A DNA stretch of 64,000 nucleotides, taken from Shewanella pealeana ATCC 700345 (GTDB lineage Bacteria > Pseudomonadota > Gammaproteobacteria > Enterobacterales > Shewanellaceae). Location of the stretch: contig NC_009901.1 in assembly GCF_000018285.1 (NCBI RefSeq), forward strand, positions 4,277,001 through 4,341,000, read 5' to 3'. Below, piece by piece: positions 1 to 64,000 of this stretch. Under the pieces are notes generated by a model. It was not told the origin of the DNA and ran no database searches. It saw only the letters and a program-made list of their open reading frames with translations. The position numbers were made by a program, and so were the translations under genes. Positions within the stretch are counted from its first letter, which is position 1; every line of letters begins with the position of its first letter.

Positions 1-1229
1 CCAGGACGTAACTTCTGCTTTTTACCACCATCAATTTGCAAGGTGATCATCACAGGTTGTACCGGGAAGGTATCTAACAAGTGCTCTGAAGGTAGGGCTT
101 CATTAACGATATCACGCTCTAAGTAATCTTCGAGTAGTGCAATCTTGTAGCCGTCTTCGTCATTGTAGAAAGTGTGCGCCGAACCTTTGCTACCCGCACG
201 ACCAGTACGGCCAATACGGTGAATGTGAACTTCGGTGTCATAAGCTACGTGATAGTTAATTACCGCGTCTAATGCGTCGATATCAAGACCACGAGCAGCA
301 ACGTCTGTCGCCACCATGATAGACACACTCTTATTGGCAAACTGAAGTAGTGTTTGATCGCGATCGCGCTGCTCAAGATCGCCATGTAGCGCTACAACGC
401 TAAAACCGTCATTCTTCAGCTGCGCCGCAACGTCTTTGGTTTCACGCTTGGTATTACAAAATACCACTGCGCTCTCAGGGCGGTATTGCAGCAGCAATAA
501 CTTAAGCGCACGCATGCGATCGTTATTATTACCCACTTCATAGAAGTGTTGTTCAATGGTACTTGTAGCATGAGTCGAAGCCACTTTAACCAGCACAGGC
601 TTGAACATGATCTTATCGGCAATCGACTGGATCTGCTCAGGGAAAGTAGCACTAAATAGCAGCGTCTGGCGCTCTATTGGCATGCGATCCATGATACCTT
701 CGAGTTCTACTTGAAAACCCATCTCTAGCATACGGTCGGCTTCATCAAGTACTAAGGTATGCACATTTTCTAGATCTAAACGACCGCGATCTAAGTGATC
801 GATAATACGGCCCGGCGTACCAACTATGATATGTGCGCCATGCTCTAGTGAGCCAATTTGCGGCCCCATTGGCACACCGCCACAAAGGGTCAACACTTTA
901 ATGTTGTGAATACCGCGCGCTAGTGTACGGATCTCTTTTGCCACTTGGTCGGCAAGTTCGCGTGTTGGGCATAAAACCAAACACTGAATACGAAAACGTT
1001 TAACGTCTAACTTGTGCAATAAGCCCAAACCGAACGCAGCAGTTTTACCTGAGCCAGTCTTACCTTGGCCAATAACATCTTCGCCATTAAGGATTGCAGG
1101 TAAGCTTTGCGCTTGAATCGGGGTCATAGAGTCATAACCCATTGTTTTCAGGTTATCTAGCAGCTCAGTCTTCAGCTTAAGGCTTGAGAATGGCGCTTGG
1201 CCTTCGGTATTCGGGACTGTTTGAGTCAA
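1..1229 (-). CDS. dbpA: ATP-dependent RNA helicase DbpA, partial (C-terminus beyond window)
   Basis: DEAD-box RNA helicase. DbpA-type enzymes act in late 50S ribosome assembly and bind 23S rRNA. About 409 codons are visible and the frame is open to the window edge. The helicase core is complete: Q motif (MTPIQAQ), motif I (GKTGSGKT), PTRELA, TPGR, DEAD (DEADRMLEMG), SAT, VVFCNTK, ATDVAARGLD and HRIGRTGRAG. The C-terminal segment ending IDGGKKQKLRPG matches the start of the DbpA RNA-binding domain, which separates it from RhlE or SrmB. No ATG fits the N-terminus. A TTG at 1229 preceded by GGAAAG with a 5-nt gap is the best start. Missing are roughly the last 50 residues. Confidence 0.9.
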   Translation of the reverse strand, partial: MTQTVPNTEGQAPFSSLKLKTELLDNLKTMGYDSMTPIQAQSLPAILNGEDVIGQGKTGSGKTAAFGLGLLHKLDVKRFRIQCLVLCPTRELADQVAKEIRTLARGIHNIKVLTLCGGVPMGPQIGSLEHGAHIIVGTPGRIIDHLDRGRLDLENVHTLVLDEADRMLEMGFQVELEGIMDRMPIERQTLLFSATFPEQIQSIADKIMFKPVLVKVASTHATSTIEQHFYEVGNNNDRMRALKLLLLQYRPESAVVFCNTKRETKDVAAQLKNDGFSVVALHGDLEQRDRDQTLLQFANKSVSIMVATDVAARGLDIDALDAVINYHVAYDTEVHIHRIGRTGRAGSKGSAHTFYNDEDGYKIALLEDYLERDIVNEALPSEHLLDTFPVQPVMITLQIDGGKKQKLRP

Positions 1230-1570
1230 AGTATCTTTCCTAAGTATTCACTGCTCATTAGGGATCTTGAACTCGATACCTTACTAAGGCTCATCAAATC
1301 GCGCTTGGCAGTGATAAAATCATGGTGACAAGGCTCCAAATCATCAGGAGCAAAAGCTGTCGTTTTCTATCGCTATAAATTATAGCGCGCTATTGTAGCA
1401 GTTATTCTTTTAGTTGCAGCATATCGAATAGTGATTAGCGCTAAATATGCCTCATTTGGCCTGTTGCCTCAGTGATTTACTACTGCAGAGTTTCATTCCC
1501 AGAAAAAAGAGCATAAAAAAGCTGGCACAATTGAGCCAGCTTTTAATCTTGCTTGCTGTTTTCAGCTAAT
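1230..1570. other. Intergenic region dbpA / DUF3313 gene
   Basis: About 340 bases without a gene. It must hold the dbpA promoter and leader; AT-rich stretches lie at 1375-1450 but no promoter is clear enough to mark. The DUF3313 gene terminator sits at the right end. Nothing else is seen. Confidence 0.5.
1515..1544 (-). terminator. Rho-independent terminator of the DUF3313 lipoprotein gene
   Basis: Inverted repeat GCTGGC (1521-1526) / GCCAGC (1535-1540) extended by A/T pairs. Read on the minus strand it ends in a run of T, just after the lipoprotein stop at 1571. Confidence 0.8.
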
Positions 1571-2266
1571 CTAGAGTGCCTCTCCACGCAAAGTTGAGCC
1601 TAAACGCTCAACCCACCAATCGACGGCATCTTTTGCATCATCAGTAGAATCTATCATGGTGCTAAAGTCTTTACTGCCCGCTTTTCGGTCGATAACAGCA
1701 ACGATAGGTTGACCCGTTTTTGCATCGCTAATCATAAGTTCTATCGTTGCGCTGCCCACATTAGTATGCTCACCCGTCACAACCTTTGAGATACTCGAGA
1801 TCCCAAGTCCTACAGGCAGAAGGCTGCTGGTAACGGCTAAAATCGGATTAGGGGTTTCAATATTGGTTAGGGCAACACTGACTCTTAAGGTTTTAGCGCT
1901 ATCGCTGTTGAGCGTGTCTTGATCAATGACGTTAAAGCGCTTACTGGCTTTGTCTTTAATCTTACTCACCAAGTACCGCGACACTTCAATAATATCTTGC
2001 TCGTCTAAGTTGTCATATCGGGTCTTGTCATCTAATACCAACCAAGCCTGATCGACGATAACATTGTCGTATTGACCGAGGATGTGATTAAGATCTTCTA
2101 GACTCTTAATCCCCGGCTGCGCCCAAATCAAATCGCTGCCACCTTCAGGACCTGGACGAAAATCTTCGAACGAGCTAAACATCTGTGAGTTTCTATAATC
2201 CTGAACGACTCCACAGCCAGTTAATAGTAGGGTCATAGTCAGAATAAATATACGTGTGGCAGTCAT
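1571..2266 (-). CDS. DUF3313 family lipoprotein
   Basis: A 231-residue protein with a lipoprotein signal: a short hydrophobic stretch then LLTGC, giving Cys18 as the predicted lipidated residue. It is probably anchored in the outer membrane facing the periplasm. The body (IWAQPGIK, YDNVIVDQAW, LRVSVALTNIETPNP and a C-terminal VDWWVERLGSTLR) fits the DUF3313 family, in which no function is settled. It has its own terminator and sits alone between dbpA and yheV, all three on the minus strand. I infer only an envelope role. Confidence 0.75.
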   Translation of the reverse strand: MTATRIFILTMTLLLTGCGVVQDYRNSQMFSSFEDFRPGPEGGSDLIWAQPGIKSLEDLNHILGQYDNVIVDQAWLVLDDKTRYDNLDEQDIIEVSRYLVSKIKDKASKRFNVIDQDTLNSDSAKTLRVSVALTNIETPNPILAVTSSLLPVGLGISSISKVVTGEHTNVGSATIELMISDAKTGQPIVAVIDRKAGSKDFSTMIDSTDDAKDAVDWWVERLGSTLRGEAL

Positions 2267-2431
2267 TATGGTTACTCACTTAAAGTCTACGCCGACAGTC
2301 TTGCTAGCGCTAAAAGAACAAAGTTTACACGATCCCAAACACAAACAACAGCCTGGTACACAGATGTATAATCATACCTTGATTAAAAACCTCAGCATCT
2401 GCCTTGCCTAATATAGTCACACTATTAAGCA

Positions 2432-2641
2432 CTAATCCGGATTAAACACACCAATCACTGCACCACTGGCCTTTTTCACAACTTTCTCTTCTGTCTGTTG
2501 CTCACGATAATCACAGTCGACACACTCAACAGTCTCGATGCCGTTTTCTTTAAATAGCACGATAGACTCTTTGGCCTGACACTTAGGGCACTTAGCGCCA
2601 GCCACGAAACGTTTTTTCACTTTTTTAGTTGTTGTAGTCAT
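2432..2641 (-). CDS. yheV: YheV-type small zinc-ribbon protein
   Basis: A 69-residue protein with two Cys pairs (CPKCQ and CVDCD) that would bind one zinc, followed by a charged segment and the YheV signature ending GVFNPD. The start at 2641 (MTTTTKK) is chosen over a longer frame because GGAAGT precedes it by a proper gap and the family begins here. E. coli has yheV close to yheS, as here, although the two genes are divergent in this window. The function of the family is unknown. Confidence 0.85.
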   Translation of the reverse strand: MTTTTKKVKKRFVAGAKCPKCQAKESIVLFKENGIETVECVDCDYREQQTEEKVVKKASGAVIGVFNPD

Positions 2642-2782
2642 GATTTTACTTCCAGTCCATATATGTCTAACATTTTGCCACAAAAGCTGCGCTATGACCG
2701 TATTTTTCCCCGATGTGCGTAGATGTTGCTATGCCTTCTAGGCTATTATCCCTGCCAATATTTACTGTGTAAGCCGACTTCA
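2642..2782. promoter_or_regulatory. Divergent promoter region yheV / yheS
   Basis: The 141 bases between the two divergent starts must carry both promoters. No pair of -35/-10 boxes stands out strongly enough to place. Confidence 0.4.
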
Positions 2783-4693
2783 ATGATCACCATCTCTCAA
2801 GCTCAACTCGTTCGTGGCTCGAAAACCTTGCTCGATGAAACTTCATTAACCGTCTATCCAGGCCACAAGGTCGGTCTCGTTGGAGCAAACGGCAGCGGCA
2901 AGTCTTCATTGCTTGCGCTTATCTTGGGCAAAATCAGCCTAGATAAAGGTGAATTTACTATGCCTAGCGGTTGGCAGATGGCCACTGTGGCACAGGAAAC
3001 ACCTGCACTTGACGTATCGGCAATTGAATATGTGATCGATGGCGATAGCGAATACCGCGAACTTGAAGCCGAGTTACATGCAGCCCAAGAAGCCGACGAT
3101 GGTCATAAGATTGCCCTATTGCATGGCAAAATTGATGCTATTGGCGGCTATGCCATTCATTCTCGCGCCGCAAGCTTACTTGCCGGCCTAGGTTTTAGCG
3201 AGCAAGAGCAAAGCAATCCAGTGAAGAGTTTCTCGGGTGGTTGGCGCATGCGTCTTAACTTAGCCCAAGCTCTGTTATGTCGCTCAGATCTACTACTTCT
3301 CGATGAGCCAACTAACCACTTGGACTTAGACACCATGTACTGGTTAGAGGGCTGGATTAAAGCCTATCAAGGCACGCTTATTCTGATCAGTCACGACCGC
3401 GACTTTATCGATGGTATCGTCGATGAAATCGTTCATGTCGAAAACACAAAACTGAACTACTACAAGGGTAACTACACCTCGTTTGAGCGTGTTCGTGCCG
3501 AGCGTATGGCGCAGCAACAAGTCGCCTTTGAGCGTCAACAAAAAGAGCGCGCCCATATGCAATCTTTTGTTGACCGTTTCCGCTATAAAGCCAGTAAAGC
3601 CAAGCAGGCTCAAAGTCGCTTAAAAGCGCTTGAGCGTATGGCTGAGCTACTGCCATCACAAGCCGACAGCCCATTCCATATGGCATTTAGAGAACCTGAA
3701 GCCTTGCCAAATCCACTGGTGACAATGGAGCAGGTTTCTATCGGTTACGGTGAAACCGAAATCCTTAAGAAAGTTCATCTCAACCTAGTTCCCGGTGCTC
3801 GTATCGGTTTGCTAGGTCGCAATGGTGCGGGTAAGTCGACCTTAGTAAAACTGCTCTCTGGCGAGCTCTCGCCGATGAAAGGTCAGTATGAAACAAATCC
3901 GGGCTTAAACATCGGATATTTTGCTCAGCATCAGCTGGAATTTTTAAGCTTAGATGACTCACCGCTGCAGCATATGGTGCGCCTAGCCCCAACAACTAAA
4001 GAGCAGGAACTACGTAACTTCTTAGGCGGTTACGGTTTTAACGGCGATATGGCATTGTCACCGGTTCGCCCCTTCTCTGGTGGTGAAAAGGCACGTTTAG
4101 TACTGGCATTGCTTGTATGGCAACGCCCAAACCTATTGCTACTCGATGAACCAACTAACCACTTAGATCTAGAGATGCGTCATGCGTTAACCATGGCTCT
4201 ACAGACCTTTGAAGGTGCAATGATTATCGTCTCGCACGATAGACATCTATTGCGCTTAAGCTGCAGTGATTACTATCTCGTCGACCAGGGGGAAGTAAAA
4301 AGCTTCGACGGCGACCTAGATGATTATCATCAGTGGTTGCTCGATGCAGCTAAGACCGCTGGCAAGTCGGAAGAGACTGAGACTGGCAAGCCAGTTCAAG
4401 ACAAGAAGCTACAGAAACGCTTGGATGCAGAGCTAAGACAGAAGCTGTCACCACTTAAGAAGGTGCAGACTAAACTTGAAAAAGAACAGCATAAAGCTAA
4501 CGAGCGCCTAAAAGAGCTTGAAGATATGCTGGCCGATACTAGCCTTTATGATGCCGATAACAAGGCTAAACTCACCCAAGTACTCACTGAGCGTACAACG
4601 CTGACTCAAGGGTTAGAGGAGAGTGAAATGGAGTGGCTAGAAATCCAAGAAGAGATCGAAACCATAGAGCAAAGCGTTCGCGCCGAAGCCTAG
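2783..4693 (+). CDS. yheS: ABC-F family ATPase YheS
   Basis: Cytosolic ABC-F protein of 636 residues with two nucleotide-binding domains and no membrane segment. ABC-F proteins bind the ribosome and affect translation. Domain 1 carries GANGSGKSS, the signature SFSGGWRMR and LLLLDEPTNHLDLD. Domain 2 carries GRNGAGKST, PFSGGEKAR and LLLLDEPTNHLDLE. A charged linker lies between them, and the C-terminus is a lysine/glutamate-rich coiled coil. The start at 2783 (MITISQAQL) matches the family; an upstream in-frame extension is not credible. The next gene on the same strand is a DUF2390 gene, after a terminator. Confidence 0.95.
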   Translation: MITISQAQLVRGSKTLLDETSLTVYPGHKVGLVGANGSGKSSLLALILGKISLDKGEFTMPSGWQMATVAQETPALDVSAIEYVIDGDSEYRELEAELHAAQEADDGHKIALLHGKIDAIGGYAIHSRAASLLAGLGFSEQEQSNPVKSFSGGWRMRLNLAQALLCRSDLLLLDEPTNHLDLDTMYWLEGWIKAYQGTLILISHDRDFIDGIVDEIVHVENTKLNYYKGNYTSFERVRAERMAQQQVAFERQQKERAHMQSFVDRFRYKASKAKQAQSRLKALERMAELLPSQADSPFHMAFREPEALPNPLVTMEQVSIGYGETEILKKVHLNLVPGARIGLLGRNGAGKSTLVKLLSGELSPMKGQYETNPGLNIGYFAQHQLEFLSLDDSPLQHMVRLAPTTKEQELRNFLGGYGFNGDMALSPVRPFSGGEKARLVLALLVWQRPNLLLLDEPTNHLDLEMRHALTMALQTFEGAMIIVSHDRHLLRLSCSDYYLVDQGEVKSFDGDLDDYHQWLLDAAKTAGKSEETETGKPVQDKKLQKRLDAELRQKLSPLKKVQTKLEKEQHKANERLKELEDMLADTSLYDADNKAKLTQVLTERTTLTQGLEESEMEWLEIQEEIETIEQSVRAEA

Positions 4694-4759
4694 CTTAGAT
4701 TTCAGTTTAAGTCGGAGTTCGAGCCAAAGTTCGAGCCAAAGTTTTAGGCTGAATTAGAC

Positions 4760-4788
4760 AAATGGGGAGCACGGCTCCCCATTTTGTT
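4760..4788 (+). terminator. Rho-independent terminator of yheS
   Basis: Perfect 10-bp stem AATGGGGAGC (4761-4770) / GCTCCCCATT (4774-4783) with loop ACG, then a T-rich tail. Just before it, at about 4714-4737, a 12-base unit GTTCGAGCCAAA is present twice in tandem. Confidence 0.9.
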
Positions 4789-4834
4789 ATCATGGCTTAA
4801 TAATGAGTGAAACGATAATCAGAAGGTTCACCCT

Positions 4835-5308
4835 ATGACATTGTCTAACCGTTTATCTCTTAGCTTGTGGAGTGATTGCGACCCCCTCTATATGCAGCAT
4901 CAGAGTCTGTGTTTACAATTGCAAGATGACCACCAGCTCAATGTCAATTTGCTGCTATTAGCCCTTTGGCTCGATATGCATCACTACTTACTGCCCAAGC
5001 TACAATGGCGTCAACTACAGCAAGACACTCACAGCTGGGAAAGGAAGCTGTTACTGCCCTACAGACAATTAAGACGCCAAAGCAAAGCCTGTCTTGCAAC
5101 AGGCGAATACCGACAGATGTTAGAGCTAGAGCTGATGTTGGAGCGAAAATCTCAGGCGATGATTTTAACTGCACTCAAACTTATGCCGCTAGAAGAGCAA
5201 ACAAGCACTAGTACTAATATAAGTAGTTACCATAACCTCAGCCATTATTTAGCCCTGTTTAATTTAGATAGCCGCAATTACCCCTCATTGCAGAGCGCTT
5301 CACAATAG
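4835..5308 (+). CDS. TIGR02444 / DUF2390 family protein
   Basis: A 157-residue soluble protein, predicted all-helical and rich in Leu and Gln, with the family-like start LWSDCDPLYMQHQSLCLQLQ and LLLLALWLDMH. Proteins of this family commonly lie beside yheS in gammaproteobacteria, which is the position here. No catalytic motif is visible and the function is unknown. It has its own leader after the yheS terminator, so it may be transcribed independently. Confidence 0.7.
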   Translation: MTLSNRLSLSLWSDCDPLYMQHQSLCLQLQDDHQLNVNLLLLALWLDMHHYLLPKLQWRQLQQDTHSWERKLLLPYRQLRRQSKACLATGEYRQMLELELMLERKSQAMILTALKLMPLEEQTSTSTNISSYHNLSHYLALFNLDSRNYPSLQSASQ

Positions 5309-5329
5309 AAAAGCCAGCCCTAGCTTTTC
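5308..5329 (+). terminator. Possible terminator after the DUF2390 gene
   Basis: Inverted repeat GAAAAGC (5308-5314) / GCTTTTC (5323-5329), starting at the last base of the stop codon. The tail is short, so efficiency is doubtful. Confidence 0.4.
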
Positions 5330-5390
5330 TTCGCGTCCTCCGTGTAGCAAACCAAGTGAGCACTTCATGGTTTATCGCTTTTAAAGCAAA

Positions 5391-5420
5391 GAACTCAGTT
5401 TGTGCTGAGTTCATATTTTT
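5391..5420 (+). terminator. Terminator between convergent DUF2390 gene and GMC oxidoreductase
   Basis: Stem GAACTCAG (5391-5398) / CTGAGTTC (5405-5412) followed by ATATTTTTTA. It best fits the plus strand but could serve both convergent genes. Confidence 0.6.
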
Positions 5421-5426
5421 TATCTA

Positions 5427-7022
5427 TTAACTAGCTTGGGGCTTAAGCCTCTCAGCCAATCGAGTCGCGTTTCTGGCGGTAATACCATAGATAGACAACT
5501 GAGGATTGGCCCCTAGGCTGGTTGGGAATATCGAGCCATCCATCACTGACAGGTTATCAAAGTAGTGTGATTCACCAAAGCTGTTCACCATAGCTAACTT
5601 GGGGTCCTCACCAAATGGGCAGCCCCCCATCACATGAGCCGATGCCACTACGGTTTTCAGCGGTGCCAAATCCATTTCGCTAATAGCCTTTTTAGCCTCA
5701 TTCCAGCTCGACAAGTAAGGCATACCCTCACTGATTGGCAGCACTTGCTGCGCCCCTGCCGCAAACTGCAACTCTGCCATGCTGGCATATGCACGCCGCG
5801 CCGCACGCCAAAACGCATCGGTAAGAGGGTAATCTAGGGTAAAGCCATGGTCTGTCAGCTTAACCTGCCCCCCCTGACTATTGTCATGATAACCGTCTCT
5901 TACTAATGCGATAGTGACCTGTAATTGGTTAAATTTCTCCATCAGCTGCGCGTGACTCTTGCCATAGCCAACAGTTTTTGAAGCGATCAGAATTGGGTGA
6001 ATGGGTGGCACTTCAAGCTTGTAGCCTAGCTCTCCGTCGGCGCCATCTTGCCAGACAAATTCATCAGAATAGATAGACTGCGGCGCCCCGCTGTGACCAT
6101 TAATCGGATCGCTAAAAACAGCACCGCTGAGCAAGGTCGGATGTAAGAAAGTACGCTTACCTATGATCTCATGAGGATCCGGTAGCTTGGAGCGCAGCAT
6201 AATGCTTGGAGTATGAATCGCCCCGGCCGCAAGAATATAGTGCTTAGCCTTAAACATCACTTCCACAGGCATAGGCTTCATATTTTTATCGACCGCTTGA
6301 GCCTTAACAGCGAAGATCTTGTCGTTATGATGCTCAAGCTTAATGACCTGAGCCTGACTCACCAGTGTTGCACCGCGATCTAGCGCCGCGGGAATCGTGG
6401 TCACCAACATAGACTGCTTAGCATTTACCGGGCAGCCCATGCCGCAATAGCCCGTATTCCAACAACCTTTGACGTTACGCTTAATCACAGTGTGCTCCCA
6501 ACCTAATGTCTCACAGCCTTGCTTTAAGGCTTGATTATTACGGTTAGGATCGTAGGCCCACTTGCTGATATTAAGCCGTTGCTCCATCTTCTCAAACCAA
6601 GGATCTAGCTCGGTGCGAGAGAGCCCTACAACAGATTTTGTCTGCGCCCAATAATCCAATGCGGGCTCTGGAGTGCGGATAGAAGTGGTCCAGTTGACTG
6701 TGGTGGAGCCACCTACGCCGCGGCCCTGAAAAATACCGATCGCCTTGTCGGTTGTCTTCATCCCCGCCGCTTGCTGGTAGAGATCTGGATAAGCGACTCG
6801 CTCCTCCATGACAAAATCTTTCGATGACTTTAGTTGACCGCCCTCAACGATGATCACAGATAAGCCAGCCTCGGTAAGAATTTCTGCCGCGACGCCGCCT
6901 CCCGCGCCACTGCCGACAATCACCACATCGGCCTCTAAGGTTTGGTTTTCACTGAGCTTAGATGCATTAATATGCGCCCATCCAGAATCGAGTCCGGTTA
7001 CGATAGGATCTTCAATGGCCAT
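5427..7022 (-). CDS. GMC family FAD-dependent oxidoreductase
   Basis: Glucose-methanol-choline family flavoprotein, 531 residues, predicted to oxidise an alcohol group. The FAD-binding motif is VVIVGSGAGGGVAAE at about residues 33-47. A Cys-rich segment (GCWNTGYCGMGCPVNAK, about 186-202) resembles that of the long-chain fatty alcohol oxidase/dehydrogenase branch. The C-terminus has the GMC signature HVMGGCPFG, then DGSIFPTSLGANPQLS, including the expected catalytic His. There is no signal peptide of its own. The start overlaps the upstream frame by 11 bases, and the partner gene carries a twin-arginine signal, so the two may be exported as a complex. This pair interrupts the yheS-yheT neighbourhood known from enteric bacteria. 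The substrate is not known. Confidence 0.88.
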   Translation of the reverse strand: MAIEDPIVTGLDSGWAHINASKLSENQTLEADVVIVGSGAGGGVAAEILTEAGLSVIIVEGGQLKSSKDFVMEERVAYPDLYQQAAGMKTTDKAIGIFQGRGVGGSTTVNWTTSIRTPEPALDYWAQTKSVVGLSRTELDPWFEKMEQRLNISKWAYDPNRNNQALKQGCETLGWEHTVIKRNVKGCWNTGYCGMGCPVNAKQSMLVTTIPAALDRGATLVSQAQVIKLEHHNDKIFAVKAQAVDKNMKPMPVEVMFKAKHYILAAGAIHTPSIMLRSKLPDPHEIIGKRTFLHPTLLSGAVFSDPINGHSGAPQSIYSDEFVWQDGADGELGYKLEVPPIHPILIASKTVGYGKSHAQLMEKFNQLQVTIALVRDGYHDNSQGGQVKLTDHGFTLDYPLTDAFWRAARRAYASMAELQFAAGAQQVLPISEGMPYLSSWNEAKKAISEMDLAPLKTVVASAHVMGGCPFGEDPKLAMVNSFGESHYFDNLSVMDGSIFPTSLGANPQLSIYGITARNATRLAERLKPQAS

Positions 7023-7194
7023 ATAGGCTCCCCTTCCCTTTTAGCTCAGAGTTAAGAAATAACTTCACTTCATATCCTCCAGACTTCATATCTTCAAGGA
7101 ACGTCGGTTTAGCATAATACAGTCGGCTCCAATGCTCACGGCTAGAGCGCTCGGAGCTAGCGCCGTAAGCTAGATAGTTAACTAATCGCACCAC
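7012..7194 (-). pseudogene. In-frame continuation of the GMC partner gene after a TGA
   Basis: A 60-codon open stretch in exactly the same frame as the gene ending at 7204; only TGA and three codons lie between. It contains HWSRLYYAKPTFLEDMKS, nearly identical to the end of the upstream protein, because a 72-base block is duplicated here. Its end overlaps the GMC start by 11 bases, as expected if it were the original 3' end of the partner gene. It may be a remnant, a separately translated small protein starting at GTG 7194, or the tail reached by readthrough. Confidence 0.5.
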
Positions 7195-7263
7195 TTCATG
7201 TCCTCAAGACTTCATATTTTCAAGGAACGTCGGCTTAGCATAATGCAGTCGGCTCCAATGCTC
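7066..7263. repeat. 72-bp direct duplication, 126-bp offset
   Basis: Copies at 7066-7137 and 7192-7263 differ at 5 of 72 positions by my reading. The offset of 126 bases is a multiple of three, so the frame is kept. One difference turns GGA into TGA and creates the stop of the upstream gene. Confidence 0.85.
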
Positions 7264-7722
7264 TGGGTTAGAGTAGTAACTCGCCATCACCAACTCCCTT
7301 AGTCCTTGGTAGGCGGTCACCATCATGTCCATATAGCTTGTTCGCCAAGCTTGTAGCATCTCTATCAGTTCGGCCTGGTTGCGCATCATCAAAGGCGTCA
7401 TGCTGCCAGTTAATATCAACAGTCCCAACCGCCCCTCTAGCATCTCGAACAGTTGCTCCAGTTCATCAAAGGTGTCTTGGGGAAGAATGGAGATGGTGTG
7501 CTCGATAGCATCTAGAGTTCTATTTATCGAATCGCGTTTTAGCGTAGCAACATCGGGTAGCGCGCCATCTAAGAATACTGGCACCAGCACACTAAATAAC
7601 AAACGGTGCTTGTCATCGAGCTGCTTATTAACGCCGATATAATCGGTCGAGTAATAATTAACGCCCAGCGCTAAGCATGCAGTACCTGCCAATGCGGTTG
7701 TGATAAAAGTCCGTCGCTCCAT
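7204..7722 (-). CDS. Twin-arginine-signal partner protein of the GMC oxidoreductase
   Basis: A 172-residue protein beginning MERRTFITTALAG, a twin-arginine signal followed by a hydrophobic stretch, so export of a folded or partnered protein through Tat is likely. The rest is mainly helical (LLFSVLVPVFLDGALP, LDAIEHTISILPQ) and resembles the small subunits found before GMC dehydrogenases such as gluconate 2-dehydrogenase subunit 3. It probably escorts or anchors the flavoprotein. Its TGA stop lies inside a duplicated block; without it the frame would run into the next 60 codons and overlap the GMC start. A truncated or nonsense allele is possible. Confidence 0.65.
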   Translation of the reverse strand: MERRTFITTALAGTACLALGVNYYSTDYIGVNKQLDDKHRLLFSVLVPVFLDGALPDVATLKRDSINRTLDAIEHTISILPQDTFDELEQLFEMLEGRLGLLILTGSMTPLMMRNQAELIEMLQAWRTSYMDMMVTAYQGLRELVMASYYSNPEHWSRLHYAKPTFLENMKS

Positions 7723-7888
7723 CGAGTCCTCTCATTCTTATAATTAAGTTCGTGTCGGCAAAACATCACGGCCCAGCCACTTACAACTGGAAACAAAGCG
7801 AATAAAAGACCAGTTTAAAATCTATGTTACACTCTGCTGACAATAACAATTAAACACACGTTTTAATTTTCAGCAATAGCCAATTATT
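7723..7888. promoter_or_regulatory. Divergent promoter region GMC operon / yheT
   Basis: 166 AT-rich bases between divergent starts. It must contain both promoters; none can be placed with confidence. No good ribosome-binding site is seen before the yheT ATG. Confidence 0.35.
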
Positions 7889-8869
7889 ATGAGCCAGATA
7901 TTTTCTCCCCCTTGGTGGGCTAAAAACCCCCATATTCAAACGATTCTTCCGGTACTGACCAAAGTGGACAAACCACAGCTGCGACGTGAGAGGTTGGAAC
8001 TCAGCGATGGTGATTTTATCGATCTAGACTGGCAAGGTTCGCCTAAAGACAATCAGCCAATACTGGTGATCATCCACGGCTTGGAGGGTAGCGCTCAATC
8101 CCATTACGCTCGTCGTATGTTAGCCGCCTGTAAGGCACTAGACTTATGCGCTGTGGTGCATCACCACCGTAGCTGTTCAGGTGAGCTCAATCGACTCGTT
8201 AGGGGTTATCACAGTGGCGATACTCAAGATTTGCAAACCAGCTTGAGTCACTTAAAGACCCAGTACCCCGGCAGTCGCCTACTTGCGGCAGGCTATAGCC
8301 TAGGTGGCAATGTGCTGGTCAAATATCAAGGCGAGCAACAAGAACGTAGCCTAATTGATAGAGGCGTTGCCATCTCGGCACCACTGCAACTCGGTTCCTG
8401 TGCCAATAGATTAGAGAAAGGCTTCTCTAAAGTTTACCAAAGCTATCTAATTAAACAGTTACAAGAAAAAATGCGTGGAAAGATAGCGAGGCCAGAGCTG
8501 CAAGCCTTAATGCCAATAAGTAAGAGGGATATTGAGCAGCTCACCACCTTTTATCTATTCGACGATAAGATCACCGCGCCGCTACATGGCTTTACCGATG
8601 TCGATGACTATTACACCCGCGCCAGTGGCTTGCCTTACTTAAGTCAGATCACTAAACCGACCTTAGTGATCCACGCTAAAGATGATCCCTTTATGACTCA
8701 TGCGGTGATCCCGACGCCACTGCAGCTGTCGGCTCAAGTGCAATATGAACTGCACGATAATGGTGGTCATGTGGGCTTTATCGAAGGTGGTAGCCCTTGG
8801 CGTCCGCAGTATTATCTTGAAAAACGTGTATTAAACTTTTTAACCTCAATGGAAACATCAGTATGTTAG
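7889..8869 (+). CDS. yheT: YheT-type alpha/beta-fold hydrolase
   Basis: A 326-residue alpha/beta hydrolase of the YheT/ABHD1-3 group. Visible are the oxyanion-side HGLEGS, the family HHRSCSGE stretch, the nucleophile elbow GYSLGGN (Ser), an acid in HAKDDPFM and the late His in NGGHVGF, giving a complete Ser-Asp-His triad. These enzymes are predicted esterases; the natural substrate is not established. The last codons overlap the start of yheU by 7 bases, so the two are co-transcribed. Confidence 0.9.
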   Translation: MSQIFSPPWWAKNPHIQTILPVLTKVDKPQLRRERLELSDGDFIDLDWQGSPKDNQPILVIIHGLEGSAQSHYARRMLAACKALDLCAVVHHHRSCSGELNRLVRGYHSGDTQDLQTSLSHLKTQYPGSRLLAAGYSLGGNVLVKYQGEQQERSLIDRGVAISAPLQLGSCANRLEKGFSKVYQSYLIKQLQEKMRGKIARPELQALMPISKRDIEQLTTFYLFDDKITAPLHGFTDVDDYYTRASGLPYLSQITKPTLVIHAKDDPFMTHAVIPTPLQLSAQVQYELHDNGGHVGFIEGGSPWRPQYYLEKRVLNFLTSMETSVC

Positions 8870-9117
8870 TGCCTTATGAGTCTTTAACCCAGTTACCTAG
8901 CGACACTTTTGACAACCTAGTTAAAGAGTATCTGATTAGCCAAGTCGAAGATGGCAGTTTTTCTGGCGATGGTGAACACAGCATGGATAGGGCCATGATT
9001 CAGTGTAAGACTGCACTCAAGCAAGGCCTTTTAGTGGTTGAATATAATGAAGAAGAGGAATCTATCGGTATTAGACGTAAAGAAGATATCGTCTCTCAAG
9101 AGAGTGCTTACGATTAA
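8863..9117 (+). CDS. yheU: YheU family protein
   Basis: An 84-residue acidic protein starting MLVPYESLTQLPSDTFDNLV, the typical YheU start. It overlaps yheT by 7 bases, as in other gammaproteobacteria, and GGAAAC precedes its ATG. It is slightly longer than the E. coli protein because of an acidic C-terminal tail. The function is unknown. Confidence 0.87.
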   Translation: MLVPYESLTQLPSDTFDNLVKEYLISQVEDGSFSGDGEHSMDRAMIQCKTALKQGLLVVEYNEEEESIGIRRKEDIVSQESAYD

Positions 9118-9247
9118 ATTGACCTAAGCTAAGCGAGTCCGTATAACTGAAGATACTGAATCGCAATCTGCTTACCAAAGTCACTATCGTTAGCTTTTTT
9201 GGCTAGTGTACAGGTGATAGTTAACTCTCTATATTTTGGATAAAAAA

Positions 9248-10135
9248 ATGTCAGCGAAACATCCTATTATTGCAGTAACTGGCTCCTCTGGTGCAGGCAC
9301 AACGACCACAACAACGGCATTCAACCATATCTTTAGGCAACTAGGTATCAATGCAGCCATTGTTGAAGGCGATAGCTTTCATCACTTCACCCGACCTGAA
9401 ATGGCGGTGATGATCCGTAAAGAGAAGACCGAGAATCGTAATATTAGCTACTTTGGCCCAGAAGCTAATGACTTTAACCGTCTTGAGCAGTGCTTTAGTG
9501 ATTACAGTAATACAGGGCAGGGGGAGACTCGCGCCTACTTACATACCTTCGATGAAGCAGTTCCCTTCAATCAGATGCCTGGTACTTTTACCCAGTGGCA
9601 TCCACTGCCTGAAAATACCGATATGCTTTATTACGAGGGGCTTCATGGAGGTGTTGTTACCGATGACTGTGATGTTGCCCAGCATGTCGACCTGCTCATA
9701 GGCATGGTACCTATCGTCAACCTTGAGTGGATCCAGAAGATTATTCGTGACACCTCAGAGCGAGGACATAGTCGTGAGAAGGTGATGGACTCTATTGTGC
9801 GTAGTATGGATGACTATATTAACCATATGACGCCACAGTTCTCCCGCACCCATATTAATTTTCAGCGTGTCCCCACGGTAGATACCTCTAATCCATTTAG
9901 CGCCAAGAGCATTCCAACTTCAGATGAAAGCTTTGTGGTGATCCGTTTTCGTGGCATGAAAAATGTCGACTTTCCCTATTACCTAAAAATGATCCAAGGA
10001 TCATTCATGTCACGCATGCATACCTTGGTGGTCCCCGGTGGCAAGATGTCCCTAGCCATGGAGCTTATTCTAACTCCCCTGGTAAAAGACTTGATGGATA
10101 AGCGGCTAGAGCTAATTTCTGAAGATGGTGAGTAA
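9248..10135 (+). CDS. prkB: Phosphoribulokinase-like P-loop kinase PrkB
   Basis: A 295-residue protein almost colinear with the E. coli phosphoribulokinase-like PrkB. The P-loop is GSSGAGTTTTT near the start, then VEGDSFHHFTRPEM, YFGPEANDF, the YEGLHGGVV Walker-B-like stretch and HVDLLIGMVPIVNLEWIQK. No RuBisCO is nearby and the natural role in these heterotrophs is unclear. The start is ATG 9248 (MSAKHP, as in E. coli), with GGA a few bases upstream; a TTG 12 bases earlier is less likely. It lies between yheU and the crp region as in E. coli. Confidence 0.9.
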   Translation: MSAKHPIIAVTGSSGAGTTTTTTAFNHIFRQLGINAAIVEGDSFHHFTRPEMAVMIRKEKTENRNISYFGPEANDFNRLEQCFSDYSNTGQGETRAYLHTFDEAVPFNQMPGTFTQWHPLPENTDMLYYEGLHGGVVTDDCDVAQHVDLLIGMVPIVNLEWIQKIIRDTSERGHSREKVMDSIVRSMDDYINHMTPQFSRTHINFQRVPTVDTSNPFSAKSIPTSDESFVVIRFRGMKNVDFPYYLKMIQGSFMSRMHTLVVPGGKMSLAMELILTPLVKDLMDKRLELISEDGE

Positions 10136-10265
10136 CTTTCGCTAAGCTTATTAAGATTAGTTTAAGCCTGATTATGTAGACTGCTGCTTATCGGGATTTC
10201 AGGCGAAAGAACGATAAGTTAGCATTCCCTTGGAGGTAAATTCCCCCATCTTGATCTGTTTACCT

Positions 10266-10800
10266 TCTTGGGATTGCTAGCTGACCTTATCTTATAAATA
10301 TCTTCAAAAAACAAATCCATAAATAACCAACATAGTAAATTCTACATCCATGCTTGATCCGTTTACCTTCTTGGGATTGCTAGCTGACCTTATCTTATAA
10401 ATATCTTCAAAAAACAAATCCATAAATAACCAACATAGTAAATTCTACATCCATGCTTGATCCGTTTACCTTCTTGGGATTGCTGACTGACCTCTCCTTA
10501 AAATACTCACGAAAAGCAAATTCTACCTTCACGCTTGATCTGTTTTTCTGCTTGGGATTGCTGACTGACCTTATCTTATAAACTCCCTTAAAAAGCAAAT
10601 TCTACCTTCATGCTTGATCTGTTTATCTGCTTGAGATTGCTAGCTGACCTTATCTAGACCTCACCTTTTTTGTAAAAATACAAAAAGTAAATTCCACCTT
10701 CACGCTTGATCCGTTGTTCTTCTTGGGATTGCTAGCTGACCTCTCCTTACCTTAGTTCTATCATCGAAAACAAATTCCACCTTCATGCTTGCTCTGCTGC
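10266..10800. repeat. Degenerate tandem repeat array
   Basis: Six units around the core TTGGGATTGCTAGCTGACC (cores at about 10268, 10371, 10474, 10552, 10631 and 10723), joined by AAATTCTACMTYCATGCTTGAT-like segments. The first two units are 103 bases and nearly identical; later ones are about 78-92 bases and more diverged. A 63-codon open frame on the minus strand is a by-product of the repeat and is not called as a gene. The stretch 10136-10265 has only the weak start of the same pattern. Confidence 0.85.
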
Positions 10801-10817
10801 TCTTTGCGTTTTTCAAA

Positions 10818-10846
10818 CACAAAAAAAGCCCCTATTTAGGAGCTTT
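10818..10846 (-). terminator. Terminator of the Sel1/TPR gene
   Basis: AAAGCCCCTA / TAGGAGCTTT stem (10825-10834 with 10837-10846, one mismatch). On the minus strand it is followed by a T-run. Confidence 0.75.
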
Positions 10847-10869
10847 CTATTCATGGGAGCTAATAATAA

Positions 10870-11652
10870 CTAATTGTCGGTTAGCGGCAAGACTTCACGG
10901 TAAGGTTCGTAATTTTGATAAGTCTTAAGGCGCTGCTTGAACTCTGCTGTTTTACTTTGATCTTTACTAAGGTTAAGTGCCTTAATCGCCTTCTGCTGAG
11001 TCGAGATAGCTGCGTTGAAATCACCAATTTCGGCATAAGCGGCAGCAAGGTTATCTAAGTTAGTTGGGTCTTGCTCATCTGATTCTAGCAATGCTAAGGA
11101 TAACTCTAGCGCTTTATTACCGTTACGATATTGTGCTTCTGGACAGGTCGCTAAAATCCAAGCCACATTGCCTAAAGAGATCATATCGCCCACGGCGTTA
11201 AACTGTTCGACCGCCTTGCCACAATTTCGCTCAATGCCTTGGCCGCCAGCGGCATAAATAAAACCGAGTCTAAAATTAGCCCACTTATTTCCCTGTTTGC
11301 TTAACTCGCTATACCACTGCTCGGCAGTCGCAATATCTCGCTCGATGAGACTACCTTCAAATGCCAAATCGGCAATAGTCTGCTGCGCTTTGGCATGTCC
11401 AAGCTCGGCAGCGTCTGTGAGCCACTGCAGCCCCAAGTCTCTGTCTTGTGCGACAAAACGACCAGATAAGTACATTAAACCCAACAGATACTGTGCATCT
11501 TCATCACCCTGGGTCGCTTTAAGTTGAATATGTGCGAGGCGGCTTGCTTCTTCGGCGCCTTTAGGTTGTGGGATCGAGAATGCACTAGCTCCACTGCTGA
11601 CAGCTAAACACAAGACCACAACAGTATTTAAAATCCAAGGTCTACAATTCAC
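10870..11652 (-). CDS. Exported Sel1-like/TPR repeat protein
   Basis: A 260-residue protein with an N-terminal signal peptide (hydrophobic 10-24, cleavage near ASA-FS), so periplasmic. After it come Sel1-type repeats (DEDAQYLLGLMYLSGR, GHAKAQQTIADLAFEGS, KWANFRLGFIYAAGG) and then a TPR-like part (LDNLAAAYAEIGDFNAAIS). Such repeats mediate protein-protein contacts; no partner is suggested by the neighbours. A Fur-box-like sequence about 130 bases upstream hints at iron control. The gene stands alone with its own terminator. Confidence 0.75.
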   Translation of the reverse strand: MNCRPWILNTVVVLCLAVSSGASAFSIPQPKGAEEASRLAHIQLKATQGDEDAQYLLGLMYLSGRFVAQDRDLGLQWLTDAAELGHAKAQQTIADLAFEGSLIERDIATAEQWYSELSKQGNKWANFRLGFIYAAGGQGIERNCGKAVEQFNAVGDMISLGNVAWILATCPEAQYRNGNKALELSLALLESDEQDPTNLDNLAAAYAEIGDFNAAISTQQKAIKALNLSKDQSKTAEFKQRLKTYQNYEPYREVLPLTDN

Positions 11653-11783
11653 GACGCTCTCCTACAACTCATAAAAATGACTGAAAACATGAACAATCGC
11701 CATCAGCCTCTTTAATATTATTCTGCCTCAAGTTAGCCAGAAATAAGCTTGAATGTCGAGTGTAAATACCACATTATTAGTAA

Positions 11784-11798
11784 TGAGAATTGTTTTCA
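11784..11798. promoter_or_regulatory. Fur-box-like palindrome
   Basis: TGAGAATTGTTTTCA fits the 7-1-7 Fur pattern TGATAATnATTATCA at 11 of 14 defined positions, with both outer TGA/TCA arms intact. It lies about 130 bases before the Sel1/TPR gene and about 310 before crp. Binding is an inference. Confidence 0.4.
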
Positions 11799-11890
11799 TT
11801 GGTAACAACCCGCTGTTTAGCGCATAAAATACACACAGAAATCTTGCCCAGCATTCATACAAGGGAATGAGATTGTAACAAGATGTGATA

Positions 11891-11923
11891 TAAGCCTAAT
11901 TGTTAACTCAACAATTAGGCTTA
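11891..11923. promoter_or_regulatory. Perfect 14-bp hairpin upstream of crp
   Basis: TAAGCCTAATTGTT and its exact complement are separated by the loop AACTC. There is no T-run after it, so it is not a classical terminator. It sits about 180 bases before the crp start. The rest of 11653-12105 is AT-rich and must include the crp promoter. Confidence 0.6.
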
Positions 11924-12105
11924 GCTGCGGATTCAGTTGACATATATTGCTAATGTATCAGAATACGTATATCTAAATGGCTAGGCGGCTTTGAACGGGT
12001 AAGTCCAAACTAAGACTTCTATCAAGGTTTTAATAGCTTAATTGACGTAAGATGCTTAATTAGCATACTCTTACTTTATAATGTAATCAGCCGAGGAACA
12101 TAGGC

Positions 12106-12741
12106 ATGGCTCTGATTGGAAAGCCAAAACCAGATCCAACTTTGGAATGGTTTTTATCACACTGTCACATTCATAAATATCCAGCCAAAAGTACTTTGAT
12201 CCACGCTGGTGAAGATTCAGATACACTTTACTACATAGTAAAAGGCTCTGTTGCTGTCTTGATTAAAGACGAAGAAGGTAAAGAGATGATTCTTTCTTAC
12301 CTTAACCAAGGCGACTTTATCGGTGAGCTAGGTTTATTTGAAGAGCAAGCAGAACGTACTGCATGGGTTCGTGCTAAGCAAGCTTGTGAAATTGCTGAAA
12401 TCTCTTACAAGAAGTTCAAGCAGCTAATTCAGGTTAACCCAGAAATCTTGATGAAGCTTTCATCACAGATGGCTTACCGCCTACACAGCACAAGCCAGAA
12501 AGTAGGTGATCTTGCTTTCCTTGACGTTGCTGGAAGAATTGCACAAACATTGCTTCACCTTGCAAAGCAGCCAGATGCAATGACGCATCCAGATGGCATG
12601 CAGATCAAGATCACTCGTCAAGAGATTGGCCAAATCGTTGGTTGTTCTCGTGAGACAGTAGGTCGTATCTTGAAAATGCTTGAAGAACAAAACCTTATCC
12701 AAGCGCATGGCAAAACTATTGTGGTTTACGGAACACGATAA
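12106..12741 (+). CDS. crp: cAMP receptor protein
   Basis: Global transcription regulator, 211 residues, very close to E. coli CRP. The N-terminal cyclic-nucleotide domain keeps the phosphate-binding cassette [18 protein letters not shown] with the key Glu and Arg. The dimer helix ([20 protein letters not shown]) follows. The C-terminal helix-turn-helix contains [20 protein letters not shown], with the same recognition-helix residues as E. coli, so the DNA target is expected to be TGTGA-N6-TCACA. In Shewanella Crp also controls anaerobic respiration genes. AGGA precedes the ATG, and a strong terminator follows. Confidence 0.97.
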
Positions 12742-12780
12742 GCCAGTATTAAGCTCGGTTTAAGACAGCTTCTATAAAGT

Positions 12781-12810
12781 GGCCTGAGATTATCTCAGGC
12801 CATTTTTTTT
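12781..12810 (+). terminator. Rho-independent terminator of crp
   Basis: Perfect 9-bp stem GGCCTGAGA / TCTCAGGCC with loop TTA, then A and eight T. Confidence 0.95.
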
Positions 12811-12821
12811 AGGAGTTCTGT

Positions 12822-13157
12822 GTGAAACTAGCATTATATCTATGCCTTATGGCTGCGATGCTACACTTGCCTGCTGCGGTCGCTAATCAAAAAGTTGAAG
12901 TTCAGCACTATGAAGCGCAGACTTTAGTCAAAAGCGGTCAAATACTCTCCCTTGACCTCACTCTTAGCAGTATTCAAGCCATGTGTCATGGCAAGCTCAT
13001 TGATGCTCACTTATATCAACACCATGGCAAGTGGCGCTATGAAGTACAAATTCGTACTCTAAAAGGCCAACTCGTTGAACTAATACTCGACGCCAGCACT
13101 GGCCAACTTGCCAAACCCACTCAGCTTCCAGCCAGCTGTAACGCCGAACAAGTTTAA
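12822..13157 (+). CDS. Small exported PepSY-like protein
   Basis: A 111-residue protein with a signal peptide (cleavage near AVAN). The mature part (LDLTLSSIQAMCHGKLIDAHL, KWRYEVQIRTLKGQLVELIL, DASTGQL) has the beta-alpha-beta layout and DASTGQL end typical of PepSY domains. It lies directly before a response regulator and a sensor kinase, an arrangement seen for periplasmic PepSY modulators or targets of PhoPQ/QseBC-like systems. A role in sensing is inferred from position only. Confidence 0.7.
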   Translation: MKLALYLCLMAAMLHLPAAVANQKVEVQHYEAQTLVKSGQILSLDLTLSSIQAMCHGKLIDAHLYQHHGKWRYEVQIRTLKGQLVELILDASTGQLAKPTQLPASCNAEQV

Positions 13158-13266
13158 TAATGACTTAAGAATCAAATCTAATTGCACTGGTGTGGCACTT
13201 TTGGGTTAACATGAACTAACTCTGTAAAACGCCTTCCACTCTACTAGGCATCATTGAGAGCACCCT

Positions 13267-13941
13267 ATGAAATTACTTCTTGTTGAAGACAACACCTTAT
13301 TAGTCGAAGAGCTAGTGAAACAGCTTAAACAGGCTGGTTATGTTACTGACAGCACAGATAAAGTCAGTGAAGCAGATTATCTAATCAAAGAAACCAACTA
13401 CGACTGCGTCATTCTCGATATTGGCCTACCAGACGGTAATGGCCTAGAACTGCTTGAAAGCTGGCGTGAGCAAGGTATCCATACCCCTGTGATTATGCTG
13501 ACCGCACGCAGCCAGTGGCATGAAAAAGTCGAAGGGTTTAACTCGGGCGCAGACGATTATCTAGGTAAGCCATTCCATACCCAAGAGTTGCTGGTTCGCA
13601 TTCAGGCTCTTATTCAGCGTGCGCACGGCAAGGCTAACACCCCTAACAAGCAGCTCACCTATGCAGGCGTAGCTCTCGATGAGGGGCAGCAATCGGTAAC
13701 AGTTGGCGAGCAAACGTTTGAGCTTACGGCCATGGAGTTTAGGTTACTCAAGATCTTCCTGATGTCTCCTAAAAAGCTCCTGTCTAAGGCACAACTGACT
13801 GACAAGCTTTATCAGTTTGACGATGAAAAAGAGAGTAATGTGGTTGAAGTTTACGTGACCCACTTACGTAAGAAGCTTGGCAAAACCGCCATCGAAACTC
13901 GTCGTGGCCAAGGGTATATCTTTCACGGCCTAACCCAATGA
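13267..13941 (+). CDS. OmpR/PhoP-family response regulator
   Basis: A 224-residue two-component regulator. The receiver domain has acidic residues near 8-9, phospho-acceptor Asp51 (VILDIGLPDG), Thr79 (MLTAR) and Lys101 (LGKPF). The C-terminal winged helix (about 128-222) includes LTAMEFRLLKIFL and the recognition part VVEVYVTHLRKKLG with the terminal RGQGYIF. It overlaps the kinase gene by four bases, so the two form a cognate pair. The stimulus and regulon are unknown; PhoP/QseB-like is the closest description. Confidence 0.92.
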   Translation: MKLLLVEDNTLLVEELVKQLKQAGYVTDSTDKVSEADYLIKETNYDCVILDIGLPDGNGLELLESWREQGIHTPVIMLTARSQWHEKVEGFNSGADDYLGKPFHTQELLVRIQALIQRAHGKANTPNKQLTYAGVALDEGQQSVTVGEQTFELTAMEFRLLKIFLMSPKKLLSKAQLTDKLYQFDDEKESNVVEVYVTHLRKKLGKTAIETRRGQGYIFHGLTQ

Positions 13942-15263
13942 TATCAATCCGCACCAAACTAAGCCTGTGGTTAACAGGCTTAGTGGTGATCTCCACTGCG
14001 GTGGGGATCATCTTTTTCGAGTCTATGCTACGCCAAGCTTTCCACGACTCGATCATCGCCAGATTACAAGAAGATCTGCAGCAAGTCTTGCTCGCCACTC
14101 ACCTAGAAGATAGCACCTTTAGCATAGATGAAAGCCAACTTTCCAGCTTCTATCGTCCTGTTTATTCAGGGCGTTACTATCAACTAGACCTACCTGAACA
14201 AGAATTAAGATCGCGCTCACTATGGGATCAACGCCTCGAGGTGGTGGATCTAGAGAAAGGTGAAACCCGAGCTTGGCAGACTAAAGGGCCGCAAAACCAC
14301 GATATTCAGCTGCTCTCTATCGGCCTGAGATCTGATACGTCTGGCCTTAACGCCACTCTTACGGTTGCGCAAGATCTGAGTATCGGACGCAAAGTTTTCT
14401 CCGAGGTCTATGGCACTAAACTCATCGTAAATCTGGCCATGTTACTGGCGATGATCACAGGTATATTCTTAGTTCTACGCCAATCGTTTAAACCTGTTCA
14501 TCAGATGAAGGACACCTTGGCTAAATTGCGAGAAGGCGAAATATCCTCTTTTGACCTCAACTCTATTCCCTTAGAGCTGCAGCCTTTAGCCAAAAACTAC
14601 AATGAGCTACTCGCCTACTCCAGCAAGCAGATTGAACGCAGCCGCAATAATTTGGGTAACTTAAGCCATGGCCTAAAGACACCGTTAGCTGTGATGCAGC
14701 AACAGGTAGAAGCTCTGTATTTAAAAGAGCCCGAATCCGCCGAGGCGCTACAAAAACAACTCAATTTGGTGCATAAGATGATTGAGCGAAAACTGGCTGC
14801 GGCGCGGATCACCGGCGACATGCTACCTGCAGCGCAGATGCAACTGCCAAAAGATATCGAAGACTTAGCCCAAACCTTAGACAAGGTTCATCGCACCAAA
14901 TCGATTCACTGTCGCTTCGATATTCCAAGCGCCATCACTCGGCTCCCTATGCATCGTGAAGACGGCATGGAGCTATTGGGTAACCTACTCGATAACGCTT
15001 ATAAGTGGGCCAGTTCAGAAATTCGAGTCTGCATTAGCAACCATGAACAGCAGTTAAAATTGACCATAGAAGATGATGGTCCAGGGGTTGAAACCGAGCA
15101 ATTAGCCCAACTAACCCACAGAGGCAAACGTCTCGATGAAGCCACCATGGGCCATGGCTTAGGTTTGTCGATCGTTAAAGATATTGCCGAACAGTACAAG
15201 ATTGAACTTAAGTTTGAGCACAGTCAGAGTCTACCAGGTCTAAAAGTGACGTTATTGTTCTAA
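13938..15263 (+). CDS. Membrane sensor histidine kinase
   Basis: A 441-residue inner-membrane kinase paired with the regulator before it. Membrane segments lie at about 8-30 and 162-181, bounding a periplasmic sensor of about 130 residues. Then come a HAMP-like linker, the dimerisation helix with His244 (NLSHGLKTPLA) and the ATPase domain with N box (ELLGNLLDNAYKWA), G1 (EDDGPGV) and G2 (GHGLGLSIV). The SHGLKTPLA H-box is typical of PhoQ-like kinases. The start overlaps the regulator stop (ATGA). Confidence 0.92.
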   Translation: MISIRTKLSLWLTGLVVISTAVGIIFFESMLRQAFHDSIIARLQEDLQQVLLATHLEDSTFSIDESQLSSFYRPVYSGRYYQLDLPEQELRSRSLWDQRLEVVDLEKGETRAWQTKGPQNHDIQLLSIGLRSDTSGLNATLTVAQDLSIGRKVFSEVYGTKLIVNLAMLLAMITGIFLVLRQSFKPVHQMKDTLAKLREGEISSFDLNSIPLELQPLAKNYNELLAYSSKQIERSRNNLGNLSHGLKTPLAVMQQQVEALYLKEPESAEALQKQLNLVHKMIERKLAAARITGDMLPAAQMQLPKDIEDLAQTLDKVHRTKSIHCRFDIPSAITRLPMHREDGMELLGNLLDNAYKWASSEIRVCISNHEQQLKLTIEDDGPGVETEQLAQLTHRGKRLDEATMGHGLGLSIVKDIAEQYKIELKFEHSQSLPGLKVTLLF

Positions 15264-15288
15264 TCTTTATCCATAATGAGCAGCCAAT

Positions 15289-15317
15289 AAAAAAACCGGA
15301 CTCTGTCCGGCTTTTTT
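15289..15317. terminator. Bidirectional terminator, kinase gene / DUF1338 gene
   Basis: CCGGAC (15296-15301) / GTCCGG (15305-15310) with A-run before and T-run after, placed between convergent genes. Confidence 0.9.
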
Positions 15318-15334
15318 GTCTCTATCCGTAGATA

Positions 15335-16135
15335 CTAGCCATTGACGTTAGTACTTTCGAAGATCTTGTCAGCAGAGGCCGCCACAAAGCCTGTGTAAAG
15401 CTCTCCATCCGCTTTAGGATAGCGCAATGCAAACTCATAAAAACAGCTAGGGATGTTAATCACAGCGTCTGAGAAGCTAACTGAGATCTTATCAGCCATA
15501 GTTGATGACTGCTCGAGTAACACCTCAGGTGTGCCCTTCACTTCACCGCCAGATGCATTCAACACAAAGCCTGCCGCTTTTAAGGCATGGTTCACTTCAA
15601 AAATAGTGTCATAGTCGGCTAGGTGATTAATCGACACCGTAAAGTGGTTAGCTCGATAGCCAAAAGCTGCGACCCAAGCAGCGTACTCACTCTCAGCTAA
15701 TAAGGCCTCATAGGTCTTAGTGTCTAACTCCCAGTGACGACCAGAATACAAGAAATCGTCGGCAGTGGTTGCAGCAGTATCAATCTGCTCAATCAATCCC
15801 TTAACGGTTGATTGCAGTTCATCACTAAACTCTTCGACTAATAGCTCAGAGATAAACACTTTAGGCTGTGTACTGTCAGGGTGCTCAAAATGTTTAGCAT
15901 TTAGCTTCTTAGCTTCAAACTTGTAGTCACCACAGGCAACATAGCCGATCGACTCAAAATGCTTAGCTAATACTTCAAGGTTAACCTTGGCAATATTAAA
16001 GGTTCTAAGTGCGATATGGTCATTGATAATCGCACTGCCTTTCGACAGCAGCTGGTGAACCTTAGCTGCCGATGGCGTCATTTCGATATAGTCTTGCCAA
16101 AGTGCTTCAAATAGCGTGTTTACATTCGTGTGCAT
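15335..16135 (-). CDS. DUF1338 (HglS-like) putative non-heme iron dioxygenase
   Basis: A 266-residue short-form DUF1338 protein. The long form includes HglS/YdcJ, a 2-oxoadipate dioxygenase/decarboxylase of lysine breakdown with two His and one Glu as iron ligands. Matching candidates here are His40 (DHIALRTF), His164 (RANHFTVSIN) and Glu234 (FYEFALRY), so the metal site looks intact. It lies just downstream of astD on the same strand but behind a terminator and a MITE-like element, so it is probably transcribed separately. A link to amino-acid catabolism is inferred. Confidence 0.75.
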   Translation of the reverse strand: MHTNVNTLFEALWQDYIEMTPSAAKVHQLLSKGSAIINDHIALRTFNIAKVNLEVLAKHFESIGYVACGDYKFEAKKLNAKHFEHPDSTQPKVFISELLVEEFSDELQSTVKGLIEQIDTAATTADDFLYSGRHWELDTKTYEALLAESEYAAWVAAFGYRANHFTVSINHLADYDTIFEVNHALKAAGFVLNASGGEVKGTPEVLLEQSSTMADKISVSFSDAVINIPSCFYEFALRYPKADGELYTGFVAASADKIFESTNVNG

Positions 16136-16241
16136 TATTCACTCCTTTACGCCAGCGTGTTTACCTGCTTATTTATTTATCTATTTAGGTCACGCGGCTG
16201 TACACGTTTTAGGGATACTGCTTGCTTGTTTTGTCGTAATA

Positions 16242-16507
16242 ATACCAATCAGTATAAGAAGTTGATCTACTCAGAGCGTTTTTTGGCAAACTAATTCAAG
16301 GCGAATAGCTGTAAGAATGGCTCTTCCCTTGTTAAGCTGTTCAACGCTGAAGTAGGCAGCCAAAAACGCTCCAGAATGGCGAGTTTTAGCGGCTCTGATA
16401 CTGCGTTAACGAGCTTAACCGTAGAACAACTATGCTCTTCACTCGTTGCCTTGTCTCAGTGCCGCTAAACTATCGCTGAGCGACCAAATCTTTATACTGA
16501 TTGGTAT
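16242..16507. mobile_element. MITE-like element with 16-bp terminal inverted repeats
   Basis: ATACCAATCAGTATAA at 16242-16257 is repeated inverted at 16492-16507. The 266 bases carry no gene and contain further imperfect inverted segments (GGCAAACTAATTC, GAGCTTAACCG). Size, terminal repeats and intergenic site suit a miniature non-autonomous element. No target duplication is clear. Confidence 0.6.
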
Positions 16508-16541
16508 AAACAAAAGGGAAGCGCCCCGAGCGCTTCCCTTT
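16506..16541 (-). terminator. Rho-independent terminator of the ast genes
   Basis: Perfect 12-bp stem AAAGGGAAGCGC (16513-16524) / GCGCTTCCCTTT (16530-16541) followed on the minus strand by TTTTGTTTAT. Confidence 0.92.
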
Positions 16542-16557
16542 CGATTTGTGCCTAAGG

Positions 16558-18021
<1,464 letters not shown>

Positions 18022-18027
18022 CTATTC

Positions 18028-19047
18028 CTACATTGGCAAGACGCGGATCTGATCACCCTCTGCGACCATTAGGCCCTCTGCAGTTTGGGGATCTAAGATC
18101 ACGTCGTCACTGTCGTCGACTACAGCTAAGTTGACAGCTGTAGCACGGTAATTAGCTAATTGGGTATTTGAAACTATGTAGCTTGTAGCATCGCTTGGCG
18201 TCTCACCGATAGTGACTGTGAGCAAACGACTCTCACGCACGGAACGAATATCATGAAGCTGACACTCGACCGTTGGGCCTGCATCGAAAATATCGACATA
18301 ACCACGACACCTAAAGCCTTCAGCTTGCAGCAGGTTAAGTGCTGGGCGAGTATTAGCGTGCACTTCACCAATCACTTTCTGCGCTTCTTTAGGCAATAGA
18401 CATACATAGACTGCATTTTTGGGCATCATCTCTGCCATAAATGCTTTTTGACTCAGTCCTGATAGGTAATCAGCCTGAACAAAATCGATACCTAAGAAGT
18501 GCTCCTGTAACCAACCATAGAATGGCGAATTGCCCTCTGCATCGCTTTCACCACGCATCTCGGCAATGACTGTGTCACCGAATCGCTCAGCGTGTTGCGC
18601 CAGAAACAGGAATCGGCTTCTTGAGAGCATGCGACCATTATTATTCTTACGATAACTACTGCGTAAAAACAGGGTGCAAAGCTCAGCGGCTCCGGTGTAA
18701 TCGTGGCAAAGGGTTAAGGTTTCAACCTCATTACGGACACCAATCTGCTCAGAGTGGTAAACTTCTGTACCGAGTCGATAATGGTAAAAAGCATCTTCCA
18801 TACCTACTGCGGCCTCAAGACCGCACGTACCGACAACTTCACCAGTTTCAGTATCTTCAAGCACCATCAAATAGCCTTCATCGAAAGGCTTATCGATCTG
18901 CTTGGTAAATGAAGCTTCGACTCGAGCAATTTTGCTTCTGAGTAGATCGGCATTCACTGGCAGGGATGTGAACCCATGTCCCGACTCTTCTGCAATTTGA
19001 TATAGGGCATCGAAGTCAGTCGATCGGATTGGACGTATAACTAGCAT
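18028..19047 (-). CDS. astA: Arginine N-succinyltransferase
   Basis: First step of the pathway: succinyl-CoA plus arginine to N2-succinylarginine. 339 residues, the usual AstA length, beginning MLVIRPIRSTDFDALYQIAE (GNAT-like N-terminal part). Conserved stretches include VGTCGLEA, LFLRSSYRKNNNGRMLSRSRFLF and MPKNAVYVCLLPKEA. AGGAG lies upstream of the ATG. It is followed after nine bases by astD and preceded at 135 bases by argD/astC, the order common in Shewanella. Confidence 0.95.
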   Translation of the reverse strand: MLVIRPIRSTDFDALYQIAEESGHGFTSLPVNADLLRSKIARVEASFTKQIDKPFDEGYLMVLEDTETGEVVGTCGLEAAVGMEDAFYHYRLGTEVYHSEQIGVRNEVETLTLCHDYTGAAELCTLFLRSSYRKNNNGRMLSRSRFLFLAQHAERFGDTVIAEMRGESDAEGNSPFYGWLQEHFLGIDFVQADYLSGLSQKAFMAEMMPKNAVYVCLLPKEAQKVIGEVHANTRPALNLLQAEGFRCRGYVDIFDAGPTVECQLHDIRSVRESRLLTVTIGETPSDATSYIVSNTQLANYRATAVNLAVVDDSDDVILDPQTAEGLMVAEGDQIRVLPM

Positions 19048-19140
19048 CTAGGAGTCTCCTCGCTATCACTTGCCGTTAGCTGTCAGTCTTATCAATATAT
19101 GACAAGCACTGGTCAATAAACGTTCAAGTTATCCTAAAGA

Positions 19141-19176
19141 CAAAAAAAGGAGCGCTATCATTGATAACACTCCGTT
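19141..19176 (-). terminator. Weak hairpin between argD and astA
   Basis: GGAG...TATCA / TGATA...CTCC with an internal mismatch, after argD. On the minus strand it ends in a T-run. It may only reduce readthrough, separating argD output from astAD. Confidence 0.55.
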
Positions 19177-19182
19177 TGGCCT

Positions 19183-21065
<1,883 letters not shown>

Positions 21066-22208
21066 TTAAAAGAGTACAAGCTTACTATAATTTTGCCCGC
21101 TCAAACGGATCTGTTCCTGCTCTGATATTTGATAATAATCAAACATTAAACGGCACTCTGCAGCAGTAATATTTTTAGCCTCTTTTAACAAATAGACTTT
21201 TGCATAACAGTTAGCCCGCTCGATTAAAGCAGAATCCTCATCCAGCTCAGCATATTTAATCTTAGTATCGATGGCCTTGTAGGTTTGGGTTAGACGGCTA
21301 TTGTCAAACTTAAGCAGGCTGAGTAACTGCCAGTTAAGCGAGCGACTATGGCTCAACACTAGCTGATAGACATCATTGGCGGGGAACTCTGTTGCCATTA
21401 CGGCATCATAAAGCTCTTTATCACGGCTAGCACTCGCCTCCCTCAACCAAGCTCCCCACATATCATCAAAAGTTTTTGCACATTGATTAATGACGCAAGT
21501 GACGCCCAGTTGGCTCATCAGGCTGCAGCTGTAAATAAAAGCTCTGTCTTTTTCATGTAGCTCGGCTAGCGCTTGAGCCGCAATCGAAGAGACCATGCTG
21601 TACCGCCATATTTTTCGCGTTAACCACAACATTTGTGGCTGGCCAGCAGGCATTAAATGCCTTAGGCAATAATAGGGAACTAAGGATTGTAAGTTTTCGA
21701 TACCAATATAATTGAGCACCAACTTGATATCAGTAACCTGTACCTCTGATGATTTGGGCCGGCGATGCCTAAATGTTGGGCTATTGACCATATTGACCAA
21801 GTCCCGCTCTAACCATGGCAGTGCCGTTACTAATGGCCTTATACGGACTAAGTCAACCTGAGGTGAATACAATAGTTCCAATAATAAAATCTGTTTTTCA
21901 TCGAGCTTTGACAGTTGCAGTACTTGCTCTGGAGAAGATAGCTGATGCTCGATATTAGCATTAACACTCGTGAGTAATTGGTTAGAGACAGCGTCATAAA
22001 TGGCCTTAGCCTGATTCTGCTTCGCTAATCTTGCTTGAATTGCCTCACGTTCAATCTCGAGCTTATTGGCATCATCTTCTAGCTCAGGGCTAATATCATC
22101 AGCCATCACAACCGCTTTGCCCTTTCCAACAATTAATTGCTTTTGCAGTCGTTGCTCTACCTCTATGATTTGTGCAGGTTTAACCCCGCCTGCTACCGAA
22201 ATTGCCAC
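21066..22208 (-). CDS. HDOD domain signalling protein
   Basis: A 380-residue cytosolic protein. The N-terminal 80 residues are a charged helix; the rest fits an HDOD domain (LSKLDEKQILLLELLYSPQ, LVNMVNSPTFRHRR, VLNYIGIENLQSLVPYYCLR, MVSSIAAQALAE). HDOD proteins resemble HD hydrolases without the metal site and act in signalling or motility control in proteobacteria. The start is GTG 22208 with GGGAG upstream. It is not clearly tied to its neighbours; a mobile remnant lies immediately upstream. Confidence 0.75.
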   Translation of the reverse strand: MAISVAGGVKPAQIIEVEQRLQKQLIVGKGKAVVMADDISPELEDDANKLEIEREAIQARLAKQNQAKAIYDAVSNQLLTSVNANIEHQLSSPEQVLQLSKLDEKQILLLELLYSPQVDLVRIRPLVTALPWLERDLVNMVNSPTFRHRRPKSSEVQVTDIKLVLNYIGIENLQSLVPYYCLRHLMPAGQPQMLWLTRKIWRYSMVSSIAAQALAELHEKDRAFIYSCSLMSQLGVTCVINQCAKTFDDMWGAWLREASASRDKELYDAVMATEFPANDVYQLVLSHSRSLNWQLLSLLKFDNSRLTQTYKAIDTKIKYAELDEDSALIERANCYAKVYLLKEAKNITAAECRLMFDYYQISEQEQIRLSGQNYSKLVLF

Positions 22209-22335
22209 TGATTAACACGCTCCCTTTAACGATTATTACCAGTCTACCGATTAATCATAAGTTTGGCTAAAACTGACGGGGATAAAATACAGAATCCACC
22301 TTCTGAACGAATTAACTCGATATAGGAAAAGTAAA

Positions 22336-22775
22336 AGATCCACCTTCTGAAGAAGGTGGCTTTGCCCATCTGTTATAAAGCAGACTCCCTAAAAGGGAGC
22401 TTTCCTACCGTGCGTTAACAAGACGCCGTAAATATATCCCTATAGGCTCTACTAAATCACTGACTGCCATGGATTGGCGGAAATGCCAACAAATGTAGGG
22501 AACATTTGTGGCCCTGATTTAGAAGCTTGTACCGCACTATTAGCAAAGCTCACGTATCACTTGAGTTAATAAGCTATGTTTAAATGAACTTATAAGCCGT
22601 GTATCGCATGGATGCGATAAGCGAGCCTCCATGGACACTTTCTTTTCAAACAAAAGTCGGCGTGCTTATAAGTCATTAAACATTGCCTTACTCCGCAATG
22701 CCATTGAACGTACTTCAGGCAGAGCCTAATTGATGATAACCATCTACTGAAGTAGGTGGTTTAGGGCTGAAAACA
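22336..22775. mobile_element. IS200/IS605-like non-autonomous element (PATE-type), no transposase
   Basis: About 440 bases bounded by two similar subterminal hairpins: CCACCTTCT-GA-AGAAGGTGG (22340-22359) and ACCATCTACT-GA-AGTAGGTGGT (22739-22760). The same GA loop and similar stems at both ends are typical of palindrome-associated elements moved by a Y1 transposase. Inside are more hairpins, such as TATCGCAT-GG-ATGCGATA (22602-22619), and CTTATAAG-containing inverted repeats, suggesting a composite of repeats. A partial copy of the left motif occurs at about 22290. Confidence 0.6.
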
Positions 22776-22795
22776 AAAAGGCTCCCGTGGGAGCC
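22771..22795 (-). terminator. Rho-independent terminator of the S9 peptidase gene
   Basis: GGCTCCC / GGGAGCC with loop GT (22780-22795). On the minus strand it is followed by TTTTTGTTT. Confidence 0.9.
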
Positions 22796-22820
22796 TATAA
22801 ATTAACAGCTAAATGCAGAA

Positions 22821-25316
22821 CTATTTTTTTAGTTCCTGCTCAAATAGCTCATGAATGCGGCGGTATTCATCCAACCAGCTTGATGGCTGACGGAAACCGT
22901 GTGGCTCAACTGGATAAATTGCAGTTTCAAACATCGGCTTTTCAAGTTCAATCAAGCGCTGTACTAGACGCACACTATCTTGGAAGAACACGTTGTCATC
23001 AAGCACACCACTCATAATAAGCAGTGGCTTTTGTAAGCCTTCGGCATGCTCAATCGGTGAACTACGCTCATAGGCAATAGGATCGACATCAGGTGTGTTG
23101 AGAATATTAGACGTATAAGGTGCGTTGTAATGTGCCCAATCCGTTACCGGACGTAACGCAGCGCCAGCTTGAAACAGTTCAGGTTCATTAAACAGCGCCA
23201 TAAAGGTTAAGAAGCCACCGTAAGAGCCGCCATAGGTACCTACTTTACCTGCATCAACATTAACGTTGGCCGCCATCCAGTTTACGCCATCTTTAAGATC
23301 TTCAACTTCTGGCGTGCCCATTTGACGATACACTGCAGTACGCCAATCGCGGCCGTAGCCTTTAGAGCCTCGATAATCCATGTCCATTACCACATAGCCT
23401 TGCTGCGCTAATAAGTTATGGAACATGAACTCTCTGAAGTAACCCGAAAAACCGTAGTGTGCATTTTGCAGATAGCCCGCACCGTGATTAAAGATCACCG
23501 CAGGGTACTTATCTGCGTTGTTTTTATCATAGCCTTGAGGCAAATAAACCCGCGCGTAAACCTCGCCCGCACCGTGAGTCGATGGCACAGCAACAACTTC
23601 AGGCGCCTGCCATGCATAATTGTTAAAGGCATCGCTGGTGTAGTTCGTTAACTGCTTAAGCTCACCACCTATCGCCTGCACAAACAGTTCAGCAGGCTGA
23701 ATGCGAGTCGATGCGTTTAATAAAAGGGCCGTGCCATCAGGGCTTAAGGTGTAATCAAGCTGACCTTGCCACTGTGTTAGCTGCTCATCTTTACCTGTTG
23801 CAATTTCAACGCGGTAAACGTTATCCATACCAGGGTGAGTCTTATTAGCCTTGTAATAGATAAACTGAGCTTTAGGGCCTAAGGTGATATCACTCACCAC
23901 AAATTTACCTTGAGTTAATGCCTTGGCTTTCTCGCCTTGCTCTTTTAGGTAAAGATGAGAAAAGCCAGTTTCTTCAGATAGGTAATATAGGCTGTCGCTA
24001 TTTGGTAACCAACCATACTGATTAAAGTTGTAGTTAACCCAGGCATCATCGTGCAGACGATGTTGAGTCGTTAAGCTAGCTTTCTCGAAGTTAACCGTAG
24101 CTATCCAGCGATCTTTATTGTCTACGGCTTCAAGCATTACTGCTACGTTATCGCCTGATTCCGACCATTGAATAGCACTTTGCGACCAGCCCCAATCTTG
24201 CATCAACTGTAGCTTGCGTGGCGCTTTCTCACTATCGTAGCTCTCACCTTTGGCTTTAGCGTTCTCAGTTTTTACCGCCGCTAATACATCCTCATCAAAA
24301 CCAGTTAAGCCTTCGATGGTAATATCTTTTTTTGCATGGGTATCAAGATCTAACAGCACTAGACGCTCACCCGGATTTTTATCTTCTGCAACACGAGCGC
24401 GGGCAGGAACAGCATCGACATAACCGTCTTTACCAAGATAGTTTGGCATGATGTCGTGCTCGCCACGCCAGCTATAACTCTTATCTTTTAATGCCAGAAT
24501 CACGTAGCGACCATCAGGTGACAGGCTTAAGTTAGTAACCACTTCTTTATCACCTAGATACCAAGTCTTAGCCGACATGGTTGGATCGGCTTTAGTTAGC
24601 TCAGCTTTATAGTCTTGTTTCGCTTTGGCATTATCTTGCTGCATCGCCACATATTGGATTAGTCTGTGTTGCTGCTTAGCAATATAAGTCGATGGAGCTT
24701 GCACGCCTTTAGGCTCAGCGGCCATCTTGATGCTAGCAATCTCCTCTACCAATCCAGAACCTTGATGGATTTTAAAAATATTATCGCCTTGCCAATAAGA
24801 GATATCGCCATTATTTAAAAAGCGCACGCCATCTACAGCTGTATTTTGGCGGGTTAGCTGACTCACCTTGCCACTGTTTAGATCTTTAACAAACAAATTA
24901 CCTTGATAGATATAAGCTTTACGCGTCTTGTCATTATTGAGCACACCGCGGCGTTGATCTGCACTATGCAATTGATTCAGTGCTAACTCACTTGCAGCTG
25001 TACCATCAATACTTTGCTGATAGTAAGTTTTGGTCGGTGCGCCGTGGGCCTGTCTAGCGAAATAAATAGACTGACCGTCATCGCTCCAGTAAGCACCTTG
25101 GGCAAATAGTCCCATCCAATCAGGATTAGCCATGATTTGATTTAACGTTAACGCTTGGTCGACCTGTGGAGGTGCCGATAAGGCAACTTGAGTAGTTTGG
25201 TTAGTACTTTGATTAGTCGTTTGAGCTTGCTCAGAAGAAACTGTGGTTGCACCGCAACCCGCTAATACTGCCAATGAAAGTGCACTTAAGCCGACATGAC
25301 GAATGACGCTTTTCAT
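22821..25316 (-). CDS. S9 family (DPP IV-like) prolyl oligopeptidase, lipoprotein
   Basis: An 831-residue exported peptidase. The signal peptide ends in the lipobox LAGC, so a lipid anchor is predicted. Residues about 45-580 form a beta-propeller with WD40-like strands (WSDDGQSIYFARQAHG, LSPDGRYVILALKDK, YTLSPDGTALLLN). The C-terminal alpha/beta-hydrolase domain has the nucleophile GGSYGGFLT, the acid in GVLDDNVFF and the His in EPHGFRQPS. It cleaves peptides after Pro or Ala from the N-terminus if like DPP IV. The start at 25316 is preferred over one six bases upstream because AGGGA lies five bases before it. Confidence 0.9.
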   Translation of the reverse strand: MKSVIRHVGLSALSLAVLAGCGATTVSSEQAQTTNQSTNQTTQVALSAPPQVDQALTLNQIMANPDWMGLFAQGAYWSDDGQSIYFARQAHGAPTKTYYQQSIDGTAASELALNQLHSADQRRGVLNNDKTRKAYIYQGNLFVKDLNSGKVSQLTRQNTAVDGVRFLNNGDISYWQGDNIFKIHQGSGLVEEIASIKMAAEPKGVQAPSTYIAKQQHRLIQYVAMQQDNAKAKQDYKAELTKADPTMSAKTWYLGDKEVVTNLSLSPDGRYVILALKDKSYSWRGEHDIMPNYLGKDGYVDAVPARARVAEDKNPGERLVLLDLDTHAKKDITIEGLTGFDEDVLAAVKTENAKAKGESYDSEKAPRKLQLMQDWGWSQSAIQWSESGDNVAVMLEAVDNKDRWIATVNFEKASLTTQHRLHDDAWVNYNFNQYGWLPNSDSLYYLSEETGFSHLYLKEQGEKAKALTQGKFVVSDITLGPKAQFIYYKANKTHPGMDNVYRVEIATGKDEQLTQWQGQLDYTLSPDGTALLLNASTRIQPAELFVQAIGGELKQLTNYTSDAFNNYAWQAPEVVAVPSTHGAGEVYARVYLPQGYDKNNADKYPAVIFNHGAGYLQNAHYGFSGYFREFMFHNLLAQQGYVVMDMDYRGSKGYGRDWRTAVYRQMGTPEVEDLKDGVNWMAANVNVDAGKVGTYGGSYGGFLTFMALFNEPELFQAGAALRPVTDWAHYNAPYTSNILNTPDVDPIAYERSSPIEHAEGLQKPLLIMSGVLDDNVFFQDSVRLVQRLIELEKPMFETAIYPVEPHGFRQPSSWLDEYRRIHELFEQELKK

Positions 25317-25419
25317 ATCCATCCCTATTATTATTGGTATTTTTGCGGACTTTTATACCACATTTCGGCAACGGGTTTATCTGAAAAAGCGGTAAAATTT
25401 GTAACAGATGGTAGCGATT
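25317..25419. promoter_or_regulatory. Upstream region of the S9 peptidase gene
   Basis: Short AT-rich stretch between the peptidase start and the pabA-derived repeats. It should contain the peptidase promoter unless transcription begins within the repeats. Confidence 0.3.
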
Positions 25420-26007
25420 TAGGTGTTCTTGAGCATGTTGGCTAACAGCTCGTGGCATTGTTCGGTCAATATCGATACTTAGACTGAGAATGAAACTGCA
25501 CACCATCTATTTTGAGCAGGCTCGCTTACTTGATGCTTATACTTATAACAGAGGGCAAAAATTTAAGTAAGCTTGATAAAGTTTGCTAACAACTCATGGC
25601 CTTCTTCGGTCAATATCGATACTGAGACTGAGATTGAAACTGCACATCATAGACACCCTTAACAAGCGTGCTCTATGATTGCTATTTGAAGTTTGTGAAG
25701 GAAGGCAAAGAGGTTAGGTGATTTTAATAAAGTTGGCTAATAGCTCGTGGCCTTATTCGGTCAATATCGATACTGAGACTGAGACTGAGAATGAAACTGC
25801 ACACCATCTATTTTGAGCAGGCTCGCTTACTTGATGCTTATACTTATAACAGAGGGCAAAAATTTAAGTAAGCTTGATAAAGTTTGCTAACAACTCATGG
25901 CCTTGTTCGGTCAATATCGATACTGAGGCTGAGAATGAAACTGCACACCATCTATTTTGAGCAGGCTCGCTTACTTGATGCTTATACTTATAACAGAGGG
26001 CAAAAAT
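25420..26007. repeat. Four decayed tandem copies of the pabA 3' end
   Basis: Copies at about 25420-25505, 25563-25650, 25721-25806 and 25864-25950 match the last 80-90 bases of pabA (from its stop, TTAAGTAAGCTTGATAAAG, to GAAACTGCACACCAT). Offsets between neighbours are about 144-151 bases. Between most copies lies a 57-base spacer starting TCTATTTTGAGCAGGCTCGC. The copies differ from pabA by an inserted GATACTGAGACTGAG stretch that breaks the frame, so none is coding. Confidence 0.88.
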
Positions 26008-26580
26008 TTAAGTAAGCTTGATAAAGTTTGCTAACAACTCGTGGCCTTGTTCGGTCAATATAGACTCAGGATGAAACTGCACACCATAGATCTTCTTGGC
26101 AGGCATACTCATGGCCATAATTTCACGCCCATGCACAGGATCGTCGAACCAGGCATCCATGATAAAACCATCAGGAATAGCATCCACCAGCAGGGAGTGG
26201 TATCGAGTGACGGTAAGTGGATTATTCAATCCACCAAATAAACCGCCACCAGTATGGATGATTTGACTCGTCTTACCATGCATGACTCGCTTGGCTCTAA
26301 CCACATTAGCACCAAATACCTGCGCTATCGCCTGATGCCCTAGACAAACTCCTAGAATAGGCAGCTTGCCTGCAAAATGCTCAATGAACGACAGCGACAT
26401 TCCAGCCTCGTTAGGCGTGCAAGGGCCGGGTGAGATCACTAAGTGACTCGGTGCTAGAGACTCAATATCTTCAAGACTGATTTCATCGTTACGCTTGACT
26501 ATAATCTCTTGCCCAAGCTGCTGGAAATACTGCACCAAATTGAAAGTAAATGAGTCGTAGTTGTCGATCATTAAGATCAT
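26008..26580 (-). CDS. pabA: Aminodeoxychorismate / anthranilate synthase glutamine amidotransferase
   Basis: Glutaminase subunit that supplies ammonia to PabB for 4-amino-4-deoxychorismate (folate pathway); such proteins may also serve TrpE. 190 residues. Motifs: [28 protein letters not shown], the nucleophile Cys in GVCLGHQ and the His-Glu pair in [11 protein letters not shown]. In E. coli pabA lies by argD, and it remains in the same neighbourhood here. Its 3' end is the apparent parent of four decayed copies immediately downstream. Confidence 0.9.
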
Positions 26581-26709
26581 AAAAGATCCAAAAACCTATA
26601 TCGCTGTGTTTTATTGCCTCAAGCTTAGCCAGTGGGCCTGCTAAGTATGCTCAATAAAACTAAATGTGGATGAATTGGGCGCAGATGCTACCACAGCCAT
26701 CATATTGGA

Positions 26710-28074
26710 TCACCTGAGTTTATCTTCTCGCAGCGTGAATGACTCTAAACGCTGCCCAAAAGCGGCGGCGAGTGTTTCAAACCCAGGGGTTTGCGCCAAC
26801 TTTCGGTAACTAGCCTGAGCCTCTGGCCATTGCTGCTCTAGCCAGTAACTCTGGCCAATTAACAACTGTGCTTGCCCCTGCAGCTCATTACGCCGCTGAC
26901 GTGCGTGTTTGATCTCAGCTGCAGTGCCCAAAGGCAGAATTTGTTGACCAACTTTACTCCAGGCCTTGCGCGCATTATCGCCCTGTTTTAGCGCCGCATA
27001 TAGCTGCCCTTGGAGCAGGTAAAAATCGTCTATTAACCTAAGTGAGCTTTTCATACTGTCATTATCGTCATTGAGATTCGTGTCTTTGAAACTAACGTGA
27101 CCGAGGTTGCCTTGATTTAAGCGACCTCTGTCAACTGCAGTGCCATGTAAGTTATCACTATTAAAGGCTTGTAAAAAAGCTAGCCCTTGATCATATCGTC
27201 CCGATAGCCATGCATATTGTGCGCAAGCTAAATCTTGTGTATCAAACGCTTCGAAAGACAAGCTATTCGCAGTCAGAGTTAATGACGTACAAGACGCCGC
27301 AAGATTATAGGCTTTAATCTGCCCAAATAGCCCAAACCTATTTTGCAGGCTACGGCTCGCACTACTCAGCCCTTGCAACTGAGCAGAAACATCACTTGCA
27401 ACAGCAGCCTCAAGCTTATTATCTAACCCTAGCTCAGCCCGAGTTAATACTTGCCAAGCAGTAAGGTTAGCGGGCTCAAAAGTAAGCCACTGCTGCGCAC
27501 TTACTTTGCTCTGCTGCCATTGCTCAAGCGCAAGCTGACTGTAACTAATAATAGGCCACCAATGTAGTTTCACATCTGCAGAGTACAACAGATCAATTGC
27601 CGCTTGATATTGGCCTAACTGATAATGAGCATAACCTCGCATATAGCGTATTTGCGCTGCAATAGGCTCATCTAGCATCGATAATTTCAGCCGGGTTAAT
27701 GTCGCGATAGCCGCCTTATATTGCTCAAGCTGTAATTGACTATGGCCTAAATTAATCGCGATTTGGCTTTGCTGCGGATAAAGTTGATAGCCTCTCAGCC
27801 AGCAGCTTAGCGCCTTAGTATCAGCACCTGTATCACCTAGAGTCTTACATACATATTGAAATACGACTTGGTGAGGCTTTGATTGCTCAAGTAGCGGTAT
27901 CATGAGTTTAAGCGCGACATCCAATTCATTACGTTCTAATAATGCAGTCGCTTTACTTAATACACCTGACTCATATCGATTTAAATCCCGACCAACGCTA
28001 GTATTCACATCTTGCCCATGGCTGAGACTTGAGACCAGCAATAACATTAGTGCCGATAATTTGAGGTAATTCAT
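26710..28074 (-). CDS. Periplasmic TPR protein of a TonB2-type system
   Basis: Last gene of the transport operon. 454 residues with a signal peptide (MNYLKLSALMLLLVSSLSHG) and tetratricopeptide-like repeats (INLGHSQLQLEQYKAAIATL, IRYMRGYAHYQLGQYQAAID, LLQGQLYAALKQGDNARKAW). TPR proteins follow tonB in Vibrio and Shewanella TonB2 loci and are thought to scaffold the energy-transduction complex. The start lies two bases after the TonB stop. Confidence 0.8.
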   Translation of the reverse strand: MNYLKLSALMLLLVSSLSHGQDVNTSVGRDLNRYESGVLSKATALLERNELDVALKLMIPLLEQSKPHQVVFQYVCKTLGDTGADTKALSCWLRGYQLYPQQSQIAINLGHSQLQLEQYKAAIATLTRLKLSMLDEPIAAQIRYMRGYAHYQLGQYQAAIDLLYSADVKLHWWPIISYSQLALEQWQQSKVSAQQWLTFEPANLTAWQVLTRAELGLDNKLEAAVASDVSAQLQGLSSASRSLQNRFGLFGQIKAYNLAASCTSLTLTANSLSFEAFDTQDLACAQYAWLSGRYDQGLAFLQAFNSDNLHGTAVDRGRLNQGNLGHVSFKDTNLNDDNDSMKSSLRLIDDFYLLQGQLYAALKQGDNARKAWSKVGQQILPLGTAAEIKHARQRRNELQGQAQLLIGQSYWLEQQWPEAQASYRKLAQTPGFETLAAAFGQRLESFTLREDKLR

Positions 28075-28076
28075 TG

Positions 28077-28715
28077 TTAACCAACCTTAAAGTTAATCGG
28101 TACATCAACAAAGACTTTCACCGCTTCACCAGATAAAACGGCTGGTTTAAATCGCCACTTTCGTGCAGCCTCAATTGCTGACTGGTCAAACACTTGCTTA
28201 GGTTTAGCTTCTAACACTTCTGCTTGGCTAACGACACCATCAGCCTCCACTATGAGCCGTAACAGCACTCTGCCACCTTGCTTAAACTTGCGCCCAGCCA
28301 ACGGCATTTTAGGTTGAATAAAACGTAATAACTCTGGCGCTTTGTCGACATCTTTAATTCCTGCTATAACAGGTGTAATGCTTGGCAGACTTAAACTATT
28401 AACTGTCGGAACCGCCATAATAGGCACCTGCAACGGCATATCTGCAACCGTTGGCATAATCGGTATGCTAGTGGACACTGGTGTTGCGGCGTTTGCAGTT
28501 ACTGGTTTGCTTTGCACCTCTTTTGCCGTTGGTATTTTAGGTTTTTCAGGTGGCAACAGCGGCAGAGGTAGCTCCTTAGTTTGCTTGGCAAGGAACTGCC
28601 TTGGTTGATTATCATTGAGGCTGTTAGGCAAGTAATAACAGAGCAGTATCGTTACGACTATAGACAGCAAAAACCGTGCACTAATAACCAAGGCTCTATG
28701 GACGACTATGCTCAT
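28077..28715 (-). CDS. TonB-type energy transducer (TonB2-like)
   Basis: 212 residues: one N-terminal membrane anchor (about 13-30), a Pro/Lys-rich spacer (LPLPLLPPEKPKIPTAKE) and a C-terminal TonB domain (GRVLLRLIVEADGVVSQAEV, SAIEAARKWRFKPAV). It carries proton-motive energy from ExbB/ExbD to the outer-membrane receptor. The start overlaps the exbD stop. The relatively short length is typical of TonB2 proteins. Confidence 0.88.
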   Translation of the reverse strand: MSIVVHRALVISARFLLSIVVTILLCYYLPNSLNDNQPRQFLAKQTKELPLPLLPPEKPKIPTAKEVQSKPVTANAATPVSTSIPIMPTVADMPLQVPIMAVPTVNSLSLPSITPVIAGIKDVDKAPELLRFIQPKMPLAGRKFKQGGRVLLRLIVEADGVVSQAEVLEAKPKQVFDQSAIEAARKWRFKPAVLSGEAVKVFVDVPINFKVG

Positions 28716-29116
28716 CAGTGGATCTCTGATGCTACGGAGCTAAAGCTTATTCCGGCCTGCTTGGCAATATCCAGCACTTTTATCGTTACCCCTGTTGGGC
28801 AGTTGGTATCAGCTACGACTAACAACTTAGCTTTAGGTGTTTGACTGGCAATCTGCTGCAACTTGCCTGGCAGATAATAGATATCAATCTCTTTGGATTC
28901 AAAATAGACCCGCCCAGTGGTATCAAGTGTCACTACAATTGGGCTGCCATCGACACTGGTGGCCGTGCTGGCTTGAGGGCGCTTGATCTCGACAGATGAT
29001 TGCTGCACAAAGTTGGTCGACACAATAAAGAAGATCAGCAAGATAAACACCACATCAAGCATAGGCGTCATGTTGATTTCAGGATCTTTATCTTGTCTAA
29101 ATCGATCGCTAAGCAT
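28715..29116 (-). CDS. exbD: ExbD biopolymer transport protein
   Basis: 133 residues with one membrane helix (MLDVVFILLIFFIVSTNFV). The conserved proton-path Asp is in MTPMLDVVFILL. The rest is a periplasmic domain. Subunit of the ExbB-ExbD-TonB motor. Overlaps exbB by 8 bases and tonB by 1. Confidence 0.9.
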   Translation of the reverse strand: MLSDRFRQDKDPEINMTPMLDVVFILLIFFIVSTNFVQQSSVEIKRPQASTATSVDGSPIVVTLDTTGRVYFESKEIDIYYLPGKLQQIASQTPKAKLLVVADTNCPTGVTIKVLDIAKQAGISFSSVASEIH

Positions 29117-29627
29117 TAGCGCCTCCAGCTAATAAATTAGTATCGACACGGTTTAATTTTCGCTGCCAAAAAAAAGCTAATATGGCGCCAGTTAAACCGA
29201 CAAACAAACCGGTTTGTGTGGTCACCATCGCCATAGAGATCCCGGCAGAGATCACCGCAGGATCGTGAAACCCATAATTGCCCCCCGCATCAAACATGGC
29301 GATCATACCGCTCACAGTGCCAAGTAATCCTAATAACGGTGCCACCATAGCAAGTAACTTAACCCCTTGAAGATCGCCATACTGCTGAGCCTGTGCCTGT
29401 CTTAGTGCTAACGAGCGCAAACGTTGATTAAGCCAGTCACGCTCTGTTGTTAGCCCACTTTGCTTGGCTTCTAAGCTAGTCTCTTTAAATAAGGCACGAC
29501 TGACTAACCATAACATCCATAAACAGCAGATAAATAGCGGCCACATCACTATGCCACCTAGCTCAATAAAGCCTAAAACGGCATGAAAAAATTGCTCTAA
29601 TGACCCTATCAAACTACTTTGAGCCAT
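29109..29627 (-). CDS. exbB: ExbB / TolQ-type proton channel subunit
   Basis: 172 residues, three membrane helices, with the MotA/TolQ/ExbB core VAPLLGLLGTVSGMIAMFDA and VISAGISMAMVTTQTGLFVG. The ATG at 29627, with GGGGAA upstream, is preferred over a TTG 18 bases earlier. The gene begins inside the end of the TtpC-like gene. Confidence 0.88.
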   Translation of the reverse strand: MAQSSLIGSLEQFFHAVLGFIELGGIVMWPLFICCLWMLWLVSRALFKETSLEAKQSGLTTERDWLNQRLRSLALRQAQAQQYGDLQGVKLLAMVAPLLGLLGTVSGMIAMFDAGGNYGFHDPAVISAGISMAMVTTQTGLFVGLTGAILAFFWQRKLNRVDTNLLAGGANA

Positions 29628-31023
29628 GGCATTCCCCTTGCTCAAGGTTGAGCGCTAGTAACAAGGCTGATTGCTGCTCCATATTCAAACTTAAAGCTTG
29701 AGCGCGGCGCTTTAACGGGTAATGCAGCAATAACAGAGGCAGTGCCACCAGCAAGCCAGCCTGAGTGGTGATTAGCGCCTTACTGATCCCTTGAGATAGC
29801 AATTTAGGGTCGCTATTGCCGAACTCGGTTAAAGACTGAAATGTTTCAATCATCCCCGACACAGTTCCTAGTAAACCTAGCATTGGAGCCATGGCAGCAA
29901 GCAGCGCAATAAAGCCAAGACCTCGCTCAAATTGCGCCATCTGTTTCAGCATCAACTGCTTGAGCCGCTGATCCATTGCGTCAACACAGCTACCTTCAAC
30001 AATGGCATTAGCTAACACTTTCGCTGCTGGCACTCGAGACACACTCTGTAGTTGCTGCTTAATCTTTAGCAGATCCGCTTTAGCGCTATCATCTTTTTGA
30101 AGCTGGGCTAATGGACGCCAATACAGCAAGATCACCGCGCGCCAAAGGGCGATCAGTAAGCCAAGCGCTGCTAAAATAAGAATTGGCCACAACACTTCGC
30201 CACCATCTTTTACCCATTGGCCAACGCTTTGCTTTTGCGCCAAGCTTGGCAACATGCGGCCTTGACTTAAATCCATTGCCAATAGTTGAGTTTCCCCATC
30301 TATCCACGCTTTTAGCTGCAGACTAACACCGGTATCAACAGGCGTAATTGCGGTTGGCAGTTTGTCAGTAAAGGCAATGAAACTCGGTAAATCCGTATCG
30401 GTTACGGCCATTAAACCACCAAATACGAGTAGCTCTTTTGTGCTAACACTGCCATCGGCTTGGCTTATTGGTGCAGAAGTACGGGCAACTTGTGCTGTCA
30501 TCTGCATATCGTCAACGGCGTAACCGATAAGCTCATTAAGTTGCGACAGGCTTGGAAAGCTTGAGCTCGCCTTAGCGACAGCTAAACTTTGCTCTCGCTG
30601 CACTTCAATTAAGCTTGTAGAACTTTGCTGCCATTGCTGCGTTAAACTACTCAGCGCTTTTTGATAAGCCCCTTGAACCAGCTGCATATCATCAACAGCT
30701 AGTTGATAACTGCCAGTTAACTGCTGCTTTTGCTGATTAAGCGCGACTAGTTGCTCATTTAATGCTGCGAGCTGTGCGCGTTTACTGGCTAATCTTGCGC
30801 TTAACTCTTGTTGGTTAGATTTAACCTCATCGATCTCTTGTTTTAATTGATGCTCCCAAGCGCTATTTTGCTGACGGATATCAGCCACTCGGTTATCGAT
30901 TTGTGCCTTTTGCTGCAGATAATTACCAGCAGCTTTGCTCACTTGAGTGTCTGCAACAGCTTGGCCTTGGGCAAAGACTTGAATAGAAGCACTAAAGAAT
31001 AAAATAGCAATCACAGCCCTCAT
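29614..31023 (-). CDS. TtpC-like MotA/TolQ/ExbB protein
   Basis: 469 residues: signal peptide (1-18), a long periplasmic coiled coil (about 30-150, Gln-rich), a membrane helix near 275-297 and a C-terminal TolQ/ExbB domain (MAPMLGLLGTVSGMIETFQS, ISKALITTQAGLLVALPLL). This is the layout of TtpC, the fourth component of Vibrio TonB2 complexes, required for TonB2-driven siderophore uptake. It overlaps both neighbours, so it is translated with them. Confidence 0.87.
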   Translation of the reverse strand: MRAVIAILFFSASIQVFAQGQAVADTQVSKAAGNYLQQKAQIDNRVADIRQQNSAWEHQLKQEIDEVKSNQQELSARLASKRAQLAALNEQLVALNQQKQQLTGSYQLAVDDMQLVQGAYQKALSSLTQQWQQSSTSLIEVQREQSLAVAKASSSFPSLSQLNELIGYAVDDMQMTAQVARTSAPISQADGSVSTKELLVFGGLMAVTDTDLPSFIAFTDKLPTAITPVDTGVSLQLKAWIDGETQLLAMDLSQGRMLPSLAQKQSVGQWVKDGGEVLWPILILAALGLLIALWRAVILLYWRPLAQLQKDDSAKADLLKIKQQLQSVSRVPAAKVLANAIVEGSCVDAMDQRLKQLMLKQMAQFERGLGFIALLAAMAPMLGLLGTVSGMIETFQSLTEFGNSDPKLLSQGISKALITTQAGLLVALPLLLLHYPLKRRAQALSLNMEQQSALLLALNLEQGECHGSK

Positions 31024-31805
31024 TATTTAGAACCTCCTAATGGAAGCTTCACAATCTTCGCTACCTGTTTATTGGCGGTGATAGCCATGGCTAATTTAAT
31101 GTCACCTTGTTGATCGACAGGTAATGGCCGCCACTGGCGAGACTGCCCATCAAACCAACCTAAATGTTGCTCATCAGGCGTAATATAAAACCAAGATAAA
31201 CGTCCAAGTCGCAATAAATTAACCTGCACTGGCTGCTCATCGACTGCGATAACCTCTTGAGTTAACTGCAGTCCATAACCATAAGCAACCTCTATGGTCA
31301 TCACATCGAGTAAGCGCCTGAAACGCTCGGCTAATGGCAGAGCATTACTATCCATTGCGGTACGTAAAAATGCTAAGCGACGTTTACGCTCATCAAAGTC
31401 AAACGGAAGATCGCTGCTCACTTGACGCTCTAACATGGCATACCAGATCTCAAGCTGTGGCTCGAGCTCCTGCTTTAATGCAGTTATCGTGGCAATGTCT
31501 TGCTGCAACTGCGCAACCTCAGCTTGCAAGGACGCTAAATACCTTTGCTGTTTTTGCAGCTGATACTCAGTCCAGTAAAGCTCACCTAAGTCTTGTTGTT
31601 GCTGCGATAAAGACTGTGCTTTTTGCTGTTGCCATGCAGCCGCCTCTTCGCCAAGCTGCACTGCTTGTATTACAGGTTGTTGTATTTGTTCTAGCCAGCG
31701 CTCTGCTAACTGGCGATTAGAGTCACTTGCAACCGAAGTCGCACTGGCCGTTAGTGGCAACACACTAAAAGCTGCTAATAAACTGATATAAACTCGAGCT
31801 AGCAT
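31023..31805 (-). CDS. DUF3450 exported coiled-coil protein
   Basis: 260 residues from the start MLARVYISLL (GGGGG six bases upstream). A signal peptide is followed by a coiled coil (about 40-120) and a globular part with the DUF3450-typical FDFDERKRRLAFLRTAMDS and VAYGYGLQLTQEVI. DUF3450 proteins regularly precede ttpC-like genes and probably act with them in the periplasm. The start overlaps the end of the ResB-like gene by 7 bases and the stop abuts ttpC. Confidence 0.82.
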   Translation of the reverse strand: MLARVYISLLAAFSVLPLTASATSVASDSNRQLAERWLEQIQQPVIQAVQLGEEAAAWQQQKAQSLSQQQQDLGELYWTEYQLQKQQRYLASLQAEVAQLQQDIATITALKQELEPQLEIWYAMLERQVSSDLPFDFDERKRRLAFLRTAMDSNALPLAERFRRLLDVMTIEVAYGYGLQLTQEVIAVDEQPVQVNLLRLGRLSWFYITPDEQHLGWFDGQSRQWRPLPVDQQGDIKLAMAITANKQVAKIVKLPLGGSK

Positions 31806-32626
31806 TTGCGGCCCCCTTTTTTGATTGAGCGACGCCAAAACACCAGCCCTTGTAACAGTAAACTCACCAGCAATAAGCAATAACAGATAAAGAAATAGTT
31901 AATCAGTGGGTTATGTACCGCTAACATCTTAACTTGCACGCCTTTTGCCTCTTGTTGATAAGGCACACGAAAGTCCGTCACAGTGATATACAGATCGCCC
32001 CAGTTAAATGGACGCAGGAAACCTGCATGACCACTGACTGTCTGCTCGCCGTTGCTTATCTCAAAATAAGCATTATTAATGCGCGGATCGAATACCTCTA
32101 CGCTACGACGAGTGATACGGCCTGCCGGGCTAAAACCTTCTTCATCTTCGATAATTTGGCTGACATCATTGCGGTAATCCACTTTGACTAACTCGATTTG
32201 GTAACGACCACTGTTAATACGCTCACCTTGATGCAGCACTACGCTGTCGTGGCCATGAATAAACACTAAATCGACACCGTGGAAAATAAACACCAATAAG
32301 GTCAGAATATGGATCGGTAGCATCATGATCCGTGGGCTACGCCAGCGCTTATGGCGCCAAGTCGGCAGCAGATCGCGCCAAGAACACAGTGCGGTGTTTA
32401 GCCCAAGTAAAAACATCAAACCAAATAGGCCAACAAGCCAACTTGCCACAATAGGCGCATTAGCTAAACTCTGCATCCACTGCGACATTGGCAGATCGTT
32501 CAGTGAGCGCAGTACTTGCCGATAAGCATCTTGTTCACTCATGGCTACGCCAAGTGCAAACCACACAGACAACAGCAGTAGCAGCACAAAGGCTAACCGC
32601 ATCGAAAATAACCAGTTCATTTTCAT
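31799..32626 (-). CDS. ResB-like membrane protein
   Basis: 275 residues. Membrane segments at about 3-27, 54-76 and 98-120, then a periplasmic domain of about 115 residues, then one more helix near the C-terminus (LINYFFICYCLLLVSLLLQG). This is the ResB/Ccs1 topology of system II cytochrome c maturation, and the periplasmic domain has the beta-rich GERINSGRYQIELVKVDY pattern. It is shorter than classical ResB. The ATG overlaps the stop of the CcsA-like gene (ATGA). It is placed in a TonB/ABC transport operon rather than with cytochromes, so the cargo is unknown. Confidence 0.62.
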   Translation of the reverse strand: MKMNWLFSMRLAFVLLLLLSVWFALGVAMSEQDAYRQVLRSLNDLPMSQWMQSLANAPIVASWLVGLFGLMFLLGLNTALCSWRDLLPTWRHKRWRSPRIMMLPIHILTLLVFIFHGVDLVFIHGHDSVVLHQGERINSGRYQIELVKVDYRNDVSQIIEDEEGFSPAGRITRRSVEVFDPRINNAYFEISNGEQTVSGHAGFLRPFNWGDLYITVTDFRVPYQQEAKGVQVKMLAVHNPLINYFFICYCLLLVSLLLQGLVFWRRSIKKGGRKC

Positions 32627-33315
32627 GACAGGCGATACCCCAACATCAATACGCAAATAAAGCCAAGCACTGCAGCCTTGCCTAAAGCCAACGCTTTGCC
32701 ATTAGCAAACCAAGCTTTTGGTAAGTGAAACACTAAGATAAATAGCAGGTAAGTGAGGGCCGAGAAAAAGAAATGCCCACTCCAACTCCAGCTGCGTCCC
32801 CAGCCAATAAAAGCCCAATAGCTACCAGAGATTTCCCCACCAAGAAACGCGGTACCCGCTAATAAACTTAATAAATGGCTATGGTTCTCTAAACGAGGAT
32901 CACGAGCAAACGCGTGCAATAAGTAACCCACACAGCCTGCAATGGCTAAGCCCAATGCAATGGGGCGAGAAAGAAAGAACAGCTGCGCCCACAGTGAAGT
33001 AAGCATGGCGCTGTCACCTATTGGTGGCTCAAGTGTTTTGCTGTAGATAAGCAGTAATAACGCTAAGACACACACAGACCAGACATAGTTAGCTTGTAAA
33101 CTGCTACGGATAGGTAAAATGCAAACAGCTAGCAAGCTCACAATAGCAGTCACAACAAGGTAAGTTGCCACACTGCTACCCGGAAACAGTAGGCTATTAG
33201 CATTGATTAAGATAAGTGTCATAATTGATAATGCTAACAACACCATGCTTACTAAACGCGCTGCAATAAAGCCTTGTTCAAATGACTTAGCTTGCTTCAA
33301 ACTGACATCATTCAT
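32623..33315 (-). CDS. CcsA/ResC-like membrane protein with a WWD-like motif
   Basis: 230 residues, six or seven membrane helices. It contains SGSYWAFIGWGRSWSWSG at about 163-180, very like the heme-binding tryptophan-rich (WWD) motif of CcsA/CcmF/CcmC, but with Ser where Asp is usual. His134, His181 and His197 could act as ligands. It is followed by the ResB-like gene with a 4-base overlap, the order of a ResC-ResB partnership. A heme or other metal-cofactor role is inferred. Confidence 0.6.
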   Translation of the reverse strand: MNDVSLKQAKSFEQGFIAARLVSMVLLALSIMTLILINANSLLFPGSSVATYLVVTAIVSLLAVCILPIRSSLQANYVWSVCVLALLLLIYSKTLEPPIGDSAMLTSLWAQLFFLSRPIALGLAIAGCVGYLLHAFARDPRLENHSHLLSLLAGTAFLGGEISGSYWAFIGWGRSWSWSGHFFFSALTYLLFILVFHLPKAWFANGKALALGKAAVLGFICVLMLGYRLS

Positions 33316-34646
33316 TTGTTGGGTTCACCTGTTAATGCCGCATTGCCTACGCTAACAAACTGCATTAGTTTTTGCGGCAAATTAGCATCTTCAACATCAA
33401 TAATTTCAGGATTATTAAGCGACCAGTGGCGGCAAACCTGCTCGATTAAACTTGGTCGCACCACCCAGATATGTCGGCTATTCGTCACAGAAAGCAGAGG
33501 CGCTATCTGCTTGCCAAAGCCTTGTCCACCAAGCTCCATCGGCCCTATTTCATCTACAATACAGATATCGCCTTGCATAAAGTGGATGTGGTCAAGCGCC
33601 CGTTTGCCTAATGCGATCCCCTCTTCGGTAAAGGTGAATCGAGTGCCGGTTTTCTTATCGAGTACTCCTGTGCGATGACCAAACAAGCACTTCTCACCTG
33701 TGGCGATATCGACAATATCGCTACTAAAACGTCGACCATCCTGCATCACTCCTGGACATAGCATTCCTTTAAGCGCTATCTGGTGTTGCTTACACCGCGC
33801 GATAAATGCCCCTAAGGCAGTGGTTTTGCCACTACCACTTTCGCCAGTAATAATGAGCACTTTACTCATACTGAGCCCCAATATATTTTGCGGCATAAAA
33901 AACTCCTGCTCGGCGACTTGATAGCTGGCCGTTGCCAAACCATACAATCGACTAATATTTTTGCTGGTCATCACGGCGTTACGCTCGCCATAATCCAACA
34001 CTTTACCGTGCTCCAATAGCAGCACTTTATCAGCGTATAGCTGGGCTAAGTTTGGATCGTGCAATATGGCAATCACGGCGGTTTTAGATTCAACGCAGCT
34101 ACGTTTAACCTGCGAAAGGATTTGATATTTATTACGGTAATCAAGATGGTTCGTTGGCTCATCGAGCAGTAATAATTGCTCACTCTGAAATAGCGCTCTA
34201 GCCAGTAACACCAACTGACGTTCGCCACCCGACAGACGGTTATAATCTGCTTTGGCCAAGGCTCCAACATCAAGCAGTTGCATCACTCGTTTAGCGTCAT
34301 TAATATCTTGCTCAGAAGGAGACTCGAAGGTTGATAGAAAAGGGGTACGCCCCATTACCACCATTTCAAGCGCAGTAAAAGCAAAGGCAGTTTCTTGCTG
34401 CTGTGGCACCAAAGCCATCTGCTGGGCAATTTCGGCTCGGCTCATTTTCTCCAGCGGACGAGAATTAAGATGAACAGCACCTTTGCTAGGTTGATTGAGA
34501 CCACATAGACAGTTCATCAATGTGGTTTTACCTGCACCATTAGCCCCTAAAACCGCTAAAAACTCGCCTGCTGCTAACTCGAAACTAATATCTTCTAATA
34601 AGCACTTGTCACCGACAGCGTAACTAATATGGTTAACCGATAGCAT
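33312..34646 (-). CDS. FepC/BtuD-type ABC ATPase fused to a THEP1-like NTPase
   Basis: 444 residues in two parts. Residues 1 to about 240 are an iron-siderophore/B12-type ABC ATPase: Walker A GANGAGKT (34-41), signature LSGGERQ, Walker B LLLLDEPTNHLD. Residues about 260-440 resemble THEP1/NTPase_1 nucleoside triphosphatases: P-loop GESGSGKTT (268-276), GVMQDGRRFSSDIVDIATGE and Walker B CIVDEIGPME. An in-frame ATG at 33869 has GGGG six bases upstream and could start a free NTPase. Start and stop overlap both neighbours. The role of the NTPase half is unknown. Confidence 0.82.
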   Translation of the reverse strand: MLSVNHISYAVGDKCLLEDISFELAAGEFLAVLGANGAGKTTLMNCLCGLNQPSKGAVHLNSRPLEKMSRAEIAQQMALVPQQQETAFAFTALEMVVMGRTPFLSTFESPSEQDINDAKRVMQLLDVGALAKADYNRLSGGERQLVLLARALFQSEQLLLLDEPTNHLDYRNKYQILSQVKRSCVESKTAVIAILHDPNLAQLYADKVLLLEHGKVLDYGERNAVMTSKNISRLYGLATASYQVAEQEFFMPQNILGLSMSKVLIITGESGSGKTTALGAFIARCKQHQIALKGMLCPGVMQDGRRFSSDIVDIATGEKCLFGHRTGVLDKKTGTRFTFTEEGIALGKRALDHIHFMQGDICIVDEIGPMELGGQGFGKQIAPLLSVTNSRHIWVVRPSLIEQVCRHWSLNNPEIIDVEDANLPQKLMQFVSVGNAALTGEPNK

Positions 34647-35692
34647 TAGTAGGCCCCTCCCTGACGGAAACGAAACAGCAAAAAGGCAAACAGTGGTGCA
34701 CCAACCAATGAGGTCACGATACCGATTGGGATCTCCATGCTAAAGCTCGCCCGTGCCACACTGTCTGCGAACAGCAAAAATATCGCACCTACCGCAGTTG
34801 ATAAGGGAATAAGCCGCATATTGTTAGCACCAGTAAAAGTGCGCACCATGTGCGGTACAACGAGACCAATCCAAGCAACTGAGCCAACGGTTGCGACACA
34901 AGAAGCGACGATAAACGAGCTAGTCACAATTAACACCATACGCAGTCTTGCAGGTTCCACCCCAAGGCTGCGGCATTGGTGATCGCCCAAGCAAAGTACA
35001 TTGAGGCGATAACGCAGCGTATGGATAAGACCATAACCTAGAGCTACAGGCACAATCAGCTGCGCCACAGTACTCCAGCTGCTCACCGACAAAGATCCCA
35101 TCAACCAAAAAACAATAGCTGGTAGCTCACCATAAGGATCAGCTAGCGCTTTTAACATGGTAAGGCCTGCGCCAAATATCGAGCCGACAATAATGCCGGT
35201 CATAATCATCAGCAGTAAGCTGTTACTACCAAAGCGCTTAGCCATAAACATGGCAGCACATGCTGCAGTTAAACCACAAATAAATGCCAGCAATTGCACC
35301 ATAAGCCAACTGCTACCCGGTAAAATCAGCCCCATAGCCGCGCCAAACATACAGCCAGATGCCACACCTAAAATGTCGGGAGAAACCAGCGGATTACGAA
35401 AGACTCCCTGATAAACCGCGCCAGATACGGCCAGCCCGGCGCCAACAATCAGTGCTGTCAGTAAGCGAGGAAAACGGATCAACAGAATGACCCGCTCTTC
35501 CTGAGTCAAGTTATCAGGTACTTGGCCTGTAAGTATTAAACTACTCAGCACCGATGGCAGTTTTTGAATAGCGCTGAATAAATCGCTTGGGTTAATCGAG
35601 AAGCGCCCAGCACAAATACCAACTAAGCCAACCACAATGGCAATCCCGAGCCATTGCACAGGTTGTATCGCGCGTGTTTTTGCTACAAACAT
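34646..35692 (-). CDS. FecCD/BtuC-type ABC permease
   Basis: 348 residues, about ten membrane helices, with the family motifs LLIRFPRLLTALIVGAGLAV, GVFRNPLVSPDILGVASG, LGVEPARLR and GLVVPHMVR. It forms the inner-membrane channel for a chelated metal, heme or corrinoid. The start at 35692 lies inside the last codons of the binding-protein gene; the stop overlaps the ATPase start (TAATG). Confidence 0.9.
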   Translation of the reverse strand: MFVAKTRAIQPVQWLGIAIVVGLVGICAGRFSINPSDLFSAIQKLPSVLSSLILTGQVPDNLTQEERVILLIRFPRLLTALIVGAGLAVSGAVYQGVFRNPLVSPDILGVASGCMFGAAMGLILPGSSWLMVQLLAFICGLTAACAAMFMAKRFGSNSLLLMIMTGIIVGSIFGAGLTMLKALADPYGELPAIVFWLMGSLSVSSWSTVAQLIVPVALGYGLIHTLRYRLNVLCLGDHQCRSLGVEPARLRMVLIVTSSFIVASCVATVGSVAWIGLVVPHMVRTFTGANNMRLIPLSTAVGAIFLLFADSVARASFSMEIPIGIVTSLVGAPLFAFLLFRFRQGGAY

Positions 35693-36681
35693 TGGCTCAT
35701 CTCTTGTAGCGGTGAAAGGCAAGCGTCACCAAAGGCCACTTGATAGTAATGGGCAATTTCGGCATTTAGATCGATGTTTATAAATCTTTCAGGGTAAGCA
35801 TGCGCGGCAATATATAAAGCACCCGCCATCGCCATCGGTGACGGCATATCCCAAAAGCTACCTTTAGGTATTTTGATGTGCGGCAACTGAGCGAGTTGGG
35901 TCATCAGTGACTTGTTCAGTTGCTCATCCACTTTAGTTGAATCATTAGACTCACGTACCAGCACCTGTGGCTGCCATAACAGGAGTTGCTCAGCATTCAC
36001 TTTTGGATAGAAACCCGGTACGCCAGTGGCAACGTTTTCTACTCCAGCAACTGCCATCAGCTGATGCTGAAACATCTGTTCACTCGCTGTGCGGTATAGA
36101 TCTGAGCTATTAGCATAATATGCACGTAGGCGTTGATCGTCACTAAGCCCTTTCAATCCTGTTTGAATAATTTCGGCTAAACGTTGGTTTTCAGCTGCTA
36201 TCTTAGCCGCCTTGTCTTCCGTACCCGTGGCTTTCGCTAATAGCGACAGCACAACTTCACTATCTTTAAAACTTTCAGGTTGGATAACCAAGCTAGCAAT
36301 GCCTAAAGAAGTCAGGCGATCCGCCAATCTATAACCGTCTTTCTTACCAAAGACTAAAACCAGATCCGGCTTCAATGCGACGATGGTTTCTAAACTCGTT
36401 CCAGCCGAACGACTGCCGATCACCACTGGATCGCGCTCAGCTAAAATACGGTTTATAAATGGAGAGTGCTTGGTGCTACCACCGATACCAACAAGTTGAT
36501 CTGCAAGCCCAAGGCTTAAAGAAAATAGGTTAGCAGGTGTAAACGTCGTCACAATACGTGAGGCAGGCTTTTGCAGAACCACCTCACGGCCTTGTTGATC
36601 GACCAAGTGTATCGGCGCTGCCGATACACTTGAAAGACCACAAAGGAGAATGACAACAGCACTAAATAGTCTGTTTAGCAT
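35683..36681 (-). CDS. Periplasmic binding protein (TroA/BtuF-like)
   Basis: 332 residues with a signal peptide ending SVSA. A class III binding protein of the siderophore/heme/B12 type: HLVDQQGREVVLQKPASRIV, VALKPDLVLVFG and the long linking helix around 160-180. It delivers the ligand to the FecCD-like permease. The many Tyr/Ser near 190-205 may line the site, but the ligand cannot be read from sequence. The start lies nine bases after the receptor stop. Confidence 0.85.
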   Translation of the reverse strand: MLNRLFSAVVILLCGLSSVSAAPIHLVDQQGREVVLQKPASRIVTTFTPANLFSLSLGLADQLVGIGGSTKHSPFINRILAERDPVVIGSRSAGTSLETIVALKPDLVLVFGKKDGYRLADRLTSLGIASLVIQPESFKDSEVVLSLLAKATGTEDKAAKIAAENQRLAEIIQTGLKGLSDDQRLRAYYANSSDLYRTASEQMFQHQLMAVAGVENVATGVPGFYPKVNAEQLLLWQPQVLVRESNDSTKVDEQLNKSLMTQLAQLPHIKIPKGSFWDMPSPMAMAGALYIAAHAYPERFINIDLNAEIAHYYQVAFGDACLSPLQEMSQCL

Positions 36682-36690
36682 TCTGACTCC

Positions 36691-38727
36691 TTAGAAGCGG
36701 TACTTTACGCCCACTTCATAAGAGCGGCCTTCGTTTGGCTGACCGTATCCTTCGTAGTGCGACTCATCGAGTAGGTTGTTTAGATTAACGTAAGCAGAAA
36801 GCTGCGGTGTAATCGATTTCTTAATACCCATATCAATAGTTAACGTATCTGACTCCCACTCATCTGAACGCTCATCAATCATGATGTCAGTGCGGTAGCG
36901 AACGCGTAAGTTACTATCAATATCTAACCAAGGCTGATACCAGTTAACGATCGCAGTAACAGAGTCTTTTGGAATGTCACGGAAGTAATCCGAATCACGG
37001 TCAACACTCTTGTTACGTGCATGGGTATAAGTGTAATCCAGAGATAAGCTGATATTTTCTGTTAGCTGACTTAAGGTAGTGATCTCGATACCGTAAAACT
37101 CTGACTTACCAATGTTTTGGTAGATTTCAAGGTCCCAACCTGGATCCGTTGGATCAGGCATATAAGTAGAGACAATCTTATCGCTCACATCATGGTAGAA
37201 CAGGCCGATATCGATACTGTTTAATAATTTATGGCTAAAATCATTCTTCCAGCCTAAGGTATAGCTAGTATTACGCTCAGGTTTAATATCGTGGCGCGCA
37301 CCAGTGTCGTCATACATCTCAGTAAAAGTCGCAAAGCGAGTCTTTTGAGCAATAGAGCCATAAACTAAACCTGCGTTATCGAAGGTGTAGCTCATACCTA
37401 ACATTGGATCGAGTGTATCCGAGCCATCTTCACCCGGTGCCGCATCGTTGCCACGGTCTTCAACCACCGTTTGTTTATGCCATGCAACACCTGCAACCAC
37501 ATTTAAAGCACCAAATGTCATGGTATCTTCAGCGGCCAAGCTAATGGTATCAAGCTGAGAACGCTCATAAGCGTGAGAGCGGTCAGGATCCACATAGGCA
37601 ACATTCTTCTTCTTATGAACGTCATTCTTAAAGTTCACAGAAAGACTTAAACTGTTCCAATCGGCTAGCGCCATATCGGTAAACAGAGCGCCACCAGCGG
37701 TATAATCGCTAAAGCTACTGGTCGCAAGTTTTACCTCTTTCTCAGGATTGCTATAGGAGTCATAGCTATCGTTATGCATGTGGTAGTAACCTAAAGCACG
37801 CACTGTTAGCCAATCATTAACGCGGTGTAAACCGCTTAAATCCATACCGGTATCTTTGTATTCAGAGATATCAGCAAAACTACTAAAGTCACTAAACACC
37901 TTGTTATTACGGGTGTTGTATGGCAATTCGCGATCTGAATCTAAACTAAAAACACTAGCAAATAGTTCGGTACTTTCGTTGGCGTAACCACCACGGACCC
38001 AGATGTTAGTCGACTCGTAGGCTGAGTTTTCGCGCTTACCGCCATCTTCAACAACCATCTGCTTTGGCAAGTCGCCATATTTATCTCTAATGTCAGATAA
38101 AACAGGCTCGAAATCATTAGACATGCGCATCGCATCACGACCACGATGATCAACAGTTGCGAATAAGCTAAAGCCATTTTTGCCTAGGCTAAGTGAAGCT
38201 GACTCATGATTCTGGCCCATCTGCCCGAATGAAGCCTGAACATCACCACTAACACCATCTTGACCTTTCTTGGTGATAATATTGACGACGCCACCCATGC
38301 CATTAGGTCCATAAAGTACAGATGAAGCACCTTTAACAACCTCGATCTTGGCAATAATGCTCGCTGGAATTTGATTAAGATCTAGCTGACCGTAGTTGGT
38401 TTCATAGTAAGGCACACCATCAAGTAAAATAAGCACTTTATCTTGCTCAAACCCTTGAATGGTCAGAAATTTCTCACCTTTACTCGATTGAGCAACATGT
38501 ACTCCAGGGACATAGTCGAGTGCATCAGCCGCAGTCTTTGCACCAATTAACTCAATTTGCTCTGCGGTCATAGTGTTGTTGATAGCAATATCTTTAACAC
38601 CTGTTTGGTCTGACACGACGATTTCACCAAGTGAAAAAACATCGTTTGCTTCATTAGCCATTGCAGCAGGGCACGACAATAAACTGCTGATGATAACTGC
38701 TATTTTTGTATTTCTTGTTCTGATCAC
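36691..38727 (-). CDS. TonB-dependent outer-membrane receptor
   Basis: 678 residues. Signal peptide ending near AMA, then a TonB box (EIVVS, about 35-39), a plug domain (LDYVPGVHVAQSS, IQGFEQDKVLILLDGVPYYE, IEVVKGASSVLYGPNGMGGV) and a 22-strand-type barrel ending in the outer-membrane signature YEVGVKYRF. It takes a bound substrate across the outer membrane using the TonB complex encoded at the end of the same operon. It is the first gene, so the operon promoter must lie in 38728-39128. No Fur box or B12 riboswitch is evident there. Confidence 0.92.
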   Translation of the reverse strand: MIRTRNTKIAVIISSLLSCPAAMANEANDVFSLGEIVVSDQTGVKDIAINNTMTAEQIELIGAKTAADALDYVPGVHVAQSSKGEKFLTIQGFEQDKVLILLDGVPYYETNYGQLDLNQIPASIIAKIEVVKGASSVLYGPNGMGGVVNIITKKGQDGVSGDVQASFGQMGQNHESASLSLGKNGFSLFATVDHRGRDAMRMSNDFEPVLSDIRDKYGDLPKQMVVEDGGKRENSAYESTNIWVRGGYANESTELFASVFSLDSDRELPYNTRNNKVFSDFSSFADISEYKDTGMDLSGLHRVNDWLTVRALGYYHMHNDSYDSYSNPEKEVKLATSSFSDYTAGGALFTDMALADWNSLSLSVNFKNDVHKKKNVAYVDPDRSHAYERSQLDTISLAAEDTMTFGALNVVAGVAWHKQTVVEDRGNDAAPGEDGSDTLDPMLGMSYTFDNAGLVYGSIAQKTRFATFTEMYDDTGARHDIKPERNTSYTLGWKNDFSHKLLNSIDIGLFYHDVSDKIVSTYMPDPTDPGWDLEIYQNIGKSEFYGIEITTLSQLTENISLSLDYTYTHARNKSVDRDSDYFRDIPKDSVTAIVNWYQPWLDIDSNLRVRYRTDIMIDERSDEWESDTLTIDMGIKKSITPQLSAYVNLNNLLDESHYEGYGQPNEGRSYEVGVKYRF

Positions 38728-39070
38728 CTAAGACTCCGATCTGCTCGTTATAGTGACTAAGCAAACTTCCATACGAAAGTGTTAGCTAGTCATAAATTCG
38801 CGCGTATCTTAGTCTTAATCTGCTGTTACGAGTTTTTACAACACTAAACTCTAGACAGGTGTCACCCAATAAAAAACCAATTACGACGTAACAACCTATT
38901 GTTACAGCAACAAAAGGACAAATAGTCACAACCAGACAAGTTGACCAACCTAATATGTCTACAGTTAAACCTGTAACTCCTTAATAAATATAACCTAAAT
39001 TAAGGAGGGCTAAGTTATCTCCATATTTAACGAACCATGCATTTATTTAAGGTTAGACCTAATAATTTTC
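38728..39070 (-). promoter_or_regulatory. Upstream regulatory region of the receptor/ABC/TonB operon
   Basis: About 340 gene-free bases before the sspB terminator. It holds two inverted repeats: GTAACAA-CCTA-TTGTTAC (38888-38905, perfect 7-bp arms) and CTCCTTAAT / ATTAAGGAG (38977-38985 and 38999-39007). Either could be an operator. I see no good Fur box and no cobalamin or TPP riboswitch core. Confidence 0.45.
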
Positions 39071-39073
39071 CAT

Positions 39074-39103
39074 AAAAAAAGCCAGTCCTAAGACTGGCTT
39101 TTT
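39074..39103. terminator. Terminator of sspB
   Basis: GCCAGTC (39081-39087) / GACTGGC (39092-39098) with loop CTAA, A-run before and T-run after. It works best for the minus-strand sspAB genes. Confidence 0.9.
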
Positions 39104-39128
39104 ATTCGCTTGAAACTGACTTATCAGC

Positions 39129-39590
39129 TTATTTAACTAAGGTTAAATGACCGCGTCGTTTTGGCTCTTTAGCCTCCACTTTCTCGGCTTCTGGTTCGCT
39201 AGTTTCAACCACTGGCTCTTTCACAACTGAAAGTCCTGCTTCCTCTTCGAAGTCATCATCTAATTGATACGCTTCTTCGAGTTCGAAGACGGTACCAGCA
39301 CCGTTCTCACGGGCGTAGATAGCAACAATAGAGGCCATAGGCAATAGTACCTGCTGAGGAACACCGCCAAAACGCGCACTGAACTCAATAAACTCGTTAG
39401 TGATCTGTAGTCCAGCTACAGCACTCTCGGTAATATTAAGTACAATTTGACCATCTTTAACATATTGCTGCGGAACTTGAGTGCCGGGCACATAAGCATC
39501 AACAACAACATGGGGCGTTAACTGGTTATCCATCAACCAGTCGTAATAGGCCCGCAGCAAATATGGACGGTTCGGGGTTAGCTCTTTCAT
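39129..39590 (-). CDS. sspB: ClpXP protease specificity-enhancing factor SspB
   Basis: Adaptor that binds ssrA-tagged proteins and delivers them to ClpXP. 153 residues: folded N-terminal domain (RPYLLRAYYDWLMDNQLTPH, LQITNEFIEFSARFGG), an acidic flexible linker (about 105-140) and the conserved ClpX-binding tail RGHLTLVK. Its ATG shares one base with the sspA stop (TAATG). Confidence 0.95.
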   Translation of the reverse strand: MKELTPNRPYLLRAYYDWLMDNQLTPHVVVDAYVPGTQVPQQYVKDGQIVLNITESAVAGLQITNEFIEFSARFGGVPQQVLLPMASIVAIYARENGAGTVFELEEAYQLDDDFEEEAGLSVVKEPVVETSEPEAEKVEAKEPKRRGHLTLVK

Positions 39591-40219
39591 TAGATACCCA
39601 TGCGCATTTCGCGCTCAGTCTCAGTTAGAGAAGCTTTAAATGATTCACGATCGAATAAACGTGTCATGTAAGCTTTGATATCTTTAGCAGTACGGCTATC
39701 AAGTTCGATGCCTAATACTGGTAGGCGCCACAATAATGGACCAAGATAGCAATCTGCTAGGCCAAATTCTTCGCTCATGAAGTAAGGCACTTCACCGAAG
39801 ATTGGCGCGATAGCAGTAAGACCTTCTTGAAGCTCTTTACGAGCCGCATCAGCACGATCGCCTTTGCGAATACGCTCAACAAGGGCATACCAGTCTTCTT
39901 CGATGCGGTGCATCCAAAGACGTGTTTGGCCACGTGAAACCGGATAAACAGGCATTAGTGGAGGATGAGGGAAACGCTCATCTAGATACTCCATAATGAT
40001 ACGAGAGTTATAAAGAACTAGCTCTCTGTCTACCAAAGTTGGCACTGTGTTGTATGGGTTTAGCTCGATCAAGTCTTCAGGGATCTCATTAGGATCAACC
40101 TGTAGTACATCAACCGTAACACCTTTTTCAGCAAGAACGATACGAACTTGATGGCTATAAAGGTCGTCTGCACCTGAATACAGGGTCATGATTGAGCGTT
40201 TATTGGCAGCAACAGCCAT
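39590..40219 (-). CDS. sspA: Stringent starvation protein A
   Basis: RNA-polymerase-associated protein with a glutathione S-transferase fold, 209 residues. N-terminal thioredoxin-like part (MTLYSGADDLYSHQVRIVLA, VPTLVDRELVLYNSRIIMEY), surface LDERFPHPPLMPVYPV, and helical C-terminal domain. The start at 40219 (MAVAANKR, as in E. coli) has GGAGGG five bases upstream; a longer frame is not used. Confidence 0.95.
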   Translation of the reverse strand: MAVAANKRSIMTLYSGADDLYSHQVRIVLAEKGVTVDVLQVDPNEIPEDLIELNPYNTVPTLVDRELVLYNSRIIMEYLDERFPHPPLMPVYPVSRGQTRLWMHRIEEDWYALVERIRKGDRADAARKELQEGLTAIAPIFGEVPYFMSEEFGLADCYLGPLLWRLPVLGIELDSRTAKDIKAYMTRLFDRESFKASLTETEREMRMGI

Positions 40220-40265
40220 TGATACCCTCCGGGATTCACAAATAAAAAGCACAAAATGCAAACGT

Positions 40266-40290
40266 AAACGAGGAGCAAGGCTCCCCGTTT
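40266..40290 (-). terminator. Hairpin after petC
   Basis: AAACGAGGAGC / GCTCCCCGTTT (40266-40276 with 40280-40290, one mismatch) between petC and sspA; T-rich on the minus strand. It probably terminates petABC. Confidence 0.6.
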
Positions 40291-40328
40291 ACAATTTGCG
40301 GATAATACATTCTAACCTTTATTTGAGG

Positions 40329-41024
40329 TTAGTGTACATCTTTCCAGTACTCTTTCTTTAAGAGGTAGGCCACAATAAAGAAAATGAACAAGAAGCCCAT
40401 CACCCACCAACCTAGAGTTTCACGCTCAAGTTTGACCGGGTCGCCAGAGTAAACCAAGAATCCTGTGATATCACGAACCACTTGATCATACTCTTCAGCA
40501 GACAAGGCACCACCGGTCGCAACCAATGTTCCATCTTCCTGTTTAATCGGAAGACCTTGAAGGCCTTCAAGCACATGCGGCATACCTACCAATGGGAAGA
40601 TTGTGTTGTTCACACCAAATGGACGGCTTTCATCTTTATAAAAACCGTGGAGGTATGAGTAGATCCAATCTTCACCACGTACTCGAGCAACCAAAGTTAA
40701 GTCAGGAGGTGAGGCACCGAACCATTTAGCCGCATCGGCATCAGGGATAGCATTCTCCATCAACTCACCAATTTTGGCACCTTCAGGTAAGTACTTAATA
40801 CGCATCTCATCTAATGGAATGCCTAAGTCAGTCGCTACACGTTCATAGCGCTGATACTGAGTACTATGACAACCTGCACAGTTATTTTGGAATAAATCCA
40901 ATCCACGCTGCAGAGACTCTTTGTCGTTTAGATCAATATTGGCCTTCTCTAGAGGTGCTCCACCTCCGGCTGCAATAGCCAGAGTTGGCACCAATGCAAC
41001 TAATGCAATCAGTAATTTTTTCAT
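40329..41024 (-). CDS. petC: Ubiquinol-cytochrome c reductase, cytochrome c1 subunit
   Basis: 231 residues. Signal peptide (1-19), heme c motif CAGCH (Cys49, Cys52, His53), distal Met region around GMPHVL, and a C-terminal membrane anchor (VMGFLFIFFIVAYLLKK). It passes electrons from the Rieske centre to soluble cytochrome c. It abuts petB directly. Confidence 0.95.
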   Translation of the reverse strand: MKKLLIALVALVPTLAIAAGGGAPLEKANIDLNDKESLQRGLDLFQNNCAGCHSTQYQRYERVATDLGIPLDEMRIKYLPEGAKIGELMENAIPDADAAKWFGASPPDLTLVARVRGEDWIYSYLHGFYKDESRPFGVNNTIFPLVGMPHVLEGLQGLPIKQEDGTLVATGGALSAEEYDQVVRDITGFLVYSGDPVKLERETLGWWVMGFLFIFFIVAYLLKKEYWKDVH

Positions 41025-42238
41025 TAGTGTGTCAACCTCTCTGGTACTGGCTTAGTCTTTTCATTCTTACTGTAAATCCATAGGAATAAGAAGAAACCAA
41101 AGTAAGTTAGAGTGAAGATACGTGCTGCTATTGTTAGCGCCGGAGTAGCAGGCACCGCACCTAAGTAACCCAGTACCAAGAACGAAACTGCAAACTGAGA
41201 AATGTTCAGCTTGTGAGTCATGCTACGGTAGCGAATTGACTTAACCTTACAACGATCTAACCATGGCAATACAAACAGCACTGCAATAGCTAAGCCCATG
41301 CCGATAACACCCATTAATTTGTCTGGGATAGCACGTAAAATTGCATAGAAAGGTGTGAAATACCAAACAGGTGCAATATGCTCAGGTGTCTTCATTGGGT
41401 TAGCCGCTTCAAAATTCGGCTTCTCGAGGAAGTAACCGCCACCTTCAGGCATAAAGAACAATACATAACAGAAGACAATTAGGAAGCCTGCGACGCCCAT
41501 GATGTCTTTAACTGTGTAGTATGGGTGGAATGGAATACCATCTTTTGGCCAGCCATTCTCATCTTTGTTCTGCTTAATCTCGATACCGTCAGGGTTGTTA
41601 GAGCCCACTTCATGCAGTGCGATTAAGTGTAAGAACACTAAAACAACAAGCACAAGCGGCAGAGCAATAACATGCAATGCGAAGAAGCGGTTTAGAGTCG
41701 CCCCCGAAACAACGAAGTCACCTCGGATCCACAGCGTTAGGTCATCACCGATAACAGGAATTGCACCAAACAAGGAGATAATTACCTGTGCGCCCCAGTA
41801 AGACATCTGTCCCCAAGGTAGTAGGTAACCCATAAAGGCTTCTGCCATCAACACAAGGAAGATGAGCATACCAAATAACCACAACAACTCTCTAGGCTTC
41901 TGGTATGAACCGTAGATTAGACCACGGAACATATGAAGATAGATCACCACAAAGAAGGCTGAGGCTCCGGTGGAGTGCATATACCGCAGCAACCAACCGT
42001 ACTCAACATCACGCATAATATATTCAATAGAAGCAAACGCACCTTCTGCTGTAGGTACGTAGTTCATTGTTAACCAGATACCTGTCAGCAACTGGTTTAC
42101 CAGTACTAACATGGCTAGTGAGCCAAAGAAGTACCAGAAGTTGAAGTTGGTTGGTGTCGCATACTGACCTACATGACGATTATACGTAGCGGTCATTGGA
42201 ATGCGCTCATCAATCCAGCTGATAATATTCTTAACCAT
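41024..42238 (-). CDS. petB: Ubiquinol-cytochrome c reductase, cytochrome b subunit
   Basis: 404 residues, eight membrane helices, with heme-ligand His pairs in the second and fourth helices (RYMHSTGASAFFVVIYLHMF; FFALHVIALPLVLVVLVFLH) and the Qo-site PEW-type motif as TPEHIAPVWYF. Core of the bc1 complex. Overlaps or abuts both petA and petC. Confidence 0.96.
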   Translation of the reverse strand: MVKNIISWIDERIPMTATYNRHVGQYATPTNFNFWYFFGSLAMLVLVNQLLTGIWLTMNYVPTAEGAFASIEYIMRDVEYGWLLRYMHSTGASAFFVVIYLHMFRGLIYGSYQKPRELLWLFGMLIFLVLMAEAFMGYLLPWGQMSYWGAQVIISLFGAIPVIGDDLTLWIRGDFVVSGATLNRFFALHVIALPLVLVVLVFLHLIALHEVGSNNPDGIEIKQNKDENGWPKDGIPFHPYYTVKDIMGVAGFLIVFCYVLFFMPEGGGYFLEKPNFEAANPMKTPEHIAPVWYFTPFYAILRAIPDKLMGVIGMGLAIAVLFVLPWLDRCKVKSIRYRSMTHKLNISQFAVSFLVLGYLGAVPATPALTIAARIFTLTYFGFFLFLWIYSKNEKTKPVPERLTH

Positions 42239-42828
42239 TACGCAGCTCCTTTATCAACACCGATAAGCACGGTGCTATCATCAAGATATTGATGTGGAGG
42301 GATGACTAGGTTTAACGGCGCAGGTACACCTTGGAATACGCGACCAGCCATATCAAACTTTGAGCCGTGACATGGGCAGAAGAATCCTGACGCAACACCT
42401 TCAACTTGTTCACCAAATGTGTCTGGTAAGTAAGTTGGAGAACAACCCAAGTGAGTACATAAGCCAACGGCAATGAAGTACTCAGCTTTAATTGAACGCC
42501 CAGGGTTCTGCGCATATGCAGGTTGCTGCGGCTCAACTGAATCAGGATCGCGAAGCTGTGCATCAATTGCTGGTAGACCATCCAAGATCTCCTGCGTGCG
42601 ACGAACAACCCATACAGGTTTACCACGCCATTCAACTCGAATAAGTTGACCTGGCTCTACTTTACTTATGTTTACTTCAACCGGCGCACCTGCAGCTTTC
42701 GCTTTGGCACTCGGATTCCATGACTTTATAAACGGAACCGCTACAGCAGCGGCACCAGCACCACCAACTACGGCGGTGGCTGCGGTCAGAAATCTGCGAC
42801 GTCCGGTATCGACTGGCGCATTGCTCAT
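42238..42828 (-). CDS. petA: Ubiquinol-cytochrome c reductase, Rieske iron-sulfur subunit
   Basis: 196 residues from MSNAPVDTGRRRFLTAA: a Tat-type signal anchor (RRRFLTAATAV), then the 2Fe-2S cluster boxes CTHLGC and CPCHGS. The start at 42828 is supported by GGAG eight bases upstream and by family length; a 17-residue extension is unlikely. Confidence 0.94.
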   Translation of the reverse strand: MSNAPVDTGRRRFLTAATAVVGGAGAAAVAVPFIKSWNPSAKAKAAGAPVEVNISKVEPGQLIRVEWRGKPVWVVRRTQEILDGLPAIDAQLRDPDSVEPQQPAYAQNPGRSIKAEYFIAVGLCTHLGCSPTYLPDTFGEQVEGVASGFFCPCHGSKFDMAGRVFQGVPAPLNLVIPPHQYLDDSTVLIGVDKGAA

Positions 42829-43191
42829 CCACTTGTCTCCAGAGAGTGTTGGAATTTTTGTTTTATCTATCTTCTTCATAACTGATTCAAACCGGAATTT
42901 GAATCCAAGTTTGAGACGGAGCCCATTATAGCCAAAAATTAGAACCAGATCATAGTTAAAACACTCAACTTAGTTAACTATGTTGCCATTATTGCTACTT
43001 CTGCATAAAAAGCATGCATCAGAACTCACAAAAATGGTCATTTCCTGTAGCAGAACATTTAAATACTTTCATTCATATTCTTCTAAATTAGTGACTTAGG
43101 TGGTGTAAATTGATTTTTATTGGCTACAACTTGATAGTTGACTGAATAGGTAGGAATTAACGACCGGTCATAAATTGCGTATATCAGGCAT
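42829..43191. promoter_or_regulatory. petABC leader and promoter region
   Basis: No gene. On the minus strand a good -10 box TATAAT lies at 42925-42930 with a GC-rich discriminator (GGGCTCC) about 97 bases before petA; the -35 is weak. The remaining 43000-43190 shows nothing I can name. Confidence 0.45.
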
Positions 43192-43226
43192 AAAAAAAGG
43201 CCTAACTTATCGTTAGACCTTTTTAT
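43192..43226 (-). terminator. Terminator after hflC
   Basis: AAAAAGG-CTAAC / GTTAG-CCTTTTT stem with one mismatch and loop TTATC, ending the long hfq-hflXKC transcript. Confidence 0.8.
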
Positions 43227-43238
43227 TAATCAAAAAGA

Positions 43239-44117
43239 TTATTTTCCAGTAGAACTCTTCATATATCTAAAGAACTCACTGTCTGGTTCAAGCACCATTA
43301 CATCTTTATCACCAGAGAAGCTTGCCTTATATGCGTCTAAACTACGCGTAAAGCTGAAGAACTCTTCATCTTTGGTGTAAGCGTCGGCATAGATCTTAGC
43401 CGCCTCTGCATCACCTTCACCACGAATAGTCAGAGCTTTACGCTCAGCTTCCGCAGTTTGAATGGTTACACTAGCATCAGTCTTAGCACGGATAATTTCC
43501 GCTTGCTCCTGACCCTGTGCACGATGTTCTTTAGCAACGGCTTGACGCTCTGCGCGCATACGCTGATAAATACTGGTACTGACGTTTGCAGGTAAGTTAA
43601 TTTGCTTAACTCGAACATCGACAACTTCAACACCTAAGTCTTTCGCACTCTCGGCTGCATTTTTCAATGCATCCGATTGCAACTCATCGCGGCTACCAGA
43701 AACAATCTCTTTAATCGTTCTGCGACCAAACTCGGTACGAAGATCGTTGTTAATCTTACGCTGTAGCAAAGTTTCGGCATTAGCCTTAATACCACCATTG
43801 GTAGAAAGGTAATAACGTTCGAAATCTTTAATGCGCCACTTCACGTATGAGTCGACCATTAAGTCTTTCTTCTCAGAAGTTACGAAGCGGTCCGCTGCGC
43901 CATCTAGAGTTTGTACTCGCGAATCCATATACTTGATTTTATCAAGCATAGGTATTTTCAAGTGAAGACCTGGAGCATAAACACGCGTCACACCGTCGTC
44001 TTTAAGAACTTTACCGAAGCGTGAAACAATGGCACGTTCGCCTTCGTTCACAACCAAAAGTGAAGACAATGAAATCGCAATAAGCACCGCTACGATTATC
44101 GCTGTAAATCTACCCAT
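43239..44117 (-). CDS. hflC: Membrane protease regulator HflC
   Basis: Stomatin/prohibitin-family protein that, with HflK, surrounds and modulates FtsH. 292 residues: one N-terminal membrane helix, an SPFH domain (VNEGERAIVSRFG, DSRVQTLDG), then a helical coiled coil (EIIRAKTDASVTIQTAEAER). The start may be GTG 44120 or ATG 44117; GGGGAGG lies upstream of both. It follows hflK directly. Confidence 0.94.
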   Translation of the reverse strand: MGRFTAIIVAVLIAISLSSLLVVNEGERAIVSRFGKVLKDDGVTRVYAPGLHLKIPMLDKIKYMDSRVQTLDGAADRFVTSEKKDLMVDSYVKWRIKDFERYYLSTNGGIKANAETLLQRKINNDLRTEFGRRTIKEIVSGSRDELQSDALKNAAESAKDLGVEVVDVRVKQINLPANVSTSIYQRMRAERQAVAKEHRAQGQEQAEIIRAKTDASVTIQTAEAERKALTIRGEGDAEAAKIYADAYTKDEEFFSFTRSLDAYKASFSGDKDVMVLEPDSEFFRYMKSSTGK

Positions 44118-44120
44118 CAC

Positions 44121-45272
44121 TTAGTTCCTCCCCAACGAACGTTCACCTCTAGATGGGCGACCATCGAGAGGAATGCTGCTGTTAGTGTGAGTTGTACTAT
44201 TAACTGACATCGCAGGCTTTGCCGGTTTAGTATTAGTGCTGGCAGACTTATGCGACTGGCTATTCTGCATCAACTTGTCTAATGGTAAATACATCAAGTT
44301 ACCACTATTCTTGGCATCGATAAGAACTTTATTGGTGCCACTCATAACTTCCTGCATCGTATCAAAGTACATACGTTCGCGAGTCACTTCTGGCGCCGCT
44401 TGATACTCAGGCAGTAACTGTTCGAAACGAGCTACTTTACCTTTCGCTTCTAAAATCACTCGCTGCTTATAAGCAATCGCTTGTTGATCCATGCGCTGTA
44501 CAGTACCACGAACCTTTGGCTCTAACTGACGTGAGTAAGCTTCAGCTTCACGAATGAAACGTTGCTCATCCTCTTGTGCTGCAATCGCATCATCGAAGGC
44601 ATCTTTCACCTCTTCTGGTGGACGAGCTGGCAAGAAGTTCACATCAACAACTGAAATACCGAGTTTATACGGTTTGATAATTCGCTCGATTTCGTCCCAT
44701 GTGTCACGACGAATTTTATCACGACCAGTAGTCAAGATATCATCCATAGTGTTATGGCCGATAACGTAACGTAGCGCGCTATCTGTCGCCTCACGCAAAC
44801 TCGCATCTGCATCGACTACGCTATAGAGGTAATCTTTCGCGTTACTCACTCGATACTGCACATCTAGTTGAACAAGGACAACGTTTTCGTCGGCTGTTAG
44901 CATACTTCCAGAAGCTGGAATAGAACGAACCGTTTGTACGTTTACAGGCGTCACTTCATCAATAAAAGTGGCTTTCCATTGAAGGCCTGGATCGACTTCC
45001 CCGATATATTCGCCAAAACGAAGAGCAACACCTTTCTCAGCTTCTTTAACCGTATAGAAACCTGAAAGTCCCCATACAACTATTGCGATAACTAGAACAA
45101 TGATTAAGCTGGCCGCACTAATGCTGCCTCCAGAACCATTACCCTTGCCACCGAAGCGCTTAGAAAGGTTACGAAAAACTTCATCTAAATCTGGTGGTCC
45201 TTTATCATTACCACCTTTATTGCCATTTCCCCAAGGGTCTTGACCCTTGTTACCGGGCTCGTTCCAAGCCAT
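44121..45272 (-). CDS. hflK: Membrane protease regulator HflK
   Basis: Partner of HflC, 383 residues. A Gly/Asn-rich cytosolic N-terminus (NKGQDPWGNGNKGG), a membrane helix near 55-75, an SPFH domain and a coiled coil. The C-terminal 60 residues are low-complexity, Ser/Thr/Asn-rich. Part of the hfq-hflX-hflK-hflC cluster. Confidence 0.94.
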   Translation of the reverse strand: MAWNEPGNKGQDPWGNGNKGGNDKGPPDLDEVFRNLSKRFGGKGNGSGGSISAASLIIVLVIAIVVWGLSGFYTVKEAEKGVALRFGEYIGEVDPGLQWKATFIDEVTPVNVQTVRSIPASGSMLTADENVVLVQLDVQYRVSNAKDYLYSVVDADASLREATDSALRYVIGHNTMDDILTTGRDKIRRDTWDEIERIIKPYKLGISVVDVNFLPARPPEEVKDAFDDAIAAQEDEQRFIREAEAYSRQLEPKVRGTVQRMDQQAIAYKQRVILEAKGKVARFEQLLPEYQAAPEVTRERMYFDTMQEVMSGTNKVLIDAKNSGNLMYLPLDKLMQNSQSHKSASTNTKPAKPAMSVNSTTHTNSSIPLDGRPSRGERSLGRN

Positions 45273-45321
45273 TTAGTACTCCATAAGTGTATGAAATAAA
45301 CGAGATTACTAAAATACTTAA

Positions 45322-46617
45322 TTATGCGACGACTGGGTCGACCACAAAAGTCTCTAATTCACCTTGGCTCTGTTTTACTAATCGGCGCCAATCGGCATCC
45401 AATAAGCGAACAGAGATCATACAGTTCCCCAGATCGTCATACTCTTTCTGCTGTATTACATCCAGTTTATAAAACTGGCCGAGATAATGCCCCGCCGAAG
45501 CTGGGATTTGCAAGGTTAGCTCTTGGATTGCTTTACCAACAAGTTGGTTAATGGCGTCCTCAACTAATTCCAAGCCTTTTTGCTGCTGAGCAGAAACCCA
45601 GACTCTAATCGGTGTCCCCTCGTCATCGTAGTCGATGCGTGGTTTCACCTCATCCAATAGATCGATTTTATTGCAAACGATCAACTGTGGAATATCTATG
45701 GCATCGATCTCTTTGAGCACTTTTTGAACTTGCTCAAAGTTATCGGCCATCTTTTCATCTGCACTATCGACAACATGCAGCAGTAGATCTGCCTGTCGTG
45801 TTTCTTGCAGCGTTGCTTTAAATGCAGCGACTAAATCATGAGGCAGATGCCTAATAAATCCAACAGTATCAGCAAGGATAACATCACCATCAGGCAATTC
45901 TAACTTACGTAACGTTGGATCTAATGTCGCAAAAAGCTGATCCGCAGCATAAACATCAGATGTTGTTAAGCCGTTAAACAGTGTCGATTTACCCGCGTTG
46001 GTATAACCTACCAAAGACACGGTTGACATATCACTGCGTTGACGTGCTCTACGGCTCTGATCACGCTGCTTATCAACTTTCTCTAAGCGACGATTAATTG
46101 TGCGGATCCTTCCTCTCAATAGACGCCTATCGGTTTCTAATTGAGTTTCACCAGGGCCACGAAGACCAATACCGCCTTTTTGACGCTCTAAATGCGTCCA
46201 ACCTCTGATCAGGCGAGTAGACATGTGGCGCAATTGCGCTAGCTCCACCTGTAGCTTACCTTCGAATGTTCTTGCTCTTTGAGCAAAAATATCCAAGATC
46301 AAAGTTGTTCTGTCTAGTACACGGCACTCGCAAATTTTCTCAAGATTACGCTCTTGAGCCGGACTTAATTTGTGATTAAATATAACCACATTGGCATCCG
46401 TTGCCGCAACCATCGCAGCTAATTCTTCAGCCTTGCCCGAGCCAACAAAATATTTACGGTCCGGTGAACGACGACTTCCTGAGATCACACCAATTGACTG
46501 AGCACCAGCCGAGTCAACTAAAAGCTTTAGCTCATCTAAGTCTTCTCGGTTGTTTTCATCAGTAAAGTCGATATGGACAAGTACCGCTTTCTCTCCCGCC
46601 TCATAACGATCAAACAA
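45322..46617 (-). CDS. hflX: Ribosome-associated GTPase HflX
   Basis: 431 residues. N-terminal HflX domain (SGSRRSPDRKYFVGSGKAEE, a Gly-rich loop GIGLRGPGETQLETD), then the G domain with G1 GYTNAGKST, G3 DTVGF and G4 NKID. HflX splits stalled or heat-damaged 70S ribosomes. The only good start is TTG 46617 with GGAG eight bases before it. Twenty bases separate it from hfq. Confidence 0.94.
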   Translation of the reverse strand: MFDRYEAGEKAVLVHIDFTDENNREDLDELKLLVDSAGAQSIGVISGSRRSPDRKYFVGSGKAEELAAMVAATDANVVIFNHKLSPAQERNLEKICECRVLDRTTLILDIFAQRARTFEGKLQVELAQLRHMSTRLIRGWTHLERQKGGIGLRGPGETQLETDRRLLRGRIRTINRRLEKVDKQRDQSRRARQRSDMSTVSLVGYTNAGKSTLFNGLTTSDVYAADQLFATLDPTLRKLELPDGDVILADTVGFIRHLPHDLVAAFKATLQETRQADLLLHVVDSADEKMADNFEQVQKVLKEIDAIDIPQLIVCNKIDLLDEVKPRIDYDDEGTPIRVWVSAQQQKGLELVEDAINQLVGKAIQELTLQIPASAGHYLGQFYKLDVIQQKEYDDLGNCMISVRLLDADWRRLVKQSQGELETFVVDPVVA

Positions 46618-46637
46618 AAAGCAATCTCCTTAACAAG

Positions 46638-46916
46638 TTACTTCTCGTCGCCATCGTCATGCTGAGCGTTATAGCCAGCTTGAGCATTTGTCGCTTGGTG
46701 GTTGCTCACGTTGAATGGACGTGAAGGCACCACAGTAGAAATGGCATGCTTGTAAACCATTTGGCTTACTGTATTTTTAAGCAAAATAACAAACTGGTCG
46801 AAAGACTCAACTTGTCCTTGAAGCTTAATGCCGTTAACAAGATAAATAGATACTGGAACGCGTTCACGACGCAATGCGTTCAAAAACGGGTCTTGTAAAG
46901 ATTGCCCCTTTGCCAT
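46638..46916 (-). CDS. hfq: RNA chaperone Hfq
   Basis: 92 residues. Sm1 ([15 protein letters not shown]) and Sm2 ([12 protein letters not shown]) motifs are complete, beginning [20 protein letters not shown]. It forms hexamers that pair small RNAs with mRNAs. The C-terminal tail is short and Asn/His/Asp-rich. AAGGAA precedes the ATG. Confidence 0.97.
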
Positions 46917-47009
46917 TTTCTAATTTCCTTTTTAATTAAAATTAATAGTTATTTTAATACAATAAAACTTTATCTTTGGTTTTAGTATTATACAGCAGCA
47001 GCTATTAAG

Positions 47010-47936
47010 CTAGCGACTATGTCGCATTACTGTTGCTAGATTATTTTCAGCCCCGCTTTCTAGCCAGATTAAATCGGGCCAACCGCGTAACCATGTTAAT
47101 TGACGTTTAGCTAATTGCCTAGTAGCAACAATAGCTTTTTCAACCATAGTATCATAGTCAATTTCACCATCTAAATACTGCCAGCACTGCCTATATCCTA
47201 CACAACGCATAGATGGCAGGTCTAAATTCAAGTCCGTTCGAGCCTTTAAACGCTCAACTTCGCTAGTAAACCCTTGTGCTAGCATGGCTTTAAATCGAGT
47301 CTCTATAGCCCTATGTAACACCTTTCTGTCACTTGGTGCAATCGCAAATTGCACCACATCGTAAGGGAATACGTCAGATTTGGTCTTAGTCAGCTCAGTG
47401 AGAGTTTGACCACTAACTCGATATACCTCCAAAGCTCTCGCTAGTCGCTGCGGATCATTCGGGTGAATTCGCTCAGCAGAAACGGGATCAATTTCGCGCA
47501 ACTGATCATGCAGAGCTTGCCAACCTTGCGCTTCGGCTTCAGCTGCAATCTGCTCCCTTATCGCTTCATCTGCACCAGGTAGCGGCGATAAGCCTTCTAA
47601 CAATGCCTTGAAATACATCATGGTGCCACCGACGAGTAACGGCGTCTTACCACGACTCAAAATATCTTCAATCTGAGCCAAGGCGTCACGTCTAAAGTCC
47701 GCCGCAGAGTAGCTCTGCGCGGGATCAATAATATCAATCAGTCGGTGAGGCGCTGCCGCTTGCTCAGCTGCATCTGGCTTAGCGGTACCGATATCCATAT
47801 CTTTGTAGATCAATGCTGAGTCCACAGAGATGATCTCACAGTCATACTGCTTAACAAGCTCAATCGCTAATGCGGTTTTACCTGAGGCTGTAGGCCCCAT
47901 CAAGGTAATAACTTTCTGTGATTTTTTATCGGTCAC
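47010..47936 (-). CDS. miaA: tRNA dimethylallyltransferase MiaA
   Basis: Adds the isopentenyl group to A37 of tRNAs reading UNN codons. 308 residues: P-loop [41 protein letters not shown] and MRCVGYRQ. The start is GTG 47936, inside the last codons of mutL (11-base overlap). hfq follows after about 90 bases, which probably contain an hfq promoter. Confidence 0.95.
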
Positions 47937-49812
47937 TCTGATTTTCTTTCATCCATTGCTCCCAAGGTAACTCTTGGGAGTGATTATAAAGCTCACACTG
48001 CACATCATCCGGCAATGCACTGAAGGCAAACCATGCCTCACTGGCCGAAGTAAATCGGTTTGCTGCTTGCTCTGCAAGCCACTTTATAACAGCGGCATCG
48101 CTTGGTAATTCTAATCTAATCCACTCTAGTAATTCAGGGATTAAGGCTGCCAGTTGACTATCTCTTAGATATGGGGGCACTTTCTTAATAATCAACTGCC
48201 CGAGACGAATAGAGAGCTCTATTCCCAACTTTCGTAATAACTGCTCACGATTATCGATAATCTCAGGCCAATCATCATCAACACTAATCGCTACAGGCAT
48301 CAATAAAGGTTGGCCAATTATACCTTGTGCAAGCTTGGCTGCTATTTCTGCTTTCAATGCCGCCTTTGCTACCATGGCAATATCCAGCAGAGATATTTTA
48401 TCCTCTTTAACTAGCACCCAGTATTGGCCCGCTATGACTGGCGGCATACTCGCCGCCCCATGAGAGGTAGACATCATGCCGGCTTGATGAGCTGCTGGAC
48501 GTAGAGGCACATTCGTGCTTTGAGTCTGAACAGAGTCAGTACTCAAGAGCTCACCATATGCACGAATACTCGTCTGAGAGGGTAAACTTACCTCGGAGTT
48601 TCTAGAAGCTGGTTTAAGTTGACTCCTATAACTCCCCCCGCCCCCTGAGTAACCCGCTTGACTGGCGCTTGAGTGTCTTTCACGTACATCGAACACTGCC
48701 GATGGCTTACTCTTCGATTCGTCAACGTAGTGAGACGGTGCTACAGCTCCTCGCGTCGGGCTTGTTTGCCATGCAGTAGTCTGTTCGGACTCTGGTTCTA
48801 TATCAACACTAAGTTGAGTCGATTGCGCCATCGCCGACTGCAGGGCTTGTAAAATATAGTCGTGTACGTAACGACTCTGATGAAAACGTACCTCATGTTT
48901 TGCCGGATGTACGTTCACATCCACTTGATGCGGGTCAAGCTCTAGCATCAGCACGTAACCAGGAGAAATACCCTCGGCATATTGCGAAAACGCCTGACGA
49001 ACGGCGTGATTAACCAGTCTGTCTTTTACTAGGCGACCATTCACATAGAAATACTGGGTCTCACTGTAGCCGCTAGCAGCACTAGGTGATTGTAAGTAAC
49101 CACTTAGTTTTAAGTCATTATGCTCACACTCTATACGCAGGCAGGTTTCTGCGAATGCTTTACCGCAGATTTGCCCCAAGCGCTGAATATACTGAATCTC
49201 GGTATTCGCAGGACGGTAATTGCGTACCGTCTTACCGTTGTGTTTTAAGGTGAAATGGATATCACGCCTAGCCAAAGCTATACGCTTGAGCCACTCATCA
49301 ATATGGGTGAACTCTGTCTTATCACTCTTTAAGAAACGACGCCTTGCTGGGGTATTAAAAAACAAATCCACAGCTTCGACAGTTGAACCGACAGGATGAG
49401 CCGCTGGTAATACCTTAACGGCCATCTCGGTACCCTCGGCGTGCGCTTGCCAGGCCTCTGTTTGCTCGGCTGTTCGTGAGGTTAAGATAAGCCGCGAAAC
49501 AGAGCTAATACTCGCTAACGCTTCGCCGCGAAAACCAAAGCTCAAAATAGCCTCTAAATCATCCAGCGATTTAAGCTTGGACGTGGCATGTCGAGACAAA
49601 GCTAGACTCAGATCTTCTTTTGGGATCCCTGAGCCATTATCGCGGATCCGAATAAGTTTAGCGCCGCCTTTTTCAATCTCGATATCGACGCGTGTAGCCC
49701 CTGCATCGAGACTGTTTTCAACCAGCTCTTTAATCACAGATGCAGGACGTTCGACCACCTCACCTGCGGCGATCTGATTAGCTAATTGTGGCGGTAATTT
49801 TTCTATTGCCAT
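47926..49812 (-). CDS. mutL: DNA mismatch repair protein MutL
   Basis: 628 residues. N-terminal GHKL ATPase with [26 protein letters not shown] and [11 protein letters not shown]; a Gln/Ser-rich variable linker (about 350-450); and a C-terminal dimerisation domain. It couples MutS to MutH in mismatch repair. Overlaps miaA by 11 bases. Confidence 0.96.
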
Positions 49813-49831
49813 TGTGTACTCTCAAAAGCCC

Positions 49832-51154
49832 TTACGCACTCGGAATCTTTAATTTCTGACCAATTCGTAGGTTATTTGATTTAAGGTTGTTTGCCTTCTT
49901 CAAACGGCTTATCGAGATCTGGTAACGATGCGCAATAACCGATAACGACTCTCCACTTCGAACCTTATGCTCAACACTGCTCTTACTCGCTAGTAATGAG
50001 TTGACTGGAGGGTTAGCCTCAAAATACTTAACCACACCTTTGTGGATCGCCTTAGCGACATTATTCTGATGATCACGCTGTGATAATAGTCGCTCTTCTT
50101 TTGGGTTTGAGATAAAGCCAGTTTCTACCAAAATAGATGGAATATCTGGGGACTTGAGTACGGCAAAACTGGCTGATTCAGGTTTATGCTTATGCAGTTT
50201 AGTCACGCGTCCAAGGTTGGAGAGCACATCACCAGCAATATTATGGCTAATCGCCATAGAGCGATCCATAGACATATCTAACAATGTCATCGCAAGATAC
50301 TGTTCATTATCGGTATTTTGAATTATCTCTCCCGCACCACCAAGTAGTTCGGAATGTTTTTCTTTTTGCTCTAACCAGCGACCAATTTCACTGTTTGCAC
50401 GGCGCATGGATAATACCCATACCGATGCCCCCCTAGGCTGGGGTGAAGTAAAGGCATCCGCATGGATAGAAATGAGAAGATCAGCCTTACTATTGCGGGC
50501 GATGTCAGAGCGTTTATTCAAATTAACAAAATAATCGCCTGTTCGCGTCATTACAGCCCTCATACCCGGTGTGGCATTAATTTTTTGAGCGACTTTTTTA
50601 GATATCTCTAATACTAGTTTTTTCTCATAGATACCAGTCGGTCCGATAGAACCGGGATCTTCTCCACCATGACCCGCATCAATGGCAATCACCACATCTC
50701 TTAATTGAGTTTTTGGTTTAGTGACAGTAGGCTTTTTCGCTGTCGATCCTGCACCATCTAAATCAACCACCAAACGATTCCCGTATGGTGCGGTTGGAGG
50801 CAATGCAAACAAACTCGCCTTGACTGGCTTAACTAGATCGATAACCAACCGCAACGTGCCCTTCTCTGGAGGGGTACTCTTACGTACCTTCTTAACCAGC
50901 TTACTGTTATTTTTTATCTTATTGAGATCGACTCTATTGGAGGAGGTCTTCAAATCCACCACTAATCGATAAGGATTAGTAAGAGTGAAATAGCTATAGT
51001 CTGGAGACTGACTCAAATCGAAAACAAGACGAGTCGAGTCTGGCGCAGCCCAAATCCTTACGCTTTCGAGTTTATTCGCACTCTGCGCAAAGAATGAAGC
51101 ACCAAACGTAACAAGAAGTAGAAATAATCTAAATATATTACTGTTTATTATCAT
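49832..51154 (-). CDS. amiB: N-acetylmuramoyl-L-alanine amidase with AMIN and LysM domains
   Basis: 440 residues, exported (signal peptide ending AQS). An AMIN domain (about 28-130, targeting the septum), the amidase_3 catalytic domain ([14 protein letters not shown], zinc ligands His and Glu; [19 protein letters not shown]) and a C-terminal LysM ([17 protein letters not shown]). It cleaves peptidoglycan at the septum. Position between tsaE and mutL is that of amiB. Confidence 0.93.
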
Positions 51155-51620
51155 TATTATTTAGGGCCGCTAGGATTTGTTCCCCTTTTGGAGAAAGTGC
51201 CTGTAACTCAACTTGCCTTCCAGTATTAACATATTCAATGTGGATATGTACATCAGCACAAGGTAATAAACCATGACCACGATCTGGCCACTCTACGATA
51301 CAAAGGCTACGATCTGTAAAATAATCGCGTATACCCATAAACTCTAATTCTTCTGGATCGTATAAACGGTACAGGTCGAAATGATACACGTCTAACCCAT
51401 CAAGCTCGTAAGGCTCAACTAAGGTATAAGTAGGACTTTTTACCGCCCCTTGGTGGCCAAGACTTTGAATAAGTCCACGACTAAAAGTCGTCTTGCCAGC
51501 ACCTAAATCACCGCTTAAATAAACAGTTAATGGAGGCGTGATCAGCCCTGCTAACTCAGTACCTAGGTTAACCGTTTCTTGTTCGTCACTTAAATTTAAT
51601 CTAATTGCTTGCATACTCAT
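51138..51620 (-). CDS. tsaE: tRNA t6A ATPase subunit TsaE
   Basis: 160 residues; Walker [11 protein letters not shown], then [10 protein letters not shown] and HFDLYRL typical of TsaE. It works with TsaB and TsaD in making t6A37 in ANN-reading tRNAs. Overlaps the amidase gene by 17 bases. Confidence 0.94.
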
Positions 51621-51694
51621 TTCGAATCGAAAAGCGTCCTAATAAAACCCTGCGTAGAATGCATTACTTTAACCTAATCACCTAACTTTCTAAA

Positions 51695-53173
51695 CTAGAT
51701 TTCATTAACTAACTGGCGAATATAGGGCATTAAGTCACTCGCTAGCATTCCACGCTCGCCCATTCTAGCCGCCAAATCTGCCGCACCACCATGGATCACC
51801 ACAGCTAAACAGGCAGCCTCCATACTCGAGTAGCCTTGTGCCACTAGGCCACCAATCACGCCAGCAAGCACATCACCACAGCCTCCACTTGCAAGCCCTG
51901 GGTTACCAACTGGTGCTACCACACACTTATTACCATCATAAATTAGTGTGCCAGCTCCCTTAAGCACAATCACCCCGCCGTACTCCTGATGCAGCAGACT
52001 TACGGCCTTGAATCTGTCTTGCTCAATCTCTTCGATGCTTATGTCGAGTAGCCTAGCGGCTTCACCAGGATGAGGCGTTAATATCCAATCTTTTTGCCTC
52101 ATAGGCATATCTTTCAGCAAGTTAAGGCCGTCAGCATCGATCACGCAGGGCTTATCGCTTAGATCCACCGCCTTGAGTAAATTATACCCCCAGTCATCAG
52201 TCCCTAGACCGGGGCCGATCACTAAGGCCGAAGCCCACCCTAGCCTTAAATACACTTCCATATCAACCAGCTCGCAACCCCAAAACATCAGTTCGGGACG
52301 AGTCGCGCTGACAATAAGCTGGTGTTCAGGTCTTGATATAACAGTAACTAAACCCGCTCCACTCCGCAGGCAACCCTCTGCAGCTAGCCTCACAGCTCCT
52401 GCCATACCGTAATCGCCACCAATGACAGAAACCTTGCCACAGTCTCCTTTGTGAGCATCTCTTTTACGGGGAACAAGCGCCTTAATACACTGATTACAGA
52501 CAATCTGCGTAGCACTTGGTTCAGGTAAATAGCCCGTTAGTCCCAACTCAGCAATCAACAGCTCCCCACAATTGTGACGCGCCTTTCCCGTTAGCAAGCC
52601 TTGCTTTAAAGCGCCAAAGGTCAGAGTCACGTCAGCTTCAATCGCTGCGGTAGTGTAACTTCCCGTATCAGGATTCAGGCCCGATGGCACATCAAGACTT
52701 AGTACCCAGGCACTACTTTTGTTTACGGCGTCAATAACGATGGCCAGTTCAGCACTTAATTCACCAGTGATCCCTGTGCCTAACAACCCATCCACGATCA
52801 CTTCAGCCTCTGCAATCTGAGAGCCACAAAACTTAACCGCCTCTCCTCCCGCTTCTAAAAATCGATGAATCGCACATGTAAGCTCGTCACTCGGATTGCT
52901 TGGTGTACTTGCTTGTAATTTAACGCAAAAGCCCGCTTCAAGTAACAAAGTAGCTGTAACATAAGCATCGGCACCATTGTTACCATGCCCCGCCAATATC
53001 ACTATTCTGCTCGTATTTGCTTGCCTTTCACTTATAACTTGGAAGGCCGCAGCCCCGGCTCTTTCCACCAATTGATATAGGCTGACGCTACCACTATTTA
53101 CGGCATTTAATTCAGCGGTTCTAACTTGCTCAGTTAGAAATAGGGATGTCGGTAATGAGTGTACTTGGCTCAT
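51695..53173 (-). CDS. nnr: Bifunctional NAD(P)H-hydrate epimerase / dehydratase
   Basis: 492 residues. The N-terminal YjeF_N epimerase (GHGNNGADAYV, DVPSGLNPDTG) is fused to a C-terminal ADP/ATP-dependent dehydratase (GGDYGMAGAVRLAAEGCLRS, VIDADGLNLL, LTPHPGEAARLL, PVGNPGLASGGCGDVLAGVI). It repairs damaged NAD(P)HX. The start at 53173 (MSQVH) has GGAA seven bases upstream and is preferred over a longer frame at 53209. Confidence 0.94.
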   Translation of the reverse strand: MSQVHSLPTSLFLTEQVRTAELNAVNSGSVSLYQLVERAGAAAFQVISERQANTSRIVILAGHGNNGADAYVTATLLLEAGFCVKLQASTPSNPSDELTCAIHRFLEAGGEAVKFCGSQIAEAEVIVDGLLGTGITGELSAELAIVIDAVNKSSAWVLSLDVPSGLNPDTGSYTTAAIEADVTLTFGALKQGLLTGKARHNCGELLIAELGLTGYLPEPSATQIVCNQCIKALVPRKRDAHKGDCGKVSVIGGDYGMAGAVRLAAEGCLRSGAGLVTVISRPEHQLIVSATRPELMFWGCELVDMEVYLRLGWASALVIGPGLGTDDWGYNLLKAVDLSDKPCVIDADGLNLLKDMPMRQKDWILTPHPGEAARLLDISIEEIEQDRFKAVSLLHQEYGGVIVLKGAGTLIYDGNKCVVAPVGNPGLASGGCGDVLAGVIGGLVAQGYSSMEAACLAVVIHGGAADLAARMGERGMLASDLMPYIRQLVNEI

Positions 53174-53319
53174 ATCACGGTTCCTAGAAGTTGGAGAGAT
53201 ATTAATCAATGTAATAGCTTAAGGGCTTAGGCTTAAGTGCAAATGAATCCTAGAAGCCAATAACTAGCCGAAGTTTGATCTTCAACAATTATAGCGGCTC
53301 AATCTGCTGCAATATTCAA

Positions 53320-53345
53320 TCAAAAAAGGCACCTCACGGTGCCTT
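53320..53345 (-). terminator. Terminator after the 151-residue hypothetical gene
   Basis: AAGGCACC / GGTGCCTT with loop TCAC (53326-53345), A-run on the plus side giving T-run on the minus strand. Confidence 0.85.
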
Positions 53346-53368
53346 CGTTAACTAAGTCAAATTTAAGC

Positions 53369-53824
53369 TTAGATATCATCCATTCGAATGCTACTGTGAA
53401 CAAGGCGTTGCTGTTGGATTTTTTCGACTCTCACGAGATCATCTAATGCGCCTTTTGTTTCAGCCGTAGCTGATGAGTTAGCAGTCTTCTCTAGCAGCCC
53501 GATTAAGCTGTTATCCAATTTTAAATGAAGTTCCAGCACATCATCTTCACTCATATTGGCTGGCAAAGTAAGCTTCTGGCAGTGTCCAATAAAATCTTCA
53601 AAAACAATATCTTTATACCAAGTGTCTAGAATTTTTCTCGGAGCTTCATCAATATAGTTTTCTAACTTTTCAGAGGTATTGCGTTCGTGTTGCTGAAAAT
53701 ACTCTAACATCAACTTTACCCTAGAAGAGTCAGCATTAGCATGCAAACGGCTATAGAGTTGCGCCATCTCTATGCGACATCTCGCCACATAATCTAGAAG
53801 TTCACTGAGTTGTTGAATACGCAT
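53369..53824 (-). CDS. Hypothetical all-helical protein
   Basis: 151 residues, no signal or membrane segment. Charged amphipathic helices throughout (LLDYVARCRIEMAQLYSRLH, VKLMLEYFQQHERNTSEKLE, LVRVEKIQQQRLVHSSIRMD) recall ferritin-like or four-helix-bundle proteins, with Glu and His scattered in the helices, but I cannot assign a family. AGGAG lies upstream and a terminator follows. It occupies the place where queG lies in E. coli (between tRNA-Gly genes and nnr). Confidence 0.65.
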   Translation of the reverse strand: MRIQQLSELLDYVARCRIEMAQLYSRLHANADSSRVKLMLEYFQQHERNTSEKLENYIDEAPRKILDTWYKDIVFEDFIGHCQKLTLPANMSEDDVLELHLKLDNSLIGLLEKTANSSATAETKGALDDLVRVEKIQQQRLVHSSIRMDDI

Positions 53825-54017
53825 TTTTCCTCTCCTTAGTCCGCCACATTAAGAGTGACACGGCCAAATATTAGTCATTTTTTATTATGGTATGAAAAAG
53901 CGACTTATTATTTGAACGCAGTCAAACTTTAGAAAAGCCAAAAGCACTTACTTTAGACATTATGAAAGAAACAAGCGCTCGATCACGTATTCCCCCTGTT
54001 AAGCCATGACGATAAAT
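53825..54017. other. Gene-free stretch distal to the tRNA-Gly array
   Basis: AT-rich, between the hypothetical gene and the first tRNA remnant. It should contain the promoter of the hypothetical gene. No clear terminator of the tRNA transcript is seen. Confidence 0.4.
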
Positions 54018-54036
54018 AACAACTGAGCTAATGCTG
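54018..54036 (-). pseudogene. tRNA-Gly 5' fragment
   Basis: Only the tRNA 5' part up to the D-loop remains (complement of ACTGAGCTAATGCTGC). It is followed by the same spacer (ATAAACATTTTGG...) that separates the decayed copies. Confidence 0.7.
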
Positions 54037-54101
54037 CATAAACATTTTGGTTTTTATTAAGGTTTGGATTTGAGATATTTCGGAATTTACAGGAGGAAGA
54101 T

Positions 54102-54236
54102 TGGAGCGACTTTAGTTTTAACAAGAGTGATTTAAACAAGAGTGGGTTCGAACCAGCTGTTTACACAAGTTATGTCTATACCTTGGCAAAAAAAGAGGTA
54201 TCAACATTTCTACGAGCGCAACTGAGCTAATGCTGC
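54102..54236 (-). pseudogene. Decayed tRNA-Gly, 135 nt
   Basis: Start GC.GCATTAGCTCAGTTG and end GTCGCTCCA of tRNA-Gly remain, as do GATACC/GGTAT of the anticodon stem and GGTTCGAACC of the T arm. Insertions split the D arm, anticodon loop (A-run), variable region and T/acceptor arm. It cannot fold as a tRNA. Confidence 0.8.
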
Positions 54237-54300
54237 ATAAACATTTTGGTTTTTATTAAGGTTTGGAGTTGAGATATTTGGGAGTTTACAGGAGGAAGAT

Positions 54301-54423
54301 TGGAGCGAGCTTTTGATTTAATAGAGAGTGGGTTCGAACCGGCTGTTTACACAAGTTGTGTCTATACCTTGCCAAAAAAAGAGGTATCAACATTTTCTAC
54401 GAGCACAACTGAGCTAATGTCGC
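54301..54423 (-). pseudogene. Decayed tRNA-Gly, 123 nt
   Basis: Same insertions and deletions as the copy at 54102-54236 with small differences, so the two share a decayed ancestor. The 5' end GCGACATTAGCTCAGTTG is intact. Confidence 0.8.
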
Positions 54424-54487
54424 ATAAACATTTTGATTTTTATTAAGGTTTGGAGTTGAGATATTTGGGAATTTACAGGAGGAAGAT

Positions 54488-54563
54488 TGGAGCGACATAT
54501 CGGGTTCGAACCGATGACCTATACCTTGGCAAGGTATCGCTCTACCAACTGAGCTAATGTCGC
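54488..54563 (-). tRNA. tRNA-Gly (anticodon GCC)
   Basis: 76 nt including CCA. Acceptor GCGACAT / ATGTCGC, D arm AGCTCAGTTGGTAGAGC, anticodon arm ATACC-TTGCCAA-GGTAT and T arm with GGTTCGAACC are all intact. Most promoter-distal intact copy of the array. Confidence 0.95.
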
Positions 54564-54580
54564 GTAATCTTTACTTTGAT

Positions 54581-54680
54581 TGAAACGACATATCGGCTTC
54601 GAAACAAACAACCGATGACTTATACCTTGGTAAGGTATCGCCCTTTTGCTCTCATAAAGAGTCAACTGAGCTAATGTCGC
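54581..54680 (-). pseudogene. Aberrant tRNA-Gly-like copy, 100 nt, anticodon ACC
   Basis: Anticodon arm ATACC-TTACCAA-GGTAT (anticodon ACC) is sound. The D-loop has an insert with a mini-hairpin CTC-TTTAT-GAG, and the T-loop is expanded (TTGTTTGTTTCGAA). The 3' end reads TTTCA rather than CTCCA, so the CCA is lost. Probably a pseudogene. Confidence 0.75.
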
Positions 54681-54693
54681 CTAATCTTTAAAT

Positions 54694-54769
54694 TGGAGCG
54701 ACATATCGGGTTCGAACCGATGACCTATACCTTGGCAAGGTATCGCTCTACCAACTGAGCTAATGTCGC
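54694..54769 (-). tRNA. tRNA-Gly (anticodon GCC)
   Basis: 76 nt with encoded CCA, same sequence as the other intact copies. It lies between the two 100-nt aberrant copies, next to the promoter-distal one. Confidence 0.95.
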
Positions 54770-54816
54770 GTAAATCTTTTTACTTACCGGACTTGGTGTT
54801 CCCATAAGCTTTAAAT

Positions 54817-54892
54817 TGGAGCGACATATCGGGTTCGAACCGATGACCTATACCTTGGCAAGGTATCGCTCTACCAACTGAGCTAATGTCGC
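54817..54892 (-). tRNA. tRNA-Gly (anticodon GCC)
   Basis: 76 nt with encoded CCA, all arms intact. It is flanked by a spacer containing ACTTGGTGTTCCCATAAGC, which recurs at 54790, 54914 and, with changes, 55240. Confidence 0.95.
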
Positions 54893-54939
54893 GTAAATCT
54901 TTTTACTTATCGGACTTGGTGTTCCCATAAGCTTTAAAT

Positions 54940-55039
54940 TGGAGCGACATATCGGGTTCGAAACAAATAACCGATGACTGATACCTTGGTAAGGTATCGC
55001 CCCTTTGTTCTCATAAAGAGTCAACTGAGCTAATGTCGC
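54940..55039 (-). pseudogene. Aberrant tRNA-Gly-like copy, 100 nt, anticodon ACC, ends intact
   Basis: Same D-loop and T-loop expansions as the copy at 54581-54680, and also anticodon ACC. Here the acceptor stem (GCGACAT / ATGTCGC) and CCA are intact, and the D stem can still pair GCTC with GGGC. Likely non-functional, but the best-preserved of the aberrant units. Confidence 0.75.
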
Positions 55040-55054
55040 ACAATCTTTAAAATT

Positions 55055-55130
55055 TGGAGCGACATATCGGGTTCGAACCGATGACCTATACCTTGGCAAG
55101 GTATCGCTCTACCAACTGAGCTAATGTCGC
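55055..55130 (-). tRNA. tRNA-Gly (anticodon GCC)
   Basis: 76 nt with encoded CCA, intact cloverleaf. Separated by only 16 bases from the next copy upstream. Confidence 0.95.
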
Positions 55131-55146
55131 ATAAATCTTTTTAAAT

Positions 55147-55222
55147 TGGAGCGACATATCGGGTTCGAACCGATGACCTATACCTTGGCAAGGTATCGCT
55201 CTACCAACTGAGCTAATGTCGC
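55147..55222 (-). tRNA. tRNA-Gly (anticodon GCC)
   Basis: 76 nt with encoded CCA, intact cloverleaf; second copy from the promoter. Confidence 0.95.
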
Positions 55223-55270
55223 GTAAATCTTTTTAACTTACCGGAATTGGTGTTCCCATAAGTTTTAATT

Positions 55271-55346
55271 TGGAGCGACATATCGGGTTCGAACCGATGA
55301 CCTATACCTTGGCAAGGTATCGCTCTACCAACTGAGCTAATGTCGC
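55271..55346 (-). tRNA. tRNA-Gly (anticodon GCC), promoter-proximal
   Basis: 76 nt with encoded CCA, intact cloverleaf. First unit of the array, about 55 bases downstream of the strong promoter. Confidence 0.95.
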
Positions 55347-55389
55347 ATTTCAACTTTTTCAATAATCACTAAGTTGGTGCTTAGCGAAA

Positions 55390-55430
55390 AGTTGAGGCCG
55401 CATTATATGAAAATTTCCCTACTCTGCAAC
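55390..55430 (-). promoter_or_regulatory. Strong stable-RNA promoter of the tRNA-Gly array
   Basis: On the minus strand: -35 TTGCAG (55424-55429), 16-base spacer, -10 TATAAT (55402-55407), then a GC-rich discriminator GCGGCC, the mark of promoters under stringent control. Confidence 0.8.
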
Positions 55431-55459
55431 CCTTTCTTTCAAATAATCTGTCTGATCGG

Positions 55460-56005
55460 TTAAATAGTAAATACTTTAGCTCGATAAAACTGCAATTCGG
55501 CGATAGATTCTTCAATATCTTGCAAAGCTTGGTGGGTGTTCTTCTTGCTAAAGCCCTCCATCGCAGATGGCTCCCAACGACGGACCAACTCTTTAATAGT
55601 GCTCACATCTATATTGCGGTAATGGAAATAACCCTCTAGCTCTGGCATATAACGGTTTAGAAAACGACGATCTTGGCCAATACTATTACCACACATAGGT
55701 GAAGCACCCGCTGGCACATATTGCGACAAGAACGCAATAGTCTCGGCAATTGCTTGTTCTTCATTTATCGTACTCGCTCTCACGCGATCAACTAGACCCG
55801 ACTGACCGTGATGTTTCTGGTTCCAATCATCCATTAGAGCAAGCTGCTCATCGGATTGATGGATAGCAAAAACAGGCCCTTGCGCAATAATATTGAGCTC
55901 TTTATCTGTCACTATCGTGGCAATTTCAATAATTCTGTCAACGTCAGGCTCAAGCCCTGTCATTTCCAAATCGACCCAAATCAGATTGTTTTCATCTATA
56001 GCCAT
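55460..56005 (-). CDS. orn: Oligoribonuclease
   Basis: 3'-5' exonuclease that degrades 2-5-mer RNA and pGpG, essential in many gammaproteobacteria. 181 residues. DEDDh active site: Asp/Glu in WVDLEMTGL, Asp in [10 protein letters not shown], and His/Asp in [13 protein letters not shown]. It lies directly upstream of the tRNA-Gly genes on the same strand, as in E. coli, and divergent from rsgA. Confidence 0.96.
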
Positions 56006-56116
56006 AACGCGACCTGTTTTCCTGTTAGCCTAAATTCAGGCTTTTTTATTCTAGACCGTGTATCATACTGCTTTTTTAAGCAACACAAAATCACCTTTAT
56101 CATTGAAGACTAATAC

Positions 56117-57181
56117 GTGAGTAAAAAGAAACCGCTAAGCCATGGTCAATTACGCAGAATGCGGACCAACCAAAAAAAGAAATTACAGAGCCACGATGCA
56201 GGTGAAACTACTGACTTACAAGACAGTATGTTAGGCCCTGAGCAACAAGGCACCATTATTTCACGCTTCGGCCAACACGCTGACGTCGAGACTGACTCTG
56301 GCCACCTTGCTCGCTGTAATATTCGCCGTAATATTAAGAGCCTAGTGACTGGTGATAACGTTATCGTTCGTTTAGCACTGACCAGTGAGTCAGGGGCTAG
56401 TCGTATCGAAGGTATTGTTGAAGCTGTGCATCCAAGGCACTCTCAGCTCTCACGCCCAGATCTTTACGATGGCGTGAAAATCATTGCTGCGAACATCGAT
56501 CAGATTTTAATTGTCACTTCTGTAAAGCCAGCATTTACCACCCAGATTATTGATCGCTACCTAGTCGCGGCTGAAGATACTGGTATCGAACCTGTCATCA
56601 TCTTAAATAAAGTTGACTTGATAACGCCAGAAGAAGCGCCTGAGATCGATGCAGCGCTTGAGAGATATAAGAGCATTGGCTATCGAGTCTATCGAGTGAG
56701 TAGCAAAACAGGTGAAGGTGTTGAACAGCTTCATGCCTTGATGAACGACAAAGTAAACGTGTTTGTTGGTCAATCGGGTGTAGGTAAATCTTCAATGATT
56801 AACGCCATGATGCCAGATGCAGAGCTTATTACTGGTGATATTTCTGAGAACTCAGGGCTAGGTCAGCACACGACCACCACGGCAAAACTTCTGCATATTT
56901 CAACTGGCGGAGATTTAATTGACTCTCCTGGTGTGCGAGAATTCGCGCTATGGCACCTGCCCGCTGACAGAGTCGGCTGGTGTTTCGTTGAATTTAGAGA
57001 TTATTTAGGTACTTGTAAATTTAGAGACTGCAAACACTTAAACGATCCAGGATGCTCGATTACCGAAGCGTTCAATGCCGGTGAGATCACTGAAGACAGA
57101 TACAATAATTACCATCGTATTATTGCCAGTCTGGATGAGCAAAGACACGCTCGTCACTTTAGAGCCGGTCCTGACGAGTAG
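56117..57181 (+). CDS. rsgA: Ribosome small-subunit GTPase RsgA
   Basis: Circularly permuted GTPase that checks late 30S assembly. 354 residues: basic N-terminus and OB fold (about 45-115), G4 LNKVDL before G1 GQSGVGKSS and G3 DSPGVREF, then a zinc site CKFRDCKHLNDPGC. The start is GTG 56117 (MSKKKPLSHGQLRRM). Confidence 0.96.
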   Translation: MSKKKPLSHGQLRRMRTNQKKKLQSHDAGETTDLQDSMLGPEQQGTIISRFGQHADVETDSGHLARCNIRRNIKSLVTGDNVIVRLALTSESGASRIEGIVEAVHPRHSQLSRPDLYDGVKIIAANIDQILIVTSVKPAFTTQIIDRYLVAAEDTGIEPVIILNKVDLITPEEAPEIDAALERYKSIGYRVYRVSSKTGEGVEQLHALMNDKVNVFVGQSGVGKSSMINAMMPDAELITGDISENSGLGQHTTTTAKLLHISTGGDLIDSPGVREFALWHLPADRVGWCFVEFRDYLGTCKFRDCKHLNDPGCSITEAFNAGEITEDRYNNYHRIIASLDEQRHARHFRAGPDE

Positions 57182-57346
57182 TCAGTCGATACTAGTTAAG
57201 TAATTGAAGCAAAGATATTCAAACCAGCGATAAGCTTAAATATGAATTTTCCTGCGGCAATTTATGCCGTAACACAGTAAGCGGTTTGGTTTGATTGAAA
57301 ATAGATAAGATTTCACCTCAGGTGAAAAGATTAAAGGATATTGAAA

Positions 57347-58210
57347 TTGGATAAGATCAAAATTGCCCTGCAATACATCATGCCAAAGCACTTACTCTCT
57401 CGTCTTGTAGGTAAGCTTGCAGCGGCTCAGATGGGTTCTGTCACTACAGCCGCTATTAACTGGTTTATCAAACAATACAAGATTGATATGAGTGAAGCAG
57501 CTCAGTCAGAGGCTACTGCTTACGCCAGCTTCAACGACTTTTTTACCCGTGCACTAAAACCTGGAATTCGTCCACTATGTGAAGACAATGACTATATTGT
57601 TCATCCCGTAGATGGTGCCGTCAGTCAGCTAGGTCCAATTAAAGAAGGCCGTATCTTTCAAGCCAAAGGACATGATTATTCTTCACTTGCGCTACTAGGC
57701 GATCAAGCCGATGATGCTAAGCGTTTTGAGGGTGGTGATTTTGCCACCATTTACCTTGCGCCAAAGGACTATCATCGTATTCATATGCCGATTAAAGGCA
57801 CCCTGTCTAAGATGACCTATGTTCCAGGTGAACTCTTCTCTGTTAACCCGTTAACGGCAGAGAATGTACCAGGCCTATTTGCTCGCAACGAACGTGTTGT
57901 AGCAATTTTTGAGACAGAAATTGGCCCAATGGCAATGGTACTGGTCGGTGCAACAATCGTAGCTAGTATCGAAACGGTTTGGGCTGGAACAGTAACACCA
58001 CCAACAGGCAAGAAAGTATTCACTTGGGATTATCCAACTGAAGGTCCTAATGCTCTGACACTTGAGAAAGGCGCCGAAATGGGTCGCTTTAAACTCGGTA
58101 GCACTGTTGTGATGTTATTCGCCAAAGATGCCCTCGATAAATTTGCTGATGGAGTAGAACCAAAGAGCGTGACGCGTATGGGTCAAGCCTTTGCAAAAAT
58201 CGAAGACTAA
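57347..58210 (+). CDS. psd: Phosphatidylserine decarboxylase proenzyme
   Basis: Makes phosphatidylethanolamine at the inner membrane. 287 residues. The self-cleavage motif LGST (in [13 protein letters not shown]) yields the pyruvoyl group at its Ser. Also [12 protein letters not shown] and [10 protein letters not shown] with the expected Asp/His. The start is a TTG: 57347 (MDKIKIALQ) has AGGA eight bases upstream and matches Shewanella relatives as I recall them; TTG 57341 is the alternative. Confidence 0.93.
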
Positions 58211-58225
58211 TTTCTAAAGGCAGGC

Positions 58226-59104
58226 ATGGACAATAAAAAAACAGGGCTGTTAGAACTACACTTTGCGGTACTACTTTTTGGTGGTACCGCACTATTCTCC
58301 AAGCTTATTCCCCTTAGCGCACTCGACATTACCTTACTACGCTGCGTCGTTGCTGCCATTGTGCTTGCGCTAATCGTAAAACTCAGCAAGCAACGTCTGT
58401 TATTAAACGCAAACAAAGACTACTTCATTGCAATAGGACTTGGCATCATCGTCAGTCTGCACTGGGTAACCTATTTTGCCTCAATGCAACTATCATCGGT
58501 CGCCATAGGCATGATTGCGTTCTTTACCTATCCGGTAATGACGGTGTTAGTCGAACCGATAGTCACAAAAACTAAACTCAAACTAGCGGATGTGATTAGT
58601 GGCATAGTCGTGCTCATTGGTGTGTCCTTGCTGATCCCAGAAGCAAACCTAGGTAATGACGTCACACTAGGAATCGCTATTGGCATTTTATCTGCCGCTT
58701 TCTTTACTGCTCGCAACCTACTGCACAAACGTTATTTCAGCGCATACAGTGGCAAACAAGCCATGTTCTATCAGACCTCTGTTGCCGTTTTCTTTTTAGC
58801 CCCCTGGCTAAGCGTTGAAATCAGTAGCATAGAACAAAATGTATGGTGGTTGATTATTTTACTCGGGGTGGTCTTTACCGCTGCGCCCCACGCTCTGTTT
58901 ACCTCGGCATTAAGGCTCCTAAGCGCAAAAACCGTAGGCTTGGTCTCCTGCCTACAACCTTTTTACGGTGCCATGTTGGCGCTAATTTTACTGGGGGAAG
59001 ACTTAGCGCTAAAAACGGTTATTGGCGGAACTTTAGTCGTTGCTACTGCACTATTCGAAACTCAGCAAAGCCACAGATCGAATAGGATAAAAAAGACTGC
59101 TTAG
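58226..59104 (+). CDS. EamA (DMT) family transporter
   Basis: 292 residues, ten predicted membrane helices in two EamA repeats (LLFGGTALFSKLIPLSALDI; LLSAKTVGLVSCLQPFYGAM). Drug/metabolite superfamily exporter of unknown substrate. It begins 15 bases after psd and precedes mscM, so it is probably co-transcribed. This gene separates psd from mscM, which are adjacent in E. coli. Confidence 0.85.
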   Translation: MDNKKTGLLELHFAVLLFGGTALFSKLIPLSALDITLLRCVVAAIVLALIVKLSKQRLLLNANKDYFIAIGLGIIVSLHWVTYFASMQLSSVAIGMIAFFTYPVMTVLVEPIVTKTKLKLADVISGIVVLIGVSLLIPEANLGNDVTLGIAIGILSAAFFTARNLLHKRYFSAYSGKQAMFYQTSVAVFFLAPWLSVEISSIEQNVWWLIILLGVVFTAAPHALFTSALRLLSAKTVGLVSCLQPFYGAMLALILLGEDLALKTVIGGTLVVATALFETQQSHRSNRIKKTA

Positions 59105-59173
59105 AGTGATTTATTTATCAGCTCAACTTGGCTAATATAACTGTGTCTTTTTTGCCTTATTCATACTCTTATC

Positions 59174-62100
59174 ATGCATCGTTTTTTATTGCTTCTGCTG
59201 TGCCTATTTGCCTTATCGGCTAACGCTAACTCGCCACTTCAAATTGAAAAACGACTAGGGCTCTCATCTACAAATACTGAGTTAACCCCACAGGATCAAT
59301 TAAGCCTGTTACAGGACAAGATCCATGAGTTAGCCCTAACAGAAAATAGCGCTCGCGAGCTGTTAAATAACTATGCCGAGCATAAGCAAAATTTGCTTAG
59401 TCAAATTCAAGATGCACAAAACACATTAAACGACTCTGATCAGCAGGATATCAATCAGCAGGCCTCACTCGCCTATCTACGTTTATCAGAACTCAAAGAT
59501 GTTGAGATCAGCTTAGGGCAGAAAATCAATGCGCTAATAAAGTCTCACAGCCAGCTGCCAGATGCCTTAGTAAACGCCAGAGCCGCATTACAAAAGCACA
59601 AAAAAATTCGCATCGGTGAAGAGCAAACCATTAACAATCAGCTCATCAGCGCCCAAGGACAGCTTTATGAGCAAGATGTTAAAACACTCGAAGCCGTATT
59701 AGCCAGCAGCCAAAAAGAGATCGACTTAAACCAGCTACAGCTAAAGTTGGTGCGTGAACAATTGGCTCAACAAGAGCTACTGATCGAGCGCTTGAACCAA
59801 AAGATCGTCTTGCAGAGAGAGGCACGCACCGAAGCCGCCATTGCCGGCAGTTTATTACCCGACGACAAAAGCCACGATCCTATTGCTCAAGAGCTCAGCG
59901 ATAGCAATTTAGTGTATGGTGAGAATTTAAAGCAACTGAATCAAAAAATCAGTCTTACCCTGACTCAACAAGAAAAAGCTGAAGCCCAATACCAGGCTCA
60001 GGCCAAACAGCTAACAACAATACAGCAGCAAATTGGCTGGATTAAGCTCAATTCAGCCTTCGGTGAACGCTTCTTACAGATGCTGCAAGCCCTGCCTAAG
60101 CCGCCAAGTCAGGAACCTCTTCAAAGCGAAATAGCTAACACACGACTCGCCCGATACCAGATTGAGCAAGCGCAAACCCTAAATAGCCAGCAAGTCACAT
60201 CGATTGGCGCCGATAACTCGCTGCAGGCGAAACTGCTCTCTTCGCAAGGGCTACTACTGCAACAGCTATTACAGAGTTATGATCAATACATAAGCGAGCT
60301 GGCCGATCTTAGGGTCAGTTATGAGCAGCTAAACCAGCAATATTTGACCCTAAAGAGCACTCTCAATGAGCACCTGTTCTGGGTTCCTAATGCTAACAGC
60401 ATAGGCGGTTTATGGATCACCGATCTACACCAGAGTATTCAGTGGATGCTGCAGCAAGCCCCATGGGGACAGATGCAAAGCTCCTTTGATGAACAAAGCA
60501 CCCTATGGTCACTGTGGCTCATTCTGTTTGTTATCAGCATCATCACCCAAGATATTTTGACACCGAAATTTAAGTCAGCAATGCGTCGAGAGCTACCTTT
60601 TGTCGGCAATGTGACTCAAGATAAGTTCATCTATACATTCCATGTACTGAGCAACTCGCTGGGTTACAGCCTACTCAAGCCCCTACCTATCGTTTTGGCT
60701 GGCGGGATCTTCTACCTATCAAGCCATAACTTTGTCTCAGCCATAGGCATGGGGATCATGGCATTGGGTCTACTCTACCAACTCTACCGCTTCATCTATC
60801 TACTGGCGTTAGACAGAGGCTTGTTAATCAACCACTTTAAGGCACCCAAAAGCATGGTGCGTTCCGGACAGGAACGCTTTAGAAAGTTCACCATTATGGC
60901 AACACCTTTTCTAGCCATCATGGCCTTTACCGAAGTAATAGATACCTCTCTGGTTCGAAATAGTCTGGGCCGTGGTGCATTTATTATCTTCTGTCTTATG
61001 CTGTTTTGGTTTTACAAAGACATGCTCAGCCTATCTAACAAAGAAAATACCGCAGAGCACAGTAAGAATAAGAAGCTGCTGCAGAAGCTATTGTGGGCCA
61101 TGCTGATTTTCATGCCCCTCGCCTGTGCTGTGCTAGCATTTCAGGGCTACTATTACACCGCATTCCAGATGTTCCTGCAGCTGCAGTTATCATTGATATT
61201 CGGTTTAGGCTTCTTGTTGCTGTTCAACTTAATCAAGCGTTGGATGTTAATAGAGCGTCGCCGTATCGCCTTCGAACGAGCTAAGGCCAAACGTGCAGAA
61301 GTGCTCGCACAACGTGAAAAAGGTGAGCTGAATGTTAACGAGCAAGCCGACACCTACGAAGAGCCGATCGTCGATCTTGAAACTATCTCTAGCCAGTCTT
61401 TAGGATTAGTGCGCTCACTGTTATTGCTGGCATTTTTAGCCAGTATCGTCGGCTTATGGACTCAGACCCACACCGCACTGTTCTCTTTACTCGACGGAGT
61501 CACCTTGTGGTCGAGTAACACCACAGTCAACGGTATAGACCAGCAGATCCCGATAACCCTTAAGTCCCTGCTTTTATCGCTAATCATCGTTGGTTTCTCG
61601 ATGATGATTGCCACTAACCTGCCCGGTCTTATCGAGCTGACAATTCTACAAAGGCTAGATCTCAGCCAAGGCACGGGCTTTGCTTTAACCACAGTTAGCC
61701 GCTATTTAGTGGTGATGTTCGGTGTGCTGGCAGGTTTTTCTACTTTAGGCATGGAATGGTCTAAGTTACAGTGGCTGGTTGCCGCACTCTCGGTTGGTTT
61801 AGGTTTTGGCTTACAAGAGATCTTTGCAAACTTTATCTCGGGTTTGATCATTCTATTTGAGAAACCAGTGCGGATTGGCGATACCGTCACCATCCGCGAT
61901 CTCACTGGTACCGTGAGTAAAATCCAAATTCGTGCCACCACCATTATCGATTGGGATAGAAAAGAGATCATCGTGCCCAACAAGGCCTTTATTACCGAGC
62001 AGCTAATCAACTGGTCGCTATCAGACCCTATCACGCGAGTGATAATCTATGTGTCTGTTGCCCGAGACTCTGATCCTGCACGAGTAGAAGCGGCGCTTTA

Positions 62101-62362
62101 TCAAGCAGTGCAAGAATGTGACGATGCGCTACTCTCACCAGAGCCAGAGGTGTGGTTTGCAGGCTTTGGCCAACATACTCAAGATTTCGAAGTACGCGCT
62201 TATGCAAAAGATATGGGCACCCGTTGGCCGCTTAAGCACAAGCTGCATAAACAGATCAGTAAGAAACTGCGGGAGAACGATCTAGAGCTGGCTTACCCGC
62301 AGCTTGAAGTGCATCTTTCTTCTAACCAGAATAAAGACGTTCAGAGCTTATTGAGAACCTAA
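59174..62362 (+). CDS. mscM: Large mechanosensitive channel (MscM/MscK type)
   Basis: 1062 residues. Signal peptide (ending ANA), a long periplasmic coiled-coil domain (about 20-440, Gln-rich), several membrane helices from about 450 to 800 and the MscS core at the C-terminus (LSVGLGFGLQEIFANFISGL, FEKPVRIGDTVTI, RATTIIDWDRKEIIVPNKAF). It opens on membrane tension during osmotic downshock. Position after psd is that of E. coli mscM (yjeP). Confidence 0.88.
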   Translation: MHRFLLLLLCLFALSANANSPLQIEKRLGLSSTNTELTPQDQLSLLQDKIHELALTENSARELLNNYAEHKQNLLSQIQDAQNTLNDSDQQDINQQASLAYLRLSELKDVEISLGQKINALIKSHSQLPDALVNARAALQKHKKIRIGEEQTINNQLISAQGQLYEQDVKTLEAVLASSQKEIDLNQLQLKLVREQLAQQELLIERLNQKIVLQREARTEAAIAGSLLPDDKSHDPIAQELSDSNLVYGENLKQLNQKISLTLTQQEKAEAQYQAQAKQLTTIQQQIGWIKLNSAFGERFLQMLQALPKPPSQEPLQSEIANTRLARYQIEQAQTLNSQQVTSIGADNSLQAKLLSSQGLLLQQLLQSYDQYISELADLRVSYEQLNQQYLTLKSTLNEHLFWVPNANSIGGLWITDLHQSIQWMLQQAPWGQMQSSFDEQSTLWSLWLILFVISIITQDILTPKFKSAMRRELPFVGNVTQDKFIYTFHVLSNSLGYSLLKPLPIVLAGGIFYLSSHNFVSAIGMGIMALGLLYQLYRFIYLLALDRGLLINHFKAPKSMVRSGQERFRKFTIMATPFLAIMAFTEVIDTSLVRNSLGRGAFIIFCLMLFWFYKDMLSLSNKENTAEHSKNKKLLQKLLWAMLIFMPLACAVLAFQGYYYTAFQMFLQLQLSLIFGLGFLLLFNLIKRWMLIERRRIAFERAKAKRAEVLAQREKGELNVNEQADTYEEPIVDLETISSQSLGLVRSLLLLAFLASIVGLWTQTHTALFSLLDGVTLWSSNTTVNGIDQQIPITLKSLLLSLIIVGFSMMIATNLPGLIELTILQRLDLSQGTGFALTTVSRYLVVMFGVLAGFSTLGMEWSKLQWLVAALSVGLGFGLQEIFANFISGLIILFEKPVRIGDTVTIRDLTGTVSKIQIRATTIIDWDRKEIIVPNKAFITEQLINWSLSDPITRVIIYVSVARDSDPARVEAALYQAVQECDDALLSPEPEVWFAGFGQHTQDFEVRAYAKDMGTRWPLKHKLHKQISKKLRENDLELAYPQLEVHLSSNQNKDVQSLLRT

Positions 62363-62386
62363 ATTAGAGGCGGTTAAGACAGCATT

Positions 62387-63088
62387 ATGATGATATTTGC
62401 CCATAGAGGAGCCAGTGGTTATCTGGCTGAAAACAGCCTTGCCGCCTTTGCAAAGGCCGTTGATCTTGGAGCCACTGCGGTTGAGCTCGATATCCACTTA
62501 GTCGAAGATGAACTGTACGTGTTTCACGACAGACGACTTGAACCTAAAAGCACGGGAAGTGGTCTTATTGAGCAATACACTAAGCAAGCTTTGAGTCTGA
62601 TTACTATCGACGGGGAGCCTATTCCGACTCTGGTGCAAGTATTAAGTTTACTAAAACCTCACAACACCTTGGTCAACATTGAGCTTAAAGGATTGGGCTG
62701 TCTCGACGCCTTTATCGCCCTCTACCCTAAACTTATCAATGAACTTGGGTACGATAAAAACAAACTGCTAATGTCATCGTTTAACCACCCATTTCTCGCA
62801 ACCTTTAAACAGCAATACCCTGCGGCGTTAATCGCCCCACTCATAGAAGGGGTACCGCTGAATTTTGCAGGCATTGTCAGCCAACTCAATGCTTACTCCA
62901 TTCATCTTGGACTAAGCTTCACCACCCAAGAGATGGTTGATGACGCCCATAAACGCGGTGCCAAAGTCTATGTCTATACCGTAGATAATCTTGACGATCT
63001 CGATATGCTTAAGCAAATGGGTGTCGATGGTGTATTTACTAACTATCCTGACCGAGCGATTAGCTACCTTGGCCTAGATTTAGGTTAA
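62387..63088 (+). CDS. Glycerophosphodiester phosphodiesterase
   Basis: 233 residues, cytosolic. GDPD motifs: HRGASGYLAENSL with two His/Arg at the active site, ELDIHLVEDELYVFHD with metal-binding Glu/Asp, ELKG, and TVDNLDDLDMLKQMGVDGVFTNYPD. It releases glycerol 3-phosphate from glycerophosphodiesters, fitting the phospholipid context of psd. Either of two adjacent ATGs may be the start. Confidence 0.9.
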   Translation: MMIFAHRGASGYLAENSLAAFAKAVDLGATAVELDIHLVEDELYVFHDRRLEPKSTGSGLIEQYTKQALSLITIDGEPIPTLVQVLSLLKPHNTLVNIELKGLGCLDAFIALYPKLINELGYDKNKLLMSSFNHPFLATFKQQYPAALIAPLIEGVPLNFAGIVSQLNAYSIHLGLSFTTQEMVDDAHKRGAKVYVYTVDNLDDLDMLKQMGVDGVFTNYPDRAISYLGLDLG

Positions 63089-63167
63089 ATAAAGCCATCT
63101 ACAGCGGGGATAAAATAGCGACAAGTTGCCTAAATTAATGAAAACAATCTACACTAAAATTAATAAC

Positions 63168-63512
63168 TTAAACTTGTCTGTTGCGCTGCGCCCAGCTACC
63201 TATCGCGAAGAAAATAGCGATAACTAGAGCAAATAACCAATGAGATGGGATCTTAGCCATATTTTGCGCTAACAAAGGGCTTAAATGGATAATAATAAGT
63301 CCATAACCAAACGCATTGACGATGACAAAAATCAGCGTGCGTAGCAGAAAAGAGCGTCCCGCAAAGTAGCGACGTAGAAAACGATTGATATCGGCACCAA
63401 AGACCACAAGACAACAGGCTACAATTGCCGTGGAAACTTCTGGTAGCCAAGGGTAGATAAATGACCCTAAATAGTTAAAAAATTCAATAACCTTAGACAT
63501 TGTATTAGACAT
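63168..63512 (-). CDS. DUF3392 family membrane protein
   Basis: 114 residues with three hydrophobic helices (VSTAIVACCLVVFGADINRF; LIFVIVNAFGYGLIIIHL; WLFALVIAIFFAIGSWAQ). Fits DUF3392; function unknown. The start is uncertain: ATG 63512 or 63500, both with poor ribosome-binding sites; a longer frame to 63587 would overlap the divergent gene and is unlikely. Confidence 0.7.
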   Translation of the reverse strand: MSNTMSKVIEFFNYLGSFIYPWLPEVSTAIVACCLVVFGADINRFLRRYFAGRSFLLRTLIFVIVNAFGYGLIIIHLSPLLAQNMAKIPSHWLFALVIAIFFAIGSWAQRNRQV

Positions 63513-63561
63513 CAGCCCTGCAGGTTTAAATCTAGGTGGATGTAGAATATAGGGAGTTAGT

Positions 63562-64000
63562 ATGGGACACAAGCTACTATTACTCACCAGAGAAAATGAG
63601 CGATATCGTCAACTTTTAAATTCGTGCCACCTGCCAAATACTGAGATCTTAGACGATGATCCCCAAGGTATTTTTAATGCCGATATCTGGTTAGCCGAGC
63701 CCAAGCTTGCTGCGCCTTTGCTGCCCCACGCTGCCAACTTAAAGTGGATGCAGTCTACTTTTGCAGGGGTTGATGCCCTAGTAAAACCAAGACAACGTAA
63801 AGACTATGAGCTCACTAATGTTAGAGGTATTTTTGGGCCACTGATGAGTGAATACCTATTTGGTTATCTGCTGGCTTACCAAAGAGAACATAGAAAGTAC
63901 CGCACTCAGCAAGATCAAAAGATTTGGTTACCGGGCAGCTTTAAGACCTTGCAGGGGCAAACCCTACTACTCTTGGGCACAGGCTCAATTGCCAAGCATA
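63562..64000 (+). CDS. D-2-hydroxyacid dehydrogenase, partial (C-terminus beyond window)
   Basis: The first 146 codons are present, with GGGAG five bases before the ATG. The N-terminal catalytic part (ADIWLAEPKLAAPLLPHAAN, LKWMQSTFAGVDAL, GIFGPLMSEYLFGYLLAYQR) resembles GhrA/YcdW-like glyoxylate/hydroxypyruvate reductases. The NAD-binding Rossmann motif LLLLGTGSIA begins just before the edge. Divergent from the DUF3392 gene. Confidence 0.85.
   Translation, partial: MGHKLLLLTRENERYRQLLNSCHLPNTEILDDDPQGIFNADIWLAEPKLAAPLLPHAANLKWMQSTFAGVDALVKPRQRKDYELTNVRGIFGPLMSEYLFGYLLAYQREHRKYRTQQDQKIWLPGSFKTLQGQTLLLLGTGSIAKH

Follow-up and report, generated by a model that had tools for sequence, protein, structure and literature searches.

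Several described systems resemble parts of the locus analysed here. FecCD-type ABC importers with related binding proteins include BtuFCD and the MolABC system of Haemophilus; we take the latter to be HI_1470-1472, with HI_1472 as MolA, which binds molybdate/tungstate. TupABC is a tungstate transporter of another ABC class, and CcsBA (7s9y) is the System II cytochrome c synthase. The TonB2 system of Vibrio vulnificus, as the available part of PMC6957404 describes it, unites TtpB (DUF3450), TtpC, ExbB, ExbD, TonB and the TPR protein TtpD, and serves siderophore uptake.

The locus consists of twelve packed minus-strand genes at 26710-38727 of the window (the whole stretch of DNA analysed, 64,000 nucleotides from a marine Shewanella-type bacterium). 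A TonB-dependent receptor (TBDR), a FecCD-type ABC importer, a CcsA-like/ResB-like pair and a TtpB-TtpC-ExbB-ExbD-TonB-TtpD motor follow one another in that order. We infer from its sequence that the operon probably, on balance, encodes a TonB-powered importer carrying a tungsten compound (less likely a molybdenum compound) from the outside to the cytoplasm. Among the literature matches listed, supplementary files aside, no title was found on this operon or on a TonB-dependent tungsten system; PMC10434189 and PMC6299221, in the parts available, do not concern it.

Gene content and TonB motor

The TBDR (36691..38727; PF00593 at 111.5 bits, PF07715 at 89 bits) is followed by a complete FecCD-type set: a periplasmic binding protein of the FecB/BtuF class (35683..36681; PF01497, 50.2 bits), a permease (34646..35722; PF01032, 259.5 bits) and an ABC ATPase fused to an NTPase_1 domain (33312..34646; PF00005, 124.9 bits over 17-166, and PF03266, 85.1 bits over 264-406). 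Next come the CcsA-like (32623..33315) and ResB/CcsB-like (31799..32656, likely start ATG at 32626) membrane proteins. The remaining genes encode a TtpB-like DUF3450 protein (31023..31880; PF11932, 176.8 bits), a TtpC-like protein with a long N-terminal part and a MotA/TolQ/ExbB domain at residues 339-449 (29614..31023; PF01618, 97.6 bits), ExbB (29109..29645; PF01618, 64.7 bits), ExbD (28715..29116; PF02472, 103.6 bits), TonB (28077..28715; PF03544, 60.8 bits) and a TtpD-like TPR protein (26710..28074; PF13432, 33.6 bits). All are on the minus strand.

The preliminary description had named these families from receptor to TPR protein, and Pfam backs all of them except the CcsA-like/ResB-like pair. 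Its picture of twelve same-strand genes with small overlaps or gaps also holds: nine of the eleven junctions are overlaps, several of which later start codons would shorten, and the other two are gaps of 2 bases and, the largest, 9 bases. A terminator-like hairpin with a T-run after sspB (39074..39103, minus strand), read by eye and absent from the terminator scan listing, sets the operon apart from sspAB.

The TtpB/TtpC-type set is complete, with the DUF3450, TtpC-like, ExbB, ExbD, TonB and TPR genes together, which agrees with the TtpC/TonB2-type module first proposed and with the gene set given for V. vulnificus in the available part of PMC6957404. The Vibrio system serves siderophore uptake, whereas the motor here sits with a receptor, an ABC importer and the CcsA-like/ResB-like pair. 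A second DUF3450 gene occurs elsewhere in the same genome; the operon motor is therefore probably an extra copy.

Shared operator-like site and probable imported substrate

A palindrome, GGACA-N3-TGTCC, was found in the formate-dehydrogenase (fdh) promoter gap at 14 of 16 loci read, four of those loci having been found through the site itself; two genomes (G007 and G011) have no site in the fdh gap. A scoring matrix was built from 10 fdh-promoter sites, leaving out those found via the site. With a threshold of at least 8, it matched upstream of the operon in 20/20 genomes and upstream of the TupA-like gene at 30/30 loci, and in 6/963 control tiles. In the genome studied here, the operon site is degenerate, scoring 10.8 bits (site 1, GTGACTATTTGTCCT, 38915..38929) against 22.7 for the genome's own fdh site. 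A second operator-like site lies 18 bp upstream of the first (38933..38947, 5.0 bits), and a degenerate third one (AGACATATTAGGT, 38948..38960) was read by eye; all three are on the minus strand. Other matches in the window score 11.1 at 39439, within sspB, and 10.7 at 25099, within a peptidase gene; the sspB-region match also turns up in relatives.

Exact sites in six genomes number 26: three at the operon, nine unread and 14 read beside other genes, among which eight fit the regulon, two lie inside an fdh-block gene and four have no evident link. They clearly exceed the reversed pattern in three of the six genomes (8, 9 and 4 against 1, 2 and 1); a fourth genome shows a slight excess and the other two none. 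The tandem 18-bp-spaced pattern was rejected as a genome-wide motif, with one exact match in the genome itself and 35 matches at one mismatch or fewer against 55 for the reversed control. Scanning upstream of the operon for a sigma-54 promoter gave nothing above shuffles.

A candidate regulator with HTH_17 and PBP_like domains adjoins fdhD; proteins of this kind also stand beside tup genes, molybdenum-cofactor genes and, in one genome, this operon. The regulator is present as well in 96 of 132 family genomes that do not have the operon. Its match in G090 contains one stop, and a sigma-54 activator stands next to it in some genomes. This protein may bind the sites and sense tungstate or molybdate. 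ModE occurs in some Shewanella according to the available part of PMC3223726, in which formate dehydrogenase, "tungst", "fdh" and TonB were not found.

Tungsten or molybdenum import is likely because the operon sites are of the same type as those at tungstate-transporter-like and formate-dehydrogenase genes. The preliminary description had called the substrate not evident, a verdict that is not supported, since this common operator points to tungsten/molybdenum. The names TupA, TupB and TupC are used for proteins scoring below the NCBIfam cut-offs (207 of 400, 172 of 320 and 121 of 400 bits), and the TupC family is the fourth in the NCBIfam list for the TupC-like protein. TupABC has the operator type and the regulator linkage in common with the operon, but belongs to another ABC class and has no receptor or TonB motor beside it in the blocks read.

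Should the same regulon serve molybdenum, as molybdate or a chelate, instead of tungsten, several observations would fit: molybdenum-cofactor genes lie within the same gene block, the binding protein matches HI_1472 (MolA, see above), and formate dehydrogenases may use either metal. We nevertheless consider this rather unlikely, given that the site stands upstream of TupA-like genes at 30/30 loci but upstream of modA at none of the four loci examined, and that molybdate is abundant in seawater. At one of these modA loci (L168), two site matches lie downstream of modA. A point against metal import by the operon is that these genomes are already equipped with TupA-like and ModA proteins.

The same site and regulator also occur with a second receptor, TBDR2, and an ECF-type importer, at 9 loci. 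Like the operon, this pairing places an outer-membrane receptor and an inner-membrane importer behind one site; it differs in being ECF-type rather than FecCD-type, with no motor or CcsA-like/ResB-like pair in those stretches. ECF systems often carry vitamins, so the operon might import not a metal species but an organic cofactor, or another nutrient required alongside formate dehydrogenase; we hold this to be improbable, as both the regulator and the site are linked to tup-like genes and to molybdenum-cofactor genes.

The import components themselves resemble several families. PDB matches of the binding protein are 4hn9 (102.9 bits), HI_1472 (56.3 bits) and BtuF (about 48 bits), and for the receptor and the binding protein none of the best 25 of 33 NCBIfam families reached its cut-off. 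In contrast to MolABC and BtuFCD, the operon has its ATPase fused to NTPase_1 and a TonB motor of its own, and its proteins score below the BtuC, BtuD and BtuF equivalog cut-offs. Import of a siderophore, heme or corrinoid, the substrate families named at first, would suit the solved receptors nearest by sequence (Cir and BtuB), the sub-cut-off likeness of ATPase and permease to heme and corrinoid systems, and the receptor's best NCBIfam match among those listed, a heme receptor family, also below cut-off. These families gained no regulatory support, and we rate them as very improbable: across 20 upstream regions, Fur-box-like sites did no better than in shuffled sequence (best in G090, 13/19 bases, p 0.14), Rfam gave no match at gathering score and no riboswitch near the operon, and the operator is common to the operon, TupA-like and fdh genes. 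This agrees with the absence of a Fur box and a B12 riboswitch reported earlier. Iron/Fur control was rejected on the same 20 regions.

Under the tungsten reading, the receptor would bring in a tungsten species, which may be a chelate, by means of the operon's own motor; the binding protein would pass it to the FecCD permease, powered by the ABC-NTPase_1 fusion, whose NTPase domain may couple import to use. Seawater contains roughly a thousandfold less dissolved tungsten than molybdenum, which raises the question of how marine bacteria supply their tungsten enzymes. A TonB-driven pathway importing a group 6 metal, equipped with a motor of its own and co-regulated with tup-like and formate-dehydrogenase genes, would, if true, answer it in part and give a TonB receptor a testable substrate.

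The CcsA-like/ResB-like pair

Both members score below their Pfam cut-offs (CcsA-like, 12.6 bits against 29.9; ResB-like, 6.8 against 24.6). Profile comparison backs the CcsA-like label, and sequence comparison was not significant for the ResB-like protein. Against solved structures, the CcsA-like profile had no match and the ResB-like profile one, at E 0.7. For neither predicted model did Foldseek by itself find a match at E <= 0.001; in a VIA-align comparison the models matched both halves of the CcsBA fold, the ResB-like model being of moderate quality (pTM 0.54). As modelled, the pair has the CcsBA fold.

The likeness to CcsBA extends to the aromatic part of the WWD loop and one membrane His: CcsA-like His197, invariant in 21 sequences, aligns with TM-His1 of CcsA (H858 in 7s9y). 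ResB-like His106, invariant in 13 sequences, lies within a predicted helix (103-123) and is not residue-aligned to TM-His2 (H83). The pair differs from CcsBA at the P-His1, P-His2 and WWD Asp positions and in being set in an import operon. At the P-His1 position (H761), assigned by eye from the W-x-x-x-H pattern of CcsA and outside hhalign coverage, the CcsA-like protein has Phe113, invariant in 21 sequences. CcsA-like sequences have no conserved His past His197 that could stand for P-His2 (H897), and the last residue of the model aligns at or before residue 891 of 7s9y. The WWD Asp is replaced by Ser or Thr at 179 (Ser179 here), and two residues on there is an extra invariant His181.

By sequence comparison, then, the pair has kept a membrane heme ligand and seems to have lost the heme-attachment site, a ligand pattern that argues against cytochrome c synthesis. 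A CcsBA fold without heme-attachment ligands therefore suggests a redox role. As the preliminary description proposed, the pair may handle the substrate: it might be a b-heme device, fed by quinol, that acts in the periplasm to reduce the arriving complex or take it apart. More specifically, and tentatively, the operon could be an outer-membrane-to-cytoplasm machine, driven by its TonB motor, that imports a tungstophore (tungsten in an organic complex), with the pair as a repurposed cytochrome c synthase that would reduce the complex or break it up at the inner membrane; if so, the CcsBA fold gains a job besides making cytochrome c. It is also possible, if doubtful, that the pair is a heme channel or assembly factor and no reductase, which would be compatible with the other readings of the operon. 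CcsBA itself shifts heme from a membrane site to a periplasmic site, according to the available part of PMC10663686, but in the pair the periplasmic receiving site seems lost, with Phe at P-His1, the WWD Asp replaced and no P-His2.

Spread of the operon and of the NTPase_1 domain

All twelve genes, with their order kept, occur in 15/15 fetched Shewanella and Ferrimonas loci, so the arrangement is not due to chance; ExbD identity is 91-99% across the 13 Shewanella loci of this set. The same order is found in G060 (locus L161), where the stretch end cuts the receptor. The preliminary description had proposed a single system with its own TonB motor and a neighbourhood search for receptor, CcsA-like, ResB-like, DUF3450 and TtpC genes together; the combination indeed recurs in other genomes, which supports the proposal. 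At L016, the matches to the receptor, the ATPase and TonB are each broken into pieces.

The CcsA-like marker is present in 20 of 152 family genomes, and among 369 sampled class genomes it has no match at E <= 0.001 beyond the genome itself. In the same 369 genomes, a receptor search at a strict 1e-60 threshold, too strict to exclude relatives, returned the genome's own copy alone; in 2853 plasmid records no receptor reaches 60% identity, the matches listed having 23-27%.

The single PF03266 match in the genome is the ABC-NTPase_1 fusion. Of 398 sampled phylum genomes, 29 exceed the NTPase_1 cut-off, led by the genome itself (82.9 bits) and G007 (64.0), with the next best at 33.4; most remaining matches span the domain start alone. 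The 27 proteins found with the fusion's NTPase_1 part include one ABC-NTPase_1 protein (P0057) outside Shewanella and Ferrimonas, and several fusions of NTPase_1 to other membrane parts, e.g. P0053.

A conserved twelve-gene import operon

The source genome is a single contig of 5,174,581 bases. Positions 26710-38727 of the window hold twelve minus-strand open reading frames, flanked by a GATase gene of the trpG/pabA type on one side and sspB on the other. Nine of their junctions overlap and the other two leave gaps of 9 and 2 bases; together with the Pfam assignments, this confirms the tightly spaced block of the preliminary description. Pfam identifies a TonB-dependent receptor, a PF01497 binding protein, a FecCD permease and an ABC ATPase-NTPase_1 (PF03266) fusion among the import genes, and DUF3450, TtpC-like MotA_ExbB, ExbB, ExbD, TonB and TPR proteins among the rest. 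The Vibrio vulnificus TonB2 set TtpB-TtpC-ExbB-ExbD-TonB-TtpD (PMC6957404) matches these last six genes. One second DUF3450 gene lies elsewhere in the genome. Farther along the window, six consecutive minus-strand tRNA genes (54491-55346) all have the same Rfam score, 71.5 bits.

Scanning genome contigs for relatives of the CcsA-like protein gave 15 loci in Shewanella and Ferrimonas, and all 15 keep the twelve genes in order, with three of the gene matches fragmented in L016. Identities are 28-64% in two Ferrimonas; in close Shewanella many genes exceed 90%. The operon is a real unit; the sought combination proved to be conserved, which supports the earlier view of a single system with a dedicated motor. 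Its components are of known kinds; the combination and regulon are a new variant. The full order also occurs in G060 (L161, receptor truncated by the end of the stretch), and part of it was seen in partially read loci of G090, G007 and G011. The sspB/pabA flanking holds for 7/15 loci; neither gene was found near the operon in L014-L019. Genes judged transposase-like by eye lie on either side of the operon in L008 and L014, with a pabA fragment at its flank in L008, which fits transfer or rearrangement.

The CcsA-like marker is present in 20/152 family genomes; among 369 sampled class genomes (E <= 0.001) it was found in the source genome only. NTPase_1 exceeded the cut-off in 29 of 398 sampled phylum genomes, high scores being limited to the source genome and G007. 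An ABC ATPase-NTPase_1 fusion from outside the Shewanella/Ferrimonas set was also seen (P0057). In other bacteria NTPase_1 is joined to long membrane parts, ECF-like by eye (P0053, named as Bacteroidales, P0055 and P0056), so a wider association with importers is possible.

Operator-like sites shared with TupA-like and formate dehydrogenase genes

GACA-N3-TGTC sites lie about 186-249 bp before the receptor start. With at most one mismatch the core occurred in 16/16 upstream regions first tested (expected 0.05-0.16 each), and 12 of the 16 had paired sites at 18 bp spacing when more mismatches were allowed. Searching six carrier genomes for GGACA-N3-TGTCC yielded 26 sites in five of the six. Three are the operon's own, and neighbouring genes were classified for 14 of the other 23: four sites fall in the formate dehydrogenase (fdh) promoter gap, three precede an operon for a receptor and an ECF importer, one precedes a TupA-like gene, two are internal to an fdh-block gene, and four stand beside genes with no evident link. 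The fdhD/DUF3305 gap carries a perfect core in 14/16 fdh loci, the source genome among them (10/12 among loci not found via the site); G007 and G011 lack one there. A second TupA-like protein in G006 (L105:5428-6471) has a perfect site ~200 bp before it.

A weight matrix built from the 14 fdh-gap sites scored at least 8 within 300 bp upstream of the operon in 20/20 genomes and at least 10 in 19/20, compared with ~3% of 4,000 random 300-bp windows taken from operon-containing loci. The region ahead of the TupA-like gene also scored 8 or more in 30/30 loci, these being the 30 best matches out of 135 genomes. A second matrix, from only the 10 fdh-gap sites not found through the pattern, again gave 20/20 and 30/30, whereas 6/963 control tiles, cut from L005-L019 with the operon promoter excluded, reached that score. 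In the four modA loci examined, nothing upstream scored 8 or more; L168 has two matches downstream of modA. Several points count against the operator match. In the source genome the site before the operon scores weakly, 10.8 as compared with 22.7 for its fdh and 14.1 for its tupA-like gene; elsewhere in the window, sspB has a match of 11.1 and a peptidase gene one of 10.7; and the sspB-region match recurs in relatives.

Where the preliminary description found the substrate not evident, the shared operator suggests a testable answer, a tungsten species, and the sequence evidence places the operon in a tungstate/formate-dehydrogenase regulon. On the simplest reading, the operon would bring a tungsten species through both membranes with the power of its own motor; the CcsA/ResB-like pair may reduce the incoming complex, the least certain step of this reading. 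Molybdenum comes first among the alternative substrates. An organic cofactor ranks second, and an iron, heme or corrinoid compound third. A TupA-like protein occurs in 135/152 genomes and ModA in 12/12 of those checked; one answer to why the operon exists alongside it and ModA is a chelated or very dilute form of the substrate.

Candidate regulators and a second importer

A ~301-aa protein with HTH_17 and PBP_like domains is encoded next to fdhD; the best match of its PBP_like part, with a score under the cut-off, is to the end of a protein of molybdopterin biosynthesis. This candidate regulator, which we infer acts at the operon, is present in 116/152 family genomes (20/20 carriers and 96/132 non-carriers). 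At four loci (L146, L148, L149 and L150) it adjoins TupA-like and TupB-like genes together with a sigma-54 type regulator, mobA, a mobB-moeA fusion and an ABC ATPase, the last of which shows in L150 as a match only; moaA joins them in L146 and L150. NCBIfam names were sought for the genes of L148 and the moaA of L150: MobA, MobB-MoeA (L148) and MoaA (L150) passed their cut-offs, while in L148 TupA as best name (207 of 400 bits), TupB as second (172 of 320) and TupC as fourth (121 of 400) fell under theirs. In L148 and L150 the gap separating the TupA-like gene from the sigma-54 regulator has a perfect core; in L146 and L149 it has none. A table in PMC2667191 describes SO4718 of S. oneidensis as a sigma-54 regulator of tungstate (molybdate) transport.

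A second regulator type (80-97% to that of L099) is accompanied by a sigma-54 activator. At nine loci (L099, L100 and L152-L158; two of the nine found through the site) it lies near the receptor and ECF operon, and in G090 (L151) it adjoins the twelve-gene operon. All ten of these loci have a perfect site. In L151 the regulator match beside the operon (9828-10730) is interrupted by one stop codon. The second importer (L152:12879-18349, also L153-L158) comprises a TonB receptor, a double ECF ATPase and a T component; where the stretch is long enough, two more proteins are included, a membrane protein of ~181 aa that may be the S component and one with weak resemblance to methanogenesis marker 11/TiaS.
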